NCBI RefSeq assembly: GCF_019063845.1
Contig: NZ_CP077683.1
Location: 4,208,501-4,272,500, forward strand
Length of the DNA stretch: 64,000 bases
Origin: Geomonas subterranea
GTDB lineage: Bacteria > Desulfobacterota > Desulfuromonadia > Geobacterales > Geobacteraceae
Direction of reading: 5' to 3'
Shown here: positions 1-64,000 of the stretch, one piece after another
Layout of the letters: every line of letters begins with the position of its first letter
How positions within the stretch are numbered: position 1 is the first letter of the stretch
Translations under genes and position numbers: made by a program
The notes under the pieces: generated by a model
What the model saw: only the letters and a program-made list of their open reading frames with translations
Told to the model about the DNA's origin: nothing
The model's database searches: none

Positions 1-1576
1 AGCCGACCAGGTCGTCGGCGAGGATGGGGACCCGCACCTCCAGCCCGTGCGCCATGCTGGTGCGGTCCACCTTGGCCAGCACCGAGGGGAGGTGGAACTG
101 GATGTCGGCTTGTTGACGTGCCCCCAAAGATGAACGCGTTTTTGACGCCTCTCCAATGAGAGCGGCGTATTCCGCCACCGGGTCCGAGCCGGAGAGGGCC
201 GACTGCAACCCGGGTGAGAAAATCCTGTTTTTCAGTGCGTTGCCGCAGATCCTGCGGAAGGTGGCGTGGTCCCGGTCAGGCCCCTCGGCCGCCGCGTCAA
301 GAATCCGTTCCACCAGGATGCGCGCGCCATAGCGCTGACTGTCGGAGGGGAGGAAGCGGGCAAGGGAGCGGACGGCGTCGCGCAGCGGCGCGGGTAGGCG
401 CCGGATGAGCGGGGTAAGCTCGCCGGCGAGGTAGGTGTCGTAGCCGGCCAGGAGCTCGTCGCCGCCGTCCCCGGCCAGGATCACGGTCGCTTCCTTGCGT
501 GCGAAGGCGCAGAGCTGGTGCATGGGGAAGAGCGAGGCGTCGGCCAGAAGCTCCCGCATGCTGGCGAGCGTATCCCGGATGGTCTCCTCGTTCCATTGAA
601 AGCGCACCACCCGGTGCTCGATCCCCAGGTGCCGGGCGTAGTCGGCCGCGGCGGGGCTTTCGTCGAAGCCCGCCTCGTCGAAGGCGAGGGTGAAGGCGGT
701 AGGGCGCAGGCCGGCGCGGGTAGCCGAGCGGGCCACGGCGTAGGAGTCCAGCCCCCCGGAGAGGAAGAGCCCGAGCGGCGCGTCGGAGACGGTCTGGGCG
801 GCCACGGCGCGGTCGAGCCGGGCGCGGAACTCCGCCACGCGCTCTTCCTGCGCGGCCGTCTTACCGGCTTCGCAAGGGGACTGGCCCCTGGCGGAGCCAG
901 TCCCCGCCGGGCGCCAGAAGCGCTTCAGCTCGGTGCGTGCGGGGGTGGCCTTCAAAAGGGTGCCGGGGGGGAGCTGGCGCACCCCGGCGAGCCCGGTGCG
1001 GGGCGCGGGGAGGTAGTTGAAGGTGAAGTAGCTGTCGAGATCGCAGGGATCGTGGGGCGGCACCGGGTTCAGGGGGCCGAACAGGGCGAGCAGTTCCGAG
1101 GCGAAGAAAATCTCGCCCCCTTTGTCCTGGTAGAAGAGCGGCTTGATGCCGAGCGGGTCGCGCGCGAGCCACAGCGTCCGCTCGTAGCGGTCGGCCACGG
1201 CGAAGGCGAAGATGCCGTCCAGGCGTGACAGTGCAGCCTCACCCCACTGTACCCAGGCCGCCAGGAGCACCTCGGTGTCGGTACGGGTCGTGAAGCTGTG
1301 TCCCAGCGCCTGGAGCTCGGCGCGCAGCTCGCGGAAGTTGTAGATCTCGCCGTTGTAGGTGATGAGGTACCTGCCGTCGGGGGAGGGCATCGGCTGGCGC
1401 CCGGCCTCCGACAGGTCGAGGACGGCCAGGCGGGCGTGCCCGAAGAAGAGCCCCGGCTCCAGGTGCATCCCCTCGCCGTCCGGGCCGCGGTGGCGCACCC
1501 GCCCCAGCATGGCGGCGAGCCCGGCGCGGTCCCACTCCCCCTTGCCGGGGGCGTATATGCCGACAATGCCGCACAT
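1..1576 (-). CDS. asnB: Asparagine synthetase (glutamine-hydrolysing), AsnB family, 3' end cut by window edge
   Basis: Glutamine-dependent amidotransferase that amidates a carboxylate using ATP. The reading frame opens with MCGIVGIYAP, so the processed protein would start with the catalytic Cys2 of the N-terminal Ntn glutaminase domain. GRYLITYNGE and TDTEVLLAAW follow, then the ATP-PPase motif LFLSGGLDS near residue 272. About 525 codons are visible and the C-terminus lies beyond base 1. It is the last visible gene of the nonulosonate operon, about 100 bp after the radical SAM gene, so it may amidate a glycan or peptide carboxylate rather than make free asparagine (inference). Oddity: a palindromic repeat (about 873-906) lies in frame and encodes residues of roughly 223-235 in the linker between the two domains. 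Confidence 0.93.
   Translation of the reverse strand, partial: MCGIVGIYAPGKGEWDRAGLAAMLGRVRHRGPDGEGMHLEPGLFFGHARLAVLDLSEAGRQPMPSPDGRYLITYNGEIYNFRELRAELQALGHSFTTRTDTEVLLAAWVQWGEAALSRLDGIFAFAVADRYERTLWLARDPLGIKPLFYQDKGGEIFFASELLALFGPLNPVPPHDPCDLDSYFTFNYLPAPRTGLAGVRQLPPGTLLKATPARTELKRFWRPAGTGSARGQSPCEAGKTAAQEERVAEFRARLDRAVAAQTVSDAPLGLFLSGGLDSYAVARSATRAGLRPTAFTLAFDEAGFDESPAAADYARHLGIEHRVVRFQWNEETIRDTLASMRELLADASLFPMHQLCAFARKEATVILAGDGGDELLAGYDTYLAGELTPLIRRLPAPLRDAVRSLARFLPSDSQRYGARILVERILDAAAEGPDRDHATFRRICGNALKNRIFSPGLQSALSGSDPVAEYAALIGEASKTRSSLGARQQADIQFHLPSVLAKVDRTSMAHGLEVRVPILADDLVG
873..906. repeat. Family A palindrome (REP-like) inside asnB
   Basis: An inverted repeat with arms GGGGACTGG / CCAGTCCCC enclosing GGCGGAG. 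It is the same element found in intergenic DNA at 9993, 29393, 31634, 52779 and 62302. Here it is translated in frame as part of AsnB. Confidence 0.8.
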
Positions 1577-1678
1577 CGCTCAGCCCCGTTTCGGTCCGCG
1601 CAGGGACCGGGGCCGGGGCGCTAACGGTGGCGCGGCGATGTTGCAGGGGTGCAGGTTCATGTGGTTTCCTTTCCCGGA

Positions 1679-3184
1679 CTAGCGGAACCTGGAGGTGAAA
1701 AAGTTGAAGGCGGCGGATTCGAGCAGCAGGGCGGAAATGCCGTGGCGAACGCGCAGCCGCGCGAAAGGCGCGTAGAAGAGCGCCAACAGGCGGGTGATCC
1801 TGAACTTCAACGTGTTGCCGGTGTCGACCTTGTTGATCTTGCCGTCGATGAAGTAGGAGCAGATCTGGATCATCCTGATCTCACGTTCCTGCTGTTCACT
1901 GTACCAGGGGGGAGTGTAATCCCCTTCGGCCTCGATTTCCACCCAGTCCTCCAGCCGCTGCGGCTTGCGGTAGCCGCTTTGCACGGCGAGCGCGTAAAGC
2001 TCGGTGCCCGGCAGGGGGCGGTACTTGTTGGGAATGAAGATGAGGGCGCTCGCGTTGTCGTCGATGAGACGCATCATCAGTTCCCTGGTGAGCCTCAGGT
2101 CCTCCATGGTTTCCCCGGGGATCCCCACCAGCCAGTTGTAGGCCGCCTTGATCTCGGGGTGCCGGGCCAGCTTCCGGTTCACCTCGACGATCTGCTCCAC
2201 GGTGCAGTCCTTGTGCATAAGGTCGAGCATCCGCTGGGAGCCGGACTCGGCGCCGATGTGGAGGATGTTGGTGCCGGCCTGGGCCAGCTTGGTCAGGTAG
2301 GCGTCGCTCATGCGCACGATCTCGTTGATGCGCGCCCCGCGGAAACCGAGCCCCACCTTGATGCCGCGGCGCTGGATCTCGTCGATCACCTGCTCCACGT
2401 GTTCGAGGTTCACAAAGGAGTCGTCGTCGATGAAGTAGATGTAGGTGGCGCCGTACTTCTGGTGCACGAACTGGACGTGGTCGGCGACGTGCGCGGCGGG
2501 GAGGTGGCGGTACTTCTGCGCCATGTCCCGGTACTGGGCCGGCGAGGAGCAGAAGGCGCAGCGGTAGGGGCAGCCGAGCGCGCTGTACATGGGGAAGATC
2601 CGCTCGCTGCTGTCCAGTTGCCCGTAGTGGCCGAGGTCCTGCTCGACCAGGTGGTAGGGGATGTCGCGGTAGTCCACCATCTCGAAGCTCGCCTCGGGGG
2701 GGACCTCGCGCACCCCGCTTCCCGTGCGATACATGAGCCCGGGGATGGCGTCGAAGGGGGGGGCGTCCGCGTCGCCCCGCAGGCGCCTGGCCAGCCGGGA
2801 GAGCGGCAGCGAGCCGTACCCCTTGATGACGAAGTCGATGCTCGGCTCGTCGAAGACCTCCAGGGCGTTGAAGGTGGTATGCGGGCCGCCCCACGCGACC
2901 GGGAGGTCCGGGTGCTCGGCTTTGAGCCAGCGCGAGATCTCCAGCGCGTTCTTGATGGGGGGGCCGGTCATGACGCTCAGGCCGACCAGGAGGGTCTCCT
3001 CGGTGACCAGGCGGGCGATGTCCTCGTGCCAGGTGGCGGGGGAGAGGCGGACATCGACGATGTCGACCCGTATCCCGCTCTTGATGGTGTCAACCGCCGC
3101 GTACAGCACGCTCAGGGGCAGGTGGCGCACCAGGACGCTCCCCGCCATCCCCATCTTCGGGTATACCAGGACGACGTTCTTCAT
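1679..3184 (-). CDS. B12-binding-domain radical SAM protein
   Basis: Predicted radical SAM enzyme of 501 residues. The first ~150 residues look like a cobalamin-binding Rossmann fold (MKNVVLVYPKMG start, later VAWGGPHTTFNALE). The radical SAM core carries the iron-sulfur motif GCPYRCAFCSSP (CxxxCxxC) near residue 204, followed by IYFIDDDSF and GAESGSQRMLDLM strands. The classical DxHxxG cobalamin motif is not obvious, which is common in this class. It overlaps the upstream methyltransferase by 4 bp (ATGA-type junction), so the two are probably translationally coupled. Members of this family methylate or rearrange unactivated carbons or act on lipids and sugars; a role in modifying the nonulosonate or its carrier is inferred from context. 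The substrate is unknown. Confidence 0.85.
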   Translation of the reverse strand: MKNVVLVYPKMGMAGSVLVRHLPLSVLYAAVDTIKSGIRVDIVDVRLSPATWHEDIARLVTEETLLVGLSVMTGPPIKNALEISRWLKAEHPDLPVAWGGPHTTFNALEVFDEPSIDFVIKGYGSLPLSRLARRLRGDADAPPFDAIPGLMYRTGSGVREVPPEASFEMVDYRDIPYHLVEQDLGHYGQLDSSERIFPMYSALGCPYRCAFCSSPAQYRDMAQKYRHLPAAHVADHVQFVHQKYGATYIYFIDDDSFVNLEHVEQVIDEIQRRGIKVGLGFRGARINEIVRMSDAYLTKLAQAGTNILHIGAESGSQRMLDLMHKDCTVEQIVEVNRKLARHPEIKAAYNWLVGIPGETMEDLRLTRELMMRLIDDNASALIFIPNKYRPLPGTELYALAVQSGYRKPQRLEDWVEIEAEGDYTPPWYSEQQEREIRMIQICSYFIDGKINKVDTGNTLKFRITRLLALFYAPFARLRVRHGISALLLESAAFNFFTSRFR

Positions 3185-4158
3185 TGTTCTCCCTTCACTC
3201 CCACGAAGAAGAATTCGGTGGACTGCAAAACTCCCAGCTCGACCAGGCGCGCGTCCATGTCGCGCAGGTAGCGGGCCAGGGCGCGGTTCTTTTCCTCGTC
3301 GAACCTGAGCCCGCCGATGAACTCGTGGAAGAAGGCGTAGCGCTCCTTAAGGACCAGTTCCTTGAACGTGCCCGACAGCGCCTTATGCATCTCGCGGAAG
3401 CCTGCCTCGTTGTCGTTGGGGGACTGGAGCTTCTCTGCATCCTCGGTCTCGTAGCGCATGTTGGCGAAGAGCTTGCCGATCTCACCCTCGACCGCCTCGG
3501 GCGCCGGGACCGGGAAATCGGCGTGGAAGCCGTTGCCGGCGGACAACAGGGTCCTGAGCAGGTGGCAGAAGGCGGCGTTGCCCCGGGTGACCCGGTCGCG
3601 GGTCGGCTCGTGGGCGATCACGATGCCCCCGACGCGCAAGAGCTCTCTGACCCGCGCCATGACGCTTGCCTGGTCCGGGAAGTGGTGCAGCGCGCCGAGG
3701 AAGACTACCGCATCGAAGCTCCCGACGGCAAGCCCGGGATGTGCGAACAGGTCGCCGGAGAGGTAGGCGAGGCCGCCGCGCTCCCCCCGCCAGGGGTCCT
3801 CGTCGGCCATGCGGCGCGCCACCTCGATGCAGGCGGGGGAAAGGTCGATCCCGGTGACGTGGTGGCCGGCGCGGGAGAGCTCCAGGCTGAGGTAGCCCGG
3901 GCCGCAGCCGATTTCCAGGACGCGGGCCGCGCGCTCACCGAGCTGGTCGCGCAGGGTCTTCTCGATCAGCTCGAACTGTTCGTAGAAGTCGAGCTTCACG
4001 TAGGCCGGGTCGCGCCAGGGGTTGTTGATGAACCACTCGCAGCGCGGCGCCCGGCGCAGGTCCGGGATGTGGCCGTGGGCCATCCTCTCGTGGATCTGGT
4101 GGTTGAAGGCCCGGGCCTCCTCCTCCAGCACCGCCGCTTCACCGCGCTCAGTAGACAT
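3181..4158 (-). CDS. Class I SAM-dependent methyltransferase
   Basis: 325 residues with a canonical Rossmann SAM-binding motif I, VLEIGCGPGYLSLEL (around residue 95). GIDLSPACIEVARR supplies the acidic ribose-binding residue, and the motif II/III strand SFDAVVFLGALHHF follows. The N-terminal extension (about 80 residues) and C-terminal ~100 residues do not match a family I can name. The start overlaps the 3' end of the amidotransferase gene by 11 bp and the stop overlaps the radical SAM start. It is therefore an internal gene of the sugar operon, probably acting on the glycan or a precursor. The substrate cannot be read from sequence. Confidence 0.85.
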   Translation of the reverse strand: MSTERGEAAVLEEEARAFNHQIHERMAHGHIPDLRRAPRCEWFINNPWRDPAYVKLDFYEQFELIEKTLRDQLGERAARVLEIGCGPGYLSLELSRAGHHVTGIDLSPACIEVARRMADEDPWRGERGGLAYLSGDLFAHPGLAVGSFDAVVFLGALHHFPDQASVMARVRELLRVGGIVIAHEPTRDRVTRGNAAFCHLLRTLLSAGNGFHADFPVPAPEAVEGEIGKLFANMRYETEDAEKLQSPNDNEAGFREMHKALSGTFKELVLKERYAFFHEFIGGLRFDEEKNRALARYLRDMDARLVELGVLQSTEFFFVGVKGEQ

Positions 4159-5359
4159 GGTGGCGCAGCCTCCATTCCCCGTTCACCTGCTCCCACAGGT
4201 GCGGCGAGCGCGCCTTGTCGATCACCTCCCAGAAGCGCTCCTCGGTGATCCCCATGTACTCCAGGATCTCGTGGAAGTACTTGGCCGGGAACTCGGCGTC
4301 GTAGCGCTTCACCAGGGCGACCGCCTCCTCGCGGGTGATCTTCTGGTTGCGCACCTCCTGGGCCGCGTCGTAGGTGGCCCGGCCGATACCGAACTTGATG
4401 AAGGTGGTGTAGTAGTGCAGGGGATCGATGCGGTCGTCGATGGAGCTGTACTTGGAGTACGACCCCTCGGTGCGCTCCACGTTGACCTGGAAGCCGGTGT
4501 GCTCGGAGGCGTAGTAGTAGCACTCCTGCGGGTCCCACTTCAGGTAATACCCGAGATAATGCACCTCGGTCCCCACCTCGCGCAGCACGTTGCCGTCGAT
4601 GGGGAGGTACGGGTTCAGGTCGCGCGGGTCGACCTGGTACTGCGAGATCAGGTCGCGGGCCGAGACGCCCCCCAGGAACAGCGAGTCGAGGTCGCGGGTG
4701 GTCTCGAAGAAGGAGGGGGCCATGGTGGGGCGGTCGTTCTCCTTGATGTTGTTGCCATACTCGGCCTGGTTCTCGCCGTAGAAGACCAGCGGGATCCGGT
4801 ACAGACCCGAGAAGCGGGGACCGATCAGGCGCTGCCCGATGATGAAGGGCTGGAAGGGGTGCACCAGGTTTTCGAAGGCGAGCCGGGTCAGCAGCCGGTG
4901 CAGCTTGCCGTTGGGGGTGTAGAGGATGTTGTCCAGGCCGGAGTGGATCCAGTTCTGGAAGTTGTGCCAGCCGATCTCGGTGTACTTGTGCGGCGCCCAG
5001 GTCACGGTGAGCGGGTTCATGCCGTACTTGTACTTGAGGATGTGGGCGGTGAAGGCGCTGTCCTTGCCGCCGCTCCCCGGCACGATGCAGTCGTAGCCGC
5101 CGTCCTTGCTCCGGTGCCGGTTGCAGAGCTCGATCAGCTCCTCCTCGCGCGTCTTCCAGTCGATGACCTTTTCTTTCATGTCGGCGAAGGTGCAGGCGCT
5201 GCAGACACCCTCCTCGTCGAACTCGATGGTCGGCTTCTTCTCGGTGCCGCGGTTCTTGAACTCCACCACGGAACTCGGGCGCTGGTTGGAGATCACGCAG
5301 CGCTTGCAGAACTTCACTTCTTCGGGCAGGCCGTAGTAGGCCTCGAGATGCTCGCTCAT
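4148..5359 (-). CDS. N-acetyl sugar amidotransferase (WbpG/PseA-like PP-loop enzyme)
   Basis: 403 residues. It shows two Cys pairs near the N-terminus (FCKRCV and GVCSACTF, likely a zinc site) and an ATP-PPase loop GSGGKDSAF around residue 97, the signature layout of the WbpG/PseA/LegA family. These enzymes convert an N-acetyl group of a sugar to an acetamidino group, using ammonia supplied by a HisH/HisF pair in the O-antigen example of Pseudomonas. Here the dedicated HisH and HisF paralogs are encoded immediately upstream in the same operon, which supports that three-component reaction. A repeat-filled gap of 160 bp separates it from hisH2. Start ATG is preceded by GGGGAAATATAG. The exact sugar amidated is inferred from the neighbouring nonulosonate genes. 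Confidence 0.9.
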   Translation of the reverse strand: MSEHLEAYYGLPEEVKFCKRCVISNQRPSSVVEFKNRGTEKKPTIEFDEEGVCSACTFADMKEKVIDWKTREEELIELCNRHRSKDGGYDCIVPGSGGKDSAFTAHILKYKYGMNPLTVTWAPHKYTEIGWHNFQNWIHSGLDNILYTPNGKLHRLLTRLAFENLVHPFQPFIIGQRLIGPRFSGLYRIPLVFYGENQAEYGNNIKENDRPTMAPSFFETTRDLDSLFLGGVSARDLISQYQVDPRDLNPYLPIDGNVLREVGTEVHYLGYYLKWDPQECYYYASEHTGFQVNVERTEGSYSKYSSIDDRIDPLHYYTTFIKFGIGRATYDAAQEVRNQKITREEAVALVKRYDAEFPAKYFHEILEYMGITEERFWEVIDKARSPHLWEQVNGEWRLRHHVY

Positions 5360-5400
5360 CTATATTTCCCCTTTGCAGTCAGCGTGGTCAGTTTTAGAAG

Positions 5401-5510
5401 TCCCCCCTTCCCCCGCGGGAGGGGGTTAGGGGGTGGGGGTAGGTGCCACGTTGGTGCTAATGGCAGGTTCACCCACCCCCCAGCCCCCTCCCGTCAAGGG
5501 AGGGGGAGAG
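5401..5510. repeat. Family C MITE-like inverted-repeat element, copy 1
   Basis: About 110 bp with pyrimidine- and purine-rich hairpin ends. The left end contains CCCCGCGGGAGGGGGTTAGG and the right end CCCCCTCCCGTCAAGGGAGG, around a short core GGTGCCACGTTGG. The reverse complement matches 20896-21005 along nearly its whole length. It fills the gap between hisH2 and the amidotransferase gene. Confidence 0.75.
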
Positions 5511-5520
5511 TTGGAAACGG

Positions 5521-6153
5521 CTAGCGGCAGCTCTCCACCCAGGCGGAGAGGATGCCGAGGCCCGCGCCGCCGCTCTTCTCCGGGTGGAACTGGCAGCCGG
5601 TGATGTTGCCGCGCTGCACGGCTGAGACGAAGTTGTACCCGCCGAAGTCGGTGATTGACAGGATGTCGCTCTCTTCGGCCGGCACCGCGGCGTAGCTGTG
5701 CACGAAGTACATGTCCTCGCCCGGCCGCACCCCGGCGAAGGGGGTCCCGTCCCAGCGCCCGGGCTGCGGCGGCAGGATGCCGTTCCACGCCATGTGCGGG
5801 AGCTTCGCCACCGCCGGCAGGAGCTTCACCTCGCCGGACAGCAGGGCAAGGCCGGCGGTGACGCCGAACTCCTCGCCCCGGTCGAAGAGGAGCTGCATGC
5901 CGAGGCAGATGCCGATCATCGGCTTGCCCCCGGCCGCGTACTCCCTGATGCAGTCGATGAGCCCGCACCCGGTGAGGCGCTCCATGCCGGAAATGAAGGA
6001 ACCGACTCCCGGGAGCACCAGCCCGTCCGCGGCCAGGAGTTCGGACGGCTCGCGGGTCAGCATCGGCTCGCCGCCGACCTTCTCCACACCGTTCACGATG
6101 CTCCTCACGTTTCCCAGCCCGTAATCTACTATGGCTATGCCCGGTTTTTTCAT
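5521..6153 (-). CDS. HisH paralog, glutamine amidotransferase of the sugar-amidination system
   Basis: 210-residue class I glutaminase resembling imidazole glycerol phosphate synthase subunit HisH. The catalytic triad is present: Cys in GICLGMQLLF and His-Glu in CQFHPEKS; the oxyanion region PGVGSF is also conserved. The true histidine-pathway HisH is encoded separately at 34118-34741, so this copy is specialised. By analogy with HisH2 of Pseudomonas B-band O-antigen clusters it should hydrolyse glutamine and channel ammonia through the HisF paralog to the amidotransferase encoded next. The start MKKPGIAIVDYG overlaps the upstream hisF2 gene by 4 bp. A longer upstream open frame exists but runs through the hisF2 gene and is rejected. 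Confidence 0.9.
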   Translation of the reverse strand: MKKPGIAIVDYGLGNVRSIVNGVEKVGGEPMLTREPSELLAADGLVLPGVGSFISGMERLTGCGLIDCIREYAAGGKPMIGICLGMQLLFDRGEEFGVTAGLALLSGEVKLLPAVAKLPHMAWNGILPPQPGRWDGTPFAGVRPGEDMYFVHSYAAVPAEESDILSITDFGGYNFVSAVQRGNITGCQFHPEKSGGAGLGILSAWVESCR

Positions 6154-6905
6154 GGACGTACCTGGACCCCTCCGGCGAGAAGGGCCTCCTTGATCTGGCC
6201 CACACCCGCCAGGTTGTAGTGCAGGATGGACGCGACGGCGACGGCGTCGCAGGCGGTCTTTTGGAACAGGTCGAGGACGTGGCCGCAGCTGCCGATGCCG
6301 CCGCAGCCGATCACCGGGATGCCGGCGTCCTTGGCCGCCGCCTGCAGCAGCTGCAGGTCGCACCCCTTCTTGGTCCCCTCGGTGTCCACCGAGGTCACCA
6401 GGAGCTCGCCCGCCCCCAGCTCCTCCAGCTCGCGGCACCAGGAAAGGGCGTCCTTGCCGGTATGCTCGCGGCCGTTGTCGCAGTAGGACTCCCAGGCGGT
6501 GCCGTGGCGCTTGGCCTCCACCGAGGCCACGATGCACTGCGAGCCGAAGGTGCGCACCGCCTCCGCGATGAACTGCGGCGTCTTGACCGCCTGGGTGTTG
6601 ATGGCCACCTTGTCGGCCCCCGCCTTCAGCGAGCGCTCGATGTCCTGCATGGTGCGGATGCCCCCTCCGACGGTGATGGGGACGAAGACGTCCCGGCAGG
6701 AGCGCTCGATGATGTCGAACAGGTTGTTGCGCCCGTAGAGGCTCGCCACCGCGTCCATGAAGAGGATCTCGTCGATGCGCTCTTCGTAGTACTTCACGGC
6801 CAGGTCGTGCGGGTCGCCGATCTTGCGCACCCCTTCCAGGTGGATCCCCTTGATCACGAACTCGTTCTTGATGTCGATCCTGGCGATCAATCGCTTCTTG
6901 ATCAT
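6150..6905 (-). CDS. HisF paralog, TIM-barrel partner of HisH in sugar amidination
   Basis: 251-residue (beta-alpha)8 protein related to HisF. It keeps the first catalytic Asp (ARIDIKNEFVIKG) and the phosphate-binding loops ITVGGGIRT and VIGCGGIG. In HisF the second catalytic Asp lies in VVAIDAR (seen in the authentic HisF at 35739-36497), but here the equivalent strand reads VASVEAK, an Asp-to-Glu change. This suggests it no longer performs the histidine cyclase step and serves as an ammonia conduit (inference). Start ATG follows GGAGGC on the minus strand. It overlaps legG by 4 bp and hisH2 by 4 bp, so the three are co-translated. Confidence 0.9.
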   Translation of the reverse strand: MIKKRLIARIDIKNEFVIKGIHLEGVRKIGDPHDLAVKYYEERIDEILFMDAVASLYGRNNLFDIIERSCRDVFVPITVGGGIRTMQDIERSLKAGADKVAINTQAVKTPQFIAEAVRTFGSQCIVASVEAKRHGTAWESYCDNGREHTGKDALSWCRELEELGAGELLVTSVDTEGTKKGCDLQLLQAAAKDAGIPVIGCGGIGSCGHVLDLFQKTACDAVAVASILHYNLAGVGQIKEALLAGGVQVRP

Positions 6906-8035
6906 GCCGCCTCCGGGTGGTCGGCGAAGCGCTTCTGCACGCTCACTTCCCAAAGGCGCGGGTCCTTCAGAAGGTTCACGAACTGTTCGGTGCTGTTGCC
7001 GTTGCCGAAGTGGGTGGAGCGTTCGCCGCGCTGGGTGGCGCACTGCCCGATGGCCTCCAGCACCTCGACGCGCGACTCATGCACGTTGAGGATGCAGCCG
7101 CTGTGGCACCTGCCGTCCTGCCTGGTGCCGATGTTGATGGAACAGACCCCGTAGAAGGGCGCCTCGCGCACCGCGGCGCTCGAGTTGCCGATCATGAAGT
7201 CGGCGTGCTTCAAAAGGACCAGGAAGGCCTCGAAGCGCACCGAGGGGAAGATGCGGAAGTGCGGGTTCCCCCTGAGCGCCTCCAGCTCCTCGATGATGAT
7301 CTCGGAGCCGGGGTCGTTGTTCGGGTAGATCACCACGTAGTCGCGTTCCGATTCCAGGAGCGCCGCCTTCACTTCCTTCACCTTGGCCAAGAGGTTGTGG
7401 AGGCTCGTGGTGACCGGGTGGTAGGTGAAGATGCCGTAGTGCTCGAAGGGGATCTCGTAGCGCTCCTTCACCTCGGCGAGGGAGGGGAGCGCGTCCGACA
7501 TCATGAGGTCGAGGTCCGGGGATCCGATGCTGAAGATGTTGCCCCCGGGCTCTCCCATCCGCATCAGGCGCGCCTTGGCCTCGTCGTTGGCCACGAAGTG
7601 GAGATGGGCCAGCTTCGAGATGGAGTGGCGGATCGATTCGTCGATGGTGCCGGAGACCTCGCCCCCTTCGATGTGGGCCACCAGGATGTTGTTGAAGGCC
7701 CCCACGATGGCGCCGGCCAGTGCCTCGGCTCGGTCCCCGTGGATCACCATGAGGTCGGGCTTGGTCAGGTCGACGTAGTTGGAGAGCCCTTGGATGGTGT
7801 TGGCCAGGATGTTGTCCATGGAGTCGTTGGACTTCTGGTTGATGAACTTGAAGATGCGCTGGAAGCCGGCCTTCTCCACCTCGTCGCCGGTGTTGCCGTA
7901 CTTGGGGAGGACGTGCATGCCGGTGACGAAGACGTGCACCTCGAAGCCCTCCTCGCGGTCCAGGGCGTGCATCAGGGACTTCAGTTTGCCGAAGTCGGCG
8001 CGGGTCCCGGTGAGAAAGAGTACCTTCCTAGCCAT
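6902..8035 (-). CDS. legG: Hydrolysing UDP-N-acetylhexosamine 2-epimerase (NeuC/LegG family)
   Basis: 377 residues beginning MARKVLFLTGTRADFGKL, the characteristic start of hydrolysing 2-epimerases of nonulosonate pathways. HIEGGEVSGTIDESIRHSIS supplies the conserved His and Glu, and NSSAAVREAPFYG the C-terminal UDP-binding loop. Expected reaction: UDP-diacetamidobacillosamine (or UDP-GlcNAc) to a free mannose-configured sugar plus UDP, the substrate of the next enzyme. The upstream in-frame extension is ignored because MARK matches the family start. It overlaps legI by 8 bp. Legionaminate rather than sialate is favoured because the amidinating genes are linked, but sequence alone cannot settle the substrate. 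Confidence 0.9.
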   Translation of the reverse strand: MARKVLFLTGTRADFGKLKSLMHALDREEGFEVHVFVTGMHVLPKYGNTGDEVEKAGFQRIFKFINQKSNDSMDNILANTIQGLSNYVDLTKPDLMVIHGDRAEALAGAIVGAFNNILVAHIEGGEVSGTIDESIRHSISKLAHLHFVANDEAKARLMRMGEPGGNIFSIGSPDLDLMMSDALPSLAEVKERYEIPFEHYGIFTYHPVTTSLHNLLAKVKEVKAALLESERDYVVIYPNNDPGSEIIIEELEALRGNPHFRIFPSVRFEAFLVLLKHADFMIGNSSAAVREAPFYGVCSINIGTRQDGRCHSGCILNVHESRVEVLEAIGQCATQRGERSTHFGNGNSTEQFVNLLKDPRLWEVSVQKRFADHPEAA

Positions 8036-9065
8036 TGTCGATCTGCTCCCATGCCAGTTGGCGGTCCGCCTTGAGCGCGACCTTGGCCTTTTTGCCGAGC
8101 ACCGTCTCGAAGTGCTCCGCCTTGATTTCACCGGTCCCCGGGCGTTTCACCCAGATGTTGTCGTAGCTGAAGGTCTCCCCCGCCGCGATGTCCCGGATGG
8201 TGACGATGCAGGCGTAGGCGAAGTCGATGGTGGGCTGCTCCTCGGGGAGCACCCCCTTCCGCCCGCCGCGCGCAAGGAAGATGGCGCGGCTCCCCTCGAT
8301 GAGCTCTTTCAGCTCGACGGGGTCCATGGAGATCTCGATATCCGGCCCGGGCCACCCCTTGTCGGAGGTGAAGTGCCGCTCCAACAGCGAAGCCCCGAGC
8401 GCAACCGCGCCCAGGCAGGGGTAGTTGCTGAGCGAATGGTCGGAAAGGCCGACCGGGACCCCGGGGAAGGCCTCCTGCAGTTCGGCCAGCGCGCCCAGGC
8501 GCACCTTGTCGTAGGGGGTGGGGTAGATGCTGGTGCAGTGCATGAGCGCGAAGGGGACCCGGTGCTTCTCGAGGATGGCGACCGAGCGGGCGATGTTCTC
8601 CATGGGGTTCATCCCGGTGGAGAGGATCACGGGCTTGCCGTAGCGGGCGATGTGCTCGACCAGCGGGTAGTTGTTGCACTCCCCCGAACCGATCTTGTAG
8701 GCGGGAACATTGAGCTTTTCCAGCTGCACCGCGGCCGCGCGCGAGAAGGGGGTGCTCAGGAAGATGATCCCCTTCCCCTCGACGTAGCGTTTCAGCTCCG
8801 CTTCCTCGGCCGCGGTGAGGGCGCAGCGCTTCATGATGTCCCAGATCGACTCCTTGGCGTTCCCCGGGATGACGTCATTCGGGATCATCTCGTCCTCGAT
8901 GACGTGGGTCTGGAACTTCACGCATTCGCAGCCGGCCGCGGCGGCGTCGTCCACCATACGGATCGCCTTCTCCAGGCTCCCCTCGTGGTTGATGCCGATC
9001 TCCGCCAACACCAGCGGGGGATGGTTCGCGCCGACCTTGCGTCCGGCGATGTCGAATTCTCTCAT
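8028..9065 (-). CDS. legI: Nonulosonic acid synthase (NeuB/LegI family)
   Basis: 345 residues. The N-terminal NeuB TIM barrel shows LAEIGINHEGSLEKA, CVKFQTH, YKIGSGECNNYPL and GLSDHS, the conserved PEP- and metal-binding elements. The last ~60 residues form an SAF (antifreeze-like) domain (IAAGETFSYDNIWVKRPG). It condenses PEP with the 2,4-diacetamido-mannose-type product of the epimerase to make the nine-carbon acid. Start ATG has AGAGGATAAGC upstream. It begins 2 bp after the legF stop, giving a compact operon order synthetase-synthase-epimerase. Confidence 0.95.
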   Translation of the reverse strand: MREFDIAGRKVGANHPPLVLAEIGINHEGSLEKAIRMVDDAAAAGCECVKFQTHVIEDEMIPNDVIPGNAKESIWDIMKRCALTAAEEAELKRYVEGKGIIFLSTPFSRAAAVQLEKLNVPAYKIGSGECNNYPLVEHIARYGKPVILSTGMNPMENIARSVAILEKHRVPFALMHCTSIYPTPYDKVRLGALAELQEAFPGVPVGLSDHSLSNYPCLGAVALGASLLERHFTSDKGWPGPDIEISMDPVELKELIEGSRAIFLARGGRKGVLPEEQPTIDFAYACIVTIRDIAAGETFSYDNIWVKRPGTGEIKAEHFETVLGKKAKVALKADRQLAWEQIDNG

Positions 9066-9067
9066 GC

Positions 9068-9781
9068 TTATCCTCTTTTCTCCTGCATCCGGTGGGTCAT
9101 GAGCAGGTCGGCGATCAGGAAGTCCAGTTCGCTGTCAATGTCCAGCGAGCGCTCCGCGGGCATCAGGTAGGGCACCATGTTCTTGGGGTAGAAGGTGCGC
9201 TCCTCCAGGAAGACCCCGATTTTGATGACGTAGATGGCGCCATTGAAGCGGTACAGCTTCTCGCTCTCCTGGCGCCTGGTGATGTAGGGAGTGGAGCCGA
9301 TCTCCTTCAGCAAACCATCCTCGCCGATGCGCCTCAGCCACTGCGGCGGGCGCTCGTTGTCGGTGACGCTGACCACGGAGTCGGCGTCCTTCTCGCGCTG
9401 CAGGGCGAGCGCCCGGTCGATATCACCGGCGGTACGAAACGGGGAGGTGGGTTGCAGCAGGAGGATGAGGCGCGGGCGGTACCCTTCGTGCTCCGCGAGC
9501 CAGTCCAGGGTGTGCCGTACCGCCGCCTCCGAGGTCGCCGTGTCGCCGGCGAGCTCGGCCGGGCGCAGGAAGGGAACCTCGGCGCCGCTGGCCTTGCCGG
9601 CCGCGGCTATCTCGGGGTCATCCGTGGAGAGAACCAGCTTGAGAGGGGTCTGCGCGTTGAGGGCCGCCGCCGCGCTCCAAGCCAGCAGCGGCTTCCCCGC
9701 CAGGGGGCGTACGTTCTTGCGCGGGACTCCCTTGGAGCCGCCGCGGGCGGTGATCAGGGCCAGGATTTCGCTGACTGCCAA
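9068..9781 (-). CDS. legF: CMP-nonulosonate cytidylyltransferase (NeuA/LegF family)
   Basis: 237 residues with the nucleotide-binding signature ALITARGGSKGVPRKN at the N-terminus. Further CMP-sugar synthetase elements are LLQPTSPFRTAGDIDRAL and SVVSVTDNERPPQWLRR. It activates the nonulosonate with CTP for transfer by a glycosyltransferase. I choose the TTG start at 9781 because AGGAAGGAGA lies just upstream and the following residues (AVSEILALITARGG) match the family; the ATG further upstream has no ribosome site and adds a basic, non-family tail. It is the first gene of the operon and is preceded by a perfect sigma-54 promoter site. Confidence 0.92.
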   Translation of the reverse strand: MAVSEILALITARGGSKGVPRKNVRPLAGKPLLAWSAAAALNAQTPLKLVLSTDDPEIAAAGKASGAEVPFLRPAELAGDTATSEAAVRHTLDWLAEHEGYRPRLILLLQPTSPFRTAGDIDRALALQREKDADSVVSVTDNERPPQWLRRIGEDGLLKEIGSTPYITRRQESEKLYRFNGAIYVIKIGVFLEERTFYPKNMVPYLMPAERSLDIDSELDFLIADLLMTHRMQEKRG

Positions 9782-9887
9782 GTGGCTCTCCTTCCTGTCG
9801 TTAATTTGACTCCGGGGGGAGGTAAGCACTCCTCTCCGGCCGTTGGATGATGTCGCTGCGTGCTCTTTTGGTGCGGCAATCCAAATT

Positions 9888-9903
9888 TGCAACGGACGTG
9901 CCA
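9888..9903 (-). promoter_or_regulatory. Sigma-54 promoter of the nonulosonate operon
   Basis: On the minus strand the sequence is TGGCACGTCCGTTGCA, a complete match to the -24/-12 consensus TGGCAC-N5-TTGCA with GG and GC 10 bases apart. The predicted start point is about 96 nt before the legF TTG start. Confidence 0.8.
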
Positions 9904-9992
9904 GAGAGGAGGTGGTGTGCTAACGGGTGGGAAACGCGGGGCTTTTTCGAAAGGCGGGTTGGCGGTCAAAAAGTTGACCGCAGCAGTGCGCT

Positions 9993-10024
9993 AGGGGACA
10001 GGCTCTGCAGGTGCCTGTCCCCTT
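9993..10024. repeat. Family A palindrome between the triple-domain glycosyltransferase and legF
   Basis: AGGGGACAGGCTCTG followed by CAGGTGCCTGTCCCCTT, an inverted repeat of the dispersed GGGGAC...GTCCCC family. It lies directly behind the stop of the glycosyltransferase gene and could act as a 3' hairpin. Confidence 0.75.
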
Positions 10025-10027
10025 CGA

Positions 10028-12373
10028 TCAGGGCCGGCGCTCCAGGTTCAGGCGGAGGCGGGTCGGTCGCAGCGGTGGCGGCGGCGTCTCCCGCGGGCGG
10101 ATGCGCCGGTCGGCCGGGTCCTTGCGGCACAGGATGTTGTAGGCGAACTCCCGCTCCGGTTCCGCGCCGGTCCCTTGCCGCAACACCGCGAAGGTGAAGG
10201 GGTCGATGGGGACCTGCTCCAAGGGGGCGGGACGGTTGAGCGGAGCCCCTTCCCGGCGCAGATGGTCCATGAGGAGGGAAGCGGTGCAGCGGTCGCCCCG
10301 GGCCACCACCCTGAAGGAGTGCAGCGCCATGGCGCCCGGCTTAAGCATCCGCTCCACGTCGCGCACGATGCTGCGGCACCCTTCCTCGGAATGCTGCAGT
10401 TCTCCGCACTCTCCGACGCTGAAAACGAAGTCGAAATAGTTCCCCGGGAGCAATTCGCTGAAGCCCCCGATCTCCCCGTCCACCAGCCTGATCCCGTACA
10501 CGGGGCGCTGCAGCAGGTCCGCGCTTTCGGTGCGCAGCCGGTCCAGGTTCCACATCTCGTACTCCTGCTCCAAGGCGCGCACGATTCCCGAGGTACGGCT
10601 TCCGAAACTGAGGATCCTTGCCCCCTTCGGGATGTTGTCCCTGATGAAGGAGCAGATCAGGAGTTCCTGGTATCCCTTCAGGTCGCAGTCGGAGGGGCGG
10701 CTGCTCCCGGAGAGGCCCGCCGCATTCCTCTCGAACCAGGGGAAGTGGAGGCGCCTGGAATAGGTGAAGAAGCCGAAGTTTTCCGGCGTGATGCGGCTGC
10801 CGGCGCGACGCACCACCTCGGCCACCTGCAGGGGCGGGGGAGGAGGCTCCAGCGTCTGCGCCCCTTGCGCCCCAAAGAGATGCCGCTCCCGGATCACGAC
10901 CCGCTCGGCCTCCTGGTTGTAGCGCTCCAGGTGGGCCTCCGAGCGCTGTCCCTCGCCGGGCCGGCTCCGGAACCCGCCCAGTGGCGCATGCAGCGTGTAC
11001 AGCCGTGCGTGGCGGAAAAAGCGGGCCCACAGTTCCAGGTCCCCGGCGAGGGCAAAGTCGGGATCGAGCCCCCCCGCCTTGTCCCAGAGGCTGCGGCGCC
11101 AGAAGGTCGACTCCTGCTGGATGAATGGTGCGTTGACCTCGCCGCGCAGGTATTTCTCGCGGCTCCAGGCCGGCGGCTCCGAGGAAAACCCGGCCGCCTT
11201 GCCGTCGCTGTCCCAGAGCGTGGGGCTGCCGGTGAGCCACTCCACCTCGGGACAGCCGAGGAAAGCATCGCCGACCAGGTGCAGCGCGCCGGGGTGGTAC
11301 TTGTCGTCGGAGTTGATCCAGGCGAGCACCTCGCCGGTGGCGCGCCGGAAACCCTCGTTGATCGCGGCGTAGTGCCCCCCGTCCGGGCGGCTCTGCCAGT
11401 AGGAGAGATGCTTTTCGTACTTCTTGATGATCTCGATCGAACCGTCGCTGCTGCCCCCGTCCATGACGATGTACTCGAGATTCGGGTACCCCTGGCTCAG
11501 CACCGAGTCGAGGCATTCCGCCAGGTATTCGCCCTGGTTGTAGGAGGGAGTGACGATGGAGAGCCGCGGCAACTGGCGTGGCACGATGACGCTTGGGGGC
11601 GAGAAGTCCCGGATCGGGTAGCGGATCAGCGGCGGCGCGCTGGAGCGGTGCGGCTCGGCGGGGAGTTGCAGGGCAAGTTCCCGGTCGATCACCTTCTTGC
11701 ACTCGTCCATGTACTGGTCGCGGTGCTTGTTGCAGCGCTGCTCCGAGCTGTACATCCTGAACCCGCCGGTGAGCGCGTCCACAGAGTACAGAGGGGAGAG
11801 ACGGCTCATGCGCATCCAGAGGTCGAAGTCGGCGGCGAGCTTGTACTCGATGTTGAGGGCGCCCCCGGCGCGGTCCCAGAGGCTCCTGCGCCAGTAGGTC
11901 CCTTCCTGCATCACCATGAGGCAGTAGCCGTACAGGAGTTCCTCGCTCAGCATCTGGTCGTGGCACCAGGTCTGGGTCATGTACTCGAAGGGGTGCAGCT
12001 TCCCGTCGCCGTCGAAGCCGACCCTCCTGCCGGTCAGAAACTCGACGTGCGGCAGCTTGTCGAACACCTCCCCCACCACGGTAAGACCCCCCTTGTGCAG
12101 CATGTCGTCCGCGTTCAGCCATCCCATGACCGGCCTGGTCGAGCGCTTGAAGCCGGCGTTCAAGGCCTGGTAGTGGCCGCCGTCCGGCGCGCTCTGCCAG
12201 TAGGCAAGGTACTTCTCGTACTTCCTGATGATCTCCACGGAGCCGTCGGTGCTGCCGCCGTCCATGATGATGTATTCCAGGTCGGGATAGTTCTGGCTCA
12301 GGATGGAATCGATGCACTGCTCCAGGTACGTGGCCTGGTTCAGGGAGGGGGTGACTATGGTGATACCTTGCAT
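10028..12373 (-). CDS. Tandem GT2 glycosyltransferase with C-terminal methyltransferase-like domain
   Basis: 781 residues in three parts. Domain 1 (about 1-230) is a GT-A family 2 transferase: MQGITIVTPSLNQATYLEQC, IIMDGGSTDGS and MGWLNADDM. Domain 2 (about 265-500) repeats it: LSIVTPSYNQGEYLAECLDS, IVMDGGSSDGS and LAWINSDDK. The two halves are clearly an internal duplication. The C-terminal part (about 575-720) has a degenerate SAM-methyltransferase look (GARILSFGSRTSGIVRAL, FDFVFSVGECGELQHS). It could add two residues of the glycan in succession. It sits upstream of the nonulosonate operon under its own sigma-54-like site. Start ATG at 12373 has AAGGACGATAC upstream. Confidence 0.85.
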   Translation of the reverse strand: MQGITIVTPSLNQATYLEQCIDSILSQNYPDLEYIIMDGGSTDGSVEIIRKYEKYLAYWQSAPDGGHYQALNAGFKRSTRPVMGWLNADDMLHKGGLTVVGEVFDKLPHVEFLTGRRVGFDGDGKLHPFEYMTQTWCHDQMLSEELLYGYCLMVMQEGTYWRRSLWDRAGGALNIEYKLAADFDLWMRMSRLSPLYSVDALTGGFRMYSSEQRCNKHRDQYMDECKKVIDRELALQLPAEPHRSSAPPLIRYPIRDFSPPSVIVPRQLPRLSIVTPSYNQGEYLAECLDSVLSQGYPNLEYIVMDGGSSDGSIEIIKKYEKHLSYWQSRPDGGHYAAINEGFRRATGEVLAWINSDDKYHPGALHLVGDAFLGCPEVEWLTGSPTLWDSDGKAAGFSSEPPAWSREKYLRGEVNAPFIQQESTFWRRSLWDKAGGLDPDFALAGDLELWARFFRHARLYTLHAPLGGFRSRPGEGQRSEAHLERYNQEAERVVIRERHLFGAQGAQTLEPPPPPLQVAEVVRRAGSRITPENFGFFTYSRRLHFPWFERNAAGLSGSSRPSDCDLKGYQELLICSFIRDNIPKGARILSFGSRTSGIVRALEQEYEMWNLDRLRTESADLLQRPVYGIRLVDGEIGGFSELLPGNYFDFVFSVGECGELQHSEEGCRSIVRDVERMLKPGAMALHSFRVVARGDRCTASLLMDHLRREGAPLNRPAPLEQVPIDPFTFAVLRQGTGAEPEREFAYNILCRKDPADRRIRPRETPPPPLRPTRLRLNLERRP

Positions 12374-12449
12374 GTATCGTCCTTATCCCGTGGGTGGCGC
12401 TCGTGCTGCAGAGGGACGGCTGTGTCGCCGTGGCCGGTCCTGGGAAGTT

Positions 12450-12465
12450 TGCAGTTAACATGCCA
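12450..12465 (-). promoter_or_regulatory. Candidate sigma-54 promoter of the tandem glycosyltransferase gene
   Basis: Minus-strand TGGCATGTTAACTGCA. GG and GC are separated by exactly 10 bases, with two departures from the consensus. The predicted leader is about 66 nt. Confidence 0.6.
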
Positions 12466-12502
12466 CGAGCCCGGGGAGCGCTGTCAGAATAGGCGTGCGA
12501 CG

Positions 12503-12529
12503 CCTCCCCCTCCCTTGACGGGAGGGGGC
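12503..12529. repeat. Family C hairpin, single arm
   Basis: CCCCCTCCCTTGACGGGAGG and flanks match one end of the family C element. It lies between the DUF1566 protein and the tandem glycosyltransferase. The rest of the 295-bp gap shows the sigma-54 site but no gene. Confidence 0.6.
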
Positions 12530-12668
12530 AACGGCAGCTTCCAGCACCCGGCCGCGCCGCCGGTACCTGCTACTTCGTGCCTGGCGCCCTCGTTAAAAAA
12601 GGGTCACCGCCTGTGGCAGTAACCCTTCTTCACTTATTACAGCAACAAACCCGCTACATCTTAATCGT

Positions 12669-14747
12669 TTACGGAACCCGCAACAAGATCGTTCGCCTGT
12701 CGAAAGTCGTGCCAAAGTGGTTGGTTGCCGCAATCTCTATCACATTCTCTCCGCCTCCCAACGAAAAGACTCCGCTGAAGTTGCCGGAGGGGACGGCGAA
12801 TTGAACGGGGACGGAAGTTGTAGTGCCGTTGTTGGCTATGCTGATGATGAGCGTGTCTTTTTTATGGAGGCCGTCGACATTGCCTGTGATGCTGAGAGAG
12901 GCGTCGCTCGTGACAGTACCATCGGCAGGTGCGTTGATAGTGAGCGCCGGTTTTTTCGAGGGGCGCCCGGTGACCTTCAGGGGCTGTGTTTGTGAGGCGG
13001 GATTGTAGTTAGCGTCCCCGGCTTGCCAAGCAGTTATAGTAGCGGTGCCTCCACCGATGATATGGATCATTCCTCCGGAGATGCTTGCCACTCTGCTGTC
13101 GCTGCTGGTGTAGCTGACCGCAAGCCCTGAACTAGCGGTAGCGCCCGGATCGAAGTCGGGATCACCTACGGATCTGGTAGCTATTGCTGGGAAAACCATG
13201 GTCTGGTCGGCCTTGAGTACCGTCAGCCCGACAGTGGCAGCTGCAATCGTATAGTTGGCGGTATCTGCAGGCGTGAAGATAACGGTCAGCGTATTGGGCC
13301 CCGCGTTCAGCACGGTGCCCGCCGCAGGTGAGTAGAAAAATGCACCGGCAACGTCGGCCGTGGCGTTGAGTTGTGTTGTTGAAAGAGCTGCACCGTACAC
13401 GAGGTCCACCGGGTCCGCCCAAGTGATGGCGGGGGTCGCCTTGACGACGTTGATGGTCACTGTCTTCGTTGAGGTTTTGTAACGTGCAGTATCGGAAGGT
13501 GTAAACGTTACACTCAGTGTGTGGGTTCCCGCATCGAGCACCGTGCCTGCAACTGGCGTGTAGACGAACGTTCCTTCAACATCAGTCGTAGCGTTCAGTT
13601 GAACCGCAGCAATAGGCGTCCCGTAAACGATATCGTAAGGTTTGGTCCAGTTGATGACTGGTGTCCTCAGACCGGGTCCCCCGCCCCGAACTGGCAAGAC
13701 GTACTGCAACGAGGTTTTAGCAACCCAACTGGTATAAAAGCTGCCAGAAGCCTTAACCCAGGCGCCGATGGTGTTTTTCGCGTAGGTACTGGATGACCAG
13801 TAATATCCGAGCTGGTAATTGAGGAAGACATGATATTTGAAATAGTCGGAATACTGGGCGTGGGAAAGCGTTTGCAGTTCGTTAAGATTTGGCAGACGCC
13901 AGTCATTATACCCAAGGTAGTTGGTGCTGTTCAGGGTCTCGATGAAGTCAAGCGCTTGCTGCCACGTCATCTTGCCGGCCAGTCCGGCATTTTTAGGCCA
14001 TACCAGCCCGGTCAGGTTGTCTAAGAGGGTCAGGTCCGCTGGATTCGCGAGGCTGTTATCGGTAAAACGGGGATCCGGCCATTCGATTCCCATTCGCAAG
14101 TTGGCATCTTCAGTGCCGCTGCATGCCCGCCAGGAACCGTCACTCCCGGAACAGGTCTGTCTACCCGTTTCAGGCAGCGCCACAACACCGGGTCCCGCAC
14201 CGCGCACAAACCAGGCATAGCTGTATAGGTTAGTGGCGACGCCGCCGTCAGCCATGTTTACCATCATAGAAGGGGAGGTTGACGTCCGGTAATGCTGGCT
14301 AAGAACGTTTGCGAACCCTTGCGACATCAACCATTGGGACTGGTCCGGCGCTCCGATGTTGACAAGGCTCTTGAGCTCGTTGATGTTTGGCAGACGCCAG
14401 TCGCTGTGCCCTAAGTAGCTGATGCTATTGTAGTATGCCGCGGTATCCAACGCTGTTTGCCAGGTGGATGTCCCCACTATGACCCCATTGGCAGCTTTAT
14501 CATAGTTCCCTTTATAGGCGTTTTTTTCCCACATCAGTCCTGTCAGTTTATCGGTGATGGTCTGATCGCCGTTATCGGTAAAACGAGGAATAGGCCACGC
14601 CACGCCTGTTTGTAGAGCCCCGTCATCCCCTGCAGCATAGCTTGCGGCCTGCCCTGTCCGAGGGATCTCAACAGTGCCCGCGTATACGTGGAGTGGACGC
14701 AACAACGTCAACGTCAGTAGCAAAAACAGGGAAAGTTTCTGGATCAC
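12669..14747 (-). CDS. Secreted protein with two DUF1566 (Lcl-like) domains and Ig-like repeats
   Basis: 692 residues from a GTG start (GGAGG 9 nt upstream) that yields a clean signal peptide, VIQKLSLFLLLTLTLLRPLHVYA. Two DUF1566 domains follow (residues ~40-230 and ~235-390), each with the hallmark FTDN..., LTGLMWEKNA / LTGLVWPKNA and YLGHSDWRLPNINEL / YLGYNDWRLPNLNEL. Next come two ~85-residue Ig-like repeats (IVYGTPIAAVQLNAT and LVYGAALSTTQLNAT), a BIG2-like segment and a final beta domain. Such architecture is typical of surface adhesins. Base composition is visibly less GC-rich than the flanks, hinting at a different history. Its position in a glycan locus makes it a possible glycosylated surface protein (inference). 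Confidence 0.8.
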   Translation of the reverse strand: MIQKLSLFLLLTLTLLRPLHVYAGTVEIPRTGQAASYAAGDDGALQTGVAWPIPRFTDNGDQTITDKLTGLMWEKNAYKGNYDKAANGVIVGTSTWQTALDTAAYYNSISYLGHSDWRLPNINELKSLVNIGAPDQSQWLMSQGFANVLSQHYRTSTSPSMMVNMADGGVATNLYSYAWFVRGAGPGVVALPETGRQTCSGSDGSWRACSGTEDANLRMGIEWPDPRFTDNSLANPADLTLLDNLTGLVWPKNAGLAGKMTWQQALDFIETLNSTNYLGYNDWRLPNLNELQTLSHAQYSDYFKYHVFLNYQLGYYWSSSTYAKNTIGAWVKASGSFYTSWVAKTSLQYVLPVRGGGPGLRTPVINWTKPYDIVYGTPIAAVQLNATTDVEGTFVYTPVAGTVLDAGTHTLSVTFTPSDTARYKTSTKTVTINVVKATPAITWADPVDLVYGAALSTTQLNATADVAGAFFYSPAAGTVLNAGPNTLTVIFTPADTANYTIAAATVGLTVLKADQTMVFPAIATRSVGDPDFDPGATASSGLAVSYTSSDSRVASISGGMIHIIGGGTATITAWQAGDANYNPASQTQPLKVTGRPSKKPALTINAPADGTVTSDASLSITGNVDGLHKKDTLIISIANNGTTTSVPVQFAVPSGNFSGVFSLGGGENVIEIAATNHFGTTFDRRTILLRVP

Positions 14748-14856
14748 GGTCAGGCGCCTCCTTATCTCATGATGACTGCTGTTGCTGTGACTAAGGTAGT
14801 GACTGGACAAGGAACGGCTGAACAAGGCGCCAAATAGAAGTTGACGCATCTTTGTC

Positions 14857-14872
14857 GGCAATTCGCATGCCA
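14857..14872 (-). promoter_or_regulatory. Candidate sigma-54 promoter of the DUF1566 protein gene
   Basis: Minus-strand TGGCATGCGAATTGCC keeps TGGCA, TTGC and the 10-base GG-GC spacing. The predicted start point lies about 99 nt upstream of the GTG start at 14747. Confidence 0.6.
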
Positions 14873-15259
14873 CCAGGGGTAACCCTTAAAAAACAGCAGG
14901 TTGTGTTCTCGGGGATGGTGGTTCAACGGCAAAACACCGCAGAATTGTGCAAATATTGCACAGCGGAATTGTTCAGGTGATGCGCAGTGGGAAGCGGCGA
15001 TTGCCGCCAGTAATGGGTGAAATGCGGGAGTGAATGGAAGGATTCGGCCTCCCCCGCCTCGGACCCGCAAAGTCTCTGGGAGGATTGAAGGTTCTTGCTC
15101 ATACTAGAAGTCGGGGGGGATGGGGGCGCCCCGGAACCCGGCAGAGCGAACGCGCCGGGGACTGCTGCATGGCGGGACAGGGTTGATCGGCAGTTAATGC
15201 ACCAGTGATGGTACTCCTTTTGAGGGCAGGGGAGGCAAGGGGGAGCGGGAAAATGAAAA

Positions 15260-15282
15260 GGCGCCCGTCAGGGACGGGCGCC
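15260..15282 (-). terminator. Rho-independent terminator of the TPR/Ig-like gene
   Basis: Perfect GC stem GGCGCCCGTC / GACGGGCGCC, followed on the minus strand by TTTTCATTTT. It lies 27 bp beyond the stop codon. Confidence 0.85.
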
Positions 15283-15308
15283 TCGTGGGTGGCTGTACTG
15301 AATCACAC

Positions 15309-16529
15309 TTAGAATGTGGTGGAGGCGGCGTAATCCCACTCGTCAGCAGTTGGGTCGATCATCTTTCCCGTTATGTCCTTTCCTGAAAATTTGAAGACCA
15401 TGTGTGCAGAGTCGATGGTGGCGTTGTTCGTGTCGTTCTGGCTCAGCATGAAGGTGACAGTCGCGCTCTGTGCATCAGAATCATAGCTCACGGTCATGGG
15501 GTTTTGCGGGATATAGGCTTCGGTGGGGAGAACCGGCTGCAGGTTGTTGTAATACCCCGCCGCCCCGCCGCTTGCCTTGGTGATGGTCCAGTTGGTCACG
15601 TCCTGTACCGATTGGGGGTCCATCTTCGAATCGAAGTAGAAGGTCAGGCTGAAGGCCTTGGACGAATTTGGGGTGGAGAGGTTGGTGACGTCCAGCAACA
15701 TGAGCTGGTACGGGTCGTAACCCACCTCCGGGAGGTCTTGCGGTTTCTGCAAGATCGGGAAAAAGGTGTCGAGTTCGCCGCCGCCTCCAGCGACCATCTT
15801 GGGCTTCGCTATGGTCCTTTTCAGCAGTTCTCCCTGTGCCGCGTCAAGCCTGCTGAGCGTGTCGACTTCGGACTGCGCGCTGGTTGTATCCCCGAGCGCG
15901 GCATACGCTACGCCGAGCTCGAAGTGGGCCGCTGCCATCTTCGGCCTTAGTTTGATGGCCTGGGTGAGTTGCTTCACGGCGTCCTGGAATTTCCCTTCCT
16001 TGTTGTAGGTCACCCCAAGGCTGTAGTAGGGGTTGGGATCGGTGGGAGCCATCTTGGAGACCTTCTTGAACTGAGCCTCCGCCTCCGGTAGCCGGTTGGT
16101 CTGCAGGTAGAGCTGTCCCAGGGTATAGGGCGCCACCATGTCGCTCGGATTGATGCGCGCCGCGTCCTTGAACTCCTTTTCGGCCAGGTTGTACTTCTTC
16201 TGCTGCAGGTAGATGTTGCCGAGGTTGGTGTGCACCGAGTCCTGGGTCGGGTCGATGGTGAGGGATGTCTTGTAGGTCTTGATTGCCTCGTCGTACTTCT
16301 TTTGCGCCAGGTAGGCGTTGGCCAGGTAGTTGTACGACTGCGCGTTGGTCGGATCGAGGGAGATGGCGCGCTTGAACTCGCTGGCTGCCCGGGCGTAGTC
16401 CTTCTTCTGGAAATAGCCCGCACCGTTGGCCATGGCGTTGGTCGCCGCCTGGGCCTTCATGCTGTCCTGCGAGGTCAGCGTGTCGAACATGTCGCCCAGG
16501 TAGTCCCAGGCTGTCTTCTGGGTTGCCAT
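15309..16529 (-). CDS. TPR protein with C-terminal Ig-like (SbsA/Big_5-type) domain
   Basis: 406 residues without a signal peptide. About six consecutive tetratricopeptide repeats occupy residues ~30-220 (for example GAGYFQKKDYARAASEFKRA, NLGNIYLQQKKYNLAEKEF and SLGVTYNKEGKFQDAVKQL). A beta-rich domain of ~130 residues (LTFYFDSKMDPQSVQDVTNW) resembles the Ig-like module that follows TPRs or S-layer anchors. Start ATG has CGGAGGATGTT upstream. A sigma-28-like site precedes it and a strong terminator follows, so it is probably a monocistronic unit. A TPR protein under a flagellar-type promoter beside a TPR-fused glycosyltransferase suggests a scaffold role in glycosylation or motility (inference). 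Confidence 0.8.
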   Translation of the reverse strand: MATQKTAWDYLGDMFDTLTSQDSMKAQAATNAMANGAGYFQKKDYARAASEFKRAISLDPTNAQSYNYLANAYLAQKKYDEAIKTYKTSLTIDPTQDSVHTNLGNIYLQQKKYNLAEKEFKDAARINPSDMVAPYTLGQLYLQTNRLPEAEAQFKKVSKMAPTDPNPYYSLGVTYNKEGKFQDAVKQLTQAIKLRPKMAAAHFELGVAYAALGDTTSAQSEVDTLSRLDAAQGELLKRTIAKPKMVAGGGGELDTFFPILQKPQDLPEVGYDPYQLMLLDVTNLSTPNSSKAFSLTFYFDSKMDPQSVQDVTNWTITKASGGAAGYYNNLQPVLPTEAYIPQNPMTVSYDSDAQSATVTFMLSQNDTNNATIDSAHMVFKFSGKDITGKMIDPTADEWDYAASTTF

Positions 16530-16566
16530 AACATCCTCCGTGCTAGATACTCATTAGCCACCTGTC

Positions 16567-16594
16567 GTATCGGCATCCGGCGCTCGAAACTTTA
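16567..16594 (-). promoter_or_regulatory. Sigma-28 (FliA)-like promoter
   Basis: On the minus strand TAAAGTTT, 12 bases, then GCCGATAC. The enteric flagellar consensus is TAAAGTTT-N11-GCCGATAA, so both boxes match almost perfectly but the spacer is one base long. It lies about 38 nt upstream of the TPR gene start. Confidence 0.55.
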
Positions 16595-16621
16595 ATCGAA
16601 ATTGCAGTGATGAATGAAAAC

Positions 16622-16650
16622 GCCCGGTTGCGCTTCCAGGCCGACCGGGC
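16622..16650 (-). terminator. Terminator of the GT2-TPR gene (bidirectional shape)
   Basis: Stem GCCCGGT / ACCGGGC with T-runs on both sides (GTTTTC on the minus strand, GTTTTTG on the plus strand). It separates the GT2-TPR gene from the sigma-28-like promoter of the next unit. Confidence 0.75.
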
Positions 16651-16682
16651 GTTTTTGTCGTTTCGTTGGCGCGCCTGCCTCT

Positions 16683-18518
16683 CTAGGAGTTGGCGGCCTG
16701 CTTCAGGGTGTCGAGGCACTCGCGGGCGTCGCGGTTCCAGGGCTCCAGGTGGATCACCTTGCCGTAGAAGGTCTCGGCCTCCTCGGGGCGGTCCAGGATG
16801 GCGCAGATCTTACCGAGACTCATCAGTGTCTCGATGTTGAGGGGCTCCTTCCTGAGCTGGTCCAGGTAGATGTTGATGGCGCCATCCACGTCGTACCCTT
16901 CGACGAAATAGAAATCGGCGAGGTTCTTCTGGAAGGTGTTGTTGCCCGGAGCCAGCGCGGCCGCCTTTTCGTAGTTGCGGCGGGCGGTGTCCTTGTCCCC
17001 TTTTTGATAGGCGAGCACGGCGAGATCGTTGTAGGCCGGCGCGAACTCGGGATAGAGCGCCACGATGCCTTGCAACTTCTGCTCGGCCCCGGCCAGATCC
17101 CCACGGTTCACAAGTTCCTGGGATTTCAGGTAGTGGTCTTCAGCTGTCAAATCGTCCTCCTCCTCGGCGGCTGCCGCCGGTGTTGTGGCTGTCGCCGCTG
17201 TAGCCGGTGCCGCCGGCGCGGAGGCATTTTGCCTCAGTTCGGAGAGCCGCTCGCGCACCGCCATGTTGGCGGGTTCGATTTCGAGCGCCCTTTGCAGGAA
17301 CGACTCGGCGGCCTCGGGCTGCCCGACCCCTTCGCAGATGATGCCGAGGTTCAGCAGTGTCTCCACGTCGCGCGGCGATCTCTCGAGCAGTTTCAAGTAG
17401 ATGTTGATCGCCTCGTCGGTTTGCCCCATGTCGACGTAGAGGAGGTCGGCCAGGTTCTTCAGGTAGACGTCCTCGTCCGGCTCCAGGGCCACCGCCTCGC
17501 GGTAATGCAGCAGGGCCTGGTCGGTATACCCCAGTTGATAGCTCACGGCGGCGAGATCGTTATGGGCCACGGCGTGCCCGGGGTAGCTGGCAAGGTGCTG
17601 CCGCAGCGCTGCCGCAGCCTGCTCCAGGTCGTCGCCGGAGAGTTGCGGGCGCAGAGCGGCGTAGGCGTCTTCCGCACCCGCTGCGGGGAGTGGCTCCGTC
17701 ACCGGCATCGGCGCCGGCTCGCTCTGCAAAGGTGCTGTGACCGGCTCGCTCTGCAGTGGTGACGTGGCCGGCTGCGCCGCGGCGGTAGGAGTGCTCCGTA
17801 CCTCCACCGGCTGCGGCGCCTGTTGGGGGGCCGATTGCGGGACGGCGGCGATCAGTTTCAAGCCGGTGAATTCGGCGATGTGCTGGATGCGGAAGCGCTG
17901 CACCACCTTGAGCAGGAACTCGCGCAGCCCGTGGCTCGGGTACCCCTCCGGGAGATAGCCGACGCTGTCGTGCACCTCCCTGCGCCAAAGCGGGTGAGGA
18001 GCGACTTCAGAGAGCTGGGAGAGCTGTTGCGGGGTGTAGTCAGGCCAGATCACCTTGCCGTAGCTGGTGTGGTTGGCAAAGCTCTCATGGGCGATAGCTG
18101 TGAAACAGGTGTCGCCGTACGCCACCATGGCCGCGGAGTCTTGCTCCAGGGCTGCGGTCAGCTGTTCGTACGCGTCCCGCTTCAGGCGGTCAGTCGCGTC
18201 GAGAATAGTCAGGTACTTTCCGGATGCCATCTTGAGCGCCATGTTGATCCCGCGTGCCGCCGCCCCGGAGGGGAGTTTCAGCGCCGCCAGGTTGGCGTAA
18301 CGCTGTTGCAGGTCCGCCACCACCGCCCATTCGCACTGCGTCGAGCCGGCGTCGACGACGATTACCTCCATCCTGCTAGCCACCGTCTGCTCCATCAGCT
18401 CGCCGAGGCATTCCCTCAGGTGCGCTTCCCTGTCCCGGGTCACGACTATGGCGGAAACAAGCGGTCCATTCTCCATAACGGCGATCGCGCCGCTGGGGCG
18501 GGTGACTAACTGGCTCAT
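16683..18518 (-). CDS. GT2 glycosyltransferase fused to tetratricopeptide repeats
   Basis: 611 residues from ATG at 18518 (GGAG 6 nt upstream). The N-terminal ~230 residues form a GT-A family 2 fold (VSAIVVTRDREAHLRECL, VIVVDAGSTQ and LTILDATDRL). The usual DDGS and DxDD motifs are altered to DAGS and DATD. A Pro/Ala/Ser-rich linker with repeated PLQSEP units follows (about 265-310). Two TPR blocks come next (~330-450 and ~490-611), divided by a low-complexity Ala/Thr/Glu stretch. TPR-fused glycosyltransferases are known from protein O-glycosylation and from flagellin glycosylation islands; a role here in modifying a protein is inferred. A sigma-54-like site lies ~75 nt before the predicted start codon. 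Confidence 0.85.
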   Translation of the reverse strand: MSQLVTRPSGAIAVMENGPLVSAIVVTRDREAHLRECLGELMEQTVASRMEVIVVDAGSTQCEWAVVADLQQRYANLAALKLPSGAAARGINMALKMASGKYLTILDATDRLKRDAYEQLTAALEQDSAAMVAYGDTCFTAIAHESFANHTSYGKVIWPDYTPQQLSQLSEVAPHPLWRREVHDSVGYLPEGYPSHGLREFLLKVVQRFRIQHIAEFTGLKLIAAVPQSAPQQAPQPVEVRSTPTAAAQPATSPLQSEPVTAPLQSEPAPMPVTEPLPAAGAEDAYAALRPQLSGDDLEQAAAALRQHLASYPGHAVAHNDLAAVSYQLGYTDQALLHYREAVALEPDEDVYLKNLADLLYVDMGQTDEAINIYLKLLERSPRDVETLLNLGIICEGVGQPEAAESFLQRALEIEPANMAVRERLSELRQNASAPAAPATAATATTPAAAAEEEDDLTAEDHYLKSQELVNRGDLAGAEQKLQGIVALYPEFAPAYNDLAVLAYQKGDKDTARRNYEKAAALAPGNNTFQKNLADFYFVEGYDVDGAINIYLDQLRKEPLNIETLMSLGKICAILDRPEEAETFYGKVIHLEPWNRDARECLDTLKQAANS

Positions 18519-18603
18519 GTAATTCTCCATTTCGGGTTTGATGGACTGCGGGTACCCGTGTCGGGCAGGTGATCGAGGACACGGGGTAAACAGGGGTGAG
18601 GGA

Positions 18604-18619
18604 AGCAACTGCCATGCCA
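18604..18619 (-). promoter_or_regulatory. Candidate sigma-54 promoter of the GT2-TPR gene
   Basis: Minus-strand TGGCATGGCAGTTGCT: only one base departs from TGGCAC-N5-TTGCW and the GG-GC spacing is right. It lies in the otherwise gene-free 298-bp gap 18519-18816. Confidence 0.65.
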
Positions 18620-18816
18620 GCGCCGGCATGTCCGCTCAAGCATGGTGGCGGCGGCAGGGGGGAGTCCCCGCTCCGGCTGCGCCCCGTGCTCCGGGGGGCG
18701 GGAGATGCAAACGATATCCACGGGTTTTGGCCGCGTCCATGGCGGCGGAGAGATGCCGTGACGTCAGCAATCTGCAGCCTGGTCAAATTTTTGAAACAAG
18801 CGCCGCCCCACGAGAG

Positions 18817-19734
18817 TCAATAACCCGACAACTCCTTTTCCAAGATCATCTCCAGCATCGGCAGGTTCACCTCGATGTCGTAGCCGTGCTGGTACCCCTT
18901 GTAATGGCAGGAACTGGTGAGCTGGAAGTAGCGGTGGCGCAACCGGTGGCACGGAAGGATGTTGCACGGGGTTATGTAGGTGGGAGGAAATAGCTCGATT
19001 ACCATGGAGCGCTCCGGCATGAAGGCGCAATGGGTTATGCCGGCGCCGTGGGGGCCGAGGAGCGTCGCGGCGTTGCAGGTATGGGCAAGCTGGTCTGAGA
19101 GGGAGAGCTCCTCCATGCGCAGCGTCAGGAAGTCGAAGCGCTGCAGTAGCGCCAGGAGTGCCTCTTCGTTGACCACCTTTCTCATGGTGTCGGGGTGCGA
19201 GTTGCGGGTGATGTAGAGGTGGCGGCGCGGTTCGGTGCGGGCGAAGTGCGCGCGGAGCGCCTCGCGGATCCTCCCCCGTATTTCCATGGTGGCAGGGTCG
19301 TGACCGGTGGTCTTGCGCAGCAGGTACATGCACTCGAGATGGTAGTCCAACGCTTCCGCTACCCTGATCCGGTCGGCCCGGATTCCCAGCAGTTGCAGCG
19401 ACTCCGCGGCAAAGGGGGGCTGGGGCACCAGGTAGGTCCCGCTGAAGCCGGCTTCGTGGGCGGCATAGGCGACGGGAAGCATCTCGGTGCACCAGTGCCA
19501 GAAGTTGTAGCTCCAGTCGCCGTAGAGCGGCAGCACGACCCCGTCGAGGGAGACCAGCTTGCGGTTTTGATGCTGCATGAGCCAGATGAGGATCTGGTCG
19601 TTGGGGTAGTTGACGAAGCGGTTGATGATGCGGTTTCCCTGCAGCGGGATTCCCTCCTCACCGAAGAGGAAGGCGTCCCTGAACAAGCTGGGGCCACTGG
19701 GGCTGCCGGCGCAGCCGTTGAACACCTGGTACAT
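18817..19734 (-). CDS. Glycosyltransferase family 61 (DUF563) protein
   Basis: 305 residues from ATG at 19734 (GGAGG 8 nt upstream). It shows the GT61 pattern: an early aromatic segment YGDWSYNFWHWCTEMLPV, a central LYITRNS strand and the C-terminal nucleotide-sugar loop LLGPHGAGITHCAFM followed by MVIELFPP. Family members transfer pentoses or hexosamines to proteins and polysaccharides. It lies between the EamA transporter and the GT2-TPR gene on the same strand, so it belongs to the glycan locus. The donor and acceptor are unknown. Confidence 0.85.
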   Translation of the reverse strand: MYQVFNGCAGSPSGPSLFRDAFLFGEEGIPLQGNRIINRFVNYPNDQILIWLMQHQNRKLVSLDGVVLPLYGDWSYNFWHWCTEMLPVAYAAHEAGFSGTYLVPQPPFAAESLQLLGIRADRIRVAEALDYHLECMYLLRKTTGHDPATMEIRGRIREALRAHFARTEPRRHLYITRNSHPDTMRKVVNEEALLALLQRFDFLTLRMEELSLSDQLAHTCNAATLLGPHGAGITHCAFMPERSMVIELFPPTYITPCNILPCHRLRHRYFQLTSSCHYKGYQHGYDIEVNLPMLEMILEKELSGY

Positions 19735-19822
19735 TAATCTGCCTCCGGGGGGGCGATGGGTTGACGGATGCCGGAGCAAAATCCGTTCCGTCCGAACGAC
19801 GTGAAGAGTCAACGGCCGCGGA

Positions 19823-19838
19823 GGCAAGTTTTTGGCCG
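19823..19838 (-). promoter_or_regulatory. Weak sigma-54-like site before the GT61 gene
   Basis: Minus-strand CGGCCAAAAACTTGCC keeps GG-N10-GC and TTGC but only half of the -24 box. It is listed because its distance to the start codon is similar to that of the stronger sites in this locus. Confidence 0.3.
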
Positions 19839-19919
19839 GGGGGGGATGCCCACGAAGCAGAGGTGAGCGCGCCATGGCCAGCAGCGTTTAACCTGGAACG
19901 TAGAACGTAGAACCGGCCG

Positions 19920-20789
19920 TTATCCCCCTGCCACGATGAGAAAGACGCCAACCAGCATGATGATGGTGGAGACGATGCCCCCTTTCTCCTTGAACAGGTA
20001 GTGGCCGTAGAGCACGCCGAAGAGGAGGCTTAGCCTTTTTACCGCGATCATGTAGGCGACGTTGGTGAGGTTGACGGCAAAAACGTGGGTGAGGGCCTGG
20101 AGTGCGTAGCAGACGGCGGGGAGCACCACGGCTTTGGCCGTGCCGTTCCGCAGCACCGGGCGCAGCTCTCCGCGGGACTTGTAGAGGGCGAACGGGGTGA
20201 GGAAGAGTACCAATAGCGGCAGGTAGACGGCCGCGAAAAACAGTGGAGAGGAGGCGGCTATGGCGCGCTTGCCCAAGGTCGAGGTGAGGCTGTAGATGGT
20301 GGCAACCCCCAGCATGCACAGCGCCCCCTTCTCCCTGGCCAGCGCCTTCAGCGGCGCCAGCACCCCGGTTTCACCCCTGCCGGAGTTGAGCAGGTAGCCA
20401 CCCAGTGCAATGAGCAGGATCCCGGCGCCTCCCATAGGGGAGATCCTTTCTCCCAGCAGCAGGTACGGGACCACCAGCAGTAAAAGCGGTGTCAGGGAGA
20501 GCAGCGGCAGGGTGAGCGACAGCGGCGAGAGCTTTAGGGCTTTGGTGTAGAGGACGATGGCGACCGCCTCCAGTGGAAGGCCGGTGAAGATGCAGAAATA
20601 GAAGTCGTCCCCCAGCTTCGGAATCGGGATAAAGGGAAGCGGGATCAGAAAGAGCGGCAGGGTAGGTACGATGCGCAGCCAGGTGACCAGGTATTCATTC
20701 CTGCCGGTCAGGGCGCGCTTGGTGGTTGCATCGCTGGTGGCGAGGAAGAAGGCGGACATAACGGTGAGCGGGAACCATAGCGGCGTCAT
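19920..20789 (-). CDS. EamA/DMT-superfamily membrane transporter
   Basis: 289 residues, nearly all hydrophobic, with about ten predicted membrane helices arranged as two five-helix EamA repeats. It starts MTPLWFPLTVMSAFFLATSD; LGERISPMGGAGILLIALGG marks the end of the first repeat and YGHYLFKEKGGIVSTIIMLV the end of the second. Family members export metabolites or, in glycan clusters, sometimes flip lipid-linked sugars (ArnE/F-like). It is the first gene on the minus strand of this locus. The chosen start gives a signal-anchor-like first helix; the ribosome site is weak. Confidence 0.75.
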   Translation of the reverse strand: MTPLWFPLTVMSAFFLATSDATTKRALTGRNEYLVTWLRIVPTLPLFLIPLPFIPIPKLGDDFYFCIFTGLPLEAVAIVLYTKALKLSPLSLTLPLLSLTPLLLLVVPYLLLGERISPMGGAGILLIALGGYLLNSGRGETGVLAPLKALAREKGALCMLGVATIYSLTSTLGKRAIAASSPLFFAAVYLPLLVLFLTPFALYKSRGELRPVLRNGTAKAVVLPAVCYALQALTHVFAVNLTNVAYMIAVKRLSLLFGVLYGHYLFKEKGGIVSTIIMLVGVFLIVAGG

Positions 20790-20895
20790 GGCGCTAATGA
20801 TAACGGAAAAAACGCAGAGCGCAGCACCACGAGGTGGAGCGTGGATTAAGTTCAAAGACTCCGCTGAGTTGCCGGGGGAAGCCGCCCCCCTTATC

Positions 20896-21005
20896 ACCTC
20901 CCCTCCCTTGACGGGAGGGGGCCGGGGGTGGGTGAAGCCGCAAGGAATGGTAATGATGGCACCTTACCCCACCCCTACCCCCTCCCGCAGGGGGAGGGGG
21001 GGACT
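20896..21005. repeat. Family C MITE-like element, copy 2 (inverted relative to copy 1)
   Basis: The reverse complement aligns with 5401-5510: the same hairpin ends, the TAAGGTGCCA-type core edge and the CTTCACCCACCCCC right shoulder. Two near full-length copies of ~110 bp in one window indicate a mobile or amplified element. Confidence 0.75.
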
Positions 21006-21111
21006 CAGGTTGCCAGCATGGGAATCCCGGGAAAAGCTGCTGCTCGCGGCGCTCACCGGAACGTGTCGTGTTCCCGGTATGTTTCCACGAAGCGTTGCAC
21101 TTGAACTGGCG

Positions 21112-21147
21112 TTCCCCCCTTTGCGAAGGGGGGCAGGGGGGATTTGC
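21112..21147. repeat. Family D element, single arm
   Basis: CCCCCCTTTGCGAAGGGGGG followed by CAGGGGGGATTTG matches, inverted, the right arm of the complete copy at 31685-31795. Confidence 0.6.
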
Positions 21148-21214
21148 CTTGGTAAAAATGCGGGAAGGGTACGAAAATTTGCAGTTCTGCTGCGCACAAA
21201 AAACAGCAGTGCTG

Positions 21215-21244
21215 TTGACGCCAGGGAAAACTGCGGCCTAATTA
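21215..21244 (+). promoter_or_regulatory. Possible sigma-70 promoter of the cytidylate-kinase-like gene
   Basis: TTGACG, an 18-base spacer and TAATTA, about 45 bp upstream of the ATG at 21288. The match is moderate. Confidence 0.4.
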
Positions 21245-21287
21245 AAGACGTCGGCCTAGACAGTTAACAGTTCAGGAGGGCGTCGTC

Positions 21288-21998
21288 ATGGGCAAGAACG
21301 TTTTGATCCCGTCGATTGAACAGAGGTTGCGGGGATTGATGGAGGTAGGGCGGCGGAACCTGCATGAGCACGGTTTTTCCGATGTGGAGCGGGCCAACCC
21401 GACGGTGACCTTGACCCGGGAGTTCGGCTGCGAGGGGTACCCCGTCGCCGAAAGGCTGCAGGGTATCCTTGAGAAGCGCAGCGGCAAGCCCTGGGTGGTG
21501 ATGGACCGGGCCCTGCTCGACGCGGTCGTCAAGGACCACAACCTCGCGGAAGGGATCCTTAACAACTTGGGCACCAAGAACCGGTTCCTTGACGACATGC
21601 TCTCCACCTTTTCTTCGCACTGGAAGAGCGACAAGGACTACTACCGGTTGCTCTGTCGCCAGATCGTGGCACTGGCCACCGCAGGGAACGTGATCCTGGT
21701 GGGGAGGGGGGCTTCCATCCTGACCCAGAATACCGGCAACTGCTACCACTTCAGGATCATCGCCCCGATGAGCTTCAAGGTGAAGTCGGTCGCCGCCCGG
21801 TGCGGGCTCTCCGCCGACCAGGCGCAGGACATGGTGACCGAAAAGCAGCGCCAGCGCGATGCCTTTCTCAAGGATTTCCTGGGGCGCGACATCGCTGACC
21901 CGACCCTGTACCACCTCGTCTTCAACAACGCCCGCCTGTCCGCCGGGCGGATCGCGGAGATCATGGCCGACGTGGTCATGCCGCAGACGCGCGACTAG
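21288..21998 (+). CDS. Cytidylate kinase-like family protein
   Basis: 236 residues, ATG with AGGAGGGCGTCGTC upstream. It belongs to the cytidylate kinase-like family (PF13189 type): PTVTLTREFGCEGYPVAERL in place of a classical P-loop region, WVVMDRALLDAVVKDH, and NVILVGRGASILTQ as a second nucleotide-like strand. The C-terminal ~70 residues are helical. These proteins resemble nucleotide monophosphate kinases but their substrate is not established. It stands alone, its stop overlapping by 4 bp the stop of the convergent metallophosphoesterase gene. Confidence 0.8.
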   Translation: MGKNVLIPSIEQRLRGLMEVGRRNLHEHGFSDVERANPTVTLTREFGCEGYPVAERLQGILEKRSGKPWVVMDRALLDAVVKDHNLAEGILNNLGTKNRFLDDMLSTFSSHWKSDKDYYRLLCRQIVALATAGNVILVGRGASILTQNTGNCYHFRIIAPMSFKVKSVAARCGLSADQAQDMVTEKQRQRDAFLKDFLGRDIADPTLYHLVFNNARLSAGRIAEIMADVVMPQTRD

Positions 21999-22849
21999 CC
22001 CAAGCCTCCCTTTTCGGCTCCCCCGGCCGTTTCCAAAGGAAGCAGGGTCACCAGCGCCACTTCGGGAGGGTTGTTGAAGCGGATCGGGAACCAACTCTCC
22101 CCCAGGCCGCCGTTGACGATCATGGTGCTCTTTCCTTGGCGGTACAGGCCGTAATCCCACTTTGGCAGGTAGCCCATGGAGGGAATGTAGGGAGCGCCGA
22201 TCAAGGGGAAGCGGATCTGGCCACCGTGGGTGTGACCAACCAGCATCAGGTCCACGCCAGCCTGCGCCGCCTGCGGGAAGAGGTGCGGCGCGTGGGCCAG
22301 CAACAGGCGCGGTGCACGGGCATCGGCATGGGGCAGCGCCTCTGTCAGGCTGGCCCTCCCGGTCACCGGGTCGTCCACCCCGACCACCCAGAGCCGGTCC
22401 TCCCCTCTCTGCAGCATCTCCGCTTCGTTCTTCAGGACCCGGACCCCAGCCTGCTCCAGTTTTGCGTTGACTTGAGGCGCCAGTTGCGCCCTCCACTCGT
22501 GGTTGCCACTCACCGAGAACACCGGGCTCTTGGAAAACCGGCCAATCCCCCTGACCAGTTCGAGGGCCGGGTTCAGGCTCGGCGCGGTCCTCAGCACCAG
22601 GTCTCCAGTGACGGCCACGAGGTCGAAGGATAACCCACGCAGGATCGCCAGCAGACTCTCGCCGCGCTCGCCGAACTCCTTGCCGTGCAGGTCGGTTATA
22701 TGCAGGATGGTGAAGCCGTGGAAACCTGTCGGGAGGTTTTGCACCGGCACCCGGTAGCGCCGCACCGCCACCGAAACCCTCTGGTAGTAGAGGTACGGGA
22801 AGAAGGCGATCCCGCCGGCCAGGAATGCACGCCTGCTGATAGCTGCCAT
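21995..22849 (-). CDS. Membrane-associated metallophosphoesterase (YkuE/YaeI-like)
   Basis: 284 residues. The N-terminus MAAISRRAFLAGGIAFFPYL is a twin-arginine-like signal, so the enzyme is probably exported or anchored facing the periplasm. The calcineurin-like metal ligands are all present: LHITDLHGKEFG (DxH), VTGDLV (GDxx), VSGNHEWR (GNHE), LLAHAPHLF and VGHTHGGQ (GHxH). This pattern fits the YkuE/UDP-2,3-diacylglucosamine pyrophosphatase LpxG-like subgroup, so lipid or phosphodiester hydrolysis at the membrane is likely. It is convergent with the upstream kinase-like gene and has no operon partner. Confidence 0.85.
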   Translation of the reverse strand: MAAISRRAFLAGGIAFFPYLYYQRVSVAVRRYRVPVQNLPTGFHGFTILHITDLHGKEFGERGESLLAILRGLSFDLVAVTGDLVLRTAPSLNPALELVRGIGRFSKSPVFSVSGNHEWRAQLAPQVNAKLEQAGVRVLKNEAEMLQRGEDRLWVVGVDDPVTGRASLTEALPHADARAPRLLLAHAPHLFPQAAQAGVDLMLVGHTHGGQIRFPLIGAPYIPSMGYLPKWDYGLYRQGKSTMIVNGGLGESWFPIRFNNPPEVALVTLLPLETAGGAEKGGLG

Positions 22850-22911
22850 GAACGCTCCCCCAGAATCAGCCGGAGATTATACCCAAGGTGCCTCCAGGCT
22901 GCCATACACCC

Positions 22912-23016
22912 TGTAGGGGCGAATAATTATTCGCCCGTCTGTTACGCCCCTGACCCTGCTCGCCATCGGCGTCGGCGGGGGACGCTTTGGCTGGGCAAAT
23001 ATTATTTGCCCCTACA
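22912..23016. repeat. Family B MITE-like element, copy 1 (105 bp)
   Basis: The ends are terminal inverted repeats TGTAGGGGC / GCCCCTACA. Each is followed by an AT-centred palindrome (GGGCGAATAATTATTCGCCC at the left, GGGCAAATATTATTTGCCC at the right) around a GC-rich core. A 108-bp relative lies at 36520-36627. Confidence 0.8.
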
Positions 23017-23128
23017 GCGGCAGGCTGATCCCGGCGAAGGCCGCGCCGCCCCCCTCCTCTCGCCGACACCTTTTGACTTCCCCATTGCCGGACGTTATCA
23101 TGGCCTTTCTTGAAGAAGGAGGGGGGTA

Positions 23129-23557
23129 ATGGCTGATTTCGCGGTGAGCGAAGAAAAGAACCGCTGGCTGAAGGGGAAGATGGAGCAGCTCGGGGTCGCG
23201 GAAAAGGACCTGGAGGAGCGCTTCGTGCACGCCTCGGGGCGCGGCGGACAGCACGTCAACAAGAGCTCCTCCTGCGTCTACTTGAAACACATCCCCACCG
23301 GGCTCGAGGTCAAATGCATGGAATCGCGCAGCCAGTCGCTGAACCGGTTCCTGGCGCGGCGCCTGTTGCTGGAGAAGATCGAGGGAGCCGGTGGCGGCAT
23401 GACCAGGAAGGAGTTGGCCGCGGAGAAGCTGAAGAGGCAGAAGGCCCGCAGAAAACGGCGCAGCGGTACCAAATATGGCACCGATGCTGCAACGGATGCC
23501 GGACAGGGCCCGGAAACGGGGTCTGTAGCGTCAACTACCCGGGACGAGAGCCAATAA
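23129..23557 (+). CDS. Peptide chain release factor-like GGQ-domain protein
   Basis: 142 residues with a class I release-factor catalytic domain only. ASGRGGQHVNKSSSCVYLKH carries the GGQ tripeptide that triggers peptidyl-tRNA hydrolysis, and a Lys/Arg-rich C-terminal tail (KLKRQKARRKRRSGTKYG) follows. There is no codon-recognition domain, which points to ribosome rescue or a related hydrolase (ArfB-like or RF-H-like; the precise family is uncertain). ATG has GAAGGAGGGGGGTA upstream. It lies directly upstream of the rho transcription unit but is separated from it by a promoter-bearing 355-bp gap. Confidence 0.85.
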   Translation: MADFAVSEEKNRWLKGKMEQLGVAEKDLEERFVHASGRGGQHVNKSSSCVYLKHIPTGLEVKCMESRSQSLNRFLARRLLLEKIEGAGGGMTRKELAAEKLKRQKARRKRRSGTKYGTDAATDAGQGPETGSVASTTRDESQ

Positions 23558-23639
23558 TTTGACTGTTCCCTGCCGCGGAACCCCTCGTGGTTTCAGGAGC
23601 CCGGGCGCCGCCCGGGGCACGAAGGGCGGAAAAATAAAG

Positions 23640-23669
23640 TTGACAAGGTAACGAGGGGAAGGGTATAAA
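23640..23669 (+). promoter_or_regulatory. Sigma-70 promoter of rho with a long leader
   Basis: TTGACA, an 18-base spacer and TATAAA. It lies in the 355-bp gap before rho and predicts a ~235-nt 5' leader. Rho leaders in other bacteria are attenuated by Rho itself. No other gene is seen in this gap; a GC hairpin (GCCCGGGCGCCGCCCGGGGC) upstream may end the preceding transcript. Confidence 0.65.
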
Positions 23670-23912
23670 TTCTCAATATCCTCAATAAGACCTTTTGCAG
23701 ACACCTTTAAATACCCCAATTTTTTCTCATACCGAACCGGTACCGACACCTCAAGAATAAACTCAAGGCTTACTTACTCACAGATCCTTTACACACTAGC
23801 GCTCGTTAGGCACGCCTCGCATGTTACCCATGCTGCATCGGTGAAACATTCCCGTATTCCCAGTCAGGCAATTTGCCGCTAGATCTATATTTGCGTCATA
23901 TCAGGAGAACAG

Positions 23913-25160
<1,248 letters not shown>

Positions 25161-25259
25161 AAAAGTGTTGAAATCTTGCAGTGAAGGTGCTATTTATGGC
25201 TACTTTCCGGCAAGAACATCAAAGTTAGATAACGGGGTGCGCCCCGCCAGGAGGAAGAT

Positions 25260-25463
25260 ATGAAAGAAGGGATCCACCCCAAGTACGAAGAAATTACCGT
25301 AAAGTGCCTGTGCGGTAACCAGTTCCAGACCCGTTCCACCAAAGCGGAGATCTCCACTGAGATCTGCTCGCAGTGCCACCCGTTCTACACCGGCAAGCAG
25401 AAGCTGATCGACACCGCAGGCCGCGTCGAGCGCTTCCGCAAGAGATACAACCTGGAGAAGTAG
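25260..25463 (+). CDS. rpmE: 50S ribosomal protein L31 (zinc-binding form)
   Basis: 67 residues beginning [20 protein letters not shown]. Cysteines at 16, 18, 36 and 39 form the zinc-binding C+ type L31; the C-terminal [10 protein letters not shown] is typical. It lies 99 bp downstream of rho with AGGAGGAAGAT before the ATG. The zinc-containing form is replaced by a Cys-less paralog under zinc starvation in some bacteria; no such paralog is visible here. Confidence 0.97.
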
Positions 25464-25572
25464 GCTTTCGCGCTTGCGAATCCGTTCGGAGGGGATTTTG
25501 TCTATGGCGAAATCCCCTTGTTTCGTTTTCTATGGCCCGATTGCAAAACTACGCAGCATGTGAAGGATCTTC

Positions 25573-26262
25573 ATGAAGGTTGCCCTTCTGCAGCACACCC
25601 CCGATCCCGAGTTGACCATCGCCCTCGCCGCACGGCTCTGCTATTCGTCGGCCGATATCGAGGCGCTCAAGGAGAAACTCTCCGGCGCTGACGTCAAAAA
25701 ATTCCTGGACAAGATCATGTCGCTTGGGCACCAGTCGGTGCTGGAGCACGCTTCGTTCACCTTCGGCGTGGACGGGATCTCGCGCGTCACCAGCCATCAG
25801 CTCGTGCGGCACCGGGTCGCCTCCTTTTCCCAGCAGTCCCAGCGCTACGTCTCTCACAAGGAACGCTTCGCGGTCGTGACGCCGCAGTCCATCGCGGCTA
25901 ACCCCAAGCACCTGGAACTTTTCGAAGCCCAGGTCGCCGCCCTGCATGCGGCCTACGCGGCCCTGGTCGAGGCCGGCGTCCCCGCGGAGGACGCGCGCTA
26001 CCTGCTCCCCAATGCCACCGAGACCAAGATCATCATCACCATGAACGCCCGGGAGCTGTTGCACTTCTTCGCCGTGCGCTGCTGTGAGCGGGCCCAGTGG
26101 GAGATCCGTGCCATGGCCATCGAAATGCTCAGGCTGGTGAAGCCGGTGGCGCCGACCGTTTTCGACAAGGCCGGTCCGGGCTGCCTTGCCGGCCCCTGCC
26201 CCGAAGGCGCCATGAGCTGCGGCAAGATGGCCGACGTGCGGGAATTCTTCCGGGAGATGTAG
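25573..26262 (+). CDS. thyX: Flavin-dependent thymidylate synthase
   Basis: 229 residues. The ThyX signature RHRVASFSQQSQR (RHRxxSxxxxSxR) begins near residue 79, and the C-terminal FAD/dUMP residues lie in NARELLHFFAVRCCERAQWEIR. It makes dTMP from dUMP using methylene-tetrahydrofolate and reduced flavin. ATG follows GAAGGATCTTC. Its place between rpmE and the DUF1385 gene on the same strand is the usual order in Geobacter relatives (known from memory). Confidence 0.97.
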   Translation: MKVALLQHTPDPELTIALAARLCYSSADIEALKEKLSGADVKKFLDKIMSLGHQSVLEHASFTFGVDGISRVTSHQLVRHRVASFSQQSQRYVSHKERFAVVTPQSIAANPKHLELFEAQVAALHAAYAALVEAGVPAEDARYLLPNATETKIIITMNARELLHFFAVRCCERAQWEIRAMAIEMLRLVKPVAPTVFDKAGPGCLAGPCPEGAMSCGKMADVREFFREM

Positions 26263-26271
26263 GCCCACTCA

Positions 26272-26330
26272 TTCCGTTTTTTCTCAGATTTTCTCCGTGT
26301 CTCCGTGGCTAACGGTTTTACGAGGTAATA
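26272..26330. repeat. Dispersed TCTCCGTGTCTCCGTGGCTAA-type repeat, fragment
   Basis: TCAGATTTTCTCCGTGTCTC and CGTGGCTAACGGTTTTACG resemble the arms of the inverted repeat around the recQ 3' end (46718 and 46891). Confidence 0.45.
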
Positions 26331-26331
26331 A

Positions 26332-27237
26332 GTGTCAAAGATAAACATAGGCGGACAGGCGGTTCTGGAAGGTGTCATGATGCGGGCTCCGCGCTCGATG
26401 GCCATCGCGGTAAGAAGGCCTGACGGCGACATCTCGGTGAAGAGCGAGACGGTGATTCCGCTCTCCGAACGGTTCCCCATCACCAAGCTCCCCATCGTGC
26501 GTGGGGCCGTGGCGCTCTTCTCGTCGCTCATCATCGGCATCAAGGCGCTCAACTTCTCCGCCAACGAGGCGCTCGCCGAGGGGGAGGAGAAGGAAGAGAT
26601 CAACGACTGGGCCATCGCCGGGACCATGGCGGCGGCCTTCGGCTTCGGCATCCTGCTCTTCTTCATCATGCCGCTCTACCTGACCAAGCTGCTCGTCCCG
26701 ATCATCGGCGACTCCAACATCGTCTTCAACCTGGTGGACGGGGTGATCCGGGTCGTGGTGTTCCTGATCTACATCATCGCCATATCCCGGATGAAGGACA
26801 TCCAGCGGGTGTTCCAGTACCACGGCGCCGAGCACAAGTCGATCTTCACCTTCGAGGCGGGTGAGGAGCTCACCGTCGACAACGTGAGAAAGTACAGCTG
26901 CCTGCATCCCCGTTGCGGCACCAGCTTCCTCTTGATCGTCATGCTGGTGAGCATCGTGGTGTTCTCTCTGATCCCTAAGCTGTGGCCCTTCTACTTCAAG
27001 GCCGGCTCCAGGATCATCCTGTTGCCGATGATCGCCGGGCTTTCCTACGAGGTCCTCAAGTGGACCGCGAAGCACGACAACCACGCGCTGGTGAAGATGG
27101 TGATCGCCCCGGGCCTCGCCCTGCAGCGGCTCACCACCCGCGAGCCGGACGATTCCCAGATCGAGGTGGCTATAAAGTCCATGCAGGTAGCCCTTGAGCT
27201 GAACGACGGCTTCAAGGACGACCGGCTGGTGGTTTAG
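26332..27237 (+). CDS. DUF1385 family integral membrane protein (YqhQ-like)
   Basis: 301 residues from a GTG start (AGGTAATAA upstream). The conserved DUF1385 start INIGGQAVLEGVMMRAP is followed by SMAIAVRRPDG. Several membrane helices occur (~65-90, ~100-130, ~135-165, ~215-235) and the family's conserved motif is YHGAEHKSIFTFEAGEELT with CLHPRCGTSF. The biochemical role of the family is not established; it is often adjacent to prfA and prmC, as here. No catalytic motif can be claimed. Confidence 0.88.
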   Translation: MSKINIGGQAVLEGVMMRAPRSMAIAVRRPDGDISVKSETVIPLSERFPITKLPIVRGAVALFSSLIIGIKALNFSANEALAEGEEKEEINDWAIAGTMAAAFGFGILLFFIMPLYLTKLLVPIIGDSNIVFNLVDGVIRVVVFLIYIIAISRMKDIQRVFQYHGAEHKSIFTFEAGEELTVDNVRKYSCLHPRCGTSFLLIVMLVSIVVFSLIPKLWPFYFKAGSRIILLPMIAGLSYEVLKWTAKHDNHALVKMVIAPGLALQRLTTREPDDSQIEVAIKSMQVALELNDGFKDDRLVV

Positions 27238-27312
27238 CCGGGCCGCAGGGTAGGAACGCCCACACCCCAGCCCTCTCCCGGAGGGAGAGTGGGCATACGC
27301 GGTTCCCGCATC

Positions 27313-27337
27313 TGTAGGGACGAATAATCATTCGCCC
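27313..27337. repeat. Family B palindrome, solo arm
   Basis: TGTAGGGACGAATAATCATT and the following CGCCC: the left end of family B without its partner. It lies between the DUF1385 gene and prfA. Confidence 0.6.
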
Positions 27338-27400
27338 GCCTTGCGGTGGAGCCAAATCTTTTCGATTGAATCAGGCCCCAGGGCCCTCTGAGGTGTTTTG

Positions 27401-28480
27401 ATGTCCATGTTCGACAAAATTGCAGATCTTGAAGTACGTTTCGGGGAGCTGGAATCGCTCCTTTCCGATCCGGAGGTGCTGGCGAACCAGGTCGAGTTCA
27501 GGAAGCTCTCCAAGGAGCACGCCGGCCTCACCGAGCTGATCGCCGCCTACCGCGAGTACAAGAAGGTGCTCTCCGACATCGAGGGGAACAAGGAACTCCT
27601 GAAGGAGCCGGACCAGGAGATGCGGGAGATGGCCCAGGCCGAGCTGGAGACCCTCGAGGAGCGCCGCGAGCAGCTGGAAGGTGAGATCCAGGTGCTCTTG
27701 CTCCCCAAGGACCCCAATGACGACAAGAGCGTCGTCCTCGAGATCCGTGCCGGTACCGGCGGCGACGAGTCCGCGCTTTTCGCCGGCGACCTCTTCCGCA
27801 TGTACAGCCGCTTCGCCGAGACCAACCGCTGGAAGGTCGAGGTCATCTCCGCCTCCGAGTCGGAGCGTGGGGGCTTCAAGGAGGTCATCGCGCTGGTCGA
27901 GGGTGACGGCGTCTTCGCGAAACTCAAGTACGAGTCCGGCACCCATCGCGTACAGCGCGTCCCCGAGACCGAGGCGCAGGGGCGTATCCACACTTCCGCC
28001 TGCACCGTCGCCGTCATGCCCGAAGCTGAGGACATCGACATCGACATCAACCCGGCCGACCTGAAGATCGACGTGTACCGTTCCTCCGGTGCCGGCGGCC
28101 AGCACGTCAACACCACCGACTCCGCGGTCAGGATCACCCACATCCCGACCGGGACCGTCGTCGCCTGCCAGGAAGAACGCAGCCAGATAAAGAACCGCGC
28201 CAAGGCCATGAAGGTCTTGAAGTCCAGGATCCTGGACAACATCGTGATGGAGCAAAACGCCAAGATGGCCGCCGACAGGAAGAGCCAGGTGGGGAGCGGC
28301 GACCGCAGCGAGCGCATCAGGACCTACAACTTCCCGCAGGGGCGCATGACCGACCACCGCATCGGGCTCACCCTGTACCGTCTCGACTCCATCATGGCCG
28401 GCGACATCGCCGAGATCGCGGATTCCCTGCGCGCCCACTACCAGATGGAAGCCCTGCAGGCACAAAGCGAAGGCATGTAA
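27401..28480 (+). CDS. prfA: Peptide chain release factor 1
   Basis: 359 residues. The codon-recognition loop region reads [14 protein letters not shown], where the PxT motif (PET) marks an RF1 that reads UAA/UAG. The catalytic loop [18 protein letters not shown] lies near residue 231. The ATG at 27401 (GAGG 7 nt upstream) is preferred; a TTG one codon upstream and an ATG at 27407 are alternatives. It lies immediately upstream of prmC, which methylates the GGQ glutamine of this protein. Confidence 0.97.
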
Positions 28481-28538
28481 CTCGATGCCTTCCGGGGGCA
28501 CGGTTTTCGACGGCCCCACAACGTCCAGGTAATTTGAC

Positions 28539-29426
28539 ATGACCACCACCCCCGAAAAATGGGACGTCCTCAAGGTCCTCAATTGGACCAAAGGCTACCT
28601 TTCCGAGAAAGGCGTGGAAAACCCGCGTCTTGAGGCGGAGTGGATGCTGTGCGAGGCGCTGTCCATGGACCGGGTGGGGCTCTATCTCAACTTCGACAAG
28701 CCCCTTTCCGACGCCGAGCTGGCCGCCTACCGCAGCATGGTGGCGCGGCGCGGCAAGCGCGAGCCGCTGCAGTACATCCTGGGAACGCAGGAGTTCATGG
28801 GGCTCGAGTTCCGGGTCACCCCGGCGGTACTGATCCCGCGCCACGATACCGAGGTGCTGGTGACCGAGGCGGCCAAGCGCGGCACCGCCGCGCAGAGCGT
28901 TCTCGACATCGGCAGCGGGAGCGGCTGCGTGGCCATCGCGCTGGCCAAGGCGCTGCCGCAGGCCGAGGTTTGCAGCGTTGATGTCTCGGCCGAAGCCCTC
29001 GATGTGGCCCGCGGCAACGCCGAACGCAACGAGGCCGCCGTGCAATTTTTCCAGGGCTCCCTGTTCGAACCGTTTGCGGGACGACGCTTCGACATGGTAG
29101 TATCCAACCCGCCCTATATTCCCAATTCCGAACTGGCGACATTGCAGGCCGAAGTGCGCGGCTTCGAACCGATGGGCGCGCTCGACGGCGGGGCCGACGG
29201 CCTCGACTTCTACCGGCGCATCGTGAGCGACGCGCCCGGTTATTTGAATCCCGGTGGCTGGCTGATCTTCGAGGTCGGCGCCGGACAGGCACCGCAGGTG
29301 CTGAGGCTTTTGAAGGCGGGCGGTTTTGCCGGCGAAACCTTCACCCAGACCGATCCCGCAGGCATCGAGCGCGTGGTCGGCGGCAGGCTCGAGGGGACTG
29401 ACTCCGCCAAGTGCCTGTCCCCTTAG
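28539..29426 (+). CDS. prmC: Peptide chain release factor N5-glutamine methyltransferase
   Basis: 295 residues. The N-terminal helical domain (~1-90) is followed by the SAM-binding motif VLDIGSGSGCVAIALAKALP and the glutamine-methylase signature MVVSNPPYIPNSEL (NPPY near residue 189). It methylates the GGQ glutamine of release factors; prfA lies 58 bp upstream. Oddity: the last ~11 residues (GTDSAKCLSP and stop TAG) are encoded by a family A palindrome at 29393-29422, so the natural C-terminus appears to have been replaced by a repeat. Confidence 0.96.
   Translation: MTTTPEKWDVLKVLNWTKGYLSEKGVENPRLEAEWMLCEALSMDRVGLYLNFDKPLSDAELAAYRSMVARRGKREPLQYILGTQEFMGLEFRVTPAVLIPRHDTEVLVTEAAKRGTAAQSVLDIGSGSGCVAIALAKALPQAEVCSVDVSAEALDVARGNAERNEAAVQFFQGSLFEPFAGRRFDMVVSNPPYIPNSELATLQAEVRGFEPMGALDGGADGLDFYRRIVSDAPGYLNPGGWLIFEVGAGQAPQVLRLLKAGGFAGETFTQTDPAGIERVVGGRLEGTDSAKCLSP
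29393..29422. repeat. Family A palindrome forming the 3' end of prmC
   Basis: GGGGACTGACTCCGCC with AAGTGCCTGTCCCC. It matches the intergenic copies at 31634 and 52779 but here lies in the prmC frame and leads directly into the stop codon at 29424-29426. Confidence 0.8.
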
Positions 29427-29494
29427 GGCAGCCTTAACCAATTCCATCCGCCCCCTCGGGGCCTTGAACAAAAGAAAAGAACACAGAGGTAACA

Positions 29495-30760
29495 GTGGAA
29501 AAACTGGTAATCAAAGGTGGCAACAAGCTCTCCGGAGAAGTGACCGTTAGCGGGTCGAAGAACGCCGCCCTCCCCATATTCATCTCGACCATACTGGCAC
29601 CCGGGTGCCACACCATCAGCAATGTTCCCTTTCTGAGGGACATCAACACCACCATCAAGGTGCTCGAGAAGCTGGGCGCCAGGGTCGACGGCCGCGGCAA
29701 CGTGGTCAAGATCGACACCACCGATCTGAACAGCTGGGAAGCCACCTACGACCTGGTGCGCACCATGCGCGCCTCCGTGCTGGTGCTTGGCCCTCTTTTG
29801 GCCCGTTTCGGCCAGGCCCGCGTCTCGCTCCCCGGCGGCTGCGCCATCGGCGCACGTCCCATCAACCTGCACCTGAAGGGTCTTGCCGCGCTGGGCGCCG
29901 AGATCACCCTGGAGCACGGTTACGTCGAGGCGAAAGCGAAGAAGCTCAAGGGCGCGCGCATCAACTTCGACATCTCCACCGTCGGCGGTACCGAGCAGCT
30001 TCTCATGGCCGCCGCGACCGCGCAGGGGGAGACCATCCTGGAGAACGCCGCCCGCGAACCGGAGATCGTGGACTTGGCCGACATCCTCACTAAGATGGGT
30101 GCCAACATCGAAGGGGCCGGCACCGACACCATCAGGATCAAAGGGGTCGAGCAGTTGACGGCCGCCGAGCACGCCGTGATGCCGGACCGCATCGAGGCGG
30201 GCACCTTCATGATCGCCTCCGCCATCACCGGCGGCGACGTGAAGATCAAGAACATGCGCCTGGAGCACCTGGACGCGCTGACCTTCAAGTTGCAGGATGC
30301 CGGTGTGGAGATCATCAACAAGGACAACGTGGTCCGCGTCAAGGGTCCCAAGAAGATCCGCAACGTCAACATCAAGACCCGTCCCTACCCCGGCTTCCCG
30401 ACCGACATGCAGGCGCAGTTCATGGCGCTCATGTGCATCGCGGAAGGCGCCAGCGTGATCTCCGAGAACATCTTCGAGAACCGCTTCATGCACGTATCCG
30501 AGCTGCTCCGTTTCGGCGCCGACATCATCTGCGAGGGGAACAGCGCCACCGTGAAGGGGGTCAAGAAGCTCTCCGGCGCGCCGGTCATGGCGACCGACCT
30601 CAGGGCCTCCGCCTCGCTGATCCTGGCCGCCCTCGCCGCCGACAACACCAGCGAGATCTCCAGGATCTACCACCTCGACCGCGGCTACGAGAACATCGAG
30701 AAGAAGCTGGCGGGCCTTGGCGCCGACATCGTCCGCGTCCCGGATGTCGACGGGCCGTAG
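29495..30760 (+). CDS. murA: UDP-N-acetylglucosamine 1-carboxyvinyltransferase
   Basis: 421 residues from GTG (AGAGGTAACA upstream). It shows the EPSP-synthase-like two-domain fold: [19 protein letters not shown] at the N-terminus (Lys-Asn of the active site), and [17 protein letters not shown] with the catalytic Cys near residue 116 that fosfomycin alkylates. [16 protein letters not shown]-type motifs near the C-terminus read [15 protein letters not shown]. It catalyses the first committed step of peptidoglycan synthesis. It lies between prmC and hisG. Confidence 0.97.
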
Positions 30761-30815
30761 ATTCATCGGGTACTTGCAGTGAGAATGTTGCCCGATTAGT
30801 CTCGACGCCCACTAT

Positions 30816-30911
30816 CCCCTCTCCCTCTGGGAGAGGGCTAGGGTGAGGGCGTCCAGCTTGGCAAACCTCCCTCACCTGCCCTTCGGGCACCCTCTCCCAT
30901 AGGGAGAGGGG
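30816..30911. repeat. Family E inverted-repeat element between murA and hisG
   Basis: Paired hairpins CCCCTCTCCCTCTGGGAGAG...GGTGAGGGC and CCCTCACCTGCCC...CCCATAGGGAGAGGGG form a ~96-bp inverted structure. Related copies lie at 34767 and 43026. Confidence 0.7.
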
Positions 30912-30979
30912 ACCAGTGGAGAGGGACTAGCGAAAACCGCTGATCAGAAAAAATGCCATACTCCCATGGAGTTTTTAAA

Positions 30980-31618
30980 ATGACCGACTACGTCACCATT
31001 GCCATCCCGAAAGGCCGTATCCTGCAGGACTCCGTTGCCCTGTTCAAGAAGATCGGCATCGACTGTGAAGAACTCCTCTCCGATACCCGCAAGCTCGTCT
31101 TCGAGAACCACGAGCAGAAGATGCGCTACATGATCGTGCGCGCCACCGACGTCCCGACCTACGTGGAGTACGGCTGCGCCGACCTCGGCATCGTCGGGAA
31201 GGACACGCTGATGGAGGCGGAGAAGGACCTCTACGAGCCGCTCGACCTGAAGTTCGGCTACTGCCGCCTGATGGTTGCCGAGCCGGTGGAGCTCTCCAGC
31301 AAGGACGATCCTGCCGCCTGGAACAACATCCGCATCGCCACCAAGTACCCCAACGTCACCGAGAAGTATTTCGCGGCGAAAGGCGTGCAGGTCGAGCTGA
31401 TCAAACTGTACGGCTCCATCGAGCTGGCGCCGCTGGTCGGCCTCTCCGAGCGCATCGTCGACCTCGTTTCCACCGGCGAGACGCTGAAGCAAAACGGCCT
31501 GGTCGAGGTCGAGACGATCGCGGAGATCACCTGCCGCCTCATTGTCAACCGCGCGAGCCTCAAGACCAAGCACGAGCGCATCTCCAAGATCATCGAAGGG
31601 CTGGAGCAGCATATCTAA
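30980..31618 (+). CDS. hisG: ATP phosphoribosyltransferase, short form
   Basis: 212 residues from ATG at 30980 (GGAG 8 nt upstream). MTDYVTIAIPKGRILQDS is the typical start, and GCADLGIVGKDTLME and LVDLVSTGETLKQNGL are catalytic-domain motifs. It lacks the ~80-residue regulatory domain of long HisG. Short forms need the HisRS-like subunit HisZ for activity; no hisZ is present in this window. It catalyses the first step of histidine synthesis. The upstream in-frame ATG at 30953 lacks a ribosome site. Confidence 0.96.
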   Translation: MTDYVTIAIPKGRILQDSVALFKKIGIDCEELLSDTRKLVFENHEQKMRYMIVRATDVPTYVEYGCADLGIVGKDTLMEAEKDLYEPLDLKFGYCRLMVAEPVELSSKDDPAAWNNIRIATKYPNVTEKYFAAKGVQVELIKLYGSIELAPLVGLSERIVDLVSTGETLKQNGLVEVETIAEITCRLIVNRASLKTKHERISKIIEGLEQHI

Positions 31619-31633
31619 CGACAAAGTAGCAGA

Positions 31634-31665
31634 AGGGACTGGCTCCGTTAGGTGCCTGTCCCTCT
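31634..31665. repeat. Family A palindrome between hisG and hisD
   Basis: AGGGACTGGCTCCGTTAGG with GTGCCTGTCCCTCT, beginning about 15 bp after the hisG stop. Confidence 0.75.
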
Positions 31666-31684
31666 AGCGCACCTCGATCCAGCC

Positions 31685-31795
31685 TCCCCCTTTCGCAAAG
31701 GGGGATTGAGGGGGATTTGAATTCCTTTGCAGCCCAGGATGCCGTGGCTACCTCGGCTAAATCCCCCCTGGCCCCCCTTTGCAAAAGGGGGGAAA
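31685..31795. repeat. Family D MITE-like element, copy 1
   Basis: About 111 bp. The left arm CCCCCTTTCGCAAAGGGGGA plus TTGAGGGGGATTT is mirrored by the right arm AAATCCCCCCTGG plus CCCCCCTTTGCAAAAGGGGG. A second full copy lies at 58722-58826 and a half copy at 21112-21147. Confidence 0.75.
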
Positions 31796-31839
31796 CAGCA
31801 ATCTTTGAATTTTATTGTCATGAATCGCGAGGTTTACAG

Positions 31840-33129
31840 ATGCAGTTCCTCGACATCAGGGAAACAGATTTTCAGGCGAAGTTCGATGCCATCGTTGAGC
31901 GCGGCGAGGAGTCCGGTCGCGAGGTCGAAGAGGTGGTGCTCGGCATCATCTCCGACGTGCGCAGGCGCGGCGACGAGGCGCTTTTGGAGTACACCCGCCG
32001 TTTCGACCGGGTGGAGTGCGATGCGGCTGGCCTGGAGATAACGGAGGAAGAGTTCGCCAAGGCCTTCGCCCAGGTGGACGAGAAGGACCTCGCGGCACTG
32101 AAGCTTGCCGTCGAGCGTGTCGCCCGCTACCACGAGAAGCAGAAGCAGCAGACCTGGCTCTCCACCGAGGAAGCAGAAATCATGCTGGGCCAGAAGGTGA
32201 CCCCGCTCGCCAAGGTCGGCATCTACGTCCCCGGCGGCAAGGCCTGCTATCCCTCCAGCGTCATCATGAACGCCGTTCCGGCCAAGGTTGCCGGCGTCGG
32301 CGAGATCGTCATGGTGGTCCCGACCCCGGGCGGTGAGACCAACGCCCACGTGCTGGTGGCCGCCAAGCTTTCCGGCGTGGATCGCGTCTTCAGGATCGGC
32401 GGCGCGCAGGCCGTCGCGGCACTTGCCTACGGCACCGTCACCGTCCCCAGGGTCGACAAGATCACCGGTCCGGGCAACATCTACGTCGCCACTGCCAAGA
32501 AACTGGTCTTCGGCCAGGTCGGCATCGACATGATCGCCGGCCCGAGCGAAATTCTCGTCATCAACGACGGCAGCGGCAACCCCACCCACATCGCGGCCGA
32601 TCTCCTCTCCCAGGCCGAGCACGACGAACTCGCTTCTTCCGTGCTGATCACCACCGACCGCAGCTTCGGCGAGAAAGTGGCAGCCGAGGTGGAGCGTCAG
32701 TTGAAGGAGCTTTCGCGCGAGGCCATCGCCCGCAAGTCGTGGGAATCCTTCGGCGTCATCATCGTGGCCGGCAATCTGGAGGAAGCCATCACCTTCTCCA
32801 ACCGCATCGCGCCTGAGCACCTGGAACTCGCCGTGGAGAACCCTTTCGAGATCATGCCGCTCATCACCAACGCCGGCGCGATCTTCATGGGCCACTACAC
32901 CCCCGAGGCATCCGGCGACTACCTGGCCGGCCCCAACCACACGCTTCCCACCGGCGGCACCGCCCGTTTCTTCTCGCCGCTCTCGGTGGACGACTTCGTC
33001 AAGAAAAGCTCCCTCATCTATTTCACCAAGGGGGGCTTGCAGAGGGTGGGTGCGGATATCGTCCGGATCGCGACCCTCGAGGGGCTCGAAGCCCACGGCA
33101 AGTCCGTCAGCTTCAGGCTCGACAACTAG
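31840..33129 (+). CDS. hisD: Histidinol dehydrogenase
   Basis: 429 residues from ATG at 31840 (GAGG upstream), the normal length. The conserved motif GIYVPGGKACYPSSVIMNAV is present, with the zinc/NAD region ITGPGNIYVATAKKLVFGQV and IDMIAGPSEILVI. LLSQAEHDELASS and APEHLEL supply the zinc- and catalysis-associated His/Glu. It oxidises histidinol to histidine in two NAD-dependent steps. A longer in-frame upstream extension runs through the repeat element and is rejected. Confidence 0.97.
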   Translation: MQFLDIRETDFQAKFDAIVERGEESGREVEEVVLGIISDVRRRGDEALLEYTRRFDRVECDAAGLEITEEEFAKAFAQVDEKDLAALKLAVERVARYHEKQKQQTWLSTEEAEIMLGQKVTPLAKVGIYVPGGKACYPSSVIMNAVPAKVAGVGEIVMVVPTPGGETNAHVLVAAKLSGVDRVFRIGGAQAVAALAYGTVTVPRVDKITGPGNIYVATAKKLVFGQVGIDMIAGPSEILVINDGSGNPTHIAADLLSQAEHDELASSVLITTDRSFGEKVAAEVERQLKELSREAIARKSWESFGVIIVAGNLEEAITFSNRIAPEHLELAVENPFEIMPLITNAGAIFMGHYTPEASGDYLAGPNHTLPTGGTARFFSPLSVDDFVKKSSLIYFTKGGLQRVGADIVRIATLEGLEAHGKSVSFRLDN

Positions 33130-33174
33130 TTTGGAATTTATTGCGGCTTTGATCATCTAATTCAAGGAGGCGGC

Positions 33175-33762
33175 ATGGCCAGGTCGGCAAACATCGAACG
33201 CATCACCAAGGAGACGCAGATCAAGCTCTCCCTCGAAATCGACGGCAAAGGCGAGGCGCAGATCTGCACCTCGGTTCCTTTCCTGGACCACATGCTGGAC
33301 CTTTTTGCCAGGCACGGCCTCTTCAACCTCAAGGTCGAGGCCCACGGCGACATCGACATCGACTTCCACCACACCGTCGAGGACATCGGCATCGTCCTGG
33401 GGACCGCTTTCAAGGAAGCCCTTGGCGACAAGTGCGGCATCCGCCGCTACGGCCAGGCCACTGTGCCGATGGACGAGACGCTCGCCAGCGTCGCCACCGA
33501 TCTCTCCGGTCGTCCCTACCTGGTCTACAACGTCCAGCTCCCCAAGGTGAAGATCGGGGATTTCGACGTCGAGCTGGTGCGCGAATTCTTCCAGGGGTTC
33601 GTGAACCATTGCGGCGCGAACCTCCACCTGAACGTGATGTATGGCGACAACGTGCACCATGTAGTGGAAGCCTGCTTCAAGGCCACCGCCCGCGCCCTCG
33701 ATATGGCGACCCAGATGGATTCCCGCATCGAAGGGGTTATGTCGACCAAGGGGAAGCTGTAA
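33175..33762 (+). CDS. hisB: Imidazoleglycerol-phosphate dehydratase
   Basis: 195 residues, monofunctional HisB. The metal-binding histidine motifs [36 protein letters not shown] and [12 protein letters not shown] are all intact. ATG follows AAGGAGGCGGC. It dehydrates imidazoleglycerol phosphate in step six of the pathway. The stop codon is followed at once by a four-unit tandem hairpin array. Confidence 0.97.
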
Positions 33763-33940
33763 GGCTGCCCTCACCCCGACCCTCTCCCGGAGGGCGAAGG
33801 GGCAAGGCACTGCTCTCACCCTGACCCTCTCCCGGAGGGCGAGGGGGAAAGGCCTGCCCTCACCCCGACCCTCTCCCGGAGGGCGAGGGGGGTAAGGCAC
33901 TGCTCTCACCCTGACCCTCTCCTGGAGGGCGAGGGTCAGT
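33763..33940. repeat. Tandem array of four ~45-bp hairpin units after hisB
   Basis: Four units start at 33763, 33806, 33851 and 33896. Each contains CTCTCCCGGAGGGCGA-type hairpins and ends in purine-rich GGGG-AA. Units 1 and 3 share TGCCCTCACCCCGACC; units 2 and 4 share GGCACTGCTCTCACCCTGAC. This implies duplication of a 90-bp dimer. The array begins at the base after the hisB stop. Confidence 0.85.
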
Positions 33941-34117
33941 GGATATGGCCCACCCTATGACCTTCCCGTCGAGTGGGGCGCGTCCATCCCCTTCCCCCGC
34001 TGGGGGAAGGTGCCCCGAAGGGGCGGATGAGGGCGGTGGCATCGCTCTAACCTTGCCGCGTCCGAAGCATTGCAATGAAGTCACAGGCACCGCACAGAGT
34101 GCCGGAAGGATAAAGAG
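33941..34117. other. Remainder of the 355-bp hisB-hisH gap
   Basis: It includes another hairpin, CTTCCCCCGCTGGGGGAAGG, and GTGCCCCGAAGGGGCGGATG (family E-like). No gene is seen; the hisH ribosome site AAGGATAAAGAG ends the stretch. Confidence 0.5.
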
Positions 34118-34741
34118 ATGATCGCGATCATAGATTATGGCATGGGGAACCTCCGCTCCGTGCAGAAAGGGTTCGAGAAGGTCGGCTGCGACGCCGTCGT
34201 GACCTCCGACCCCAAGGTGCTTTTGGACGCCGAGCGCGTCGTGCTCCCGGGCGTCGGGGCCTTCCGCGACTGCATCAGGAACCTCGAAGAGGGGGGCTTC
34301 GTCGAGCCGATCCTCAAGGTGATCAAGGAAGGAAAGCCGTTTCTCGGCATCTGCCTCGGTCTGCAGCTCCTCTTTACCGAGAGCGAGGAATTCGGCCTCC
34401 ACAAGGGGCTCGACGTGATCCCGGGGCGCGTGCTCCGCTTCCCGGAAGGGATGCAGCAGGCGGGGGAAGACCTGAAGGTGCCACACATGGGGTGGAACCA
34501 GCTCGACATCAAACGCCCCTCCCCGCTGTTTCAGGGTGTGGAGCAGGGCTCCAACGTCTACTTCGTGCACTCCTACTACGTGAAACCCGATGACGAGAGC
34601 GTGGTGGCGGCGACCACCAACTACGGCATCGACTTCTGCGCCGCCATCTGGCGCGACAACGTGGTGGCAGCCCAGTTCCACCCCGAGAAGTCCCAGGACA
34701 AGGGGCTTGCCATGCTGAAGAACTTCGCGCAGATGAGATAG
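34118..34741 (+). CDS. hisH: Imidazole glycerol phosphate synthase subunit HisH
   Basis: 207-residue class I glutaminase: [20 protein letters not shown] start, catalytic Cys in [15 protein letters not shown], and His-Glu in AQFHPEKSQ. It supplies ammonia to HisF. Its placement between hisB and hisA identifies it as the histidine-pathway copy, as opposed to the sugar-cluster paralog at 5521-6153. Confidence 0.97.
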
Positions 34742-34766
34742 TCTCCTGTTCCGCTCAAAGAGCTTG

Positions 34767-34882
34767 CCTCCCCTCGTCCTCCGGGAGAGGGGCAGGGGTG
34801 AGGGCGCTTGAGGCTGCAGCAATTTTGCTCTATGGCAACGCCCTCGCCCGGCCTTCGGCCACCCTCTCCCGGAGGTAAAGGG
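34767..34882. repeat. Family E element between hisH and hisA
   Basis: CCCCTCGTCCTCCGGGAGAG with GGGCAGGGGTGAGGGCG on the left is mirrored by CGCCCTCGCCCGGCCTTCGG and CCACCCTCTCCCGGAGG on the right; the centre is AT-richer. Confidence 0.7.
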
Positions 34883-34925
34883 GTTGCTCAAGGGACGAAC
34901 TTTTAATTCGTGATGAGGGATTGAA

Positions 34926-35654
34926 ATGATCATTATTCCGGCAATAGATCTGAAGAACGGCTGCTGCGTCCGTCTGGAGCAGGGGCTGATGGAGAAGGAC
35001 ACCGTTTTCAACGACGACCCGGGTGCGCAGGCGGCAGAGTGGCAGCGCCAGGGTGGCGAGATCCTCCATATCGTCGACCTCGACGGCGCCTTCGCCGGCG
35101 AGCCGAAGAACCGCTCCGCCATCGAGTCCATCGTCAAATCCGTCACCATCCCGACCCAGTTGGGCGGCGGCATCCGCGACATCGCCACCATCGAGGCATA
35201 CCTGTCGCTGGGCATCGGCCGCGTCATCATCGGCACCGCCGCGCAGAGGAACCCCGCCTTCGTGAAGGAGGCCTGCGCCAAGTTCCCCGGCAAGATCGTG
35301 GTCGGCATCGACGCCAAGAACGGCATGGTCGCGGTCCAGGGGTGGGCCGAGGTCACCGGCATCACGGCGACCGAACTCGCGCGGCAGTTCGAGGGTGACG
35401 GAGTCTCCGCCATCATCTACACCGACATCAGCCGTGACGGCATGATGCAGGGGCCGAACATCGAGGCGACCAAGGCGCTGGCCGAAGCCATCAACATCCC
35501 GGTGATCGCCTCCGGCGGCCTCTCGTCGCTCAAGGACATCGAGAACCTGATCGCGATCGAGTCCTCCGGTGTCACCGGCGTGATCACCGGCAAGGCCATC
35601 TACTCCGGCGCCATCAACCTCGCCGAAGCCATCGCACTGACCAAGAAGCAGTAG
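34926..35654 (+). CDS. hisA: Phosphoribosylformimino-5-aminoimidazole carboxamide ribotide isomerase
   Basis: 242-residue TIM barrel: [20 protein letters not shown] with the first catalytic Asp (PAIDLKNG). [20 protein letters not shown] with the second Asp, and [10 protein letters not shown] phosphate loops follow. It isomerises ProFAR to PRFAR for the HisH-HisF synthase encoded on both sides. Confidence 0.97.
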
Positions 35655-35671
35655 CAGGAGTCTCGGAGGTA

Positions 35672-35715
35672 GCACCTACCCCCACCCCCTAACCCCCTCC
35701 CGCAAGGGGAGGGGG
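35672..35715. repeat. Family C half element between hisA and hisF
   Basis: CACCTACCCCCACCCCCTAA and CCCCCTCCCGCAAGGGGAGG match the left half of family C in reverse complement. Confidence 0.6.
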
Positions 35716-35738
35716 ATTATGTTGTCTGGAGTTTTCAG

Positions 35739-36497
35739 ATGCTGACAAAAAGAATCATCCCCTGTCTCGACGTCAAAGGTGGCCGGGTAGTGAAAGGTGT
35801 CCAGTTCCTGGGCCTGCGCGATGCGGGCGACCCGGTCGAGATCGCCGAGCTGTACGACCAGCAGGGCGCGGACGAATTAACCTTCCTCGACATCACCGCA
35901 TCCTCCGACGAGCGCGACATCATCATCGACGTGGTGCGCAGGACCGCCGAGCGCGTCTTCATGCCGCTCACCGTCGGCGGCGGCGTCCGCACCGTCGACG
36001 ATATCCGGCGGTTGCTGAACGCCGGGGCCGACAAGGTCTCCATCAACACCGCGGCGGTGCATCGCCCCGAGTTCGTTAACGAGGCCGCCGAGCGCTTCGG
36101 CTCGCAGTGCACCGTGGTCGCCATCGACGCCCGCTCCCGCGCCACCGGCGGCTGGGAGGTCTACACCCACGGCGGCCGCAACCCGACCGGCATCGACGCT
36201 GTCGAGTGGGCGCAGCGCATGGAAGAGCTGGGTGCCGGGGAGATCCTGCTCACCAGCATGGACCGTGACGGCACCAAGGACGGCTACGACCTGCCGCTCA
36301 CCCGCGCCGTCGTCGACGCGGTCAGCATCCCGGTCATCGCCTCGGGCGGGGTCGGCGGACTTTCGCACCTCTACGACGGCTTCACCCAGGCCGGCGCCAG
36401 CGCCTGCCTCGCCGCCTCCATCTTCCACTACCGCGAGTACACCATCGAGGAAGCCAAGACCTATCTCCGCGAGCGCGGCGTGCCGGTAAGGCTGTAA
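35739..36497 (+). CDS. hisF: Imidazole glycerol phosphate synthase subunit HisF
   Basis: 252 residues. Both catalytic Asps are present: [16 protein letters not shown] and [11 protein letters not shown]. The phosphate loops are [11 protein letters not shown] and VIASGGVGG. It cyclises PRFAR with HisH-derived ammonia to IGP and AICAR. It serves as a useful in-window reference for the altered sugar-cluster HisF paralog (6150-6905), where the second Asp is Glu. Confidence 0.97.
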
Positions 36498-36519
36498 CCG
36501 CGTAACGAAGCGCCGGCCC

Positions 36520-36627
36520 TGTAGGGGCGAATAATCATTCGCCCCCCTTTGCCGCCTCACCGTTTCAGTTGGCGGTGGGCGGTGGCCGGGGCCGCTGCGG
36601 CTGGGCAAATAGTTATTTGCCCCTACA
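36520..36627. repeat. Family B MITE-like element, copy 2 (108 bp)
   Basis: Terminal repeats TGTAGGGGC / GCCCCTACA with subterminal palindromes GGCGAATAATCATTCGCC and GGGCAAATAGTTATTTGCCC. The core shares a GGCTGGGCAAATA shoulder with copy 1 (22912-23016). It lies between hisF and hisE. Confidence 0.8.
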
Positions 36628-36664
36628 ACGAATGCACGAACCTTCCTCTCCCTGCGGTCGAACC

Positions 36665-36689
36665 TGTAGGGGCGAATAATCATTCGCCC
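36665..36689. repeat. Family B solo palindrome before hisE
   Basis: TGTAGGGGCGAATAATCATT and CGCCC: the left end of family B, 37 bp after the complete element. Confidence 0.65.
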
Positions 36690-36738
36690 TTCTCGCTCTC
36701 GCCACGAAGAGGATTTCATTCTTCCAGAGGAGTTCACG

Positions 36739-37068
36739 ATGGAAACACCCAAAGACGACATCATCGCCGCTGTCTACCGCGTCATCCAGGAGCGCAAGGC
36801 GAACCCGAGCGAAAACTCCTACACCGCGAGCCTCATGGCCAAGGGAATCGACAAGATCCTCAAGAAACTGGGCGAGGAGGCGACCGAGGTCGTCATCGCC
36901 GGCAAGGGGGGCAAGCGCGAGGAGATCGTCTACGAGACCGCCGACCTTTTCTTCCACAGCCTGGTCCTGCTCGGCTTCTACGACATCGACCCGGAGGAGG
37001 TCTACGCGGAGCTCCGGCGCCGCTTCGGCATGTCCGGCATCGAGGAGAAGAACTCCCGCGTCGGGTAG
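36739..37068 (+). CDS. hisE: Phosphoribosyl-ATP pyrophosphatase
   Basis: 109-residue all-alpha NTP pyrophosphohydrolase fold. ENSYTASLMAKGIDKILKKL and EEATEVVIAGKGGKREEIVYETADLFFH carry the Glu/Asp Mg-binding residues (ExxE...ExxD). It hydrolyses PR-ATP, the second step. It is a stand-alone HisE; the PR-AMP cyclohydrolase hisI is not fused and not present in the window. ATG follows AGAGGAGTTCACG. It is the last visible his gene. Confidence 0.96.
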   Translation: METPKDDIIAAVYRVIQERKANPSENSYTASLMAKGIDKILKKLGEEATEVVIAGKGGKREEIVYETADLFFHSLVLLGFYDIDPEEVYAELRRRFGMSGIEEKNSRVG

Positions 37069-37093
37069 CTCGTTCCACAATGGCACAAATGCC

Positions 37094-37121
37094 TTGACAA
37101 AAAAGACCGCGATGGTATATT
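37094..37121 (+). promoter_or_regulatory. Sigma-70 promoter of the rpsU-yqeY-cvpA-dnaG-rpoD operon
   Basis: TTGACA, a 16-base spacer and TATATT, about 73 nt upstream of the rpsU ATG. Confidence 0.75.
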
Positions 37122-37199
37122 GCTGGTTCCTTGAATAATGTCTGCCGGCCCGTACCCACACAAGTCGTAAATCTAGCTAGAGAAGGGGGGGGAATATGA

Positions 37200-37397
37200 A
37201 TGCCGGGAGTAAAGGTAAAAGAAACTGAACCGTTTGAGCTCGCGCTCAAGAAGTTCAAGAAGCAGTGCGAGAAAGCCGGAATCCTTTCTGAGGTCCGCAA
37301 AAGAGAGCACTACGAGAAGCCGAGCATCAAGAAGAAGAAGAAGGCCATTGCCGCTCGCAAGCGCGCTCTGAAAAAACAGCGCAAGATGGTCGACTAA
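37200..37397 (+). CDS. rpsU: 30S ribosomal protein S21
   Basis: 65 residues: [20 protein letters not shown] start, then the basic tail [19 protein letters not shown]. It is the first gene of the macromolecular synthesis operon, as in many bacteria. The start at 37200 is supported by AGAAGGGGGGG upstream and by family alignment. Confidence 0.96.
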
Positions 37398-37410
37398 GAA
37401 AGAGGGTTTC

Positions 37411-37854
37411 ATGCAACTGAGGGAGAGGCTTAACGCGGAACTGAAGGAGGCGATGAGAAGTCGTGATACCTTGCGTTTATCTACCATCCGCATGGTACTC
37501 TCCTCGGTGAAAAACCGCGATATCGAGCTCAGGCGTGAACTGAACGATAGCGAGATCACCGAAACCATCGTTACCCTCTGCAAGCAGCGCAGGGAATCCA
37601 TCCGACTCTTTAAGGAAGCAGGCAGGCAGGAGTTGGTGGATAAGGAGGAAGCGGAGCTCGCGCTCCTCATGGGCTACCTCCCCCAGCAGCTGACACGGGA
37701 AGAGCTGGCCGAGCTGGTGACGAAAGTCATAGCGGAAGTCGGCGCTACCGGCGGCAAGTCGATGGGCAAGGTCATGAAGGCCATCCAGCCCCAAGTCGCC
37801 GGCCGTGCAGATGGCAAACTGGTGAGCGAAGTTGTGAAGGAAAAACTCGCATGA
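37411..37854 (+). CDS. GatB/YqeY domain protein
   Basis: 147 residues. LRERLNAELKEAMRSRDTLRLSTIRMVLSSVKNRDIELRR is the standard YqeY start (helical), and the GatB_Yqey C-terminal motif MGKVMKAIQPQVAGRADG is present. It resembles the tRNA-binding tail of the amidotransferase GatB, suggesting tRNA interaction, but its function is not known. It lies 13 bp after rpsU and before cvpA-dnaG; conserved linkage with dnaG/rpoD is common. Confidence 0.93.
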   Translation: MQLRERLNAELKEAMRSRDTLRLSTIRMVLSSVKNRDIELRRELNDSEITETIVTLCKQRRESIRLFKEAGRQELVDKEEAELALLMGYLPQQLTREELAELVTKVIAEVGATGGKSMGKVMKAIQPQVAGRADGKLVSEVVKEKLA

Positions 37855-37860
37855 TCAATG

Positions 37861-37883
37861 CCCCCGGGACTAGTTCCCGGGGG
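37861..37883 (+). terminator. Strong hairpin after yqeY (possible attenuator)
   Basis: Stem CCCCCGGGA / TCCCGGGGG, only followed by CCTTGCGGGTTTTG, so the U-tract is weak. It may attenuate expression between rpsU-yqeY and cvpA-dnaG-rpoD. Confidence 0.45.
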
Positions 37884-37970
37884 ACCTTGCGGGTTTTGGG
37901 TGTCATGAGTAGGGGCGAATCGCAGCGATTCCCCCTTCTTTTGCTTTGTGGCTAGTGACCAGGTGTTTGC

Positions 37971-38537
37971 ATGATCCTTCTTGACATCCTTATCTGGGTC
38001 GTATTGCTTTTCTTTGTGGCGAAGGGGTTCTCGAAGGGGTTGGTGCGTGAGGCTTGCTCCCTGCTTGGCCTCGTCACGGGCGGCTGGGCCGCTTTCCGAT
38101 ACTATTCCACTCTCAGTCTGGGGATCAGGCACTTCATCAACCTCCCCCCGCAGGTCGCGCAGCCGCTGGCGTTCCTCCTTATCTTCATGCTGCTCGGCAT
38201 GCTTTTCTATTTCCTCGGTCATCTGCTCACCGTCGTTTTGAAAGTCATGCTCCTGGGCGGGATCAACCGCGCCGGCGGGATCGTCTTCGGTTTCCTCCAG
38301 GGGGGCTTTATCCTCTGCGTGCTCCTCTACCTGGCCACCACCAAGCCGATGCCGGAGAAGGTGAAGGTCTGGATCCACGGATCCAAGACCGCGGCCGCGT
38401 TCGCCTCGACGGGAGGGGATATAGCGGCCGGCTGGGAAGGCGCCATAGCCCAGCACAGGGAAACCAGGGACGCCGCGGAACCAGGGGAAAAAAAAGAAGT
38501 AAAGGCGTCGACTCCGCACGGAGCGCATAAGAAATAA
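37971..38537 (+). CDS. CvpA family membrane protein
   Basis: 188 residues with four membrane segments: ILLDILIWVVLLFFVAKGF, then segments near 30-50, 65-95 and 105-125. They are followed by a charged, Glu/Lys-rich C-terminal tail. FSKGLVREACSLLGLVTGGW is the conserved CvpA motif. The family is linked to colicin V production and to envelope or biofilm traits; the mechanism is unknown. It lies 12 bp upstream of dnaG, so probably in the same operon. Confidence 0.85.
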   Translation: MILLDILIWVVLLFFVAKGFSKGLVREACSLLGLVTGGWAAFRYYSTLSLGIRHFINLPPQVAQPLAFLLIFMLLGMLFYFLGHLLTVVLKVMLLGGINRAGGIVFGFLQGGFILCVLLYLATTKPMPEKVKVWIHGSKTAAAFASTGGDIAAGWEGAIAQHRETRDAAEPGEKKEVKASTPHGAHKK

Positions 38538-38549
38538 GGATCAACCGCA

Positions 38550-40307
38550 GTGTCGACGATACCGGACGAGAAGATCAGGGAAGTACGCGAGAGGGCCCCG
38601 ATCCTGCAGGTTGTCTCCGACTACATGAGCCTCAAGAAGTCCGGGGCCAACTACCAGGGGGTCTGCCCCTTTCACGGCGAGAAGACCGCGTCGTTCAACG
38701 TGAACCCGGCGCGCGGCATCTTCCATTGCTTTGGTTGCGGCGTGGGAGGGAACTCCATCGATTTCGTCATGCGCATGGAAGGGCTTGCCTTCCCGCAGGC
38801 GGTCAAGTTCCTGGCCAAGAAGGTGGGGGTGGAAATCCCCGAGCGGGAACTGACCCGCGAAGAGAAGCGCAAGGTGGACGAGCAGGAGCAGGCCTACCAG
38901 ATCAACGAGCTGGCCTGCGAGTTTTACCGGCGTGTGCTGGAATCGGACGAGGCGGGTGCCGCCGGAAGGGCCTACCTCGAGAAACGAGGGGTCGACCGGG
39001 ACACCGCCGCCACCTACCGCATGGGCTTCGCACCGGCGGGATGGGACAACCTGACCAGTTTTCTGCGGCGCAAGGGGATCCCGCTCGACGCTGCGGAGAA
39101 ACTTGGCCTTTTGAGAAAACGCGAGGGGAAGGACGGCTACTACGACACCTTCCGGAACCGTCTCCTCTTCACCATCGCGGACCTGCACGGGCGGGCCATC
39201 GGTTTCGGCGGGCGGGTCATGGACGACTCGCTCCCCAAGTACATAAATTCCCCGGAGTCCATCGTTTACCGCAAGAGCGAGGTCCTGTTCGGCATCGACC
39301 TGGCCAAGAAGGGGATGCGTGAGAAGGGGAGCGCCATCGTGGTCGAGGGGTACTTCGATCACCTGGCACTGTACCGGGCCGGTTTCACCAACGTGGTGGC
39401 GACCTGCGGCACGGCGCTGACCCAGCCGCACGTGAAGCTGCTGCGCCGCTACGCCGACCGCGCCTTCATGCTCTTTGACGGCGACGAAGCCGGCCGCAAG
39501 GCGACGGTCCGCTCCATGGAGCTGTTCCTCGAAGAGGGGTTTCCGGCGCGGGTGGTCGAAGTCCCGGCGGAGGACGACCCCGACACCTTCATCAACCGGG
39601 AAGGGGGCGCGGCCTTCCAGCCGCTTCTGGACAAGGCGCTCCCCATCTTCGAGTCGTTCTACAAGGGACTGCTCAAACGCATGGACGTGAGGGGCGTGGA
39701 AGGGAAGGTCGCCTTCGTGAACGAGGTGTCGCCGCGGCTGCAGAAGATCGCCGACCCGGTGGAGCGCGGGCTCTACGAGAAGGAGATCTGCCGGGCTGTG
39801 GGCATCGACCGCGCCATGCTGCTCCAGAAAGTGGGCATCCCGGCACGACCCCAGGCGCCGCGCCCGCAGCCCAAGGGGGCGCCGCAGCAGGCCGGCACTG
39901 AAGAGGTGCTGTTGACCCTAATGGTGAAGTACCCGGACGTGGTGCTAAGGGTTCGGGATCTCGGTGCCGATAAGCTCTTCAGCGCCAGCCACCTGAAGCT
40001 GGCGCAGGCCATCGTGGCACAGTCGGAAACGGGGGATCTCGATCTCCCCCTGGTGTTGGAACAGATCGAATCGCACGAGGAAAGAAGCCGTCTCTATTCG
40101 CTGTTCGTGGAGGACGCGCACCTGGAGGACCTTGATCCAGTCAAGGCCTTCGAACAGTGCTGCCAAGCCCTGGAACGACGAGCGCTCAAGGGGGGCGGCA
40201 AGACCCTGGCGAGGGAATTGGCCACGGTCGACCCGGATTCTCCGCGCTATCTGGAGATCCTGTCTGAACTTGAGCGGTTGCGTAATAAAAAATCGAAATT
40301 ACTATAG
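38550..40307 (+). CDS. dnaG: DNA primase
   Basis: 585 residues from GTG (AAGGATCAACCGCA upstream). The N-terminal zinc-binding domain has CPFHGEKTASFNVNPARG and FHCFGCG (CHC2 type, residues ~40-64). The catalytic domain carries the TOPRIM strand AIVVEGYFDHLALYRAGF (~266) and the metal site MLFDGDEAGRKA (DxD). The helicase-binding C-terminal domain follows ~residue 440. It primes replication. It is linked to rpoD as usual. Confidence 0.97.
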   Translation: MSTIPDEKIREVRERAPILQVVSDYMSLKKSGANYQGVCPFHGEKTASFNVNPARGIFHCFGCGVGGNSIDFVMRMEGLAFPQAVKFLAKKVGVEIPERELTREEKRKVDEQEQAYQINELACEFYRRVLESDEAGAAGRAYLEKRGVDRDTAATYRMGFAPAGWDNLTSFLRRKGIPLDAAEKLGLLRKREGKDGYYDTFRNRLLFTIADLHGRAIGFGGRVMDDSLPKYINSPESIVYRKSEVLFGIDLAKKGMREKGSAIVVEGYFDHLALYRAGFTNVVATCGTALTQPHVKLLRRYADRAFMLFDGDEAGRKATVRSMELFLEEGFPARVVEVPAEDDPDTFINREGGAAFQPLLDKALPIFESFYKGLLKRMDVRGVEGKVAFVNEVSPRLQKIADPVERGLYEKEICRAVGIDRAMLLQKVGIPARPQAPRPQPKGAPQQAGTEEVLLTLMVKYPDVVLRVRDLGADKLFSASHLKLAQAIVAQSETGDLDLPLVLEQIESHEERSRLYSLFVEDAHLEDLDPVKAFEQCCQALERRALKGGGKTLARELATVDPDSPRYLEILSELERLRNKKSKLL

Positions 40308-40359
40308 TAGGATTCAAGCGGTAGCTGTGCTGGATTCAAGCTGTAGCGGAGCGTGGTAA

Positions 40360-42114
40360 ATGGCCAAGAAAAGCATGGACGAAGTGAAGCAGCTTATCGA
40401 CCTGGGCAAGGAGAAAGGTTTTCTCACCTATGAAGAGGTGAACGACCTGCTCCCCCCTGACATCGTCTCCTCCGACCAGATCGACGATGTGATGAGCATG
40501 TTTGGCGATATGGACATCGAGATCGTGGACTCCGCCCAAAAGGTGAAGATCCCCAAGATCAAGATGGACCTCGAGGAAGAGGAAGAGCACGAAGGCGGCG
40601 AGGGTGAAGAAGTAGAGTTCGAGCCCGGCACCCTCGGCCGCACCAGCGACCCCGTGCGCATGTACCTGCGCGAAATGGGTTCTGTATCCCTTTTGACCCG
40701 CGAGGGCGAGGTCGAGATCGCCAAGAGGATCGAAGTCGGCGAGCGCGACGTCGCCAGCGTCATCCTGAACACCCCGATCACCGTGCGCGAGGTCATCTCC
40801 CTGGGGGATCGTCTGCGCAAGCAGCAGATCGGCGCCATCGAGATCTCCAAGGACGTCGAGGAAGAGGTCCTGGAAGAGGGCGAAGAGGATCTGCAGGCGC
40901 TGCGCGTTCTCGGCATCATCGACGAGATCCACGAAATGTCCCAGCGCATGGAGCAGATCCAGACCGCGCTGGAAGGTAAGGTCTCCGCCAAGGAAGGCGA
41001 GGCGCTCAACACCGAGCACGGCGAGCTGAAGGTCAAGATGGCCGAGACCCTCAAGTCGCTGCGCCTCAAAGACCGCCACATCGAGAAGATCGCCCAGCGT
41101 CTGAAGGAGCTCTCCTGCAAGGTCGACACCGTCATGCAGGAGATCGCCGAACTGGAGAAGGAAACCAGCACCGTCAAGGACGTGTTCCTGGCCGCCTTCG
41201 AAGGGCTGAAGAACGCTTCCGATGCCGACTTCTCGAAGAAGATGAACATGAGCCTGGAAGAGGGGCAGAAGCTCGAGAAGCGCTACCGCTCCAGCGAGGC
41301 GAAGCTCAAGAAGATCGAGCAGGAGTCCGGCTTCAAGGCGAGCGAACTCGCCAACGCGCTCCTCGCCATCGAGGAAGGAGAGCACAAGGCCAAGCTGGCC
41401 AAGAGTGAGCTTGTCGAAGCGAACCTCCGCCTGGTGGTCTCCATCGCCAAGAAGTACACCAACCGCGGCCTGCAGTTCCTCGACCTGATCCAGGAAGGGA
41501 ACATCGGCCTCATGAAGGCGGTGGACAAGTTCGAGTACCAGCGCGGCTACAAGTTCTCCACCTACGCCACCTGGTGGATCCGTCAGGCCATCACCCGCGC
41601 CATTGCGGACCAGGCCCGCACCATCCGTATCCCGGTGCACATGATCGAGACCATCAACAAGCTGATCCGTACCAGCCGCCAGCTGGTGCAGGAGATCGGC
41701 CGCGAGCCCTCCCCGGAGGAGATCGCCGAGCGCATGGCGCTGCCGCTGGACAAGGTCAGGAAGGTCCTCAAGATCGCCAAGGAGCCGATCTCCCTGGAGA
41801 CCCCGATCGGCGAGGAGGAAGATTCCCATCTTGGCGACTTCATCGAGGACAAGGGCGTGGTATCCCCCCTCGAGGCGGTCATCAAGGCGAACCTCTCCGA
41901 GCAGACCTCCCGCGTGCTCTCCACCCTCACCCCGCGTGAGGAAAAGGTGCTCAGGATGCGTTTCGGCATTGGCGAGAAGAGCGACCACACCCTGGAAGAA
42001 GTCGGCCAGGACTTCGAGGTAACCCGCGAGAGGATCCGGCAGATCGAGGCCAAGGCGCTCAGGAAGCTGCGGCACCCGAGCCGGGCGAAGAAGCTGAAGA
42101 GCTTCGTAGAGTAG
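40360..42114 (+). CDS. rpoD: RNA polymerase primary sigma factor (sigma-70)
   Basis: 584 residues. Region 1.1 occupies the first ~80 residues and an acidic stretch follows. Region 1.2 reads [21 protein letters not shown] large nonconserved domain lies at ~120-330. Region 2 shows [40 protein letters not shown], region 3 [13 protein letters not shown], and region 4.2 the helix-turn-helix [32 protein letters not shown] precedes the ATG. It is the last gene of the macromolecular synthesis operon and is followed by a strong terminator. Confidence 0.97.
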
Positions 42115-42120
42115 TCACCA

Positions 42121-42156
42121 AAGGCCGCACCGGAATCGCCGGCGCGGCCTTTTTTA
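42121..42156 (+). terminator. Rho-independent terminator of rpoD
   Basis: Stem AAGGCCGC / GCGGCCTT with an additional CCGG pair, followed by TTTTTTATT. It ends the operon right after the rpoD stop. Confidence 0.9.
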
Positions 42157-42239
42157 TTGGAAAAACAACCTTGGAACACAGAGGACGCAGAGGAAAAGCC
42201 GAAGCGGGCACGGAGTAAAGCCCCTTTGGTATCCCATAA

Positions 42240-42282
42240 GCCCTCGCCCTCAGGGAGAGGGCGGCCGCAGGCCGGGTGAGGG
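42240..42282. repeat. Family E-type hairpin upstream of queC
   Basis: CCCTCGCCCTCAGGGAGAGG followed by CGGCCGCAGGCCGGGTGAGG. It is a half-length member of the family. Confidence 0.5.
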
Positions 42283-42319
42283 GCCTTCTGCGCGACATGA
42301 TTTCAAATAGAGGTAAGCG

Positions 42320-42997
42320 ATGAAGAAGAAAGCGGTAATCCTGTACAGCGGCGGGCTTGATTCCACCACCTGCATGGCGATCGCCAGGCACCAGGGGTTC
42401 GAGCCCTACGCCATGAGCTTCAGCTACGGACAGCGCCACCAGCACGAAGTGGCCCTCGCCAAAATGAACGCGCGCCCGATGGGGGCGGTGGACCACATGC
42501 TGGTCGAGTTCGACCTGCGGATGATGGGGGGGAGCGCCCTCACCTCCGACATCGCCGTCCCCAAGGAAGGGGTGGGTGAAGAAATCCCGGTCACCTACGT
42601 TCCGGCCCGGAACACCATCTTCCTCTCCTTCGCACTGGGGTGGGCCGAAACATTGGGGGCCTTCGACATTTTCATCGGTGTGAACGCCCTCGACTACTCG
42701 GGCTACCCCGACTGCCGGCCTGAGTACATCGCGGCCTACGAGACAATGGCCAACCTCGCCACCAAGGCGGGGGTGGAAGGGAAGAAAATGACCATCCACA
42801 CGCCGCTCATAAGCCTCACCAAGGCCGAGATCATCAAGACCGGCCTGACCCTGGGCGTGGACTACGGCAAGACCCATTCCTGCTACGATCCGACCGAGGA
42901 CGGCGCCGCCTGCGGCCTGTGCGACTCCTGCCGCCTGCGCCTGAAAGGATTCGCGGAGTTGGGCGTCACCGACCCGGTCCGTTACGTCAAGCGCTAG
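42320..42997 (+). CDS. queC: 7-cyano-7-deazaguanine synthase
   Basis: 225 residues. The ATP-PPase loop [18 protein letters not shown] is at the N-terminus. The zinc site [20 protein letters not shown] is at the C-terminus. It converts carboxydeazaguanine to preQ0 in queuosine synthesis. folE2, which makes the pathway precursor from GTP, lies 158 bp downstream. No preQ1 riboswitch pattern was recognised upstream. Confidence 0.97.
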
Positions 42998-43025
42998 TCC
43001 CGGCAGATCTACCATCATTCAACCG

Positions 43026-43134
43026 TCCCTCCCTCTCCTTCCGGGAGAGGGCCGGGGTGAGGGTGCCATAATGGGCGATACCCTCACTCCGTGGCAACGC
43101 CCTCACCCCTTCCCCTCTCCCAAAGGGCGAGGGG
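43026..43134. repeat. Family E element between queC and folE2
   Basis: CCTCCCTCTCCTTCCGGGAG and GGCCGGGGTGAGGGTGCC at the left are mirrored by CAACGCCCTCACCCC and CTCTCCCAAAGGGCGAGGGG at the right. Confidence 0.7.
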
Positions 43135-43155
43135 GAACAGCGGCTGAGGAAAGGC

Positions 43156-43965
43156 ATGAGCAAAGATATGGAGCAGAAGAAAGAAGGCAAGACCCTCACC
43201 GACGTGCAGCTTACCCGCGACACCCGCAACATCGCCATCGGCAAGGTGGGGGTGAAGGACGTCTCGTATCCCATCGTGGTGATGGACAAGAACAAGAAGT
43301 TCCAGAACACCATCGCGCGCATCAACATGTACGTCGACCTCCCGCACCACTTCAAGGGAACCCACATGAGCCGTTTCGTGGAGATCCTTAACAAGTACCG
43401 GGAGGACATCGCCCTCGACAAGCTGGAGGTGATCCTCTCCACCATGAAGGAGAAACTGGGCGCCTCCAACGCGCACCTGGAGATGGAATTCCCCTACTTC
43501 GTGGAGAAGAAGGCGCCGGTTTCCAGGGCGAAAAGCCTCATGGAGTACACCTGCACCTTCAGCGCGTCGCTTTCCGACCAATTCGACTTCGTGCTCGGGA
43601 TCAAGGTTCCGGTCACCTCGCTTTGCCCCTGCAGCAAGGAACTCTCCAGCTACGGTGCCCATAACCAGCGCTCGATCATGACCGTCCAGGTCCGCTACAG
43701 CGAATTCATCTGGATCGAGGACCTCATCGACATCATCGAGGAGTGCGGCTCGTCGCCTGTGTATTCCCTGCTGAAGCGCGAAGACGAGAAGTTCGTCACC
43801 GAGCGTGCCTACGAAAACCCGCGTTTCGTTGAGGATATGGTGCGCGAGGCGACGGTGCGTCTGCTATCTATGGGAAATATCACGTGGTTTTCCGTTGAGG
43901 CAGAGAACTTTGAATCCATACACAAGCACTCCGCGTATGCCGCTATCGAGCGGAAAAAAGGATAG
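43156..43965 (+). CDS. folE2: GTP cyclohydrolase FolE2 (type IB)
   Basis: 269 residues. Family motifs are DVQLTRDTRNIAIGKVGVKD and the metal/catalytic Cys region VTSLCPCSKELSSYGAHNQRS, with EDLIDIIEECGSSPVYSLLKREDE near the C-terminus. It converts GTP to dihydroneopterin triphosphate, feeding folate and queuosine. Type IB enzymes use several metals and often support growth when zinc is low. ATG follows AGGAAAGGC. Context (queC) fits deazapurine synthesis. Confidence 0.95.
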   Translation: MSKDMEQKKEGKTLTDVQLTRDTRNIAIGKVGVKDVSYPIVVMDKNKKFQNTIARINMYVDLPHHFKGTHMSRFVEILNKYREDIALDKLEVILSTMKEKLGASNAHLEMEFPYFVEKKAPVSRAKSLMEYTCTFSASLSDQFDFVLGIKVPVTSLCPCSKELSSYGAHNQRSIMTVQVRYSEFIWIEDLIDIIEECGSSPVYSLLKREDEKFVTERAYENPRFVEDMVREATVRLLSMGNITWFSVEAENFESIHKHSAYAAIERKKG

Positions 43966-44090
43966 CCGCTTCTGCCACGTCAACAGCTTGACTGGCTCCG
44001 TCTGTGGATAAGTTTGTTGAAAAGTGGGAAAATTGTGGATAACTCTAGCTTTTAATCCTTCATTTAACTCCCTTAAGGTTTCTCTCTCTA

Positions 44091-44762
44091 ATGAAACGCG
44101 CGCTCGCCATCTTCGCCAAGACGCCGTTGCCGGGAAGGGTGAAGACCCGTCTTTCCCCTCCCTTGTCGCCGCCCCAGGCCGCCGAACTTTACCGCTGCAT
44201 GTTGCTCGACATCATCGAGCGGTCGGCGTTGCTTACGGCAGATATCGTGATCTTCTACGAGGGGAGTGCGGAGTTCTTCAGGAAAGCCGCCCCTGAAGCG
44301 CTCCTGGTGCGGCAGAGCACGGGGGGGCTGGGTGTGCGCCTGGAGCACGCCTTTGACGAGCTGTCCGGGAGAGGCTACGGCGCCCGCGTGGTGATAGGCA
44401 CCGACTCCCCCGATCTCCCCATCGCGTTCGTCGAGGAGGCTTTCCGGAAGCTCGAGCAGGGAGGCGAGGCGGTTTTCGGTCCGGCAGAGGACGGCGGGTA
44501 TTACCTGGTTGGAGTCAGGGACGGCTACGGCACCCTCTTTCAGGACATCCCCTGGTCCAGCGGCACGGTGCTGGAGTCGAGCCTCAGGCAGGCGGAGGCT
44601 TCGGGCCTGACCGCCGCGCTGCTCACTTCCTGGCACGACGTCGACAGCTGGGAAGATCTGCTGCGCTCGAGCCTCCTGGAACCTTCCAACCGGGCGCCCC
44701 GCACGCGCGCGTTCATTGCGGCGCTTGGCCTGGCCGCGCCGATTGCCGCAGACGCGGTCTGA
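44091..44762 (+). CDS. TIGR04282 family (DUF2064) glycosyltransferase-like protein
   Basis: 223 residues: AIFAKTPLPGRVKTRLSPPL is the family signature, and the nucleotide-sugar-like motifs VVIGTDSPDLPI and AVFGPAEDGGYYLVGVR with TSWHDVDSWEDL are all present. It is a GT-A-like nucleotidyl/glycosyl transferase fold (related to MobA/CofC) whose substrate is not established; members often sit in arsenosugar or thylakoid-type clusters elsewhere. No partner gene is visible here. It is followed by a good terminator. Confidence 0.85.
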   Translation: MKRALAIFAKTPLPGRVKTRLSPPLSPPQAAELYRCMLLDIIERSALLTADIVIFYEGSAEFFRKAAPEALLVRQSTGGLGVRLEHAFDELSGRGYGARVVIGTDSPDLPIAFVEEAFRKLEQGGEAVFGPAEDGGYYLVGVRDGYGTLFQDIPWSSGTVLESSLRQAEASGLTAALLTSWHDVDSWEDLLRSSLLEPSNRAPRTRAFIAALGLAAPIAADAV

Positions 44763-44804
44763 CGGCGCGGAGTTGACAACATTCCCGGACCTGCTTTGAT
44801 CTAT

Positions 44805-44836
44805 GGCGTGGCTCAGGCCACGCTTTTCGTTTTTCC
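44805..44836 (+). terminator. Rho-independent terminator after the TIGR04282 gene
   Basis: Stem GCGTGG / CCACGC with loop CTCAGG, then TTTTCGTTTTT. Confidence 0.85.
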
Positions 44837-44926
44837 AACTGCACGGCCTTAAAGGCGGGGCTGGGGGCTAGGGGCTAGCAAAGGCGAAAACCACGCAGCC
44901 TCCAGCTCCCAATCAAAGGGTTTTAC

Positions 44927-46729
44927 ATGTCGCTTTCCCACATCCAGATCTTAAATGAGGTCTTCGGTTTCAAGTCCTTTCGCCCGCGCCAGCAGGAGAT
45001 CGTGGAGACGGTGCTCTCCGGGAAGGACGCCTTCGTGCTGATGCCGACCGGCGGCGGCAAATCCCTCTGCTACCAGGTCCCCGCCCTCTGTCTTCCGGGG
45101 ACCGCGTTGATCGTCTCGCCGCTGATCTCGTTGATGAAGGACCAGGTCGATGCCCTGCGGGAGAACGGCGTCGCCGCTGCCTGCTACAACTCCGCTCTTG
45201 GCGAGGCCGAGGCGCGGCGGGTGCTGGCCGAACTGCACGCGGGGGAGCTGAAGCTCCTCTACGTCGCGCCGGAGCGGCTCCTCTCCGATGGTTTCATCGA
45301 TCGTATCAAGACCCTCCCCATCTCCTTGTTCGCGGTAGACGAGGCTCACTGCGTCTCGCAATGGGGACACGACTTCCGTCCCGAATACGCGCAGCTGGGC
45401 ATGTTGCGCGAGATTTTCCCGCAGATCCCGATGATCGCACTTACCGCCACGGCAGACGCGCAGACCCGCGCCGACATCCTCTCCCGGCTCGGGCTCCAGG
45501 ACGCTACCTGCTTCTGCACCGGTTTCGACCGCCCCAACATCCGCTACAGCGTCATGGAGAAGAACAAGCCGTTCAGCCAGCTCATGGCCTTCCTGTCGAC
45601 CAGAAAGGACGAGGCTGGGATTGTCTACGCCCTGTCTCGTAAGAGGGTCGAGGAGGTGGCCAGGAAGCTGTGCGAGGCGGGTGTCAATGCGGCCGCCTAC
45701 CACGCGGGGCTGCCGGACAAGGAGCGCCACCAGGTCCAGGAAGCGTTCCTGCGCGACGACGTGAAGGTCGTGGTTGCGACGGTCGCCTTCGGGATGGGGA
45801 TCGACAAGTCCAACGTCCGGTTCGTGGTGCACTACGACATGCCCAAGAGCATCGAAAGCTACTACCAGGAAACCGGGCGTGCGGGCCGGGACGGGCTCCC
45901 CGCCGACGCGCTGCTCCTCTTCGGCTACGGCGACATCGCCGTTGCACGGGGACTGATCGGCAACGGCGGCAACGAGGAGCAGAACCGGATCGAGCTGCAC
46001 AAGCTGAACTGCATGGTGGGATTCGCCGAGGCCCAGACCTGCCGGCGCCAGGTGCTCTTAGGGTACTTCGGAGACAGCCTGGCGGCCGGGTGCGGCAACT
46101 GCGACATCTGCGAGAGCCCGCCGGAGTGTTTTGACGGCACCGAGGATGCCCGGAAGGGGCTCTCCTGCGTCTACCGTGTGGGGCAGCGTTTCGGGATGGG
46201 GCACGTCATCGATGTACTGCGGGGCTCGCAGAACCAGAGGATCCACGAGCTGAAGCACGACCAGCTCTCCACCTTCGGCATTGGAAAGCACCACTCCCAG
46301 GAGGTGTGGGGGAACCTCTTGCGGCAGTTGATACACCTTGGGTATCTGGAGCAGGATCTGGCCAACTTTTCCGTCTTGAAGCTCACGGAGAAGGCGCGGC
46401 CGCTGTTGCGGGGGGAGATGACGCTGGAGTTGGCGAAGCCAAGGGACACGAGGGTGGTTGAGAAGAAGACAGCGGCGAAGAAGCCGAGTTACGACGGCGA
46501 ACTCTTCGGCGAACTGCGGGAGCTGCGCAAGCAGATTGCCGATGAGCAGCAGGTGCCGCCGTATGTCGTCTTCCCGGACGCAACGCTGGCCGAGATGGCG
46601 GCGCAGATGCCCAAGGACAAGTGGGAGCTCCTGAAGATTACCGGCGTGGGGCAGCATAAGCTGGCGCGTTACGGTGATGCCTTCCTGCGGGTGATAAAGG
46701 CGCACCAAAACCAGGGCCAAAACCATTAG
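44927..46729 (+). CDS. recQ: ATP-dependent DNA helicase RecQ
   Basis: 600 residues. Motif 0 is FGFKSFRPRQQEIVETVLSG. Walker A is LMPTGGGKSLCYQVP, the DEAH box AVDEAHCVSQWGHDFRPEY and the SAT motif LTATADAQTRADI. The C-terminal helicase motifs read YYQETGRAGRDGLPAD, and the zinc site is CRRQVLLGYFGDSLAAGCGNCDIC. The winged helix and HRDC domain (LAEMAAQMPKDKWELLKITG) complete it. Its last codons (NH and stop TAG) lie inside a 30-bp repeat arm (46718-46747), so the extreme C-terminus is repeat-derived. Confidence 0.97.
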   Translation: MSLSHIQILNEVFGFKSFRPRQQEIVETVLSGKDAFVLMPTGGGKSLCYQVPALCLPGTALIVSPLISLMKDQVDALRENGVAAACYNSALGEAEARRVLAELHAGELKLLYVAPERLLSDGFIDRIKTLPISLFAVDEAHCVSQWGHDFRPEYAQLGMLREIFPQIPMIALTATADAQTRADILSRLGLQDATCFCTGFDRPNIRYSVMEKNKPFSQLMAFLSTRKDEAGIVYALSRKRVEEVARKLCEAGVNAAAYHAGLPDKERHQVQEAFLRDDVKVVVATVAFGMGIDKSNVRFVVHYDMPKSIESYYQETGRAGRDGLPADALLLFGYGDIAVARGLIGNGGNEEQNRIELHKLNCMVGFAEAQTCRRQVLLGYFGDSLAAGCGNCDICESPPECFDGTEDARKGLSCVYRVGQRFGMGHVIDVLRGSQNQRIHELKHDQLSTFGIGKHHSQEVWGNLLRQLIHLGYLEQDLANFSVLKLTEKARPLLRGEMTLELAKPRDTRVVEKKTAAKKPSYDGELFGELRELRKQIADEQQVPPYVVFPDATLAEMAAQMPKDKWELLKITGVGQHKLARYGDAFLRVIKAHQNQGQNH

Positions 46730-46920
46730 CCACGGAGAAAATCTGAGAAAATCGGAGAGAAACGGAAAATCCGAGGCAAACAAAAGAAAAGGGGACAGGC
46801 TAACTTTAGTAAAAGTAGCCTGTCCCCTTTTCTTTGAACAACGGCAGGAGGTTTGAGAACCTTCAAAAGGTTTTGACTTGCTCAGACGGCCTCAGATTTT
46901 CTCCGTGGCCAATGGTTTTG
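46718..46920. repeat. 203-bp inverted-repeat unit between recQ and ilvA
   Basis: Outer 30-bp arms at 46718-46747 and 46891-46920 match at 29 of 30 positions in inverted orientation (edge CAAAACCATT.GCCACGGAGA). A second, inner inverted repeat lies at 46783-46835. The left arm includes the recQ stop codon. Confidence 0.85.
46783..46835. terminator. Bidirectional terminator / family A variant palindrome
   Basis: Perfect 20-bp arms AAAGAAAAGGGGACAGGCTA and TAGCCTGTCCCCTTTTCTTT. A-runs and T-runs flank the GGGGACAGGC stem, so it can terminate both recQ and ilvA transcripts. Confidence 0.8.
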
Positions 46921-46931
46921 CTTCTCGGTTT

Positions 46932-48140
46932 TTACTTAATCACCTCGATCTGGTACCCGCGCATGGTGAGGTGCCGGATCACTTCCTGGATGTGCTCGGC
47001 ACCACGGGTTTCCAACTCCACCAACACTTCGGTCTTGCCTATGGGCAGGGACTCGGAACGCCGGTCATGGGTGATGATGGAGATGTTGGCCCGCGCCTCG
47101 GCAATCTCGGCTGCCAGACGCGCCAGGGCACCCGGCACGTCATCTAACTCAACCTTCAGCTTCAAGTACCGCCCCGCCGCCAGCAGACCTCGCTCCACGA
47201 CCACGGCGATGGTCTTCACGTCGATGTTCCCGCCCGATAAAAGCACCACGGTCTTGCCGGTAATCTTCTTTACCTTGCCGTTCAACAGCGCCGCCAGGCC
47301 GACCGCACCGGCACCTTCCACCATCAGCTTGTTCCGCTCCATGAGCGACACGATGGCGAGCGCGATCTCCTCTTCGTCCACCAGCACGATCTCATCGACA
47401 TAGTCCCGGACCACCGGGAAGGTGTTGCTGCCGGCGGTCTTGACCGCGATGCCGTCGGCGAGGCTGGCACGGATCGGTACGGTGACCACCTCGCCCGCTT
47501 TCACCGCCTGACGCATGGAGGGAGCCGCAGCCGACTCGACGCCGATGATGCGCACGTGGGGATGGGTTTCCTTGATGGCCCGGGCGATCCCGGCGATCAG
47601 ACCACCTCCGCCGATGGGGACCAGCACGTTGGCCAGATCGGGTATGTCCTCCAACAGCTCCAGACCGATGGTCCCCTGTCCGGCCATCACCAGCGGGTCG
47701 TTGAACGGGTGCACGAAGAGCGCCCCGGTTTGCCCGGCCTGCCTCAGCGCGGCGGCGCAGGCCTCGTCGAAGTTCTTCCCTTCCAGCACCACCTCCGCGC
47801 AGTAGTCGCGGGTGGCGAAGACCTTCTGCGGCGGGGTGCTTTCCGGCATGTAGACCACCGCCTTGACGCCGAGCAGGTCGGCCGAGAAGGCGACGCCTTG
47901 TGCATGGTTGCCTGCCGAGGCGGTGATCACGCCCCCGGCAAGGGCCTCGCGCGACTGCGCCGTCATGAAGTTCAGCGCGCCGCGGATCTTGAATGCGCCG
48001 GTGCGCTGCAGGTTCTCGCACTTGAAGTAAAGGGGAATGCCGAGTCGTTCGCTGAAGTGGTGGGCCTGGATCAGTTCCGTGCGACGCACCCTTTTTTTCA
48101 GCCGCTGGGCCGCGTCGAGGATCAGGTTGTAATCGAGCAT
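46932..48140 (-). CDS. ilvA: Threonine ammonia-lyase with single C-terminal ACT domain
   Basis: 402 residues. The PLP Lys51 is in LQRTGAFKIRGALNF, the phosphate loop is PIGGGGLIAGIA, and ASAGNHAQGVAFSA is present. The last ~75 residues (LKLKVELDDVPGALARLAAE) form one ACT domain. This is the shorter (TdcB-like plus ACT) type rather than the long two-ACT E. coli IlvA. It deaminates threonine to 2-oxobutanoate for isoleucine synthesis or catabolism. It lies 18 bp upstream of the start side of no partner; the CDF gene follows upstream on the same strand. Confidence 0.94.
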   Translation of the reverse strand: MLDYNLILDAAQRLKKRVRRTELIQAHHFSERLGIPLYFKCENLQRTGAFKIRGALNFMTAQSREALAGGVITASAGNHAQGVAFSADLLGVKAVVYMPESTPPQKVFATRDYCAEVVLEGKNFDEACAAALRQAGQTGALFVHPFNDPLVMAGQGTIGLELLEDIPDLANVLVPIGGGGLIAGIARAIKETHPHVRIIGVESAAAPSMRQAVKAGEVVTVPIRASLADGIAVKTAGSNTFPVVRDYVDEIVLVDEEEIALAIVSLMERNKLMVEGAGAVGLAALLNGKVKKITGKTVVLLSGGNIDVKTIAVVVERGLLAAGRYLKLKVELDDVPGALARLAAEIAEARANISIITHDRRSESLPIGKTEVLVELETRGAEHIQEVIRHLTMRGYQIEVIK

Positions 48141-48158
48141 CTATCGTTTCCGTTTCAG

Positions 48159-49172
48159 TTAGTGTGCGTGATCGTGGTCGTGGCCGTGATGGTGTCCCTG
48201 GCATGTGCCGTGCGGGTGTTGATGCGGGTGCGCGTGGGCATGCGCCAGCGAAGCGGCTCTGGGGCGATGTCGGAATTGCTTGGCGCCCTGCGCCTCGGTG
48301 CAGCGCGCGCTCTCGACCTGCAGCGTGGTGTGGCTGATGTGGAAATGCTGGAACAGCTTCTCCTCGATCTTGCGCAGGATCTCATCCTGTTCCGAGTTGG
48401 AGCAATCCGGCACCACGACATGCGCGGAGAGGGCGATGATGTGGGAGCAGATGGTCCAGACGTTCAGGTGGTGCACCTCTGCCACCCCCTTCACCTCCTG
48501 CATGGCGAAGGCGACCTGGTTGATGTCGATGCCGCGCGGTACCCCTTCCAGAAGGATGTGCACCGACTCGCGTATCACGCGCCAAGAGCCCCAGAAGATG
48601 ATGACGCCGATGCCGACCGAGATGATGGCGTCAAGAAGGTACCAATTGGTGAAGTACATGATGATGCCCCCCACGATGACACCGACGGAGGCGGCCGCGT
48701 CGCCGATCACATGGAGAAAGGCGCTGTGGACGTTAAGGTCGTCGTGTGAGTGCGAGTGCAATGCGCCGGCGGAGAGCAGGTTCATCACCAGACCGACTGC
48801 GGCGATGATGAGCATCTCGAGGCTCTTCACCGCTTGCGGTTGCAGCAGTCGCTCGAAGGCTTCATAGCAGATGATACCGGCGATGAGAAAGACGGTGCTG
48901 CCATTGATGAAGGAGGCGAAGACCTCGGTGCGGTGCCAGCCGAAGGTACGGGTTTCGGTGACGGGATAGGAGGCGAGCTTGATGGCGCCCAGGGTCAGGA
49001 GCAGGGCAAACAGGTCGAGGAACACGTGCGCTGCGTCGGACAAAAGTGCCAGGGAGTTGGTCCAGATGCCGCCCACAAGCTCAGCCACCAGGGTCAACGA
49101 GGTCAGCACTATCGCGTACTTGAAGCGTCCGGTTATGCTCTGGTCCAGGTGACTGTCGGCATGGGCGTGCAT
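48159..49172 (-). CDS. Cation diffusion facilitator (CzcD/ZitB-like zinc exporter)
   Basis: 337 residues. Six membrane helices contain the transport-site motifs LLSDAAHVFLDLFAL (HxxxD) and SAFLHVIGDAAASVGV (HxxxD). A cytosolic C-terminal domain (GVAEVHHLNVWTICSHIIAL) follows. Both termini are His-rich (MHAHADSH; last 25 residues mostly His with Ala, Gly, Asp), typical of zinc or cobalt binding. It is probably an inner-membrane proton antiporter. It is immediately upstream of ilvA (18 bp gap); no metal regulator is adjacent. Confidence 0.93.
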   Translation of the reverse strand: MHAHADSHLDQSITGRFKYAIVLTSLTLVAELVGGIWTNSLALLSDAAHVFLDLFALLLTLGAIKLASYPVTETRTFGWHRTEVFASFINGSTVFLIAGIICYEAFERLLQPQAVKSLEMLIIAAVGLVMNLLSAGALHSHSHDDLNVHSAFLHVIGDAAASVGVIVGGIIMYFTNWYLLDAIISVGIGVIIFWGSWRVIRESVHILLEGVPRGIDINQVAFAMQEVKGVAEVHHLNVWTICSHIIALSAHVVVPDCSNSEQDEILRKIEEKLFQHFHISHTTLQVESARCTEAQGAKQFRHRPRAASLAHAHAHPHQHPHGTCQGHHHGHDHDHAH

Positions 49173-49214
49173 AGTGGATCCCGATGGGAGGGGCGGGGCC
49201 CCTCCCGTTTGCGG

Positions 49215-49952
49215 TTAAAAGCTGAGGCCGGCCTTTAGGGAATAGATCAGGCGTTCCTGGTATTCGACCTCCGCGGTGATGCCAACAAGCGGCAGCGGAG
49301 AGAATTTGACGCCGCCGAAGACACGCGGCTGGAACACGTCTTCTGAGTCAAGGCCCGGCGCAAGCGCCTTCAAGCGCCCCTTCGCCTCGCTGCTTACCCA
49401 GACTCCGCCCACACCGGCGTACGGTGTCACGATCAGGAACCCTTTGCTGATGGAGGCATCGATGCCGGCGGTCTGCAGATCGAGGTCGTTGACGCCGGAA
49501 AGCCTGCTGTAGGTGGCGCGTACGCCCAAGGCCGGCGTGGCCGCGGTCCCCTCGAGTATCGCCTTGCTCACCTCGATGCCCCAGAGCTTGACGTTGGAGT
49601 CGGGGACGTATGAATACATCGCGCCGACGTCGATCCCCATCGGGAGGCCTTTTCTGGCGCGCAGTTTCGGGATGACCAGGAAAGAGGGGGCATCGTTGCC
49701 ATAAGCTGCGTTCCAGTAGCCGCTGTTGCTGATGTCGATTGCGGAGAGCTCGACGCCGATGTCGAATCCGGTGATCCCGAGCGGCTCGGGCGGGGCCGTG
49801 TTTTTGTAAGATATGGCGGCGCCCGCCTCCCTGGTGAGATCCCTGAACTGCTTCTGGGTCAGAGGAGCCGTGAAGCTGATGTCCTTGGCCATCGCCTGGG
49901 CGGCACCGGAAAGTGTGAAGGTCAAGGCTAACAATACCGCGAGCTTTTTCAT
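49215..49952 (-). CDS. Predicted outer-membrane beta-barrel protein
   Basis: 245 residues from ATG at 49952 (AAGGAGGGAACC upstream) with a signal peptide MKKLAVLLALTFTLSGAAQA. The mature part is rich in alternating beta strands ending in a C-terminal phenylalanine (YSLKAGLSF), a sign for BAM-dependent insertion. No named family was recognised. A strong promoter precedes it and it lies 42 bp from the CDF gene on the same strand, so co-transcription with CDF-ilvA is possible. Confidence 0.75.
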   Translation of the reverse strand: MKKLAVLLALTFTLSGAAQAMAKDISFTAPLTQKQFRDLTREAGAAISYKNTAPPEPLGITGFDIGVELSAIDISNSGYWNAAYGNDAPSFLVIPKLRARKGLPMGIDVGAMYSYVPDSNVKLWGIEVSKAILEGTAATPALGVRATYSRLSGVNDLDLQTAGIDASISKGFLIVTPYAGVGGVWVSSEAKGRLKALAPGLDSEDVFQPRVFGGVKFSPLPLVGITAEVEYQERLIYSLKAGLSF

Positions 49953-49989
49953 GGTTCCCTCCTTTTCATTATACGCCACAACGGATTGA

Positions 49990-50018
49990 ATCTTAGCAGA
50001 GCTCCCTATTGGGGTCAA
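49990..50018 (-). promoter_or_regulatory. Sigma-70 promoter of the outer-membrane protein gene
   Basis: Minus-strand TTGACC, a 17-base spacer and TAAGAT, about 30 nt upstream of the transcript leader and start codon at 49952. Confidence 0.7.
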
Positions 50019-50026
50019 TCGGTTAG

Positions 50027-51049
<1,023 letters not shown>

Positions 51050-51176
51050 CCCAAATCCTCCGCCCCCCCCCGCTGCGATGCGAAGGGGGCGAGAGGACGC
51101 CTTAACGACACGCCAAGCAGCGCAGACTACCCGCAGGAACTTACCCGAGTAATTTCACCATTAGTTGGGGGTTCTC

Positions 51177-52703
51177 ATGCTTGCCAAGGTCCTCGCCAGC
51201 GCCCTCTTAGGGATCGATGCCATCCTGGTCGACGTCGAAGTCGACATCACCCAGGGACTTCCCCAACTGGCCACGGTCGGCCTTCCTGACGGCGCGGTCA
51301 AGGAGAGCAAGGACCGGGTCAAGGCGGCGCTGAAAAACTCCGGCTACGACTTCCCCAATCGCAAGATCACCGTCAACCTCGCCCCCGCCGACGTCAAGAA
51401 GGAGGGGGCCTCCTTCGACCTTCCCATCTCCATCGGCATACTCGCCGCCACCGGCGTCATCAAGGAAGAGCTGCTCAAGCGCTACATCCTCCTGGGGGAA
51501 CTGTCGCTGGACGGCGGCGTGAAGCCGGTGCGCGGCTGCCTCTCGGTCGCCGTCGCCGCACGCGAGGCGGGGCTTGCCGGCATCATCATCCCGGCGGAGA
51601 ACGTCTGTGAGGGGGGTGTGGTCGAGGGGGTAGAGGTGATCGGCGTCACCGAACTCTCCCAGGTGGTGGAGTTCCTCAACGGCAACCTCTCCATCGACCC
51701 GTACCGCGCCGATGTCGAGGCCCTCTTCAGCCAGGGGTGCGAGGCCGGCGACGACTTCTCCGAGGTAAAGGGGCAGGAGCACGCCAAGCGCGCCCTGGAG
51801 GTCGCCGCCGCCGGCAGCCATAACCTCCTGATGATCGGCCCGCCGGGATCAGGGAAGACCATGCTGGCCCGGCGCATCCCGTCCATCCTCCCCCCCATGC
51901 TCTTCGAGGAGGCGATCGAGACCACCAAGGTCTACAGCGTGATGGGGCTTTTGGAGCGGGAGCACGCGCTCATCTCCACCCGCCCCTTCCGCTCGCCGCA
52001 CCACACCATCTCCGACGTGGGGCTGATCGGGGGGAGCAACACCCCCAAGCCGGGCGAGGTGTCGCTTTCCCACAACGGGGTCCTGTTCCTGGACGAGCTC
52101 CCCGAGTTCAAGCAGCACGTGCTGGAAGTGCTGCGCCAGCCCATGGAGGACGGCCGGGTCACCATCTCCCGGGCGCTCTCTTCCGTCACCTATCCCAGCC
52201 GCATCATGCTGGTTGCCGCCATGAACCCCTGTCCCTGCGGCTACCTCTCCGACCCGGTGCACCAGTGCTCCTGCACGCCCCTCATGATCCACCGCTACCG
52301 CTCCCGCGTTTCGGGGCCGCTACTGGACCGGATCGACATCCACATCGAGGTGCCTGCGGTGAAGTACCGCGACCTCGCCGACCGGGGCGAGAGCGAGAGT
52401 TCCGCCGCCATCGCCGCGCGCGTGGCGCAGTCGCGGGAGGTGCAGAAGGAGCGCTTCAAGGGGACCAAGGTGAGGAGCAACTCCCAGATGACCGCCCGAA
52501 TGATCCGCAAGTTCTGCGAGCCCGACGAAGCGGGAAGCCGCATGCTCGAGGTGGTCACCGACCGCCTCGGCCTCTCCGCCAGGAGCTACACCAGGATCCT
52601 CAAAGTCGCCCGCACCATCGCCGACCTCGAAGGCGCGGAGGCGATAGCCGAACATCACATCTCCGAAGCCATCCAGTACCGCAGCCTGGACAGGAAGACG
52701 TGA
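51177..52703 (+). CDS. comM: YifB/ComM family Mg-chelatase-like AAA+ ATPase
   Basis: 508 residues from ATG at 51177. The N-terminal ChlI/Lon-like domain starts MLAKVLASALLGIDA and contains LATVGLPDGAVKESKDRVKA. The AAA core has Walker A MIGPPGSGKTMLARR, SPHHTISDVGLIGG, Walker B VLFLDELPEF and a C-terminal Mg-chelatase domain. ComM helicases aid branch migration of incoming DNA during natural transformation. The stop codon is embedded in the first unit of a tandem GGAAGACGTAA array, so its C-terminus may be repeat-derived. Confidence 0.93.
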   Translation: MLAKVLASALLGIDAILVDVEVDITQGLPQLATVGLPDGAVKESKDRVKAALKNSGYDFPNRKITVNLAPADVKKEGASFDLPISIGILAATGVIKEELLKRYILLGELSLDGGVKPVRGCLSVAVAAREAGLAGIIIPAENVCEGGVVEGVEVIGVTELSQVVEFLNGNLSIDPYRADVEALFSQGCEAGDDFSEVKGQEHAKRALEVAAAGSHNLLMIGPPGSGKTMLARRIPSILPPMLFEEAIETTKVYSVMGLLEREHALISTRPFRSPHHTISDVGLIGGSNTPKPGEVSLSHNGVLFLDELPEFKQHVLEVLRQPMEDGRVTISRALSSVTYPSRIMLVAAMNPCPCGYLSDPVHQCSCTPLMIHRYRSRVSGPLLDRIDIHIEVPAVKYRDLADRGESESSAAIAARVAQSREVQKERFKGTKVRSNSQMTARMIRKFCEPDEAGSRMLEVVTDRLGLSARSYTRILKVARTIADLEGAEAIAEHHISEAIQYRSLDRKT

Positions 52704-52778
52704 GGAAGACGTAAGGAAGACGTAAGGAAGACGTAAGGAAGACGTAAGGAAGACGTAAGGGGACGTAAGGGGACGTAA
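52693..52778. repeat. Tandem 11-bp repeat running through the comM stop
   Basis: Six units of GGAAGACGTAA (the first GGAAGACGTGA, containing the stop TGA), at 52693-52758. Two 10-bp units of GGGGACGTAA follow at 52759-52778 and run straight into a family A palindrome. Confidence 0.9.
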
Positions 52779-52880
52779 GGGGACTGGCTCCGCCAGGTGC
52801 CTGTCCCCCTTGCCTTGGCAGATTAGGTGGTGTTTGGAAGAGGGGACTGGCGGAGCCCGTTCCCTTACGTCTCCCTTACG
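52779..52880. repeat. Two oppositely oriented family A palindromes with mirrored tandem tail
   Basis: The first is GGGGACTGGCTCCGCCAGG with TGCCTGTCCCC at 52779-52808. The second, from 52841, reads GGGGACTGGCGGAGCCCG and is followed by CCCTTACGTCTCCCTTACGG. The latter is the reverse complement of the GACGTAAGGG tandem unit. The locus is therefore one large inverted composite. Confidence 0.8.
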
Positions 52881-53403
52881 GGCAGCACGCCAGGGTCTCC
52901 TCCAAGACGGGCTGGGTATCCTATGTAACATCCGAATTACGAGTATATTCAACTCGCAAGAGGCTAAGCCTTCGGCGCTGGGAGTAAATTGAAAACGTAA
53001 AAGGCTGAGCCTTCAGCGTGAGGTGTCGCTTTCCCACCGGTACCCCTTTATTTATCTCCCCGGCTCCCCCCGATTACCTTCGCACCATCCCATACCCCCA
53101 TACGCCATCACCCAAAACCGACCACGTCCTAGCCCTAGCCTTGAGCTAACATCAAGTTTTAGTGGTATTATCTGGCGATTGAGTTGCCGGATGTGTATTC
53201 GTAATCAGAAACATATTTATCATATTCAATTGGAAGGCTTGTGGATCGGCGTGGAATTTTGGCCCAGGATTGGCGTTCAAGGCTGACCCATGCAAAAAAG
53301 GAAAAGGCTCCATCCTTAGATGGTTAACGAATTAGGCGGGCCAATGTTCGGTGCCGGTTCGGGTGCAAAATTCAAATCTGGCTAACAAAATACGGGAGGA
53401 ATT
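52881..53403. other. AT-richer gap between comM and the M20 amidohydrolase
   Basis: It starts with two copies of an AGGCT-AGCCTTC-GCG palindrome (52961 and 52999). A stretch of unusual composition follows (53110-53330, noticeably richer in A and T). It contains CGTGGAATTTTGGCCCAGGA-type sequence that may be a decayed insertion-sequence remnant. I see no convincing gene; short open frames lack ribosome sites. The M20 ribosome site GGGAGGAATT ends the gap. Confidence 0.5.
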
Positions 53404-54657
53404 ATGTCACCATTTGTCAGTTTCCTATCCGATCGGATCAAAAAGGCGCTCCCCATGGTCGAGGCCACCTATAAAGACCTCCATCAGAACCCCGAACTGG
53501 CGCTGCAAGAGGCACGTACCGCAGGCATTGTTGCGCAGAAGTTGCGCGAAGCGGGGTTTGAGGTGACGGAAAAGGTGGGCAGAACGGGGGTGGTAGGCAT
53601 CCTGAAAAACGGCGCAGGCCCGACGGTCATGCTGCGCGCCGACATGGACGCATTGCCGATGAAGGAGGATACCGGAGTGCCTTACGCCAGCACCAAGGAA
53701 GCGGTCAACGCCAAAGGTGAGACTGTGCCGGTCGCGCATGCCTGCGGGCATGACATGCACACCTCGTGGTTGGTCGGCGCCGCGACGGTCCTCGCTCAGG
53801 CACGGGAGGCATGGCACGGCACGCTCATGACGGTGTTCCAACCGGCGGAAGAGACAGCCCAAGGGGCGCAGGCCATGATCGACGACGGCCTCCTTGAGCG
53901 CTTCCCCAAGCCAGACGTCATCCTGGGACAGCATCTGCTGCAGTTTCGTGCCGGTACTGTCGGCTATCATGCGGGACAAATTCTCACCTCCGGTGACAGT
54001 CTGCTAGTGCGTTTTTTTGGCAAGGGAGCGCATGGCGGCATGCCGCAAAATGGCATCGACCCGATAGTGATGGCATCCGCGGCGGTGCTGCGCCTGCAGA
54101 CCATCGTCAGCCGCGAGATTTCTCCGCAGGCCCAGGTCGTGGTGACGGTGGGCGAGTTCCATGGCGGGACGGCGGAAAACATAATTCCGGCAGAGGCTTA
54201 TATAAAGCTCAACGTGCGGACCACGGACCAGGCAGCGCGCGATCATGTCTTGGCAGCGATCAAGCGCATCTGCGTCGCCGAGGCCCGCGCCTCCAATGCA
54301 CCGAAAGATCCGGAGTTCGAAGAGATCAACAGTTATCCGCTTACCGTCAACGATGCGGAAGTGACCCGAAAGGTTACTGATGCATTCCGTGGCCAGTTTG
54401 GTGATCAGTTGACCGAAGTGCCTCCCCAGGGTGCCAGCGAGGACTTCGGTCGTTATGGAAATGCCTGGAAAGCTCCCTATATGTACTGGTTCGTCGGCGG
54501 TACTGCGCCCGAAAAATACGATCAGGCGGTACGGGAAGGGGCGGTGGACCGACTGCCCGGCCCTCATTCGCCGTTTTGGGCGCCTGCGCTGTATCCGACC
54601 TTACAAACAGGTCTTGAAACCATGCTGACCGCTGCCAGTGTCTGGTTGGCAAAATAG
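53404..54657 (+). CDS. M20 family amidohydrolase (hippurate/aminoacylase-like)
   Basis: 417 residues, ATG with GGGAGGAATT upstream. HQNPELALQEARTA, metal-binding HACGHDMHTS (HxD-type), AEETAQGAQAMIDDGLL (catalytic Glu) and HLLQFRAGTVGYHAG are the M20D signature; GGTAENIIPAEAYI is also conserved. It lacks an obvious export signal. It hydrolyses N-acyl amino acids or related amides; the substrate is unknown. It lies immediately upstream of an MFS exporter (17 bp), a pairing often seen for uptake or export of the released compound. Codon and base use are less GC-biased than in the neighbours. Confidence 0.9.
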   Translation: MSPFVSFLSDRIKKALPMVEATYKDLHQNPELALQEARTAGIVAQKLREAGFEVTEKVGRTGVVGILKNGAGPTVMLRADMDALPMKEDTGVPYASTKEAVNAKGETVPVAHACGHDMHTSWLVGAATVLAQAREAWHGTLMTVFQPAEETAQGAQAMIDDGLLERFPKPDVILGQHLLQFRAGTVGYHAGQILTSGDSLLVRFFGKGAHGGMPQNGIDPIVMASAAVLRLQTIVSREISPQAQVVVTVGEFHGGTAENIIPAEAYIKLNVRTTDQAARDHVLAAIKRICVAEARASNAPKDPEFEEINSYPLTVNDAEVTRKVTDAFRGQFGDQLTEVPPQGASEDFGRYGNAWKAPYMYWFVGGTAPEKYDQAVREGAVDRLPGPHSPFWAPALYPTLQTGLETMLTAASVWLAK

Positions 54658-54674
54658 ATCGAGATCGGGGAGGC

Positions 54675-56159
54675 TTGGACATCTCCAGTGATAACGGCAA
54701 TGCGGCGATTGCAGTAGGCTCTCCGGCACCCGGCGCCTACCGGGGAAACGACAAGCTCCTATTGGGTATCGTCCTGGCGGTCGTGACCTTCTGGCTCTTT
54801 GCCCAGACGACACTCAACGTGGCTCCCGACATGCGCGCCGAGCTGCGGATAGACGAGAGCTGGAGCAACCTCGCGGTGAGCATCACGGCCCTGTTCTCCG
54901 GCATTTTCATCGTAGTCATGGGGGGGGGCGCCGACCGCTTCGGGCGTGTGAGGATGGCGCTGATCGGCGTTGTTCTCAGTATGGTAGGGTCGTTGTTCAT
55001 CGCAGGTTCGCCAACGGGAACCGTCGTATTCCTCATGACGGGCCGGATCATCCAGGGACTTTCGGCAGCCTGCATCATGCCCTCCACCCTGGCACTGTTG
55101 AAGGCATACTACGACGGCGCGCAGCGGCAAAGGGCCGTCAGTTACTGGTCCATCGGTTCCTGGGGGGGCTCGGGGCTCTGCTCCCTGTTCGGCGGTATCG
55201 TCGCCTCGACGATCGGCTGGCGTTGGATCTTCTGGATGGCGATTGCGGTCTCCATGATCAGTTACCTGCTGATTCCTGGGACGCCGGAAAGCAGGGGCGA
55301 GCAGTCCGGAGAACGCCGGCGCATCGACTGGTCCGGTCTTATCACCTTCATGATTTCCATGGTAGCCCTCAATGTCATCATCGGGCAGGGATCAAAGCTT
55401 GGATGGACGAGCATGATGATCCTCGGACTCGCCGCGGTCTTCCTCGTGACGGCAATCGCCTTCTTGAAGATCGAACTGAGCACGGAAAACGCCTTTGTGG
55501 ACTTCAAGCTGTTCGCCAACAGCGCGTACACCGGTGCGACCCTGTCCAATTTTCTGCTTAACGGTGCAGCGGGCACGTTGCTCGTCTCCCTTACGCTCGT
55601 ACAGACGGGAGCGGGCCTTTCCTCGCTGCAAGCCGGACTGCTTACCCTCGGCTACCTGGTCGCCATCCTGGCCACCATCCGGGTCGGTGAAAAGTTCTTG
55701 CAGTTGTGGGGAGCGCGCAAACCCATGCTGCTTGGGTGCGCCATAACCGCCCTCGGCATCCTGCTCACCTGTACGACATTTCTCTATGCCAGGCAATACA
55801 TGATCGTGGCCGTCATCGGGTTCACCCTCTTCGGCATCGGCCTGGGCTTCTACGCGACCCCCTCCACCGACGCTGCGCTGTCTAACGTCCCGCAGAACCA
55901 AGTAGGTTCCGCGGCCGGCATTTACAAAATGGCCTCGTCGCTCGGGGCGGCATTCGGAGTGGCGATTTCGGCGGCACTTTTCACCGGGTTGAGCGCCGGA
56001 CACCTGACCTACCGGGAGGGCCTTTTCGTCGGGCGCACCGACAACGTCCAGGTACGCTACGCCGCCGCGGCTGCACTGCTGTTCAACGCCTTCATGGTGA
56101 TTGTTGCGATGATCGCTATCCTAAGGACCGTCTCCCCCGGCAGGAAAACGGAAAACTGA
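54675..56159 (+). CDS. MFS transporter, DHA2-like (14-helix drug/proton type)
   Basis: About 494 residues with ~14 hydrophobic segments. Family motifs: MTGRIIQGLSAACIMPSTLA (motif C region), GGGADRFGRVRMALIGV (motif A), and QNQVGSAAGIYKMASSLGAA. The start is uncertain: GGGGAGG lies only one base before the TTG used here, and no later in-frame ATG has a site. Expected role: efflux of small molecules by proton antiport. It follows the M20 gene by 17 bp, so it is probably co-transcribed. Confidence 0.85.
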   Translation: MDISSDNGNAAIAVGSPAPGAYRGNDKLLLGIVLAVVTFWLFAQTTLNVAPDMRAELRIDESWSNLAVSITALFSGIFIVVMGGGADRFGRVRMALIGVVLSMVGSLFIAGSPTGTVVFLMTGRIIQGLSAACIMPSTLALLKAYYDGAQRQRAVSYWSIGSWGGSGLCSLFGGIVASTIGWRWIFWMAIAVSMISYLLIPGTPESRGEQSGERRRIDWSGLITFMISMVALNVIIGQGSKLGWTSMMILGLAAVFLVTAIAFLKIELSTENAFVDFKLFANSAYTGATLSNFLLNGAAGTLLVSLTLVQTGAGLSSLQAGLLTLGYLVAILATIRVGEKFLQLWGARKPMLLGCAITALGILLTCTTFLYARQYMIVAVIGFTLFGIGLGFYATPSTDAALSNVPQNQVGSAAGIYKMASSLGAAFGVAISAALFTGLSAGHLTYREGLFVGRTDNVQVRYAAAAALLFNAFMVIVAMIAILRTVSPGRKTEN

Positions 56160-56178
56160 GTAGGAGGAAGGAGGTGTC

Positions 56179-56877
56179 ATGGAACCCGTTGGGATCACGC
56201 TGGTGAAAAAGGAACTGACGGTGGATCACCTCGTACTGATACTCGATCTGGTCGGCACCTTCGTCTTTGCCCTCAGCGGAGCCATGGCGGCCGTTCGGCG
56301 ACGGCTTGATCTCTTCGGGGTGCTGGTGCTCTCCTTTGCGGCAGCCACCTTCGGCGGGATCACCCGCGACCTTCTGATAGGAGCAGTGCCCCCGGCGGCG
56401 ATCAACGACTGGCGTTATCTCGCGGTGTCGCTTTTGGCGGGAATCATCACCTTCTTCCGGCATCCCACGGTAAATCGGCTGGCAACCCGCGTTCTCATCT
56501 TCGATGCAGCAGGGCTGGGGCTCTTCGCGGTCGCTGGAACGCATAAGGCCCTCTCCTACGGCCTCAATCCGGTCATGGCGGCTCTTTTTGGCATGGTGAC
56601 GGGGATCGGCGGAGGAGTGGCGCGCGACGTGCTATTGACCGAGATTCCTGTGGTCTTGCGAGCGGAGCTTTATGCCCTTGCCGCCTTGGCCGGTGCGACC
56701 GTGGTTGTCTGCGGGGCCGCGCTGCAGTTCCCGTCCGCCCTGGTATCGGTCGTGGGAGCGGCCTTTTGTTTCGGGCTGAGGTACATGGCCATCCGCAACA
56801 GCTGGAAGCTCCCCGTAGCCGGCGGTCATGAAGAGCCCACTGAGGAAACGCAGGGGACTCGAGACGTGAAAAAATGA
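56179..56877 (+). CDS. TRIC-type (UPF0126/YadS-like) membrane channel protein
   Basis: 232 residues with seven membrane segments in two UPF0126 repeats. Each repeat has the conserved loop: FGGITRDLLIG in the first and TGIGGGVARDVLLTE in the second. It starts LVLILDLVGTFVFALSGAMA. Bacterial relatives form trimeric cation or anion channels; the physiological role is unclear. ATG follows AGGAAGGAGGTGTC. It is third in a row with the M20 and MFS genes, 19 bp after the latter. Confidence 0.9.
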   Translation: MEPVGITLVKKELTVDHLVLILDLVGTFVFALSGAMAAVRRRLDLFGVLVLSFAAATFGGITRDLLIGAVPPAAINDWRYLAVSLLAGIITFFRHPTVNRLATRVLIFDAAGLGLFAVAGTHKALSYGLNPVMAALFGMVTGIGGGVARDVLLTEIPVVLRAELYALAALAGATVVVCGAALQFPSALVSVVGAAFCFGLRYMAIRNSWKLPVAGGHEEPTEETQGTRDVKK

Positions 56878-57399
56878 CACCCTGCTCCCGTAGAGCAGAA
56901 GGACCGGAGGAACATCACCAGGTCGAGCGCGCAGCAGGCGCCGTCTGAAGATGCCAAGGTTCAGGACGCTGAGCAGAGTCAATCCTGATGACCAAGTCAA
57001 ATTACCATGTGCACGTTGCAATTTGGCATGGACGGGATGCAGTTCTGCACGCGCTCGTTTCAATTTATACCGACGCCTTGCAGGTTGTCACGTGCAGGTG
57101 CCAGGATTTCGGCCGGGCAGGGGGGGGCGTCGCGGCGGCAAGCAGGGATCTGGTCCGGAAGCAGAGTGTTGCATATGTGAAGGGGGAAGGGGATGTGTCT
57201 CTGTGACAGGGGGCAAGATGCCTGTCATAACTCCCGAATTCTAATTTGTATATGATTTTGTGCATTTTTTGTGACTCAACTCACCAGATTAGAGCCTGTA
57301 TTTAGTTGTGCCTTCATGAAGGCTGGTATAATGTCTACCGTGCTTTATGTCAGTTTGAGTAACTCCCGTTAGTATGCCTGCGGCGCCTATGAGAGAGAT
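56878..57399. other. 522-bp gap before the diguanylate cyclase gene
   Basis: It contains a sigma-70-like promoter with a palindrome (57306-57332) and a short inverted repeat TGACAGG/CCTGTCA around 57203-57227. No gene or riboswitch (including c-di-GMP GEMM) was recognised. Confidence 0.55.
57306..57332 (+). promoter_or_regulatory. Extended -10 promoter with internal palindrome upstream of the diguanylate cyclase
   Basis: TTGTGC, then TATAAT preceded by TGG (extended -10). The spacer contains a perfect 14-bp palindrome GCCTTCATGAAGGC (57310-57323), placed where a repressor would block RNA polymerase. Confidence 0.55.
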
Positions 57400-58689
57400 A
57401 TGCATAACTTGGACATAAATGTGAATGTGATTACCCCAGGGCCTGAAATGGAGATGGTGCAAAAGGCCAGGGAGACTTTGGGGGAAGGGGGGCTGAAGTC
57501 CGTCCGGTTCCCGGAACCGCTGGAGTCCGCCTTCGATGAGTACTACCGCGACAAGACCCTGAAACACGTCCGCGTTGCGCTGCTGACCGGGCTCATCCTC
57601 TACGCGGTTTTCGGACTGGTGGACGGGCTGCTCCTGCCCGCGGACCGGGCCCACATGTGGTTCATCCGATATGCTGTGGTCTGCCCCACGGTCATCGCGG
57701 GGCTCGCCTTCACCTACCTGCCCCATCTCAGGCGTTTCATGCAGCCGGTCCTCTCGCTGGTGATGCTGGTGGGGAGCCTGGGCATCGTGTCCATGGTCTA
57801 TTACGATCCGACCCCCACCAAAAACTACTACTACTCCGGATTGCTGCTCCTCATCATGGGAGCGTTCACCTTTGTGAGTCTCAGGCTGCGTTACGCGGTC
57901 TACTGGGCGTTGGCGACCACGCTGGCCTACGAGGCCGTGGCCATTTACATCAACCATACCGACTTCACCATCCTGACCCAGAACACCTTCAGCATCGTCG
58001 CCACCATCATCATCGGGGCATTCTCCAATTCGCTGATGGAAAACTACCTGCGTCGCGACTTCCTGAACACCAACCTTCTCGAGCACGAAAACAGGCAGCT
58101 TCAAAAAGCCACCCTGGAGTTGCGCCGGCTCTCGATCTCCGACCCGCTGACCGGCCTGGGCAACCGTCGCCATTTCGAGGTCATGCTCGACCAGGAGTGG
58201 CAGCGCGCGCTCCGCTCGGAATCCCCCATTGCGCTCATCTTCCTCGACATCGACGTCTTCAAGAACTTCAACGACAACTACGGACACCAGGCCGGCGACA
58301 ACTGTCTGAAGCTGGTCGCGCAGGAATTGGGGCGGTTCGCCAGACGGCCGGGGGACACCGCGGCGCGCTACGGCGGCGAGGAGTTCGTTCTGCTTCTCTC
58401 CGGCGTCGGCCTCGCCGATGCGGCCACCATCGCCAAGGGGTGCCGCAAGGCCGTGGAGGCCCTCCAGATCCTGCACAGTCACTCTCCGGTAGCGGGAGTG
58501 GTCACGGTAAGCGCAGGTGTTGCTGCCATGATTCCCGACCTGGACGCCGACAGACAGCTGCTGGTGGAGGCCGCCGATAAGGCGCTCTACCGGGCCAAGC
58601 TCAAAGGTCGCAATATGGTGGTCGCTTCGAGCCGGCAGGCGGAGGGGAGAGCCCGGCAGGTCTACCCGCAAGCCGCCAGCAGAAGGTAG
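57400..58689 (+). CDS. Membrane-bound diguanylate cyclase (GGDEF)
   Basis: 429 residues. Residues ~45-215 contain six membrane helices (VRVALLTGLILYAVFGLVDG to FSIVATIIIGAFSNS), a MASE-like sensor. A short coiled segment (LEHENRQLQKATLELRRL) leads into a GGDEF domain: DPLTGLGNRRHFE, FLDIDVFKNFNDNYGHQAGD and the active site ARYGGEEFVLLL. The allosteric I-site RPGD lies five residues before GGEEF, so product inhibition is likely intact. It synthesises c-di-GMP, which in this family of organisms controls motility, pili and matrix. ATG follows GAGAGAT. Confidence 0.93.
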   Translation: MHNLDINVNVITPGPEMEMVQKARETLGEGGLKSVRFPEPLESAFDEYYRDKTLKHVRVALLTGLILYAVFGLVDGLLLPADRAHMWFIRYAVVCPTVIAGLAFTYLPHLRRFMQPVLSLVMLVGSLGIVSMVYYDPTPTKNYYYSGLLLLIMGAFTFVSLRLRYAVYWALATTLAYEAVAIYINHTDFTILTQNTFSIVATIIIGAFSNSLMENYLRRDFLNTNLLEHENRQLQKATLELRRLSISDPLTGLGNRRHFEVMLDQEWQRALRSESPIALIFLDIDVFKNFNDNYGHQAGDNCLKLVAQELGRFARRPGDTAARYGGEEFVLLLSGVGLADAATIAKGCRKAVEALQILHSHSPVAGVVTVSAGVAAMIPDLDADRQLLVEAADKALYRAKLKGRNMVVASSRQAEGRARQVYPQAASRR

Positions 58690-59019
58690 GGTCAAGCCGG
58701 AAGCTTCTCAGCTCGATCCACCTGCCCCCTTTGCAAAGGGCGATTGAGGGGGATTTAAAGCTCCGTTGCAGGCGTGGGCGCTGCTTCATCCCGGCTAAAT
58801 CCCGCCCCCCCTTCGCAAAGGAGGGAGCGTTAGGGCGCGCAGCGCTCCGTAGCATATACTGCTGCGGCTCCCGGTAATTCCCGGGTGCCACTTCGCGGAG
58901 GGGGACGCTGGGGCTCCTGCGAGGCGTCGTGGCCACGTGCGTTCCACATACCGGAAGGGGAAGGGCCGGAACCGCGCCAGGTTGCCGGCCCTTTGTCATA
59001 TGGGGGCGCGGAGCGGGGA
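58690..59019. other. 330-bp gap containing a family D element and a terminator-like hairpin
   Basis: It holds the family D copy at 58722-58826 and a GGGCCGG / CCGGCCC hairpin near 58970-59000, which can end the minus-strand ferritin-like transcript. No gene is supported. Confidence 0.55.
58722..58826. repeat. Family D MITE-like element, copy 2
   Basis: The left arm CCCCCTTTGCAAAGGGCGAT plus TGAGGGGGATTT and right arm TAAATCCCGCCCCCCC plus TTCGCAAAGGAGG are the same architecture as copy 1 in the hisG-hisD gap. Confidence 0.7.
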
Positions 59020-59466
59020 TCAGAGTTCGCGGCGCGGGATGGAGAGGATCTCGTCTATGTAGTTCAGGTGCCGTTGCTCCTGCGAGAGGTTGGTGCGCAG
59101 AACGCTCATCACGTCCTCGGGAAACGGCTGGTCCACGGCTTCCTGGTAGGTGCGGTTGGTCAGTTTTTCGTTGCTCTTCATCGCCTCCAGTGCCTGCTTG
59201 GCGCCGGTGAGGCTCATGAGGGCGGTGAAGCCTTCGATCAGGTATCCCTTCAGATCCGGGGTCGGTTTGACCGGTGTCCCCCCCATTTGCTGTACCAAAG
59301 CGGTGAGGTTCGTGATGTGGGCACGGTGGTCATCCTGGTACTCCCTAAACCTTTTGGCGATGTCCTTGTACCCGATGTGCTTGATCGCCTGCTCGTAGGC
59401 CTCCACCGCATCGACGTCCAACTGGATCAGGTCGTTCAGTCTGTGGATCATTTCCGTCTTTTCCAT
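59020..59466 (-). CDS. Ferritin-like four-helix-bundle protein (PA2169/DUF2383-like)
   Basis: 148 residues, entirely helical. Conserved acidic/His pairs are spaced as in ferritin-like diiron bundles: DAVEAYEQAI, YQDDHRAHI, EAMKSNEKL and SQEQRHLNYIDEIL. It is one of the small PA2169-type proteins linked to stress and stationary phase, whose function is not settled. ATG has GGAGGCGGATATGG upstream on the minus strand. It is divergent from the AcuI-like gene. Confidence 0.7.
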   Translation of the reverse strand: MEKTEMIHRLNDLIQLDVDAVEAYEQAIKHIGYKDIAKRFREYQDDHRAHITNLTALVQQMGGTPVKPTPDLKGYLIEGFTALMSLTGAKQALEAMKSNEKLTNRTYQEAVDQPFPEDVMSVLRTNLSQEQRHLNYIDEILSIPRREL

Positions 59467-59644
59467 ATCCGCCTCCTGTGCAATATGTGAATTGTCTAAT
59501 TTTTGTCGCAGGCATACATTGTAGCCGCAGTCCGGTTGATGGCAACGCCCCGGTCACACGTATGTTGCTGCGCTTGACCTCTCTTTGTCAGCCGTTATCA
59601 TCCTTGTGTCGGGTCATCACATAGAGAGTTGCACGGAGAATGAC

Positions 59645-60643
59645 ATGCAAACCAGAACCAGCTTCAAAGCACTGGTAGTAGAGAAGGGGGGGGACCAGAC
59701 CTTCACCAGGAGCATTAAAGAGCGGGACATAAACGAACTGGATGCGGGTGAGCTTTTAGTGCGGGTGAGCTATTCCTCGCTGAACTACAAGGACGCCCTC
59801 TCCGCCACCGGACATCCCGGCGTAACCAGGCAGTTCCCGCATACCCCGGGCATCGACGCCGCGGGAGAGGTGGTCTCCTGCAGCGATGGCAGCTTCACCC
59901 CCGGCGACCAGGTGCTGGTCACGGGGCACGACCTCGGCATGGAAACCGACGGAGGGTGGGGCGAGTACATCCGGGTCCCCTCGTCATGGGGGGTGCCGCT
60001 TCCATCCGGACTCTCCCTGCGTGAGAGCATGATCCTGGGGACGGCCGGGTTCACGGCAGGGCTTTCGGTGTTGAAGCTGGAGCGGGCGGGGGTAAGGCCG
60101 GAATCGGGCGACATCCTGGTCACTGGCGCAACCGGCGGCGTCGGGACCCTTGCCGTCAGCATCCTGGCCAAGGCGGGGTACCGGGTGGTGGCCGCCACGG
60201 GAAAGATGGGGGATGTCCCCTTCTTGACGGAGATGGGCGCCGCGGAGGTGATTTCCCGGGAGGAGGTGACCGCGGGAGGGGAGCGTCCCCTGATGAAAGA
60301 GCGCTGGGCCGGGGCGGTGGACGTGGTGGGGGGCGAGACGCTTGCTGCCGTCTTGAAATCGACCCGTTACGGCGGGACGGTCACCTGTTGCGGGCTGGTC
60401 GGCTCGGCAGACCTCCCGGTCAACGTCCACCCCTTCATCCTGCGCGCCGTGACCCTGGTCGGCATAGACTCCTCACGCTGCCCGACCCTCACGCGCCTGG
60501 AGGTGTGGCAGCGGCTGGCCGGGGCCTGGCGTCCAGCGTTTCTGGAGCAGATGGCGACCGAGGTGACGCTGGAAGGGCTCGAGGAGAAGATCGGCCGCAT
60601 CCTGCGGGGTGGCGTCAGGGGAAGAGTGCTGGTGCGGTTGTAA
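59645..60643 (+). CDS. Zinc-free medium-chain oxidoreductase, YhdH/AcuI type (acrylyl-CoA reductase-like)
   Basis: 332 residues from ATG at 59645 (GGAG 6 nt upstream). YSSLNYKDALSATGHPGVT and TPGIDAAGEVV are YhdH-family hallmarks, VTGATGGVGTLAVSILAKAGY the NADPH-binding Rossmann motif, and SWGVPLPSGLSLRESMILGTAG is also conserved. Family members reduce acrylyl-CoA or quinone-like enones. It has a terminator (60686-60720) after it. Confidence 0.9.
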   Translation: MQTRTSFKALVVEKGGDQTFTRSIKERDINELDAGELLVRVSYSSLNYKDALSATGHPGVTRQFPHTPGIDAAGEVVSCSDGSFTPGDQVLVTGHDLGMETDGGWGEYIRVPSSWGVPLPSGLSLRESMILGTAGFTAGLSVLKLERAGVRPESGDILVTGATGGVGTLAVSILAKAGYRVVAATGKMGDVPFLTEMGAAEVISREEVTAGGERPLMKERWAGAVDVVGGETLAAVLKSTRYGGTVTCCGLVGSADLPVNVHPFILRAVTLVGIDSSRCPTLTRLEVWQRLAGAWRPAFLEQMATEVTLEGLEEKIGRILRGGVRGRVLVRL

Positions 60644-60685
60644 GTCGACCCTCGGCCGGATTTTTTGATCCAGGCGATGGAACTG

Positions 60686-60720
60686 AAAAAAAGGCCAGCC
60701 CGTGTGGGCTGGCCTTTTCG
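60686..60720. terminator. Bidirectional terminator between the AcuI-like gene and hsp20
   Basis: Stem GGCCAGCC / GGCTGGCC with A-tract before and TTTTCG after. It serves the plus-strand reductase and the minus-strand Hsp20 operon. Confidence 0.85.
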
Positions 60721-60741
60721 TGTAGGCGGGGGGCAGGTGCC

Positions 60742-61224
60742 TCAGGAAATGGGGATGCGATGCCCGGTGCCGCGCTGCTGTTCCGGCTTGGGAAGCCGGA
60801 TGGTGAGGACCCCGTGCTTGAGGTCCGCCCTGATCTTGTCTTCCTCTACCGGGTACGGCAGGAGAACGCTGCGGGAGAAGCTGCCGTAGCGGCACTCGGA
60901 CAGGAAGCCTCCCGAGGCTCCTTTTTCTTCCCGCACCACCTTTTTCTCGCCCCTGATGGTCAGGCGCCGGTCGACCAGTTCCACCGTGAAATCTTCCTTT
61001 TTCATCCCCGGCACTTCCACCCGGACCACCAGTTCCTCCGCTGTTTCGTGCATGTCGACCAGTGGACCGCCTCGCTGCATGAACGCCGGAATGGCATCGG
61101 CTGTCATGTTTTCCAGCGTCCGTTCCTCTTTCTTTGCGGGCACCAAGTTGTTCAAGAGGGTGCCCACCTTGTCCTGTACATGTTCAAGGGCTTCGCGCCA
61201 CTTTTCAGGTACGAGGGTTGCCAT
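60742..61224 (-). CDS. Hsp20-family small heat-shock protein (third in tandem)
   Basis: 160 residues from ATG at 61224 (AGGAGGTGATAGGG upstream). The alpha-crystallin domain begins near residue 55 (VDMHETAEELVVRVEVPGMK), then KKEDFTVELVDRRLTIRGEK and a terminal LPKPEQQRGTGHRIPIS. The N-terminal arm is unusually long and basic-acidic mixed. It is the downstream-most of three Hsp20 genes in one minus-strand operon. Confidence 0.93.
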   Translation of the reverse strand: MATLVPEKWREALEHVQDKVGTLLNNLVPAKKEERTLENMTADAIPAFMQRGGPLVDMHETAEELVVRVEVPGMKKEDFTVELVDRRLTIRGEKKVVREEKGASGGFLSECRYGSFSRSVLLPYPVEEDKIRADLKHGVLTIRLPKPEQQRGTGHRIPIS

Positions 61225-61249
61225 CCCTATCACCTCCTGTGCAACGTTG

Positions 61250-61648
61250 TCAGCTCACCTGCACCTCGATGCGGCGCGGCCTGGCGATCTCGGCCTTGGG
61301 AATGCGCAGGGTGAGGATGCCGTTGGCGAAATCCGCCTTTGCTTTGCCGTGGTCGAGGCTTTCCGGGATGGTGAACTGGCGGAAGTAACTGCCGAGCTCA
61401 AATTCCCGGTAAACCGCGCTGCCGGGCACGGAGTGGGCCGCGGGGGCGCTGATGGTGAGGACTCCCTTCTCCACGTTGACGTCGATTCTCTCTTTGGTTG
61501 CGCCCGGGAGGTCGGCGGTTACGAACAGGCCTTCCTCGGTTTCGATGATGTTCACTGCCGGGCGAATGAATCTCTCGTTCGACCTCGTCTCTTCACGGGC
61601 CTGGACGTTCATTTCGTCGTTTCGTTCGGTCAAGCTGTTGGGTGCCAT
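61250..61648 (-). CDS. Hsp20-family small heat-shock protein (second in tandem)
   Basis: 132 residues from ATG at 61648 (GGAGG 8 nt upstream). The ACD region: RPAVNIIETEEGLFVTADLP, GATKERIDVNVEKGVLTIS and FANGILTLRIPKAEIARPRR. It lies 25 bp from the third gene and 29 bp from the first. It differs substantially from both, so the array is not a recent duplication. Confidence 0.93.
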   Translation of the reverse strand: MAPNSLTERNDEMNVQAREETRSNERFIRPAVNIIETEEGLFVTADLPGATKERIDVNVEKGVLTISAPAAHSVPGSAVYREFELGSYFRQFTIPESLDHGKAKADFANGILTLRIPKAEIARPRRIEVQVS

Positions 61649-61677
61649 GTTGACGACCTCCTTTCCTGTATTCTCGC

Positions 61678-62124
61678 TTACGAAAGCTTGATCTCGATCT
61701 TTTTCGGCTTGGCGTGTTCCGCTTTCGCCATGGTTATGGTCATGATGCCGTCCTTGCACTGGGCGGTGATTTTGTTGGCATCGATGTCGACCGGAAGCTC
61801 GAGGGTGCGGCTGAACTTCCCGGAGCCGAGCTCGGTGCGGTGCACGATCCCTTTCATTTCGGCAAAGGGTTTGCGCTCGCCGCTGATGGTGAGGGTATTC
61901 CTGAGCACGGAGAGCTCAACATCCTTGGGGTCGACCCCCGGCACCAGGGCTTCCACATAAACGTTGCCGTCGTCCTCGCTGAAGTTGACCATCGGGAAAC
62001 GACGGGATGCCACCGGCGAGAGGAACGTCGGCCCAAAGGGGCGGTTCATGCCGGCGCCGCGGAAAGCTTCGTCAATCTCCCTTCTCAGATTGTCCAGTTC
62101 TCTGAAAACATCCCAACTTGCCAT
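61678..62124 (-). CDS. Hsp20-family small heat-shock protein (first in tandem)
   Basis: 148 residues from ATG at 62124 (AAAGGAGGTAATCGAC upstream). It starts MASWDVFRELDNLRREIDEA, common in delta-proteobacterial Hsp20. The ACD contains VNFSEDDGNVYVEALVPGVD, LRNTLTISGERKPF and DGIMTITMAKAEHAKPKKIE. It is the first gene after a sigma-70-like promoter; no CIRCE (HrcA) element was seen. Confidence 0.94.
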   Translation of the reverse strand: MASWDVFRELDNLRREIDEAFRGAGMNRPFGPTFLSPVASRRFPMVNFSEDDGNVYVEALVPGVDPKDVELSVLRNTLTISGERKPFAEMKGIVHRTELGSGKFSRTLELPVDIDANKITAQCKDGIMTITMAKAEHAKPKKIEIKLS

Positions 62125-62162
62125 GTCGATTACCTCCTTTCGGTGTGTCAATTTCTGCGGGT

Positions 62163-62190
62163 AAGATAATCATCGTTTTTACGTTGTCAA
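62163..62190 (-). promoter_or_regulatory. Sigma-70-like promoter of the Hsp20 operon
   Basis: Minus-strand TTGACA, a 16-base spacer and TATCTT, giving a short leader of about 30 nt. Confidence 0.6.
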
Positions 62191-62301
62191 GGGGGGGCGC
62201 GGTGAAAAAACAACGGGGTTACGGCACGTTGCACCCGTGTCGTTTGCTTTTGCCTCCATTAGCGGTGGTGTTGGTGAGGGGGGATCGCGAAAGGAGCCCT
62301 A

Positions 62302-62337
62302 AGGGGACAGGCACCTGACGGAGCCAGTCCCCTCCTT
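62302..62337. repeat. Family A palindrome between the Hsp20 promoter and the YidB-like gene
   Basis: AGGGGACAGGCACCTGACGG with AGCCAGTCCCCTCC. It lies just after the stop of the YidB-like gene on the minus strand. Confidence 0.75.
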
Positions 62338-62358
62338 CGGTGAGAGGCTGGGGCGGGC

Positions 62359-62760
62359 CTACGAAAACCTGCTCTTCAGGAAGTCCAGACCCTTGCCGAC
62401 GAGCCCCCCTTCCGGTGCCTTGCCGTCGGGGGTTGCCTGGTCGACCGCCTCGGGGAGAAGGCGGGTCAGCTTGGTGACGGTCTCATCGGTGGAGAGGCCG
62501 GCTTTGTCGGCCAGTCGCTGCACCCGGTCCGCACCCAGGACCCCGTGCAGCTGGTTCGGGGTGACGGGAAGGTTGGGACCGGTGTCGATCCAGGAAGAGA
62601 TGATGTGTCCGATCCCCTTTTGGTTGAAGGCCTGGATAATCCCGCCCAGTCCGCCGCTTTGGCGGTCGGTCAGCATCTCGATGATCCCTTGCATGAGGCC
62701 GGCGTCCCCTCCGCCGGCCATGCCGCGCACCTTGCCGGCTACATCGTCTAAAATACCCAT
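62359..62760 (-). CDS. DUF937 / YidB-like protein
   Basis: 133 residues from ATG at 62760 (AAGGAGGATAAC upstream). The Gly-rich start MGILDDVAGKVRGMAGGGDA is followed by the DUF937 core GGLGGIIQAFNQKGIGHIIS and LHGVLGADRVQRLADKAGLS and the C-terminal KGLDFLKSRFS. The function of the family is unknown. It is transcribed away from the SMF-like gene. Confidence 0.85.
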   Translation of the reverse strand: MGILDDVAGKVRGMAGGGDAGLMQGIIEMLTDRQSGGLGGIIQAFNQKGIGHIISSWIDTGPNLPVTPNQLHGVLGADRVQRLADKAGLSTDETVTKLTRLLPEAVDQATPDGKAPEGGLVGKGLDFLKSRFS

Positions 62761-62928
62761 GTTATCCTCCTTGTCTGTGGTGTCCTGCTGGTGAGGGCGA
62801 ACGCCGCGGCGCCGCACCCGCATCTTGCTTTAGTATTAATCTGTTTTAATGGATTCGGAAGTTTATCATGCAGATGGCCGGATGGAAGTGGCCGGATATA
62901 CTTTGCCATCATGGCAAGGGGGTGGCGC

Positions 62929-63378
62929 ATGCATTCGATCGGTAACGTGGCATTGCTTGACCTGCGCAAGGTGGCGTTCCTGTGCTCACGCAAGTTTCCC
63001 CAGGAGGCGGCTGAAAAGGCGTACCGCTGGGCCGACGCGCAGCGCCTGGCAGGCACCTGCGTCATCTCCGGCTATCACTCGCCCATTGAGAAGGAGGTGC
63101 TCTGCAGGCTGCTGCAGGGCAACCAACCCATCATCATCGCTCTGGCGCAGGGGCTGAACCGGCTCGACCCTGAGTGGGAGCGGCACCTGGAGTCGGGACG
63201 TCTGCTGGTCATTTCCCGCTACGCCCAGAGTGTCAGCCACCCCTGCGAGTCCAAATGCTATCAGCGCAACAAGATGATGATCGACCTCGCCGACACCGTT
63301 GTCATAGCGCATGCCTCCCCTGGAGGGAGCCTGGAGCGGTTGTGCTCCGACTGCGCCGGTAAGGTCATGGTGCTGTGA
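62929..63378 (+). CDS. Small DprA/SMF-like Rossmann protein
   Basis: 149 residues from ATG at 62929 (AAGGGGG upstream). It resembles the nucleotide-binding core of DprA/SMF and LOG proteins: TCVISGYHSPIEKEVLCRLL, IIIALAQGLN and SKCYQRNKMMIDLADTVVIA. It is far shorter than DprA (about 360 residues) and lacks the SAM and winged-helix domains, so a role in DNA uptake is doubtful. Alternative start: ATG at 62911 without a clear ribosome site. Confidence 0.7.
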   Translation: MHSIGNVALLDLRKVAFLCSRKFPQEAAEKAYRWADAQRLAGTCVISGYHSPIEKEVLCRLLQGNQPIIIALAQGLNRLDPEWERHLESGRLLVISRYAQSVSHPCESKCYQRNKMMIDLADTVVIAHASPGGSLERLCSDCAGKVMVL

Positions 63379-63413
63379 AGCGACTGGATCGGAAAATTCT
63401 AAAAATAAAAATA

Positions 63414-63442
63414 TTGACAATCCCGCCGCCCTTCTCTATAAA
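63414..63442 (+). promoter_or_regulatory. Strong sigma-70 promoter of the Fur-family gene
   Basis: TTGACA, exactly 17 bases, TATAAA. It gives a leader of about 200 nt before the predicted start. The GATAACAACTTTC just downstream vaguely resembles a Fur-type half site. Confidence 0.75.
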
Positions 63443-63619
63443 CGATAACAACTTTCAAAACCAACCACTGCATTCATTCATTTGACCGTTTCACCCATCT
63501 GTCAATCAAGGGTTTAGCCGGGATGTGGACACGGCGGGGACGCTCTTGGCTCTACGCGTTTCTGTCAGTGGATTTTCAGGTTGTCAGCTTGAAAGTGAAT
63601 GTCATTGTATGGAGTGTCA

Positions 63620-63633
63620 GGAGGGTTCCCTCC
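63620..63633. promoter_or_regulatory. 14-bp palindrome in the leader of the Fur-family gene
   Basis: GGAGGGTTCCCTCC, perfect dyad, 18 bp before the start codon; could be an operator or a translational hairpin that sequesters the purine-rich site. Confidence 0.4.
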
Positions 63634-63651
63634 GGTACCATGGAGGCGCAG

Positions 63652-64000
63652 GTGAATCAAACCAGACAGAAGGTGAAAGAGCAGTTCCGCCTTTTTCTTA
63701 CCAACAAAGGGCTCAAGGCCACCCTGCAGCGCAGCCTGATCCTCGATGCGTTCCTCGACCTTGACCGCTCCACCCATATCGACGAGTTGTACCTGATCTT
63801 GCGCGGCAAGCATCCCAACATAGGCCATGCCACCGTCTACCGTGCGCTGCGACTTTTCACCACCGCCGGCATAGCCCGGGAAATAAACCTGGGAGACGGT
63901 TTGACCCGTTACGAACTGGCCGGCGGCCGGCGGCACGACTACCTGGTCTGCAGCGACTGCGGCACGGTAACCGAATTCGAGAACAGCTCCATCGAACGGC
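63652..64000 (+). CDS. Fur-family metal/peroxide regulator, 3' end cut by window edge
   Basis: About 116 codons visible from the GTG at 63652 (GGAGG with 5-nt spacing; the ATG at 63640 is an alternative with a poor site). The winged helix: FLTNKGLKATLQRSLILDAF, HPNIGHATVYRALRLFTTAG. The metal-site region HDYLVCSDCGTVTEFENSSI carries the first CxxC pair. It may control iron, zinc or peroxide response. A perfect palindrome GGAGGGTTCCCTCC lies just upstream (63620-63633). Confidence 0.9.
   Translation, partial: MNQTRQKVKEQFRLFLTNKGLKATLQRSLILDAFLDLDRSTHIDELYLILRGKHPNIGHATVYRALRLFTTAGIAREINLGDGLTRYELAGGRRHDYLVCSDCGTVTEFENSSIER

What the first reader, a model, noticed from the sequence alone, without database searches (positions are those of the whole stretch)
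1..9903. A sigma-54-driven operon for an amidinated legionaminic-type sugar
The operon legF-legI-legG-hisF2-hisH2-amidotransferase-methyltransferase-radical SAM-asnB has overlapping starts and stops and a perfect sigma-54 site (9888-9903). Known families: NeuA/B/C analogues build a CMP-nonulosonate; WbpG with HisH2/HisF2 installs an acetamidino group. Added to these are a B12-type radical SAM protein, a methyltransferase and an AsnB, which are not standard for legionaminate and suggest extra modification. The early steps (LegB, LegC, LegH) are not in the window.
Basis: partly seen in the sequence, partly recalled or inferred. Interest (0 to 1): 0.78.

Follow-up and report, generated by a model that had tools for sequence, protein, structure and literature searches.

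The report
Operon for an amidinated sialic acid
A Geomonas-like bacterium carries, near its flagellin gene, an operon that most likely makes ordinary sialic acid and turns its acetyl group into a charged amidine; the same pairing of genes recurs in distant bacteria, and our searches found no description of that sugar.

Summary
The operon and its perfect sigma-54 site are real. The site (9888-9903, minus strand; 0.05 expected in the window) is also perfect in Geomonas paludis although spacer and flanks differ. Amidination is well supported: the amidotransferase scores 541.6 bits against a solved Legionella N-acetyl-sugar amidotransferase, and a paralogous HisF/HisH pair accompanies it.

LegB, LegC and a LegH-like gene lie about 305 kb away, inside a legionaminate locus with its own LegG, LegI and LegF. 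The window's synthase is instead 58% identical to N. meningitidis sialic acid synthase and keeps its sugar-site signature. Of 80 loci with such a synthase, 0 have a close LegC in the flanks held; 18 have the amidotransferase, and 14 of the 17 such genomes searched lack both LegB and LegC above cut-off. Best reading: CMP-Neu5Ac amidinated at N5, perhaps methylated, probably for flagellin. The methyltransferase belongs with the sugar (a synthase-methyltransferase fusion exists); the radical SAM protein and AsnB may not. All reactions are inferred from sequence.

The parts
9888..9903 (-). sigma-54 (-24/-12) promoter, TGGCACGTCCGTTGCA
   Evidence: only exact match in window, expected 0.05; perfect site at the same place in G. 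paludis with different spacer and flanks
9068..9781 (-). CMP-nonulosonate synthetase (NeuA type), 237 aa, TTG start
   Evidence: PF02348 71 bits; PseF model TIGR03584 152.7 bits, below its cut-off 205.7; two paralogues in the genome at 37% and 36%
8028..9065 (-). sialic acid synthase (NeuB/SiaC type), 345 aa
   Evidence: 434 bits to N. meningitidis SiaC 1xuu; 194 of 336 aligned residues identical; signature residues kept; fails TIGR03569 cut-off, 367 vs 399.65
6902..8035 (-). hydrolysing UDP-GlcNAc 2-epimerase (NeuC type), 377 aa
   Evidence: TIGR03568 406.7 bits vs 235.9 (the legionaminate-locus enzyme passes this model too); best solved match human GNE 197 bits, diNAcBac epimerase 189
6150..6905 (-). 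HisF2-type ammonia channel subunit, 251 aa (not histidine synthesis)
   Evidence: below the cut-offs of the HisF, WbuZ and AglZ/HisF2 models; true hisF at window 35739-36491; Glu at the position I take for catalytic D130 (role of D130 recalled); start
5521..6153 (-). HisH2-type glutaminase subunit, 210 aa
   Evidence: TIGR01855 191.5 vs 105.4; motifs GICLGMQ and HPE present (roles recalled); start and stop
5403..5506 (.). REP-like palindrome between hisH2 and the amidotransferase gene
   Evidence: inverted repeat; 5 core copies in the window vs 0.01 expected; core pattern absent from L046
4148..5359 (-). N-acetyl sugar amidotransferase (WbuX class), 403 aa
   Evidence: TIGR03573 364 vs 203; 541.6 bits to 8WEX; tetracysteine and SGGKDS loop present
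3181..4158 (-). nonulosonate-linked SAM methyltransferase (MT1), 325 aa
   Evidence: PF08241 70 bits; homologues in 8 of 80 synthase loci; fused to NeuB in L104
1679..3184 (-). B12-binding radical SAM protein, 501 aa
   Evidence: PF04055, PF02310; CPYRCAFC motif; none of the 25 NCBIfam models listed reaches its cut-off, best BchE 118 vs 481
1..1576 (-). AsnB-type glutamine amidotransferase, cut by the window edge (638 aa in the genome)
   Evidence: TIGR01536 389.8 vs 267.1 for the whole protein; Cys2 present
10028..12373 (-). double GT2 glycosyltransferase upstream of the promoter; probably the same island
   Evidence: PF00535, two stretches; 86% orthologue in the same place in G. paludis (L022)

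Best explanation
The operon makes CMP-N-acetylneuraminic acid and amidinates it. NeuC converts UDP-GlcNAc to ManNAc, NeuB joins ManNAc and phosphoenolpyruvate to Neu5Ac, and the NeuA-type enzyme makes CMP-Neu5Ac. HisH2 releases ammonia from glutamine, HisF2 passes it on, and the amidotransferase activates the 5-N-acetyl group with ATP (AMP + PPi) so that ammonia replaces its oxygen, giving a 5-acetamidino neuraminic acid. MT1 probably methylates this sugar (amidine N or a hydroxyl). The product is carried to flagellin or a flagellin-linked glycan, perhaps by the Maf-like protein further along the gene run; a sigma-54 promoter would tie expression to flagellar genes. Shown here: gene content, order, promoter motif and its conservation, family and residue matches, co-occurrence. 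Inferred: every reaction, the substrate, the order of steps, RpoN dependence, flagellin as acceptor.
For: NeuB: 434 bits to N. meningitidis SiaC, against 174 for the legionaminate-locus synthase LegI_6. D61, E62, P72, G73, N74, A75, T285, F288 (SiaC numbering) are kept; LegI_6 differs at all eight, and the leg-cluster synthases L024-L026 at seven or eight (A75 shared by L024 and L026). Region 70-85 is the published C4-C6 specificity zone (passages of PMC7371886); the other positions were picked from recall. Tree of 94 rows: SiaC lies with the window NeuB in an 80-row group (95/84) that excludes the leg-cluster synthases. NeuC: GNE 197 vs diNAcBac epimerase 189; the legionaminate-locus enzyme is clearly the latter, 322 vs 207. 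Neighbourhoods: LegC-like at 45% or more in 0 of 80 loci; LegB at 45% or more beside 2 of 58 window-type NeuC and 7 of 12 legionaminate-type NeuC, Fisher p = 2e-5, not corrected for relatedness. LegC above cut-off in 0 of 6 phylum relatives' genomes. Amidotransferase in 18 of 80 loci; of the 17 such genomes searched, 15 lack LegC and 14 lack both LegB and LegC above cut-off, among them Sporomusa sp. KB1, Microcystis elabens and G127 (98% complete; its only NeuB match is this one). Amidotransferase: 541.6 bits to 8WEX.
Against: Residue 184 is Ser, while PMC7371886 reports Asn or Tyr for sialate synthases and Ser for pseudaminate ones; Ser is found in 79 of 80 relatives. The window NeuB fails the NCBIfam 'N-acetylneuraminate synthase' cut-off while the legionaminate-locus one passes. 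LegB-like genes at 45% or more sit beside 10 of 80 relatives and at 54-59% beside 5 of 6 phylum relatives; one with LegB at 73% keeps the full signature (L101), so this type may also take 6-deoxy substrates. NeuC scores hardly discriminate (197 vs 189). LegB and LegC exist in this genome and in G. paludis, so borrowing is possible. Fifteen of the 17 genomes carry no stated completeness and most are MAGs. In one search, 3 of 24 genomes have LegC above cut-off and 7 more have only weaker LegC-like matches (up to 374 bits, cut-off 420). Two pairs among the 18 loci (L065/L068, L076/L094) are nearly alike under different phylum labels, so the phylum spread is partly doubtful.
Confidence: 0.62

Rival explanations
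1. Amidinated legionaminate: the operon borrows UDP-diNAcBac made by LegB/C/H of the other locus and duplicates LegG, LegI and LegF for flagellar use.
For: LegB and LegC are above cut-off in this genome and in G. paludis. The amidotransferase's solved relative is from Legionella. Three order relatives have the amidotransferase trio inside leg clusters (L024-L026; some L024 frames are broken).
Against: The other locus has its own LegG/I/F. The window NeuB differs from the leg-cluster synthases at the sugar-site positions, and 14 of 17 searched genomes with the same pairing lack LegB and LegC above cut-off.
Confidence: 0.17
2. A 9-deoxy mono-N sugar of fusaminic type, amidinated, as in F. nucleatum 25586 LPS; a dehydratase encoded elsewhere would feed NeuC a 6-deoxy sugar.
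For: 5-acetimidoylamino-3,5,9-trideoxy-nonulosonate is named in a reference title. SiaC-type NeuB sits beside LegB and PtmE matches, with no LegC match in the flanks, in L101, L107 and L112.
Against: No dehydratase or ketoreductase in the operon; adjacent LegB at 45% or more in 1 of 18 amidinating loci (L053), though distant SDR matches (26-29%) occur in 6 more; NeuC is the window type in 15 of 18, the legionaminate type in 1, not seen in 2.
Confidence: 0.1
3. Plain sialic acid; the amidination genes act on another sugar of the island glycan.
For: NeuABC-type loci without amidotransferase are common among the 80. WbuX-type enzymes also act on other sugars (WbpG, passage of PMC10607449).
Against: Of the 18 loci with amidotransferase, 16 also hold HisH, 14 HisF and 16 NeuA matches, close together in varied orders; the trio lies inside the operon between NeuC and MT1.
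Confidence: 0.11

Closest known systems
Campylobacter/Legionella CMP-Leg5Am7Ac and CMP-Leg5AmNMe7Ac pathway (PtmG, PtmH)
   Same: CMP-nonulosonate core plus amidotransferase and methyltransferase; flagellar use in Campylobacter (passages of PMC3766260 and PMC13317340)
   Different: the base sugar there is legionaminate, needing LegB/C/H; here NeuB is of the sialate type and no LegB/C/H is in the operon.
Neisseria meningitidis sialic acid synthase SiaC (1xuu) and the bacterial Neu5Ac pathway
   Same: NeuB 58% identical with the sugar-site signature; NeuABC without LegB/C/H
   Different: no amidination there (recalled); residue 184 is Ser here, Asn there
Legionella pneumophila N-acetyl sugar amidotransferase (8WEX)
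   Same: 541.6 bits, PP-loop and tetracysteine motif
   Different: its own substrate is not stated in the passages I saw; Legionella makes amidinated legionaminate, whereas the partner synthase here is SiaC-like
F. nucleatum 25586 O-chain 5-acetimidoylamino-3,5,9-trideoxy-nonulosonate
   Same: amidinated nonulosonate with a single N, at C5
   Different: 9-deoxy and gluco configuration; known to me only from reference titles
Pseudomonas WbpG with HisH2/HisF2
   Same: three-part acetamidino machinery (HisH2/HisF2 part recalled)
   Different: WbpG makes a C-3 group on another sugar residue (passage of PMC10607449)

Membership tests
Legionaminic acid (Leg) pathway | LegB, LegC and LegH with the NeuA/B/C analogues | tested here: not met
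   no LegB or LegC above cut-off in the window; the genome's only ones are in L006 about 305 kb away. LegH was not searched genome-wide; a NeuD-type gene is in L006
Legionaminic acid (Leg) pathway | LegI-type synthase, LegG-type epimerase | tested here: not met
   NeuB groups with SiaC, not with leg-cluster synthases; NeuC not LegG-like by score, a weak result. C. jejuni and Legionella LegI were not available
Neu5Ac (sialate) pathway | NeuA, NeuB, NeuC genes together | tested here: met
Neu5Ac (sialate) pathway | ManNAc-type active site in NeuB | tested here: inconclusive
   8 SiaC positions kept; position 184 Ser deviates; a LegB-linked relative shares the signature (L101)
Neu5Ac (sialate) pathway | activity on UDP-GlcNAc and ManNAc | not testable with these tools
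   needs enzyme assay
N-acetyl sugar amidotransferase (NASAT/WbuX) | SGGXDS PP-loop, tetracysteine motif, family score | tested here: met
   Of 19 stretches from the 18 loci (L046 included), 18 show the PP-loop and 15 my tetracysteine pattern; L055 is a fragment, L076, L080 and L094 miss the pattern
N-acetyl sugar amidotransferase (NASAT/WbuX) | HisF2/HisH2 partners distinct from the histidine pair | tested here: met
   another hisF in the same window scores 393.5 bits against 262.1; the HisH side was not searched
PtmH N-methyltransferase | homology to Cj1325 and N-methylation of the amidine | not tested
   PtmH sequence not obtained; MT1 co-occurs with the amidotransferase in 5 of 8 loci
sigma-54-dependent promoter | TGGCAC-N5-TTGCW at -24/-12, conserved | tested here: met
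   RpoN dependence itself not testable
Maf flagellin nonulosonate transferase | PF01973 above cut-off | tested here: not met
   29.1 bits vs 34.6; yet the only PF01973 match in the genome, 2.2e-6

The most novel reading that the evidence does not exclude
A separate pathway class exists, spread over several phyla, that amidinates true sialic acid: NeuABC of the SiaC type with its own amidotransferase and HisF2/HisH2, giving 5-acetamidino-neuraminic acid (a zwitterionic sialic acid), in some lineages methylated by a dedicated enzyme family (MT1), one member of which is fused to the synthase.
Probability: 0.5. Interest if true: 0.65.

Novelty: new variant of a known kind. Interest (0 to 1): 0.5.

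Why it matters
Amidination is reported for legionaminate, pseudaminate (abstract of PMC3068675) and a 9-deoxy nonulosonate (titles). An amidinated Neu5Ac would be a sialic acid whose N-acyl group carries a positive charge beside the carboxylate, which should change recognition by lectins and sialidases (inference). The gene signature (SiaC-type NeuB next to this amidotransferase, no LegB/LegC) offers a rule for separating amidinated sialate from amidinated legionaminate clusters, which automatic names can confuse: here the NCBIfam 'N-acetylneuraminate synthase' model passes the legionaminate-locus enzyme and rejects the SiaC-like one.

Tried and rejected
Legionaminate by shared precursors: kept as a rival, not excluded. 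HisF as the histidine enzyme: rejected (another hisF at 35739-36491 scores 393.5 vs 262.1). Radical SAM as a nonulosonate enzyme: unsupported; 7 orthologues outside the genus (48-62%) gave no NeuB or NeuC match in the 4-20 kb held around each; one (L135) has an AsnB of 60% about 5 kb off. Looser sigma-54 sites: no clear excess over chance in the window or L005. E. coli sialate genes as references: no DNA match. Plasmids: 13 records with NeuB relatives, all under 60%, not used. Rfam at gathering thresholds: nothing in 1-15000. MT1 in 395 genomes of the phylum: only the own one (at most 5 candidates per genome scored). Ten paper searches: 'Neu5Am' gave none; 'acetamidino'+'neuraminic'+'sialic' gave 9 papers (43), of which I read passages of one, PMC7371886; 'sugar amidotransferase'+'sialic acid' gave one, seen in the listing only (74); Geomonas+flagell+glycosylation none (45). 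Not found in print means only these searches of an open-access library. Papers seen as passages: PMC3766260, PMC7371886, PMC10607449, PMC3438082, PMC11339370, PMC12940168, PMC3210612, PMC13317340; none was read whole.
Full report
Setting. The window is C1:4208501-4272500 of a single 4.99 Mb contig. A named relative with the same operon is Geomonas paludis Red736 (L046), whose contig has the same length as that of unnamed G039 (142147 bases). The genome is therefore most likely a Geomonas (inference).

Observation. The nine genes and the promoter are as described. Five of eight junctions overlap. The 161-nt gap before the amidotransferase gene contains a REP-like palindrome; in G. paludis that gap is 29 nt. 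The sigma-54 site is the only exact match in the window (0.05 expected), lies 106 nt before the first start codon, and is perfect in G. paludis with other spacer bases and diverged flanks. RpoN dependence is untested.

Beyond base 1. AsnB ends at C1:4208160. There follow on the same strand a methyltransferase, a second B12 radical SAM protein, a GT2, a membrane protein without a family match, a Maf/MptE-like protein (29.1 bits, cut-off 34.6; the only such match in the genome), an AMP-ligase, and SGNH/GT2, TPR/GT2 and GT41/TPR proteins. A flagellin (PF00669 37.8 bits, cut-off 26.6), FlbT and FlaF lie about 30 kb from the operon start; a fourth gene beside them, which I took for FlaG, matched no Pfam family. 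This looks like a flagellar glycosylation island; that the operon's product reaches flagellin is inference.

LegB, LegC, LegH. They are about 305 kb away (L006, C1:4523-4531 kb) in the order LegB-LegC-LegG-LegI-LegH-PtmE-PtmF-LegF, with a PtmA-like SDR further on (several names are recalled and rest on similarity and order). LegB scores 530.9 bits (cut-off 475) and LegC 553.1 (cut-off 420), each the genome's only match above cut-off. A third set, pseudaminate-like by recalled gene names, is at L007. The genome has three CMP-nonulosonate synthetase matches.

Which sugar? The window NeuB scores 434 bits against N. meningitidis SiaC and is 36% identical to LegI of L006, which itself scores 174 against SiaC. 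At eight positions (61, 62, 72-75, 285, 288) the window has the SiaC residue and LegI_6 another; L024-L026 differ at seven or eight of these. PMC7371886 (passages) places C4-C6 specificity at 70-85; the other positions I chose from recall. Position 184 is Ser, against the published Asn/Tyr for sialate enzymes. Epimerase: human GNE 197 bits, diNAcBac epimerase 189; for the L006 enzyme 207 and 322.

Relatives. A scan with the window NeuB gave 93 relatives, of which the best 80, all named, were kept. Annotated by tblastn with my query set, in flanks of up to 10 kb, shorter where contigs end: no LegC homologue at 45% or more (highest 38%); LegB at 45% or more in 10; window-type NeuC in 58 (2 with LegB), legionaminate-type NeuC in 12 (7 with LegB), neither in 10; Fisher p = 2e-5 without correction for kinship. 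Contrast: in the 12 genomes synthases pass TIGR03569; 6 of them (G000, G039, G049, G064, G080, G105) lie within 1.4 kb of a LegC above cut-off, and the other 2 (G068, G125) within 1.8 kb of one scoring about 360 bits. The three window-type synthases there (G000, G039, G127) have none above cut-off near. In the tree (94 rows) SiaC sits with the window NeuB in an 80-row group (95/84), the leg-cluster synthases outside; the bootstrap had not settled and long branches are flagged.

Amidinated sialate loci. An amidotransferase at least 50% identical to the window's is in 18 of 80 loci, G. paludis included: by record title Bacillota (Sporomusa sp. KB1), Cyanobacteriota (Microcystis elabens), Pseudomonadota, Omnitrophota, Nitrospinota, Chloroflexota, Myxococcota and others. 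Two pairs (L065/L068, L076/L094) look nearly alike under different phylum labels, so some labels are doubtful. On the tree the label needs 14 changes, at least 4 forced by well supported branches. Of the 18, 16 also show NeuA, 14 HisF and 16 HisH (several contigs are short). Seventeen of the 18 genomes were searched (L053 was not): LegC above cut-off in 2 (G039, L076), LegB in 3 (G039, L076, L092), neither in 14. Completeness is stated for two of them (G039, G127). By contrast three order relatives have the amidotransferase trio inside leg clusters with legionaminate-type NeuB and NeuC (L024-L026). The amidotransferase thus joins both kinds of core, and the core tells which.

Results against. 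Five of six phylum relatives of the window NeuB (L041-L045, 58-60% identical) sit beside LegB- and PtmE-like genes; three of them (L041-L043) differ from SiaC at 61, 74 and 285, the other two were not examined. L101, L107 and L112 have LegB at 73% beside the synthase, and L101 keeps the signature. No LegC above cut-off was found in the six phylum relatives' genomes, nor a close LegC match in the flanks of L101, L107 and L112. The safest statement is that SiaC-type NeuB goes with sugars that lack the 4-amino group; a 6-deoxy substrate is not excluded by residues alone.

Amidination machinery. The amidotransferase carries the PP-loop and tetracysteine motif described in PMC10607449 (passages) and scores 541.6 bits against 8WEX. 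That 8WEX acts on legionaminate is my inference. HisF2 is a paralogue of another HisF in the same window, with Glu where that one has Asp.

Methyltransferase MT1. Homologues occur in 8 of 80 loci, 5 of them with the amidotransferase (Fisher p = 0.012, not corrected; the five include the near-identical pairs L076/L094 and L065/L068, so about three independent cases). In L104 it is fused to a SiaC-type NeuB in one 672-aa frame. In L069 it lies between NeuB and NeuC with only a 26% amidotransferase match in 21 kb, so it need not act on the amidine. PtmH is the functional precedent (PMC3766260 and PMC13317340, passages); homology was not tested.

Radical SAM and AsnB. Radical SAM orthologues (48-62%) in 7 genomes outside the genus stand in stretches without matches to NeuB or NeuC; one has an AsnB nearby. 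I read both as enzymes of the remaining glycan; this is weakly supported.

Verdict. A real, conserved operon of known enzyme kinds, in a combination for which my searches found no product described: amidinated sialate. New variant of a known kind.

Noticed in passing
L006 (C1:4520392-4540391) and L007 (C1:4637531-4657530): The genome holds a legionaminate locus and a pseudaminate-like locus besides the window operon: three nonulosonate sets in one genome.
   Followed up: partly
L104:2833-4851: Sialic acid synthase and MT1-type methyltransferase fused in one 672-aa open frame.
   Followed up: partly
window 5486, 12508, 20901, 20980, 35695: REP-like palindrome CCCTCCC-N5-GGGAGGG, 5 copies (0.01 expected); one lies inside the operon between hisH2 and the amidotransferase gene.
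   Followed up: partly
L101, L107, L112: SiaC-type NeuB beside LegB (73%) and PtmE matches with no LegC match in the flanks (two Humidesulfovibrio MAGs and a Proteobacteria MAG); possibly a 9-deoxy mono-N nonulosonate route.
   Followed up: no
L004:15472-16935 (C1:4205972-4207435): Second B12-binding radical SAM protein in the same gene run, below the window's first base.
   Followed up: no
L029:8875-11275: In G125 the amidotransferase match is in two pieces about 1.3 kb apart; not examined further.
   Followed up: no
window 18604-18619 (-): One-mismatch sigma-54-like site TGGCATGGCAGTTGCT, also present letter for letter at L046:2637-2652.
   Followed up: no
L065/L068 and L076/L094: Pairs of nearly alike clusters in MAGs labelled as different phyla; binning error or recent transfer.
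   Followed up: no
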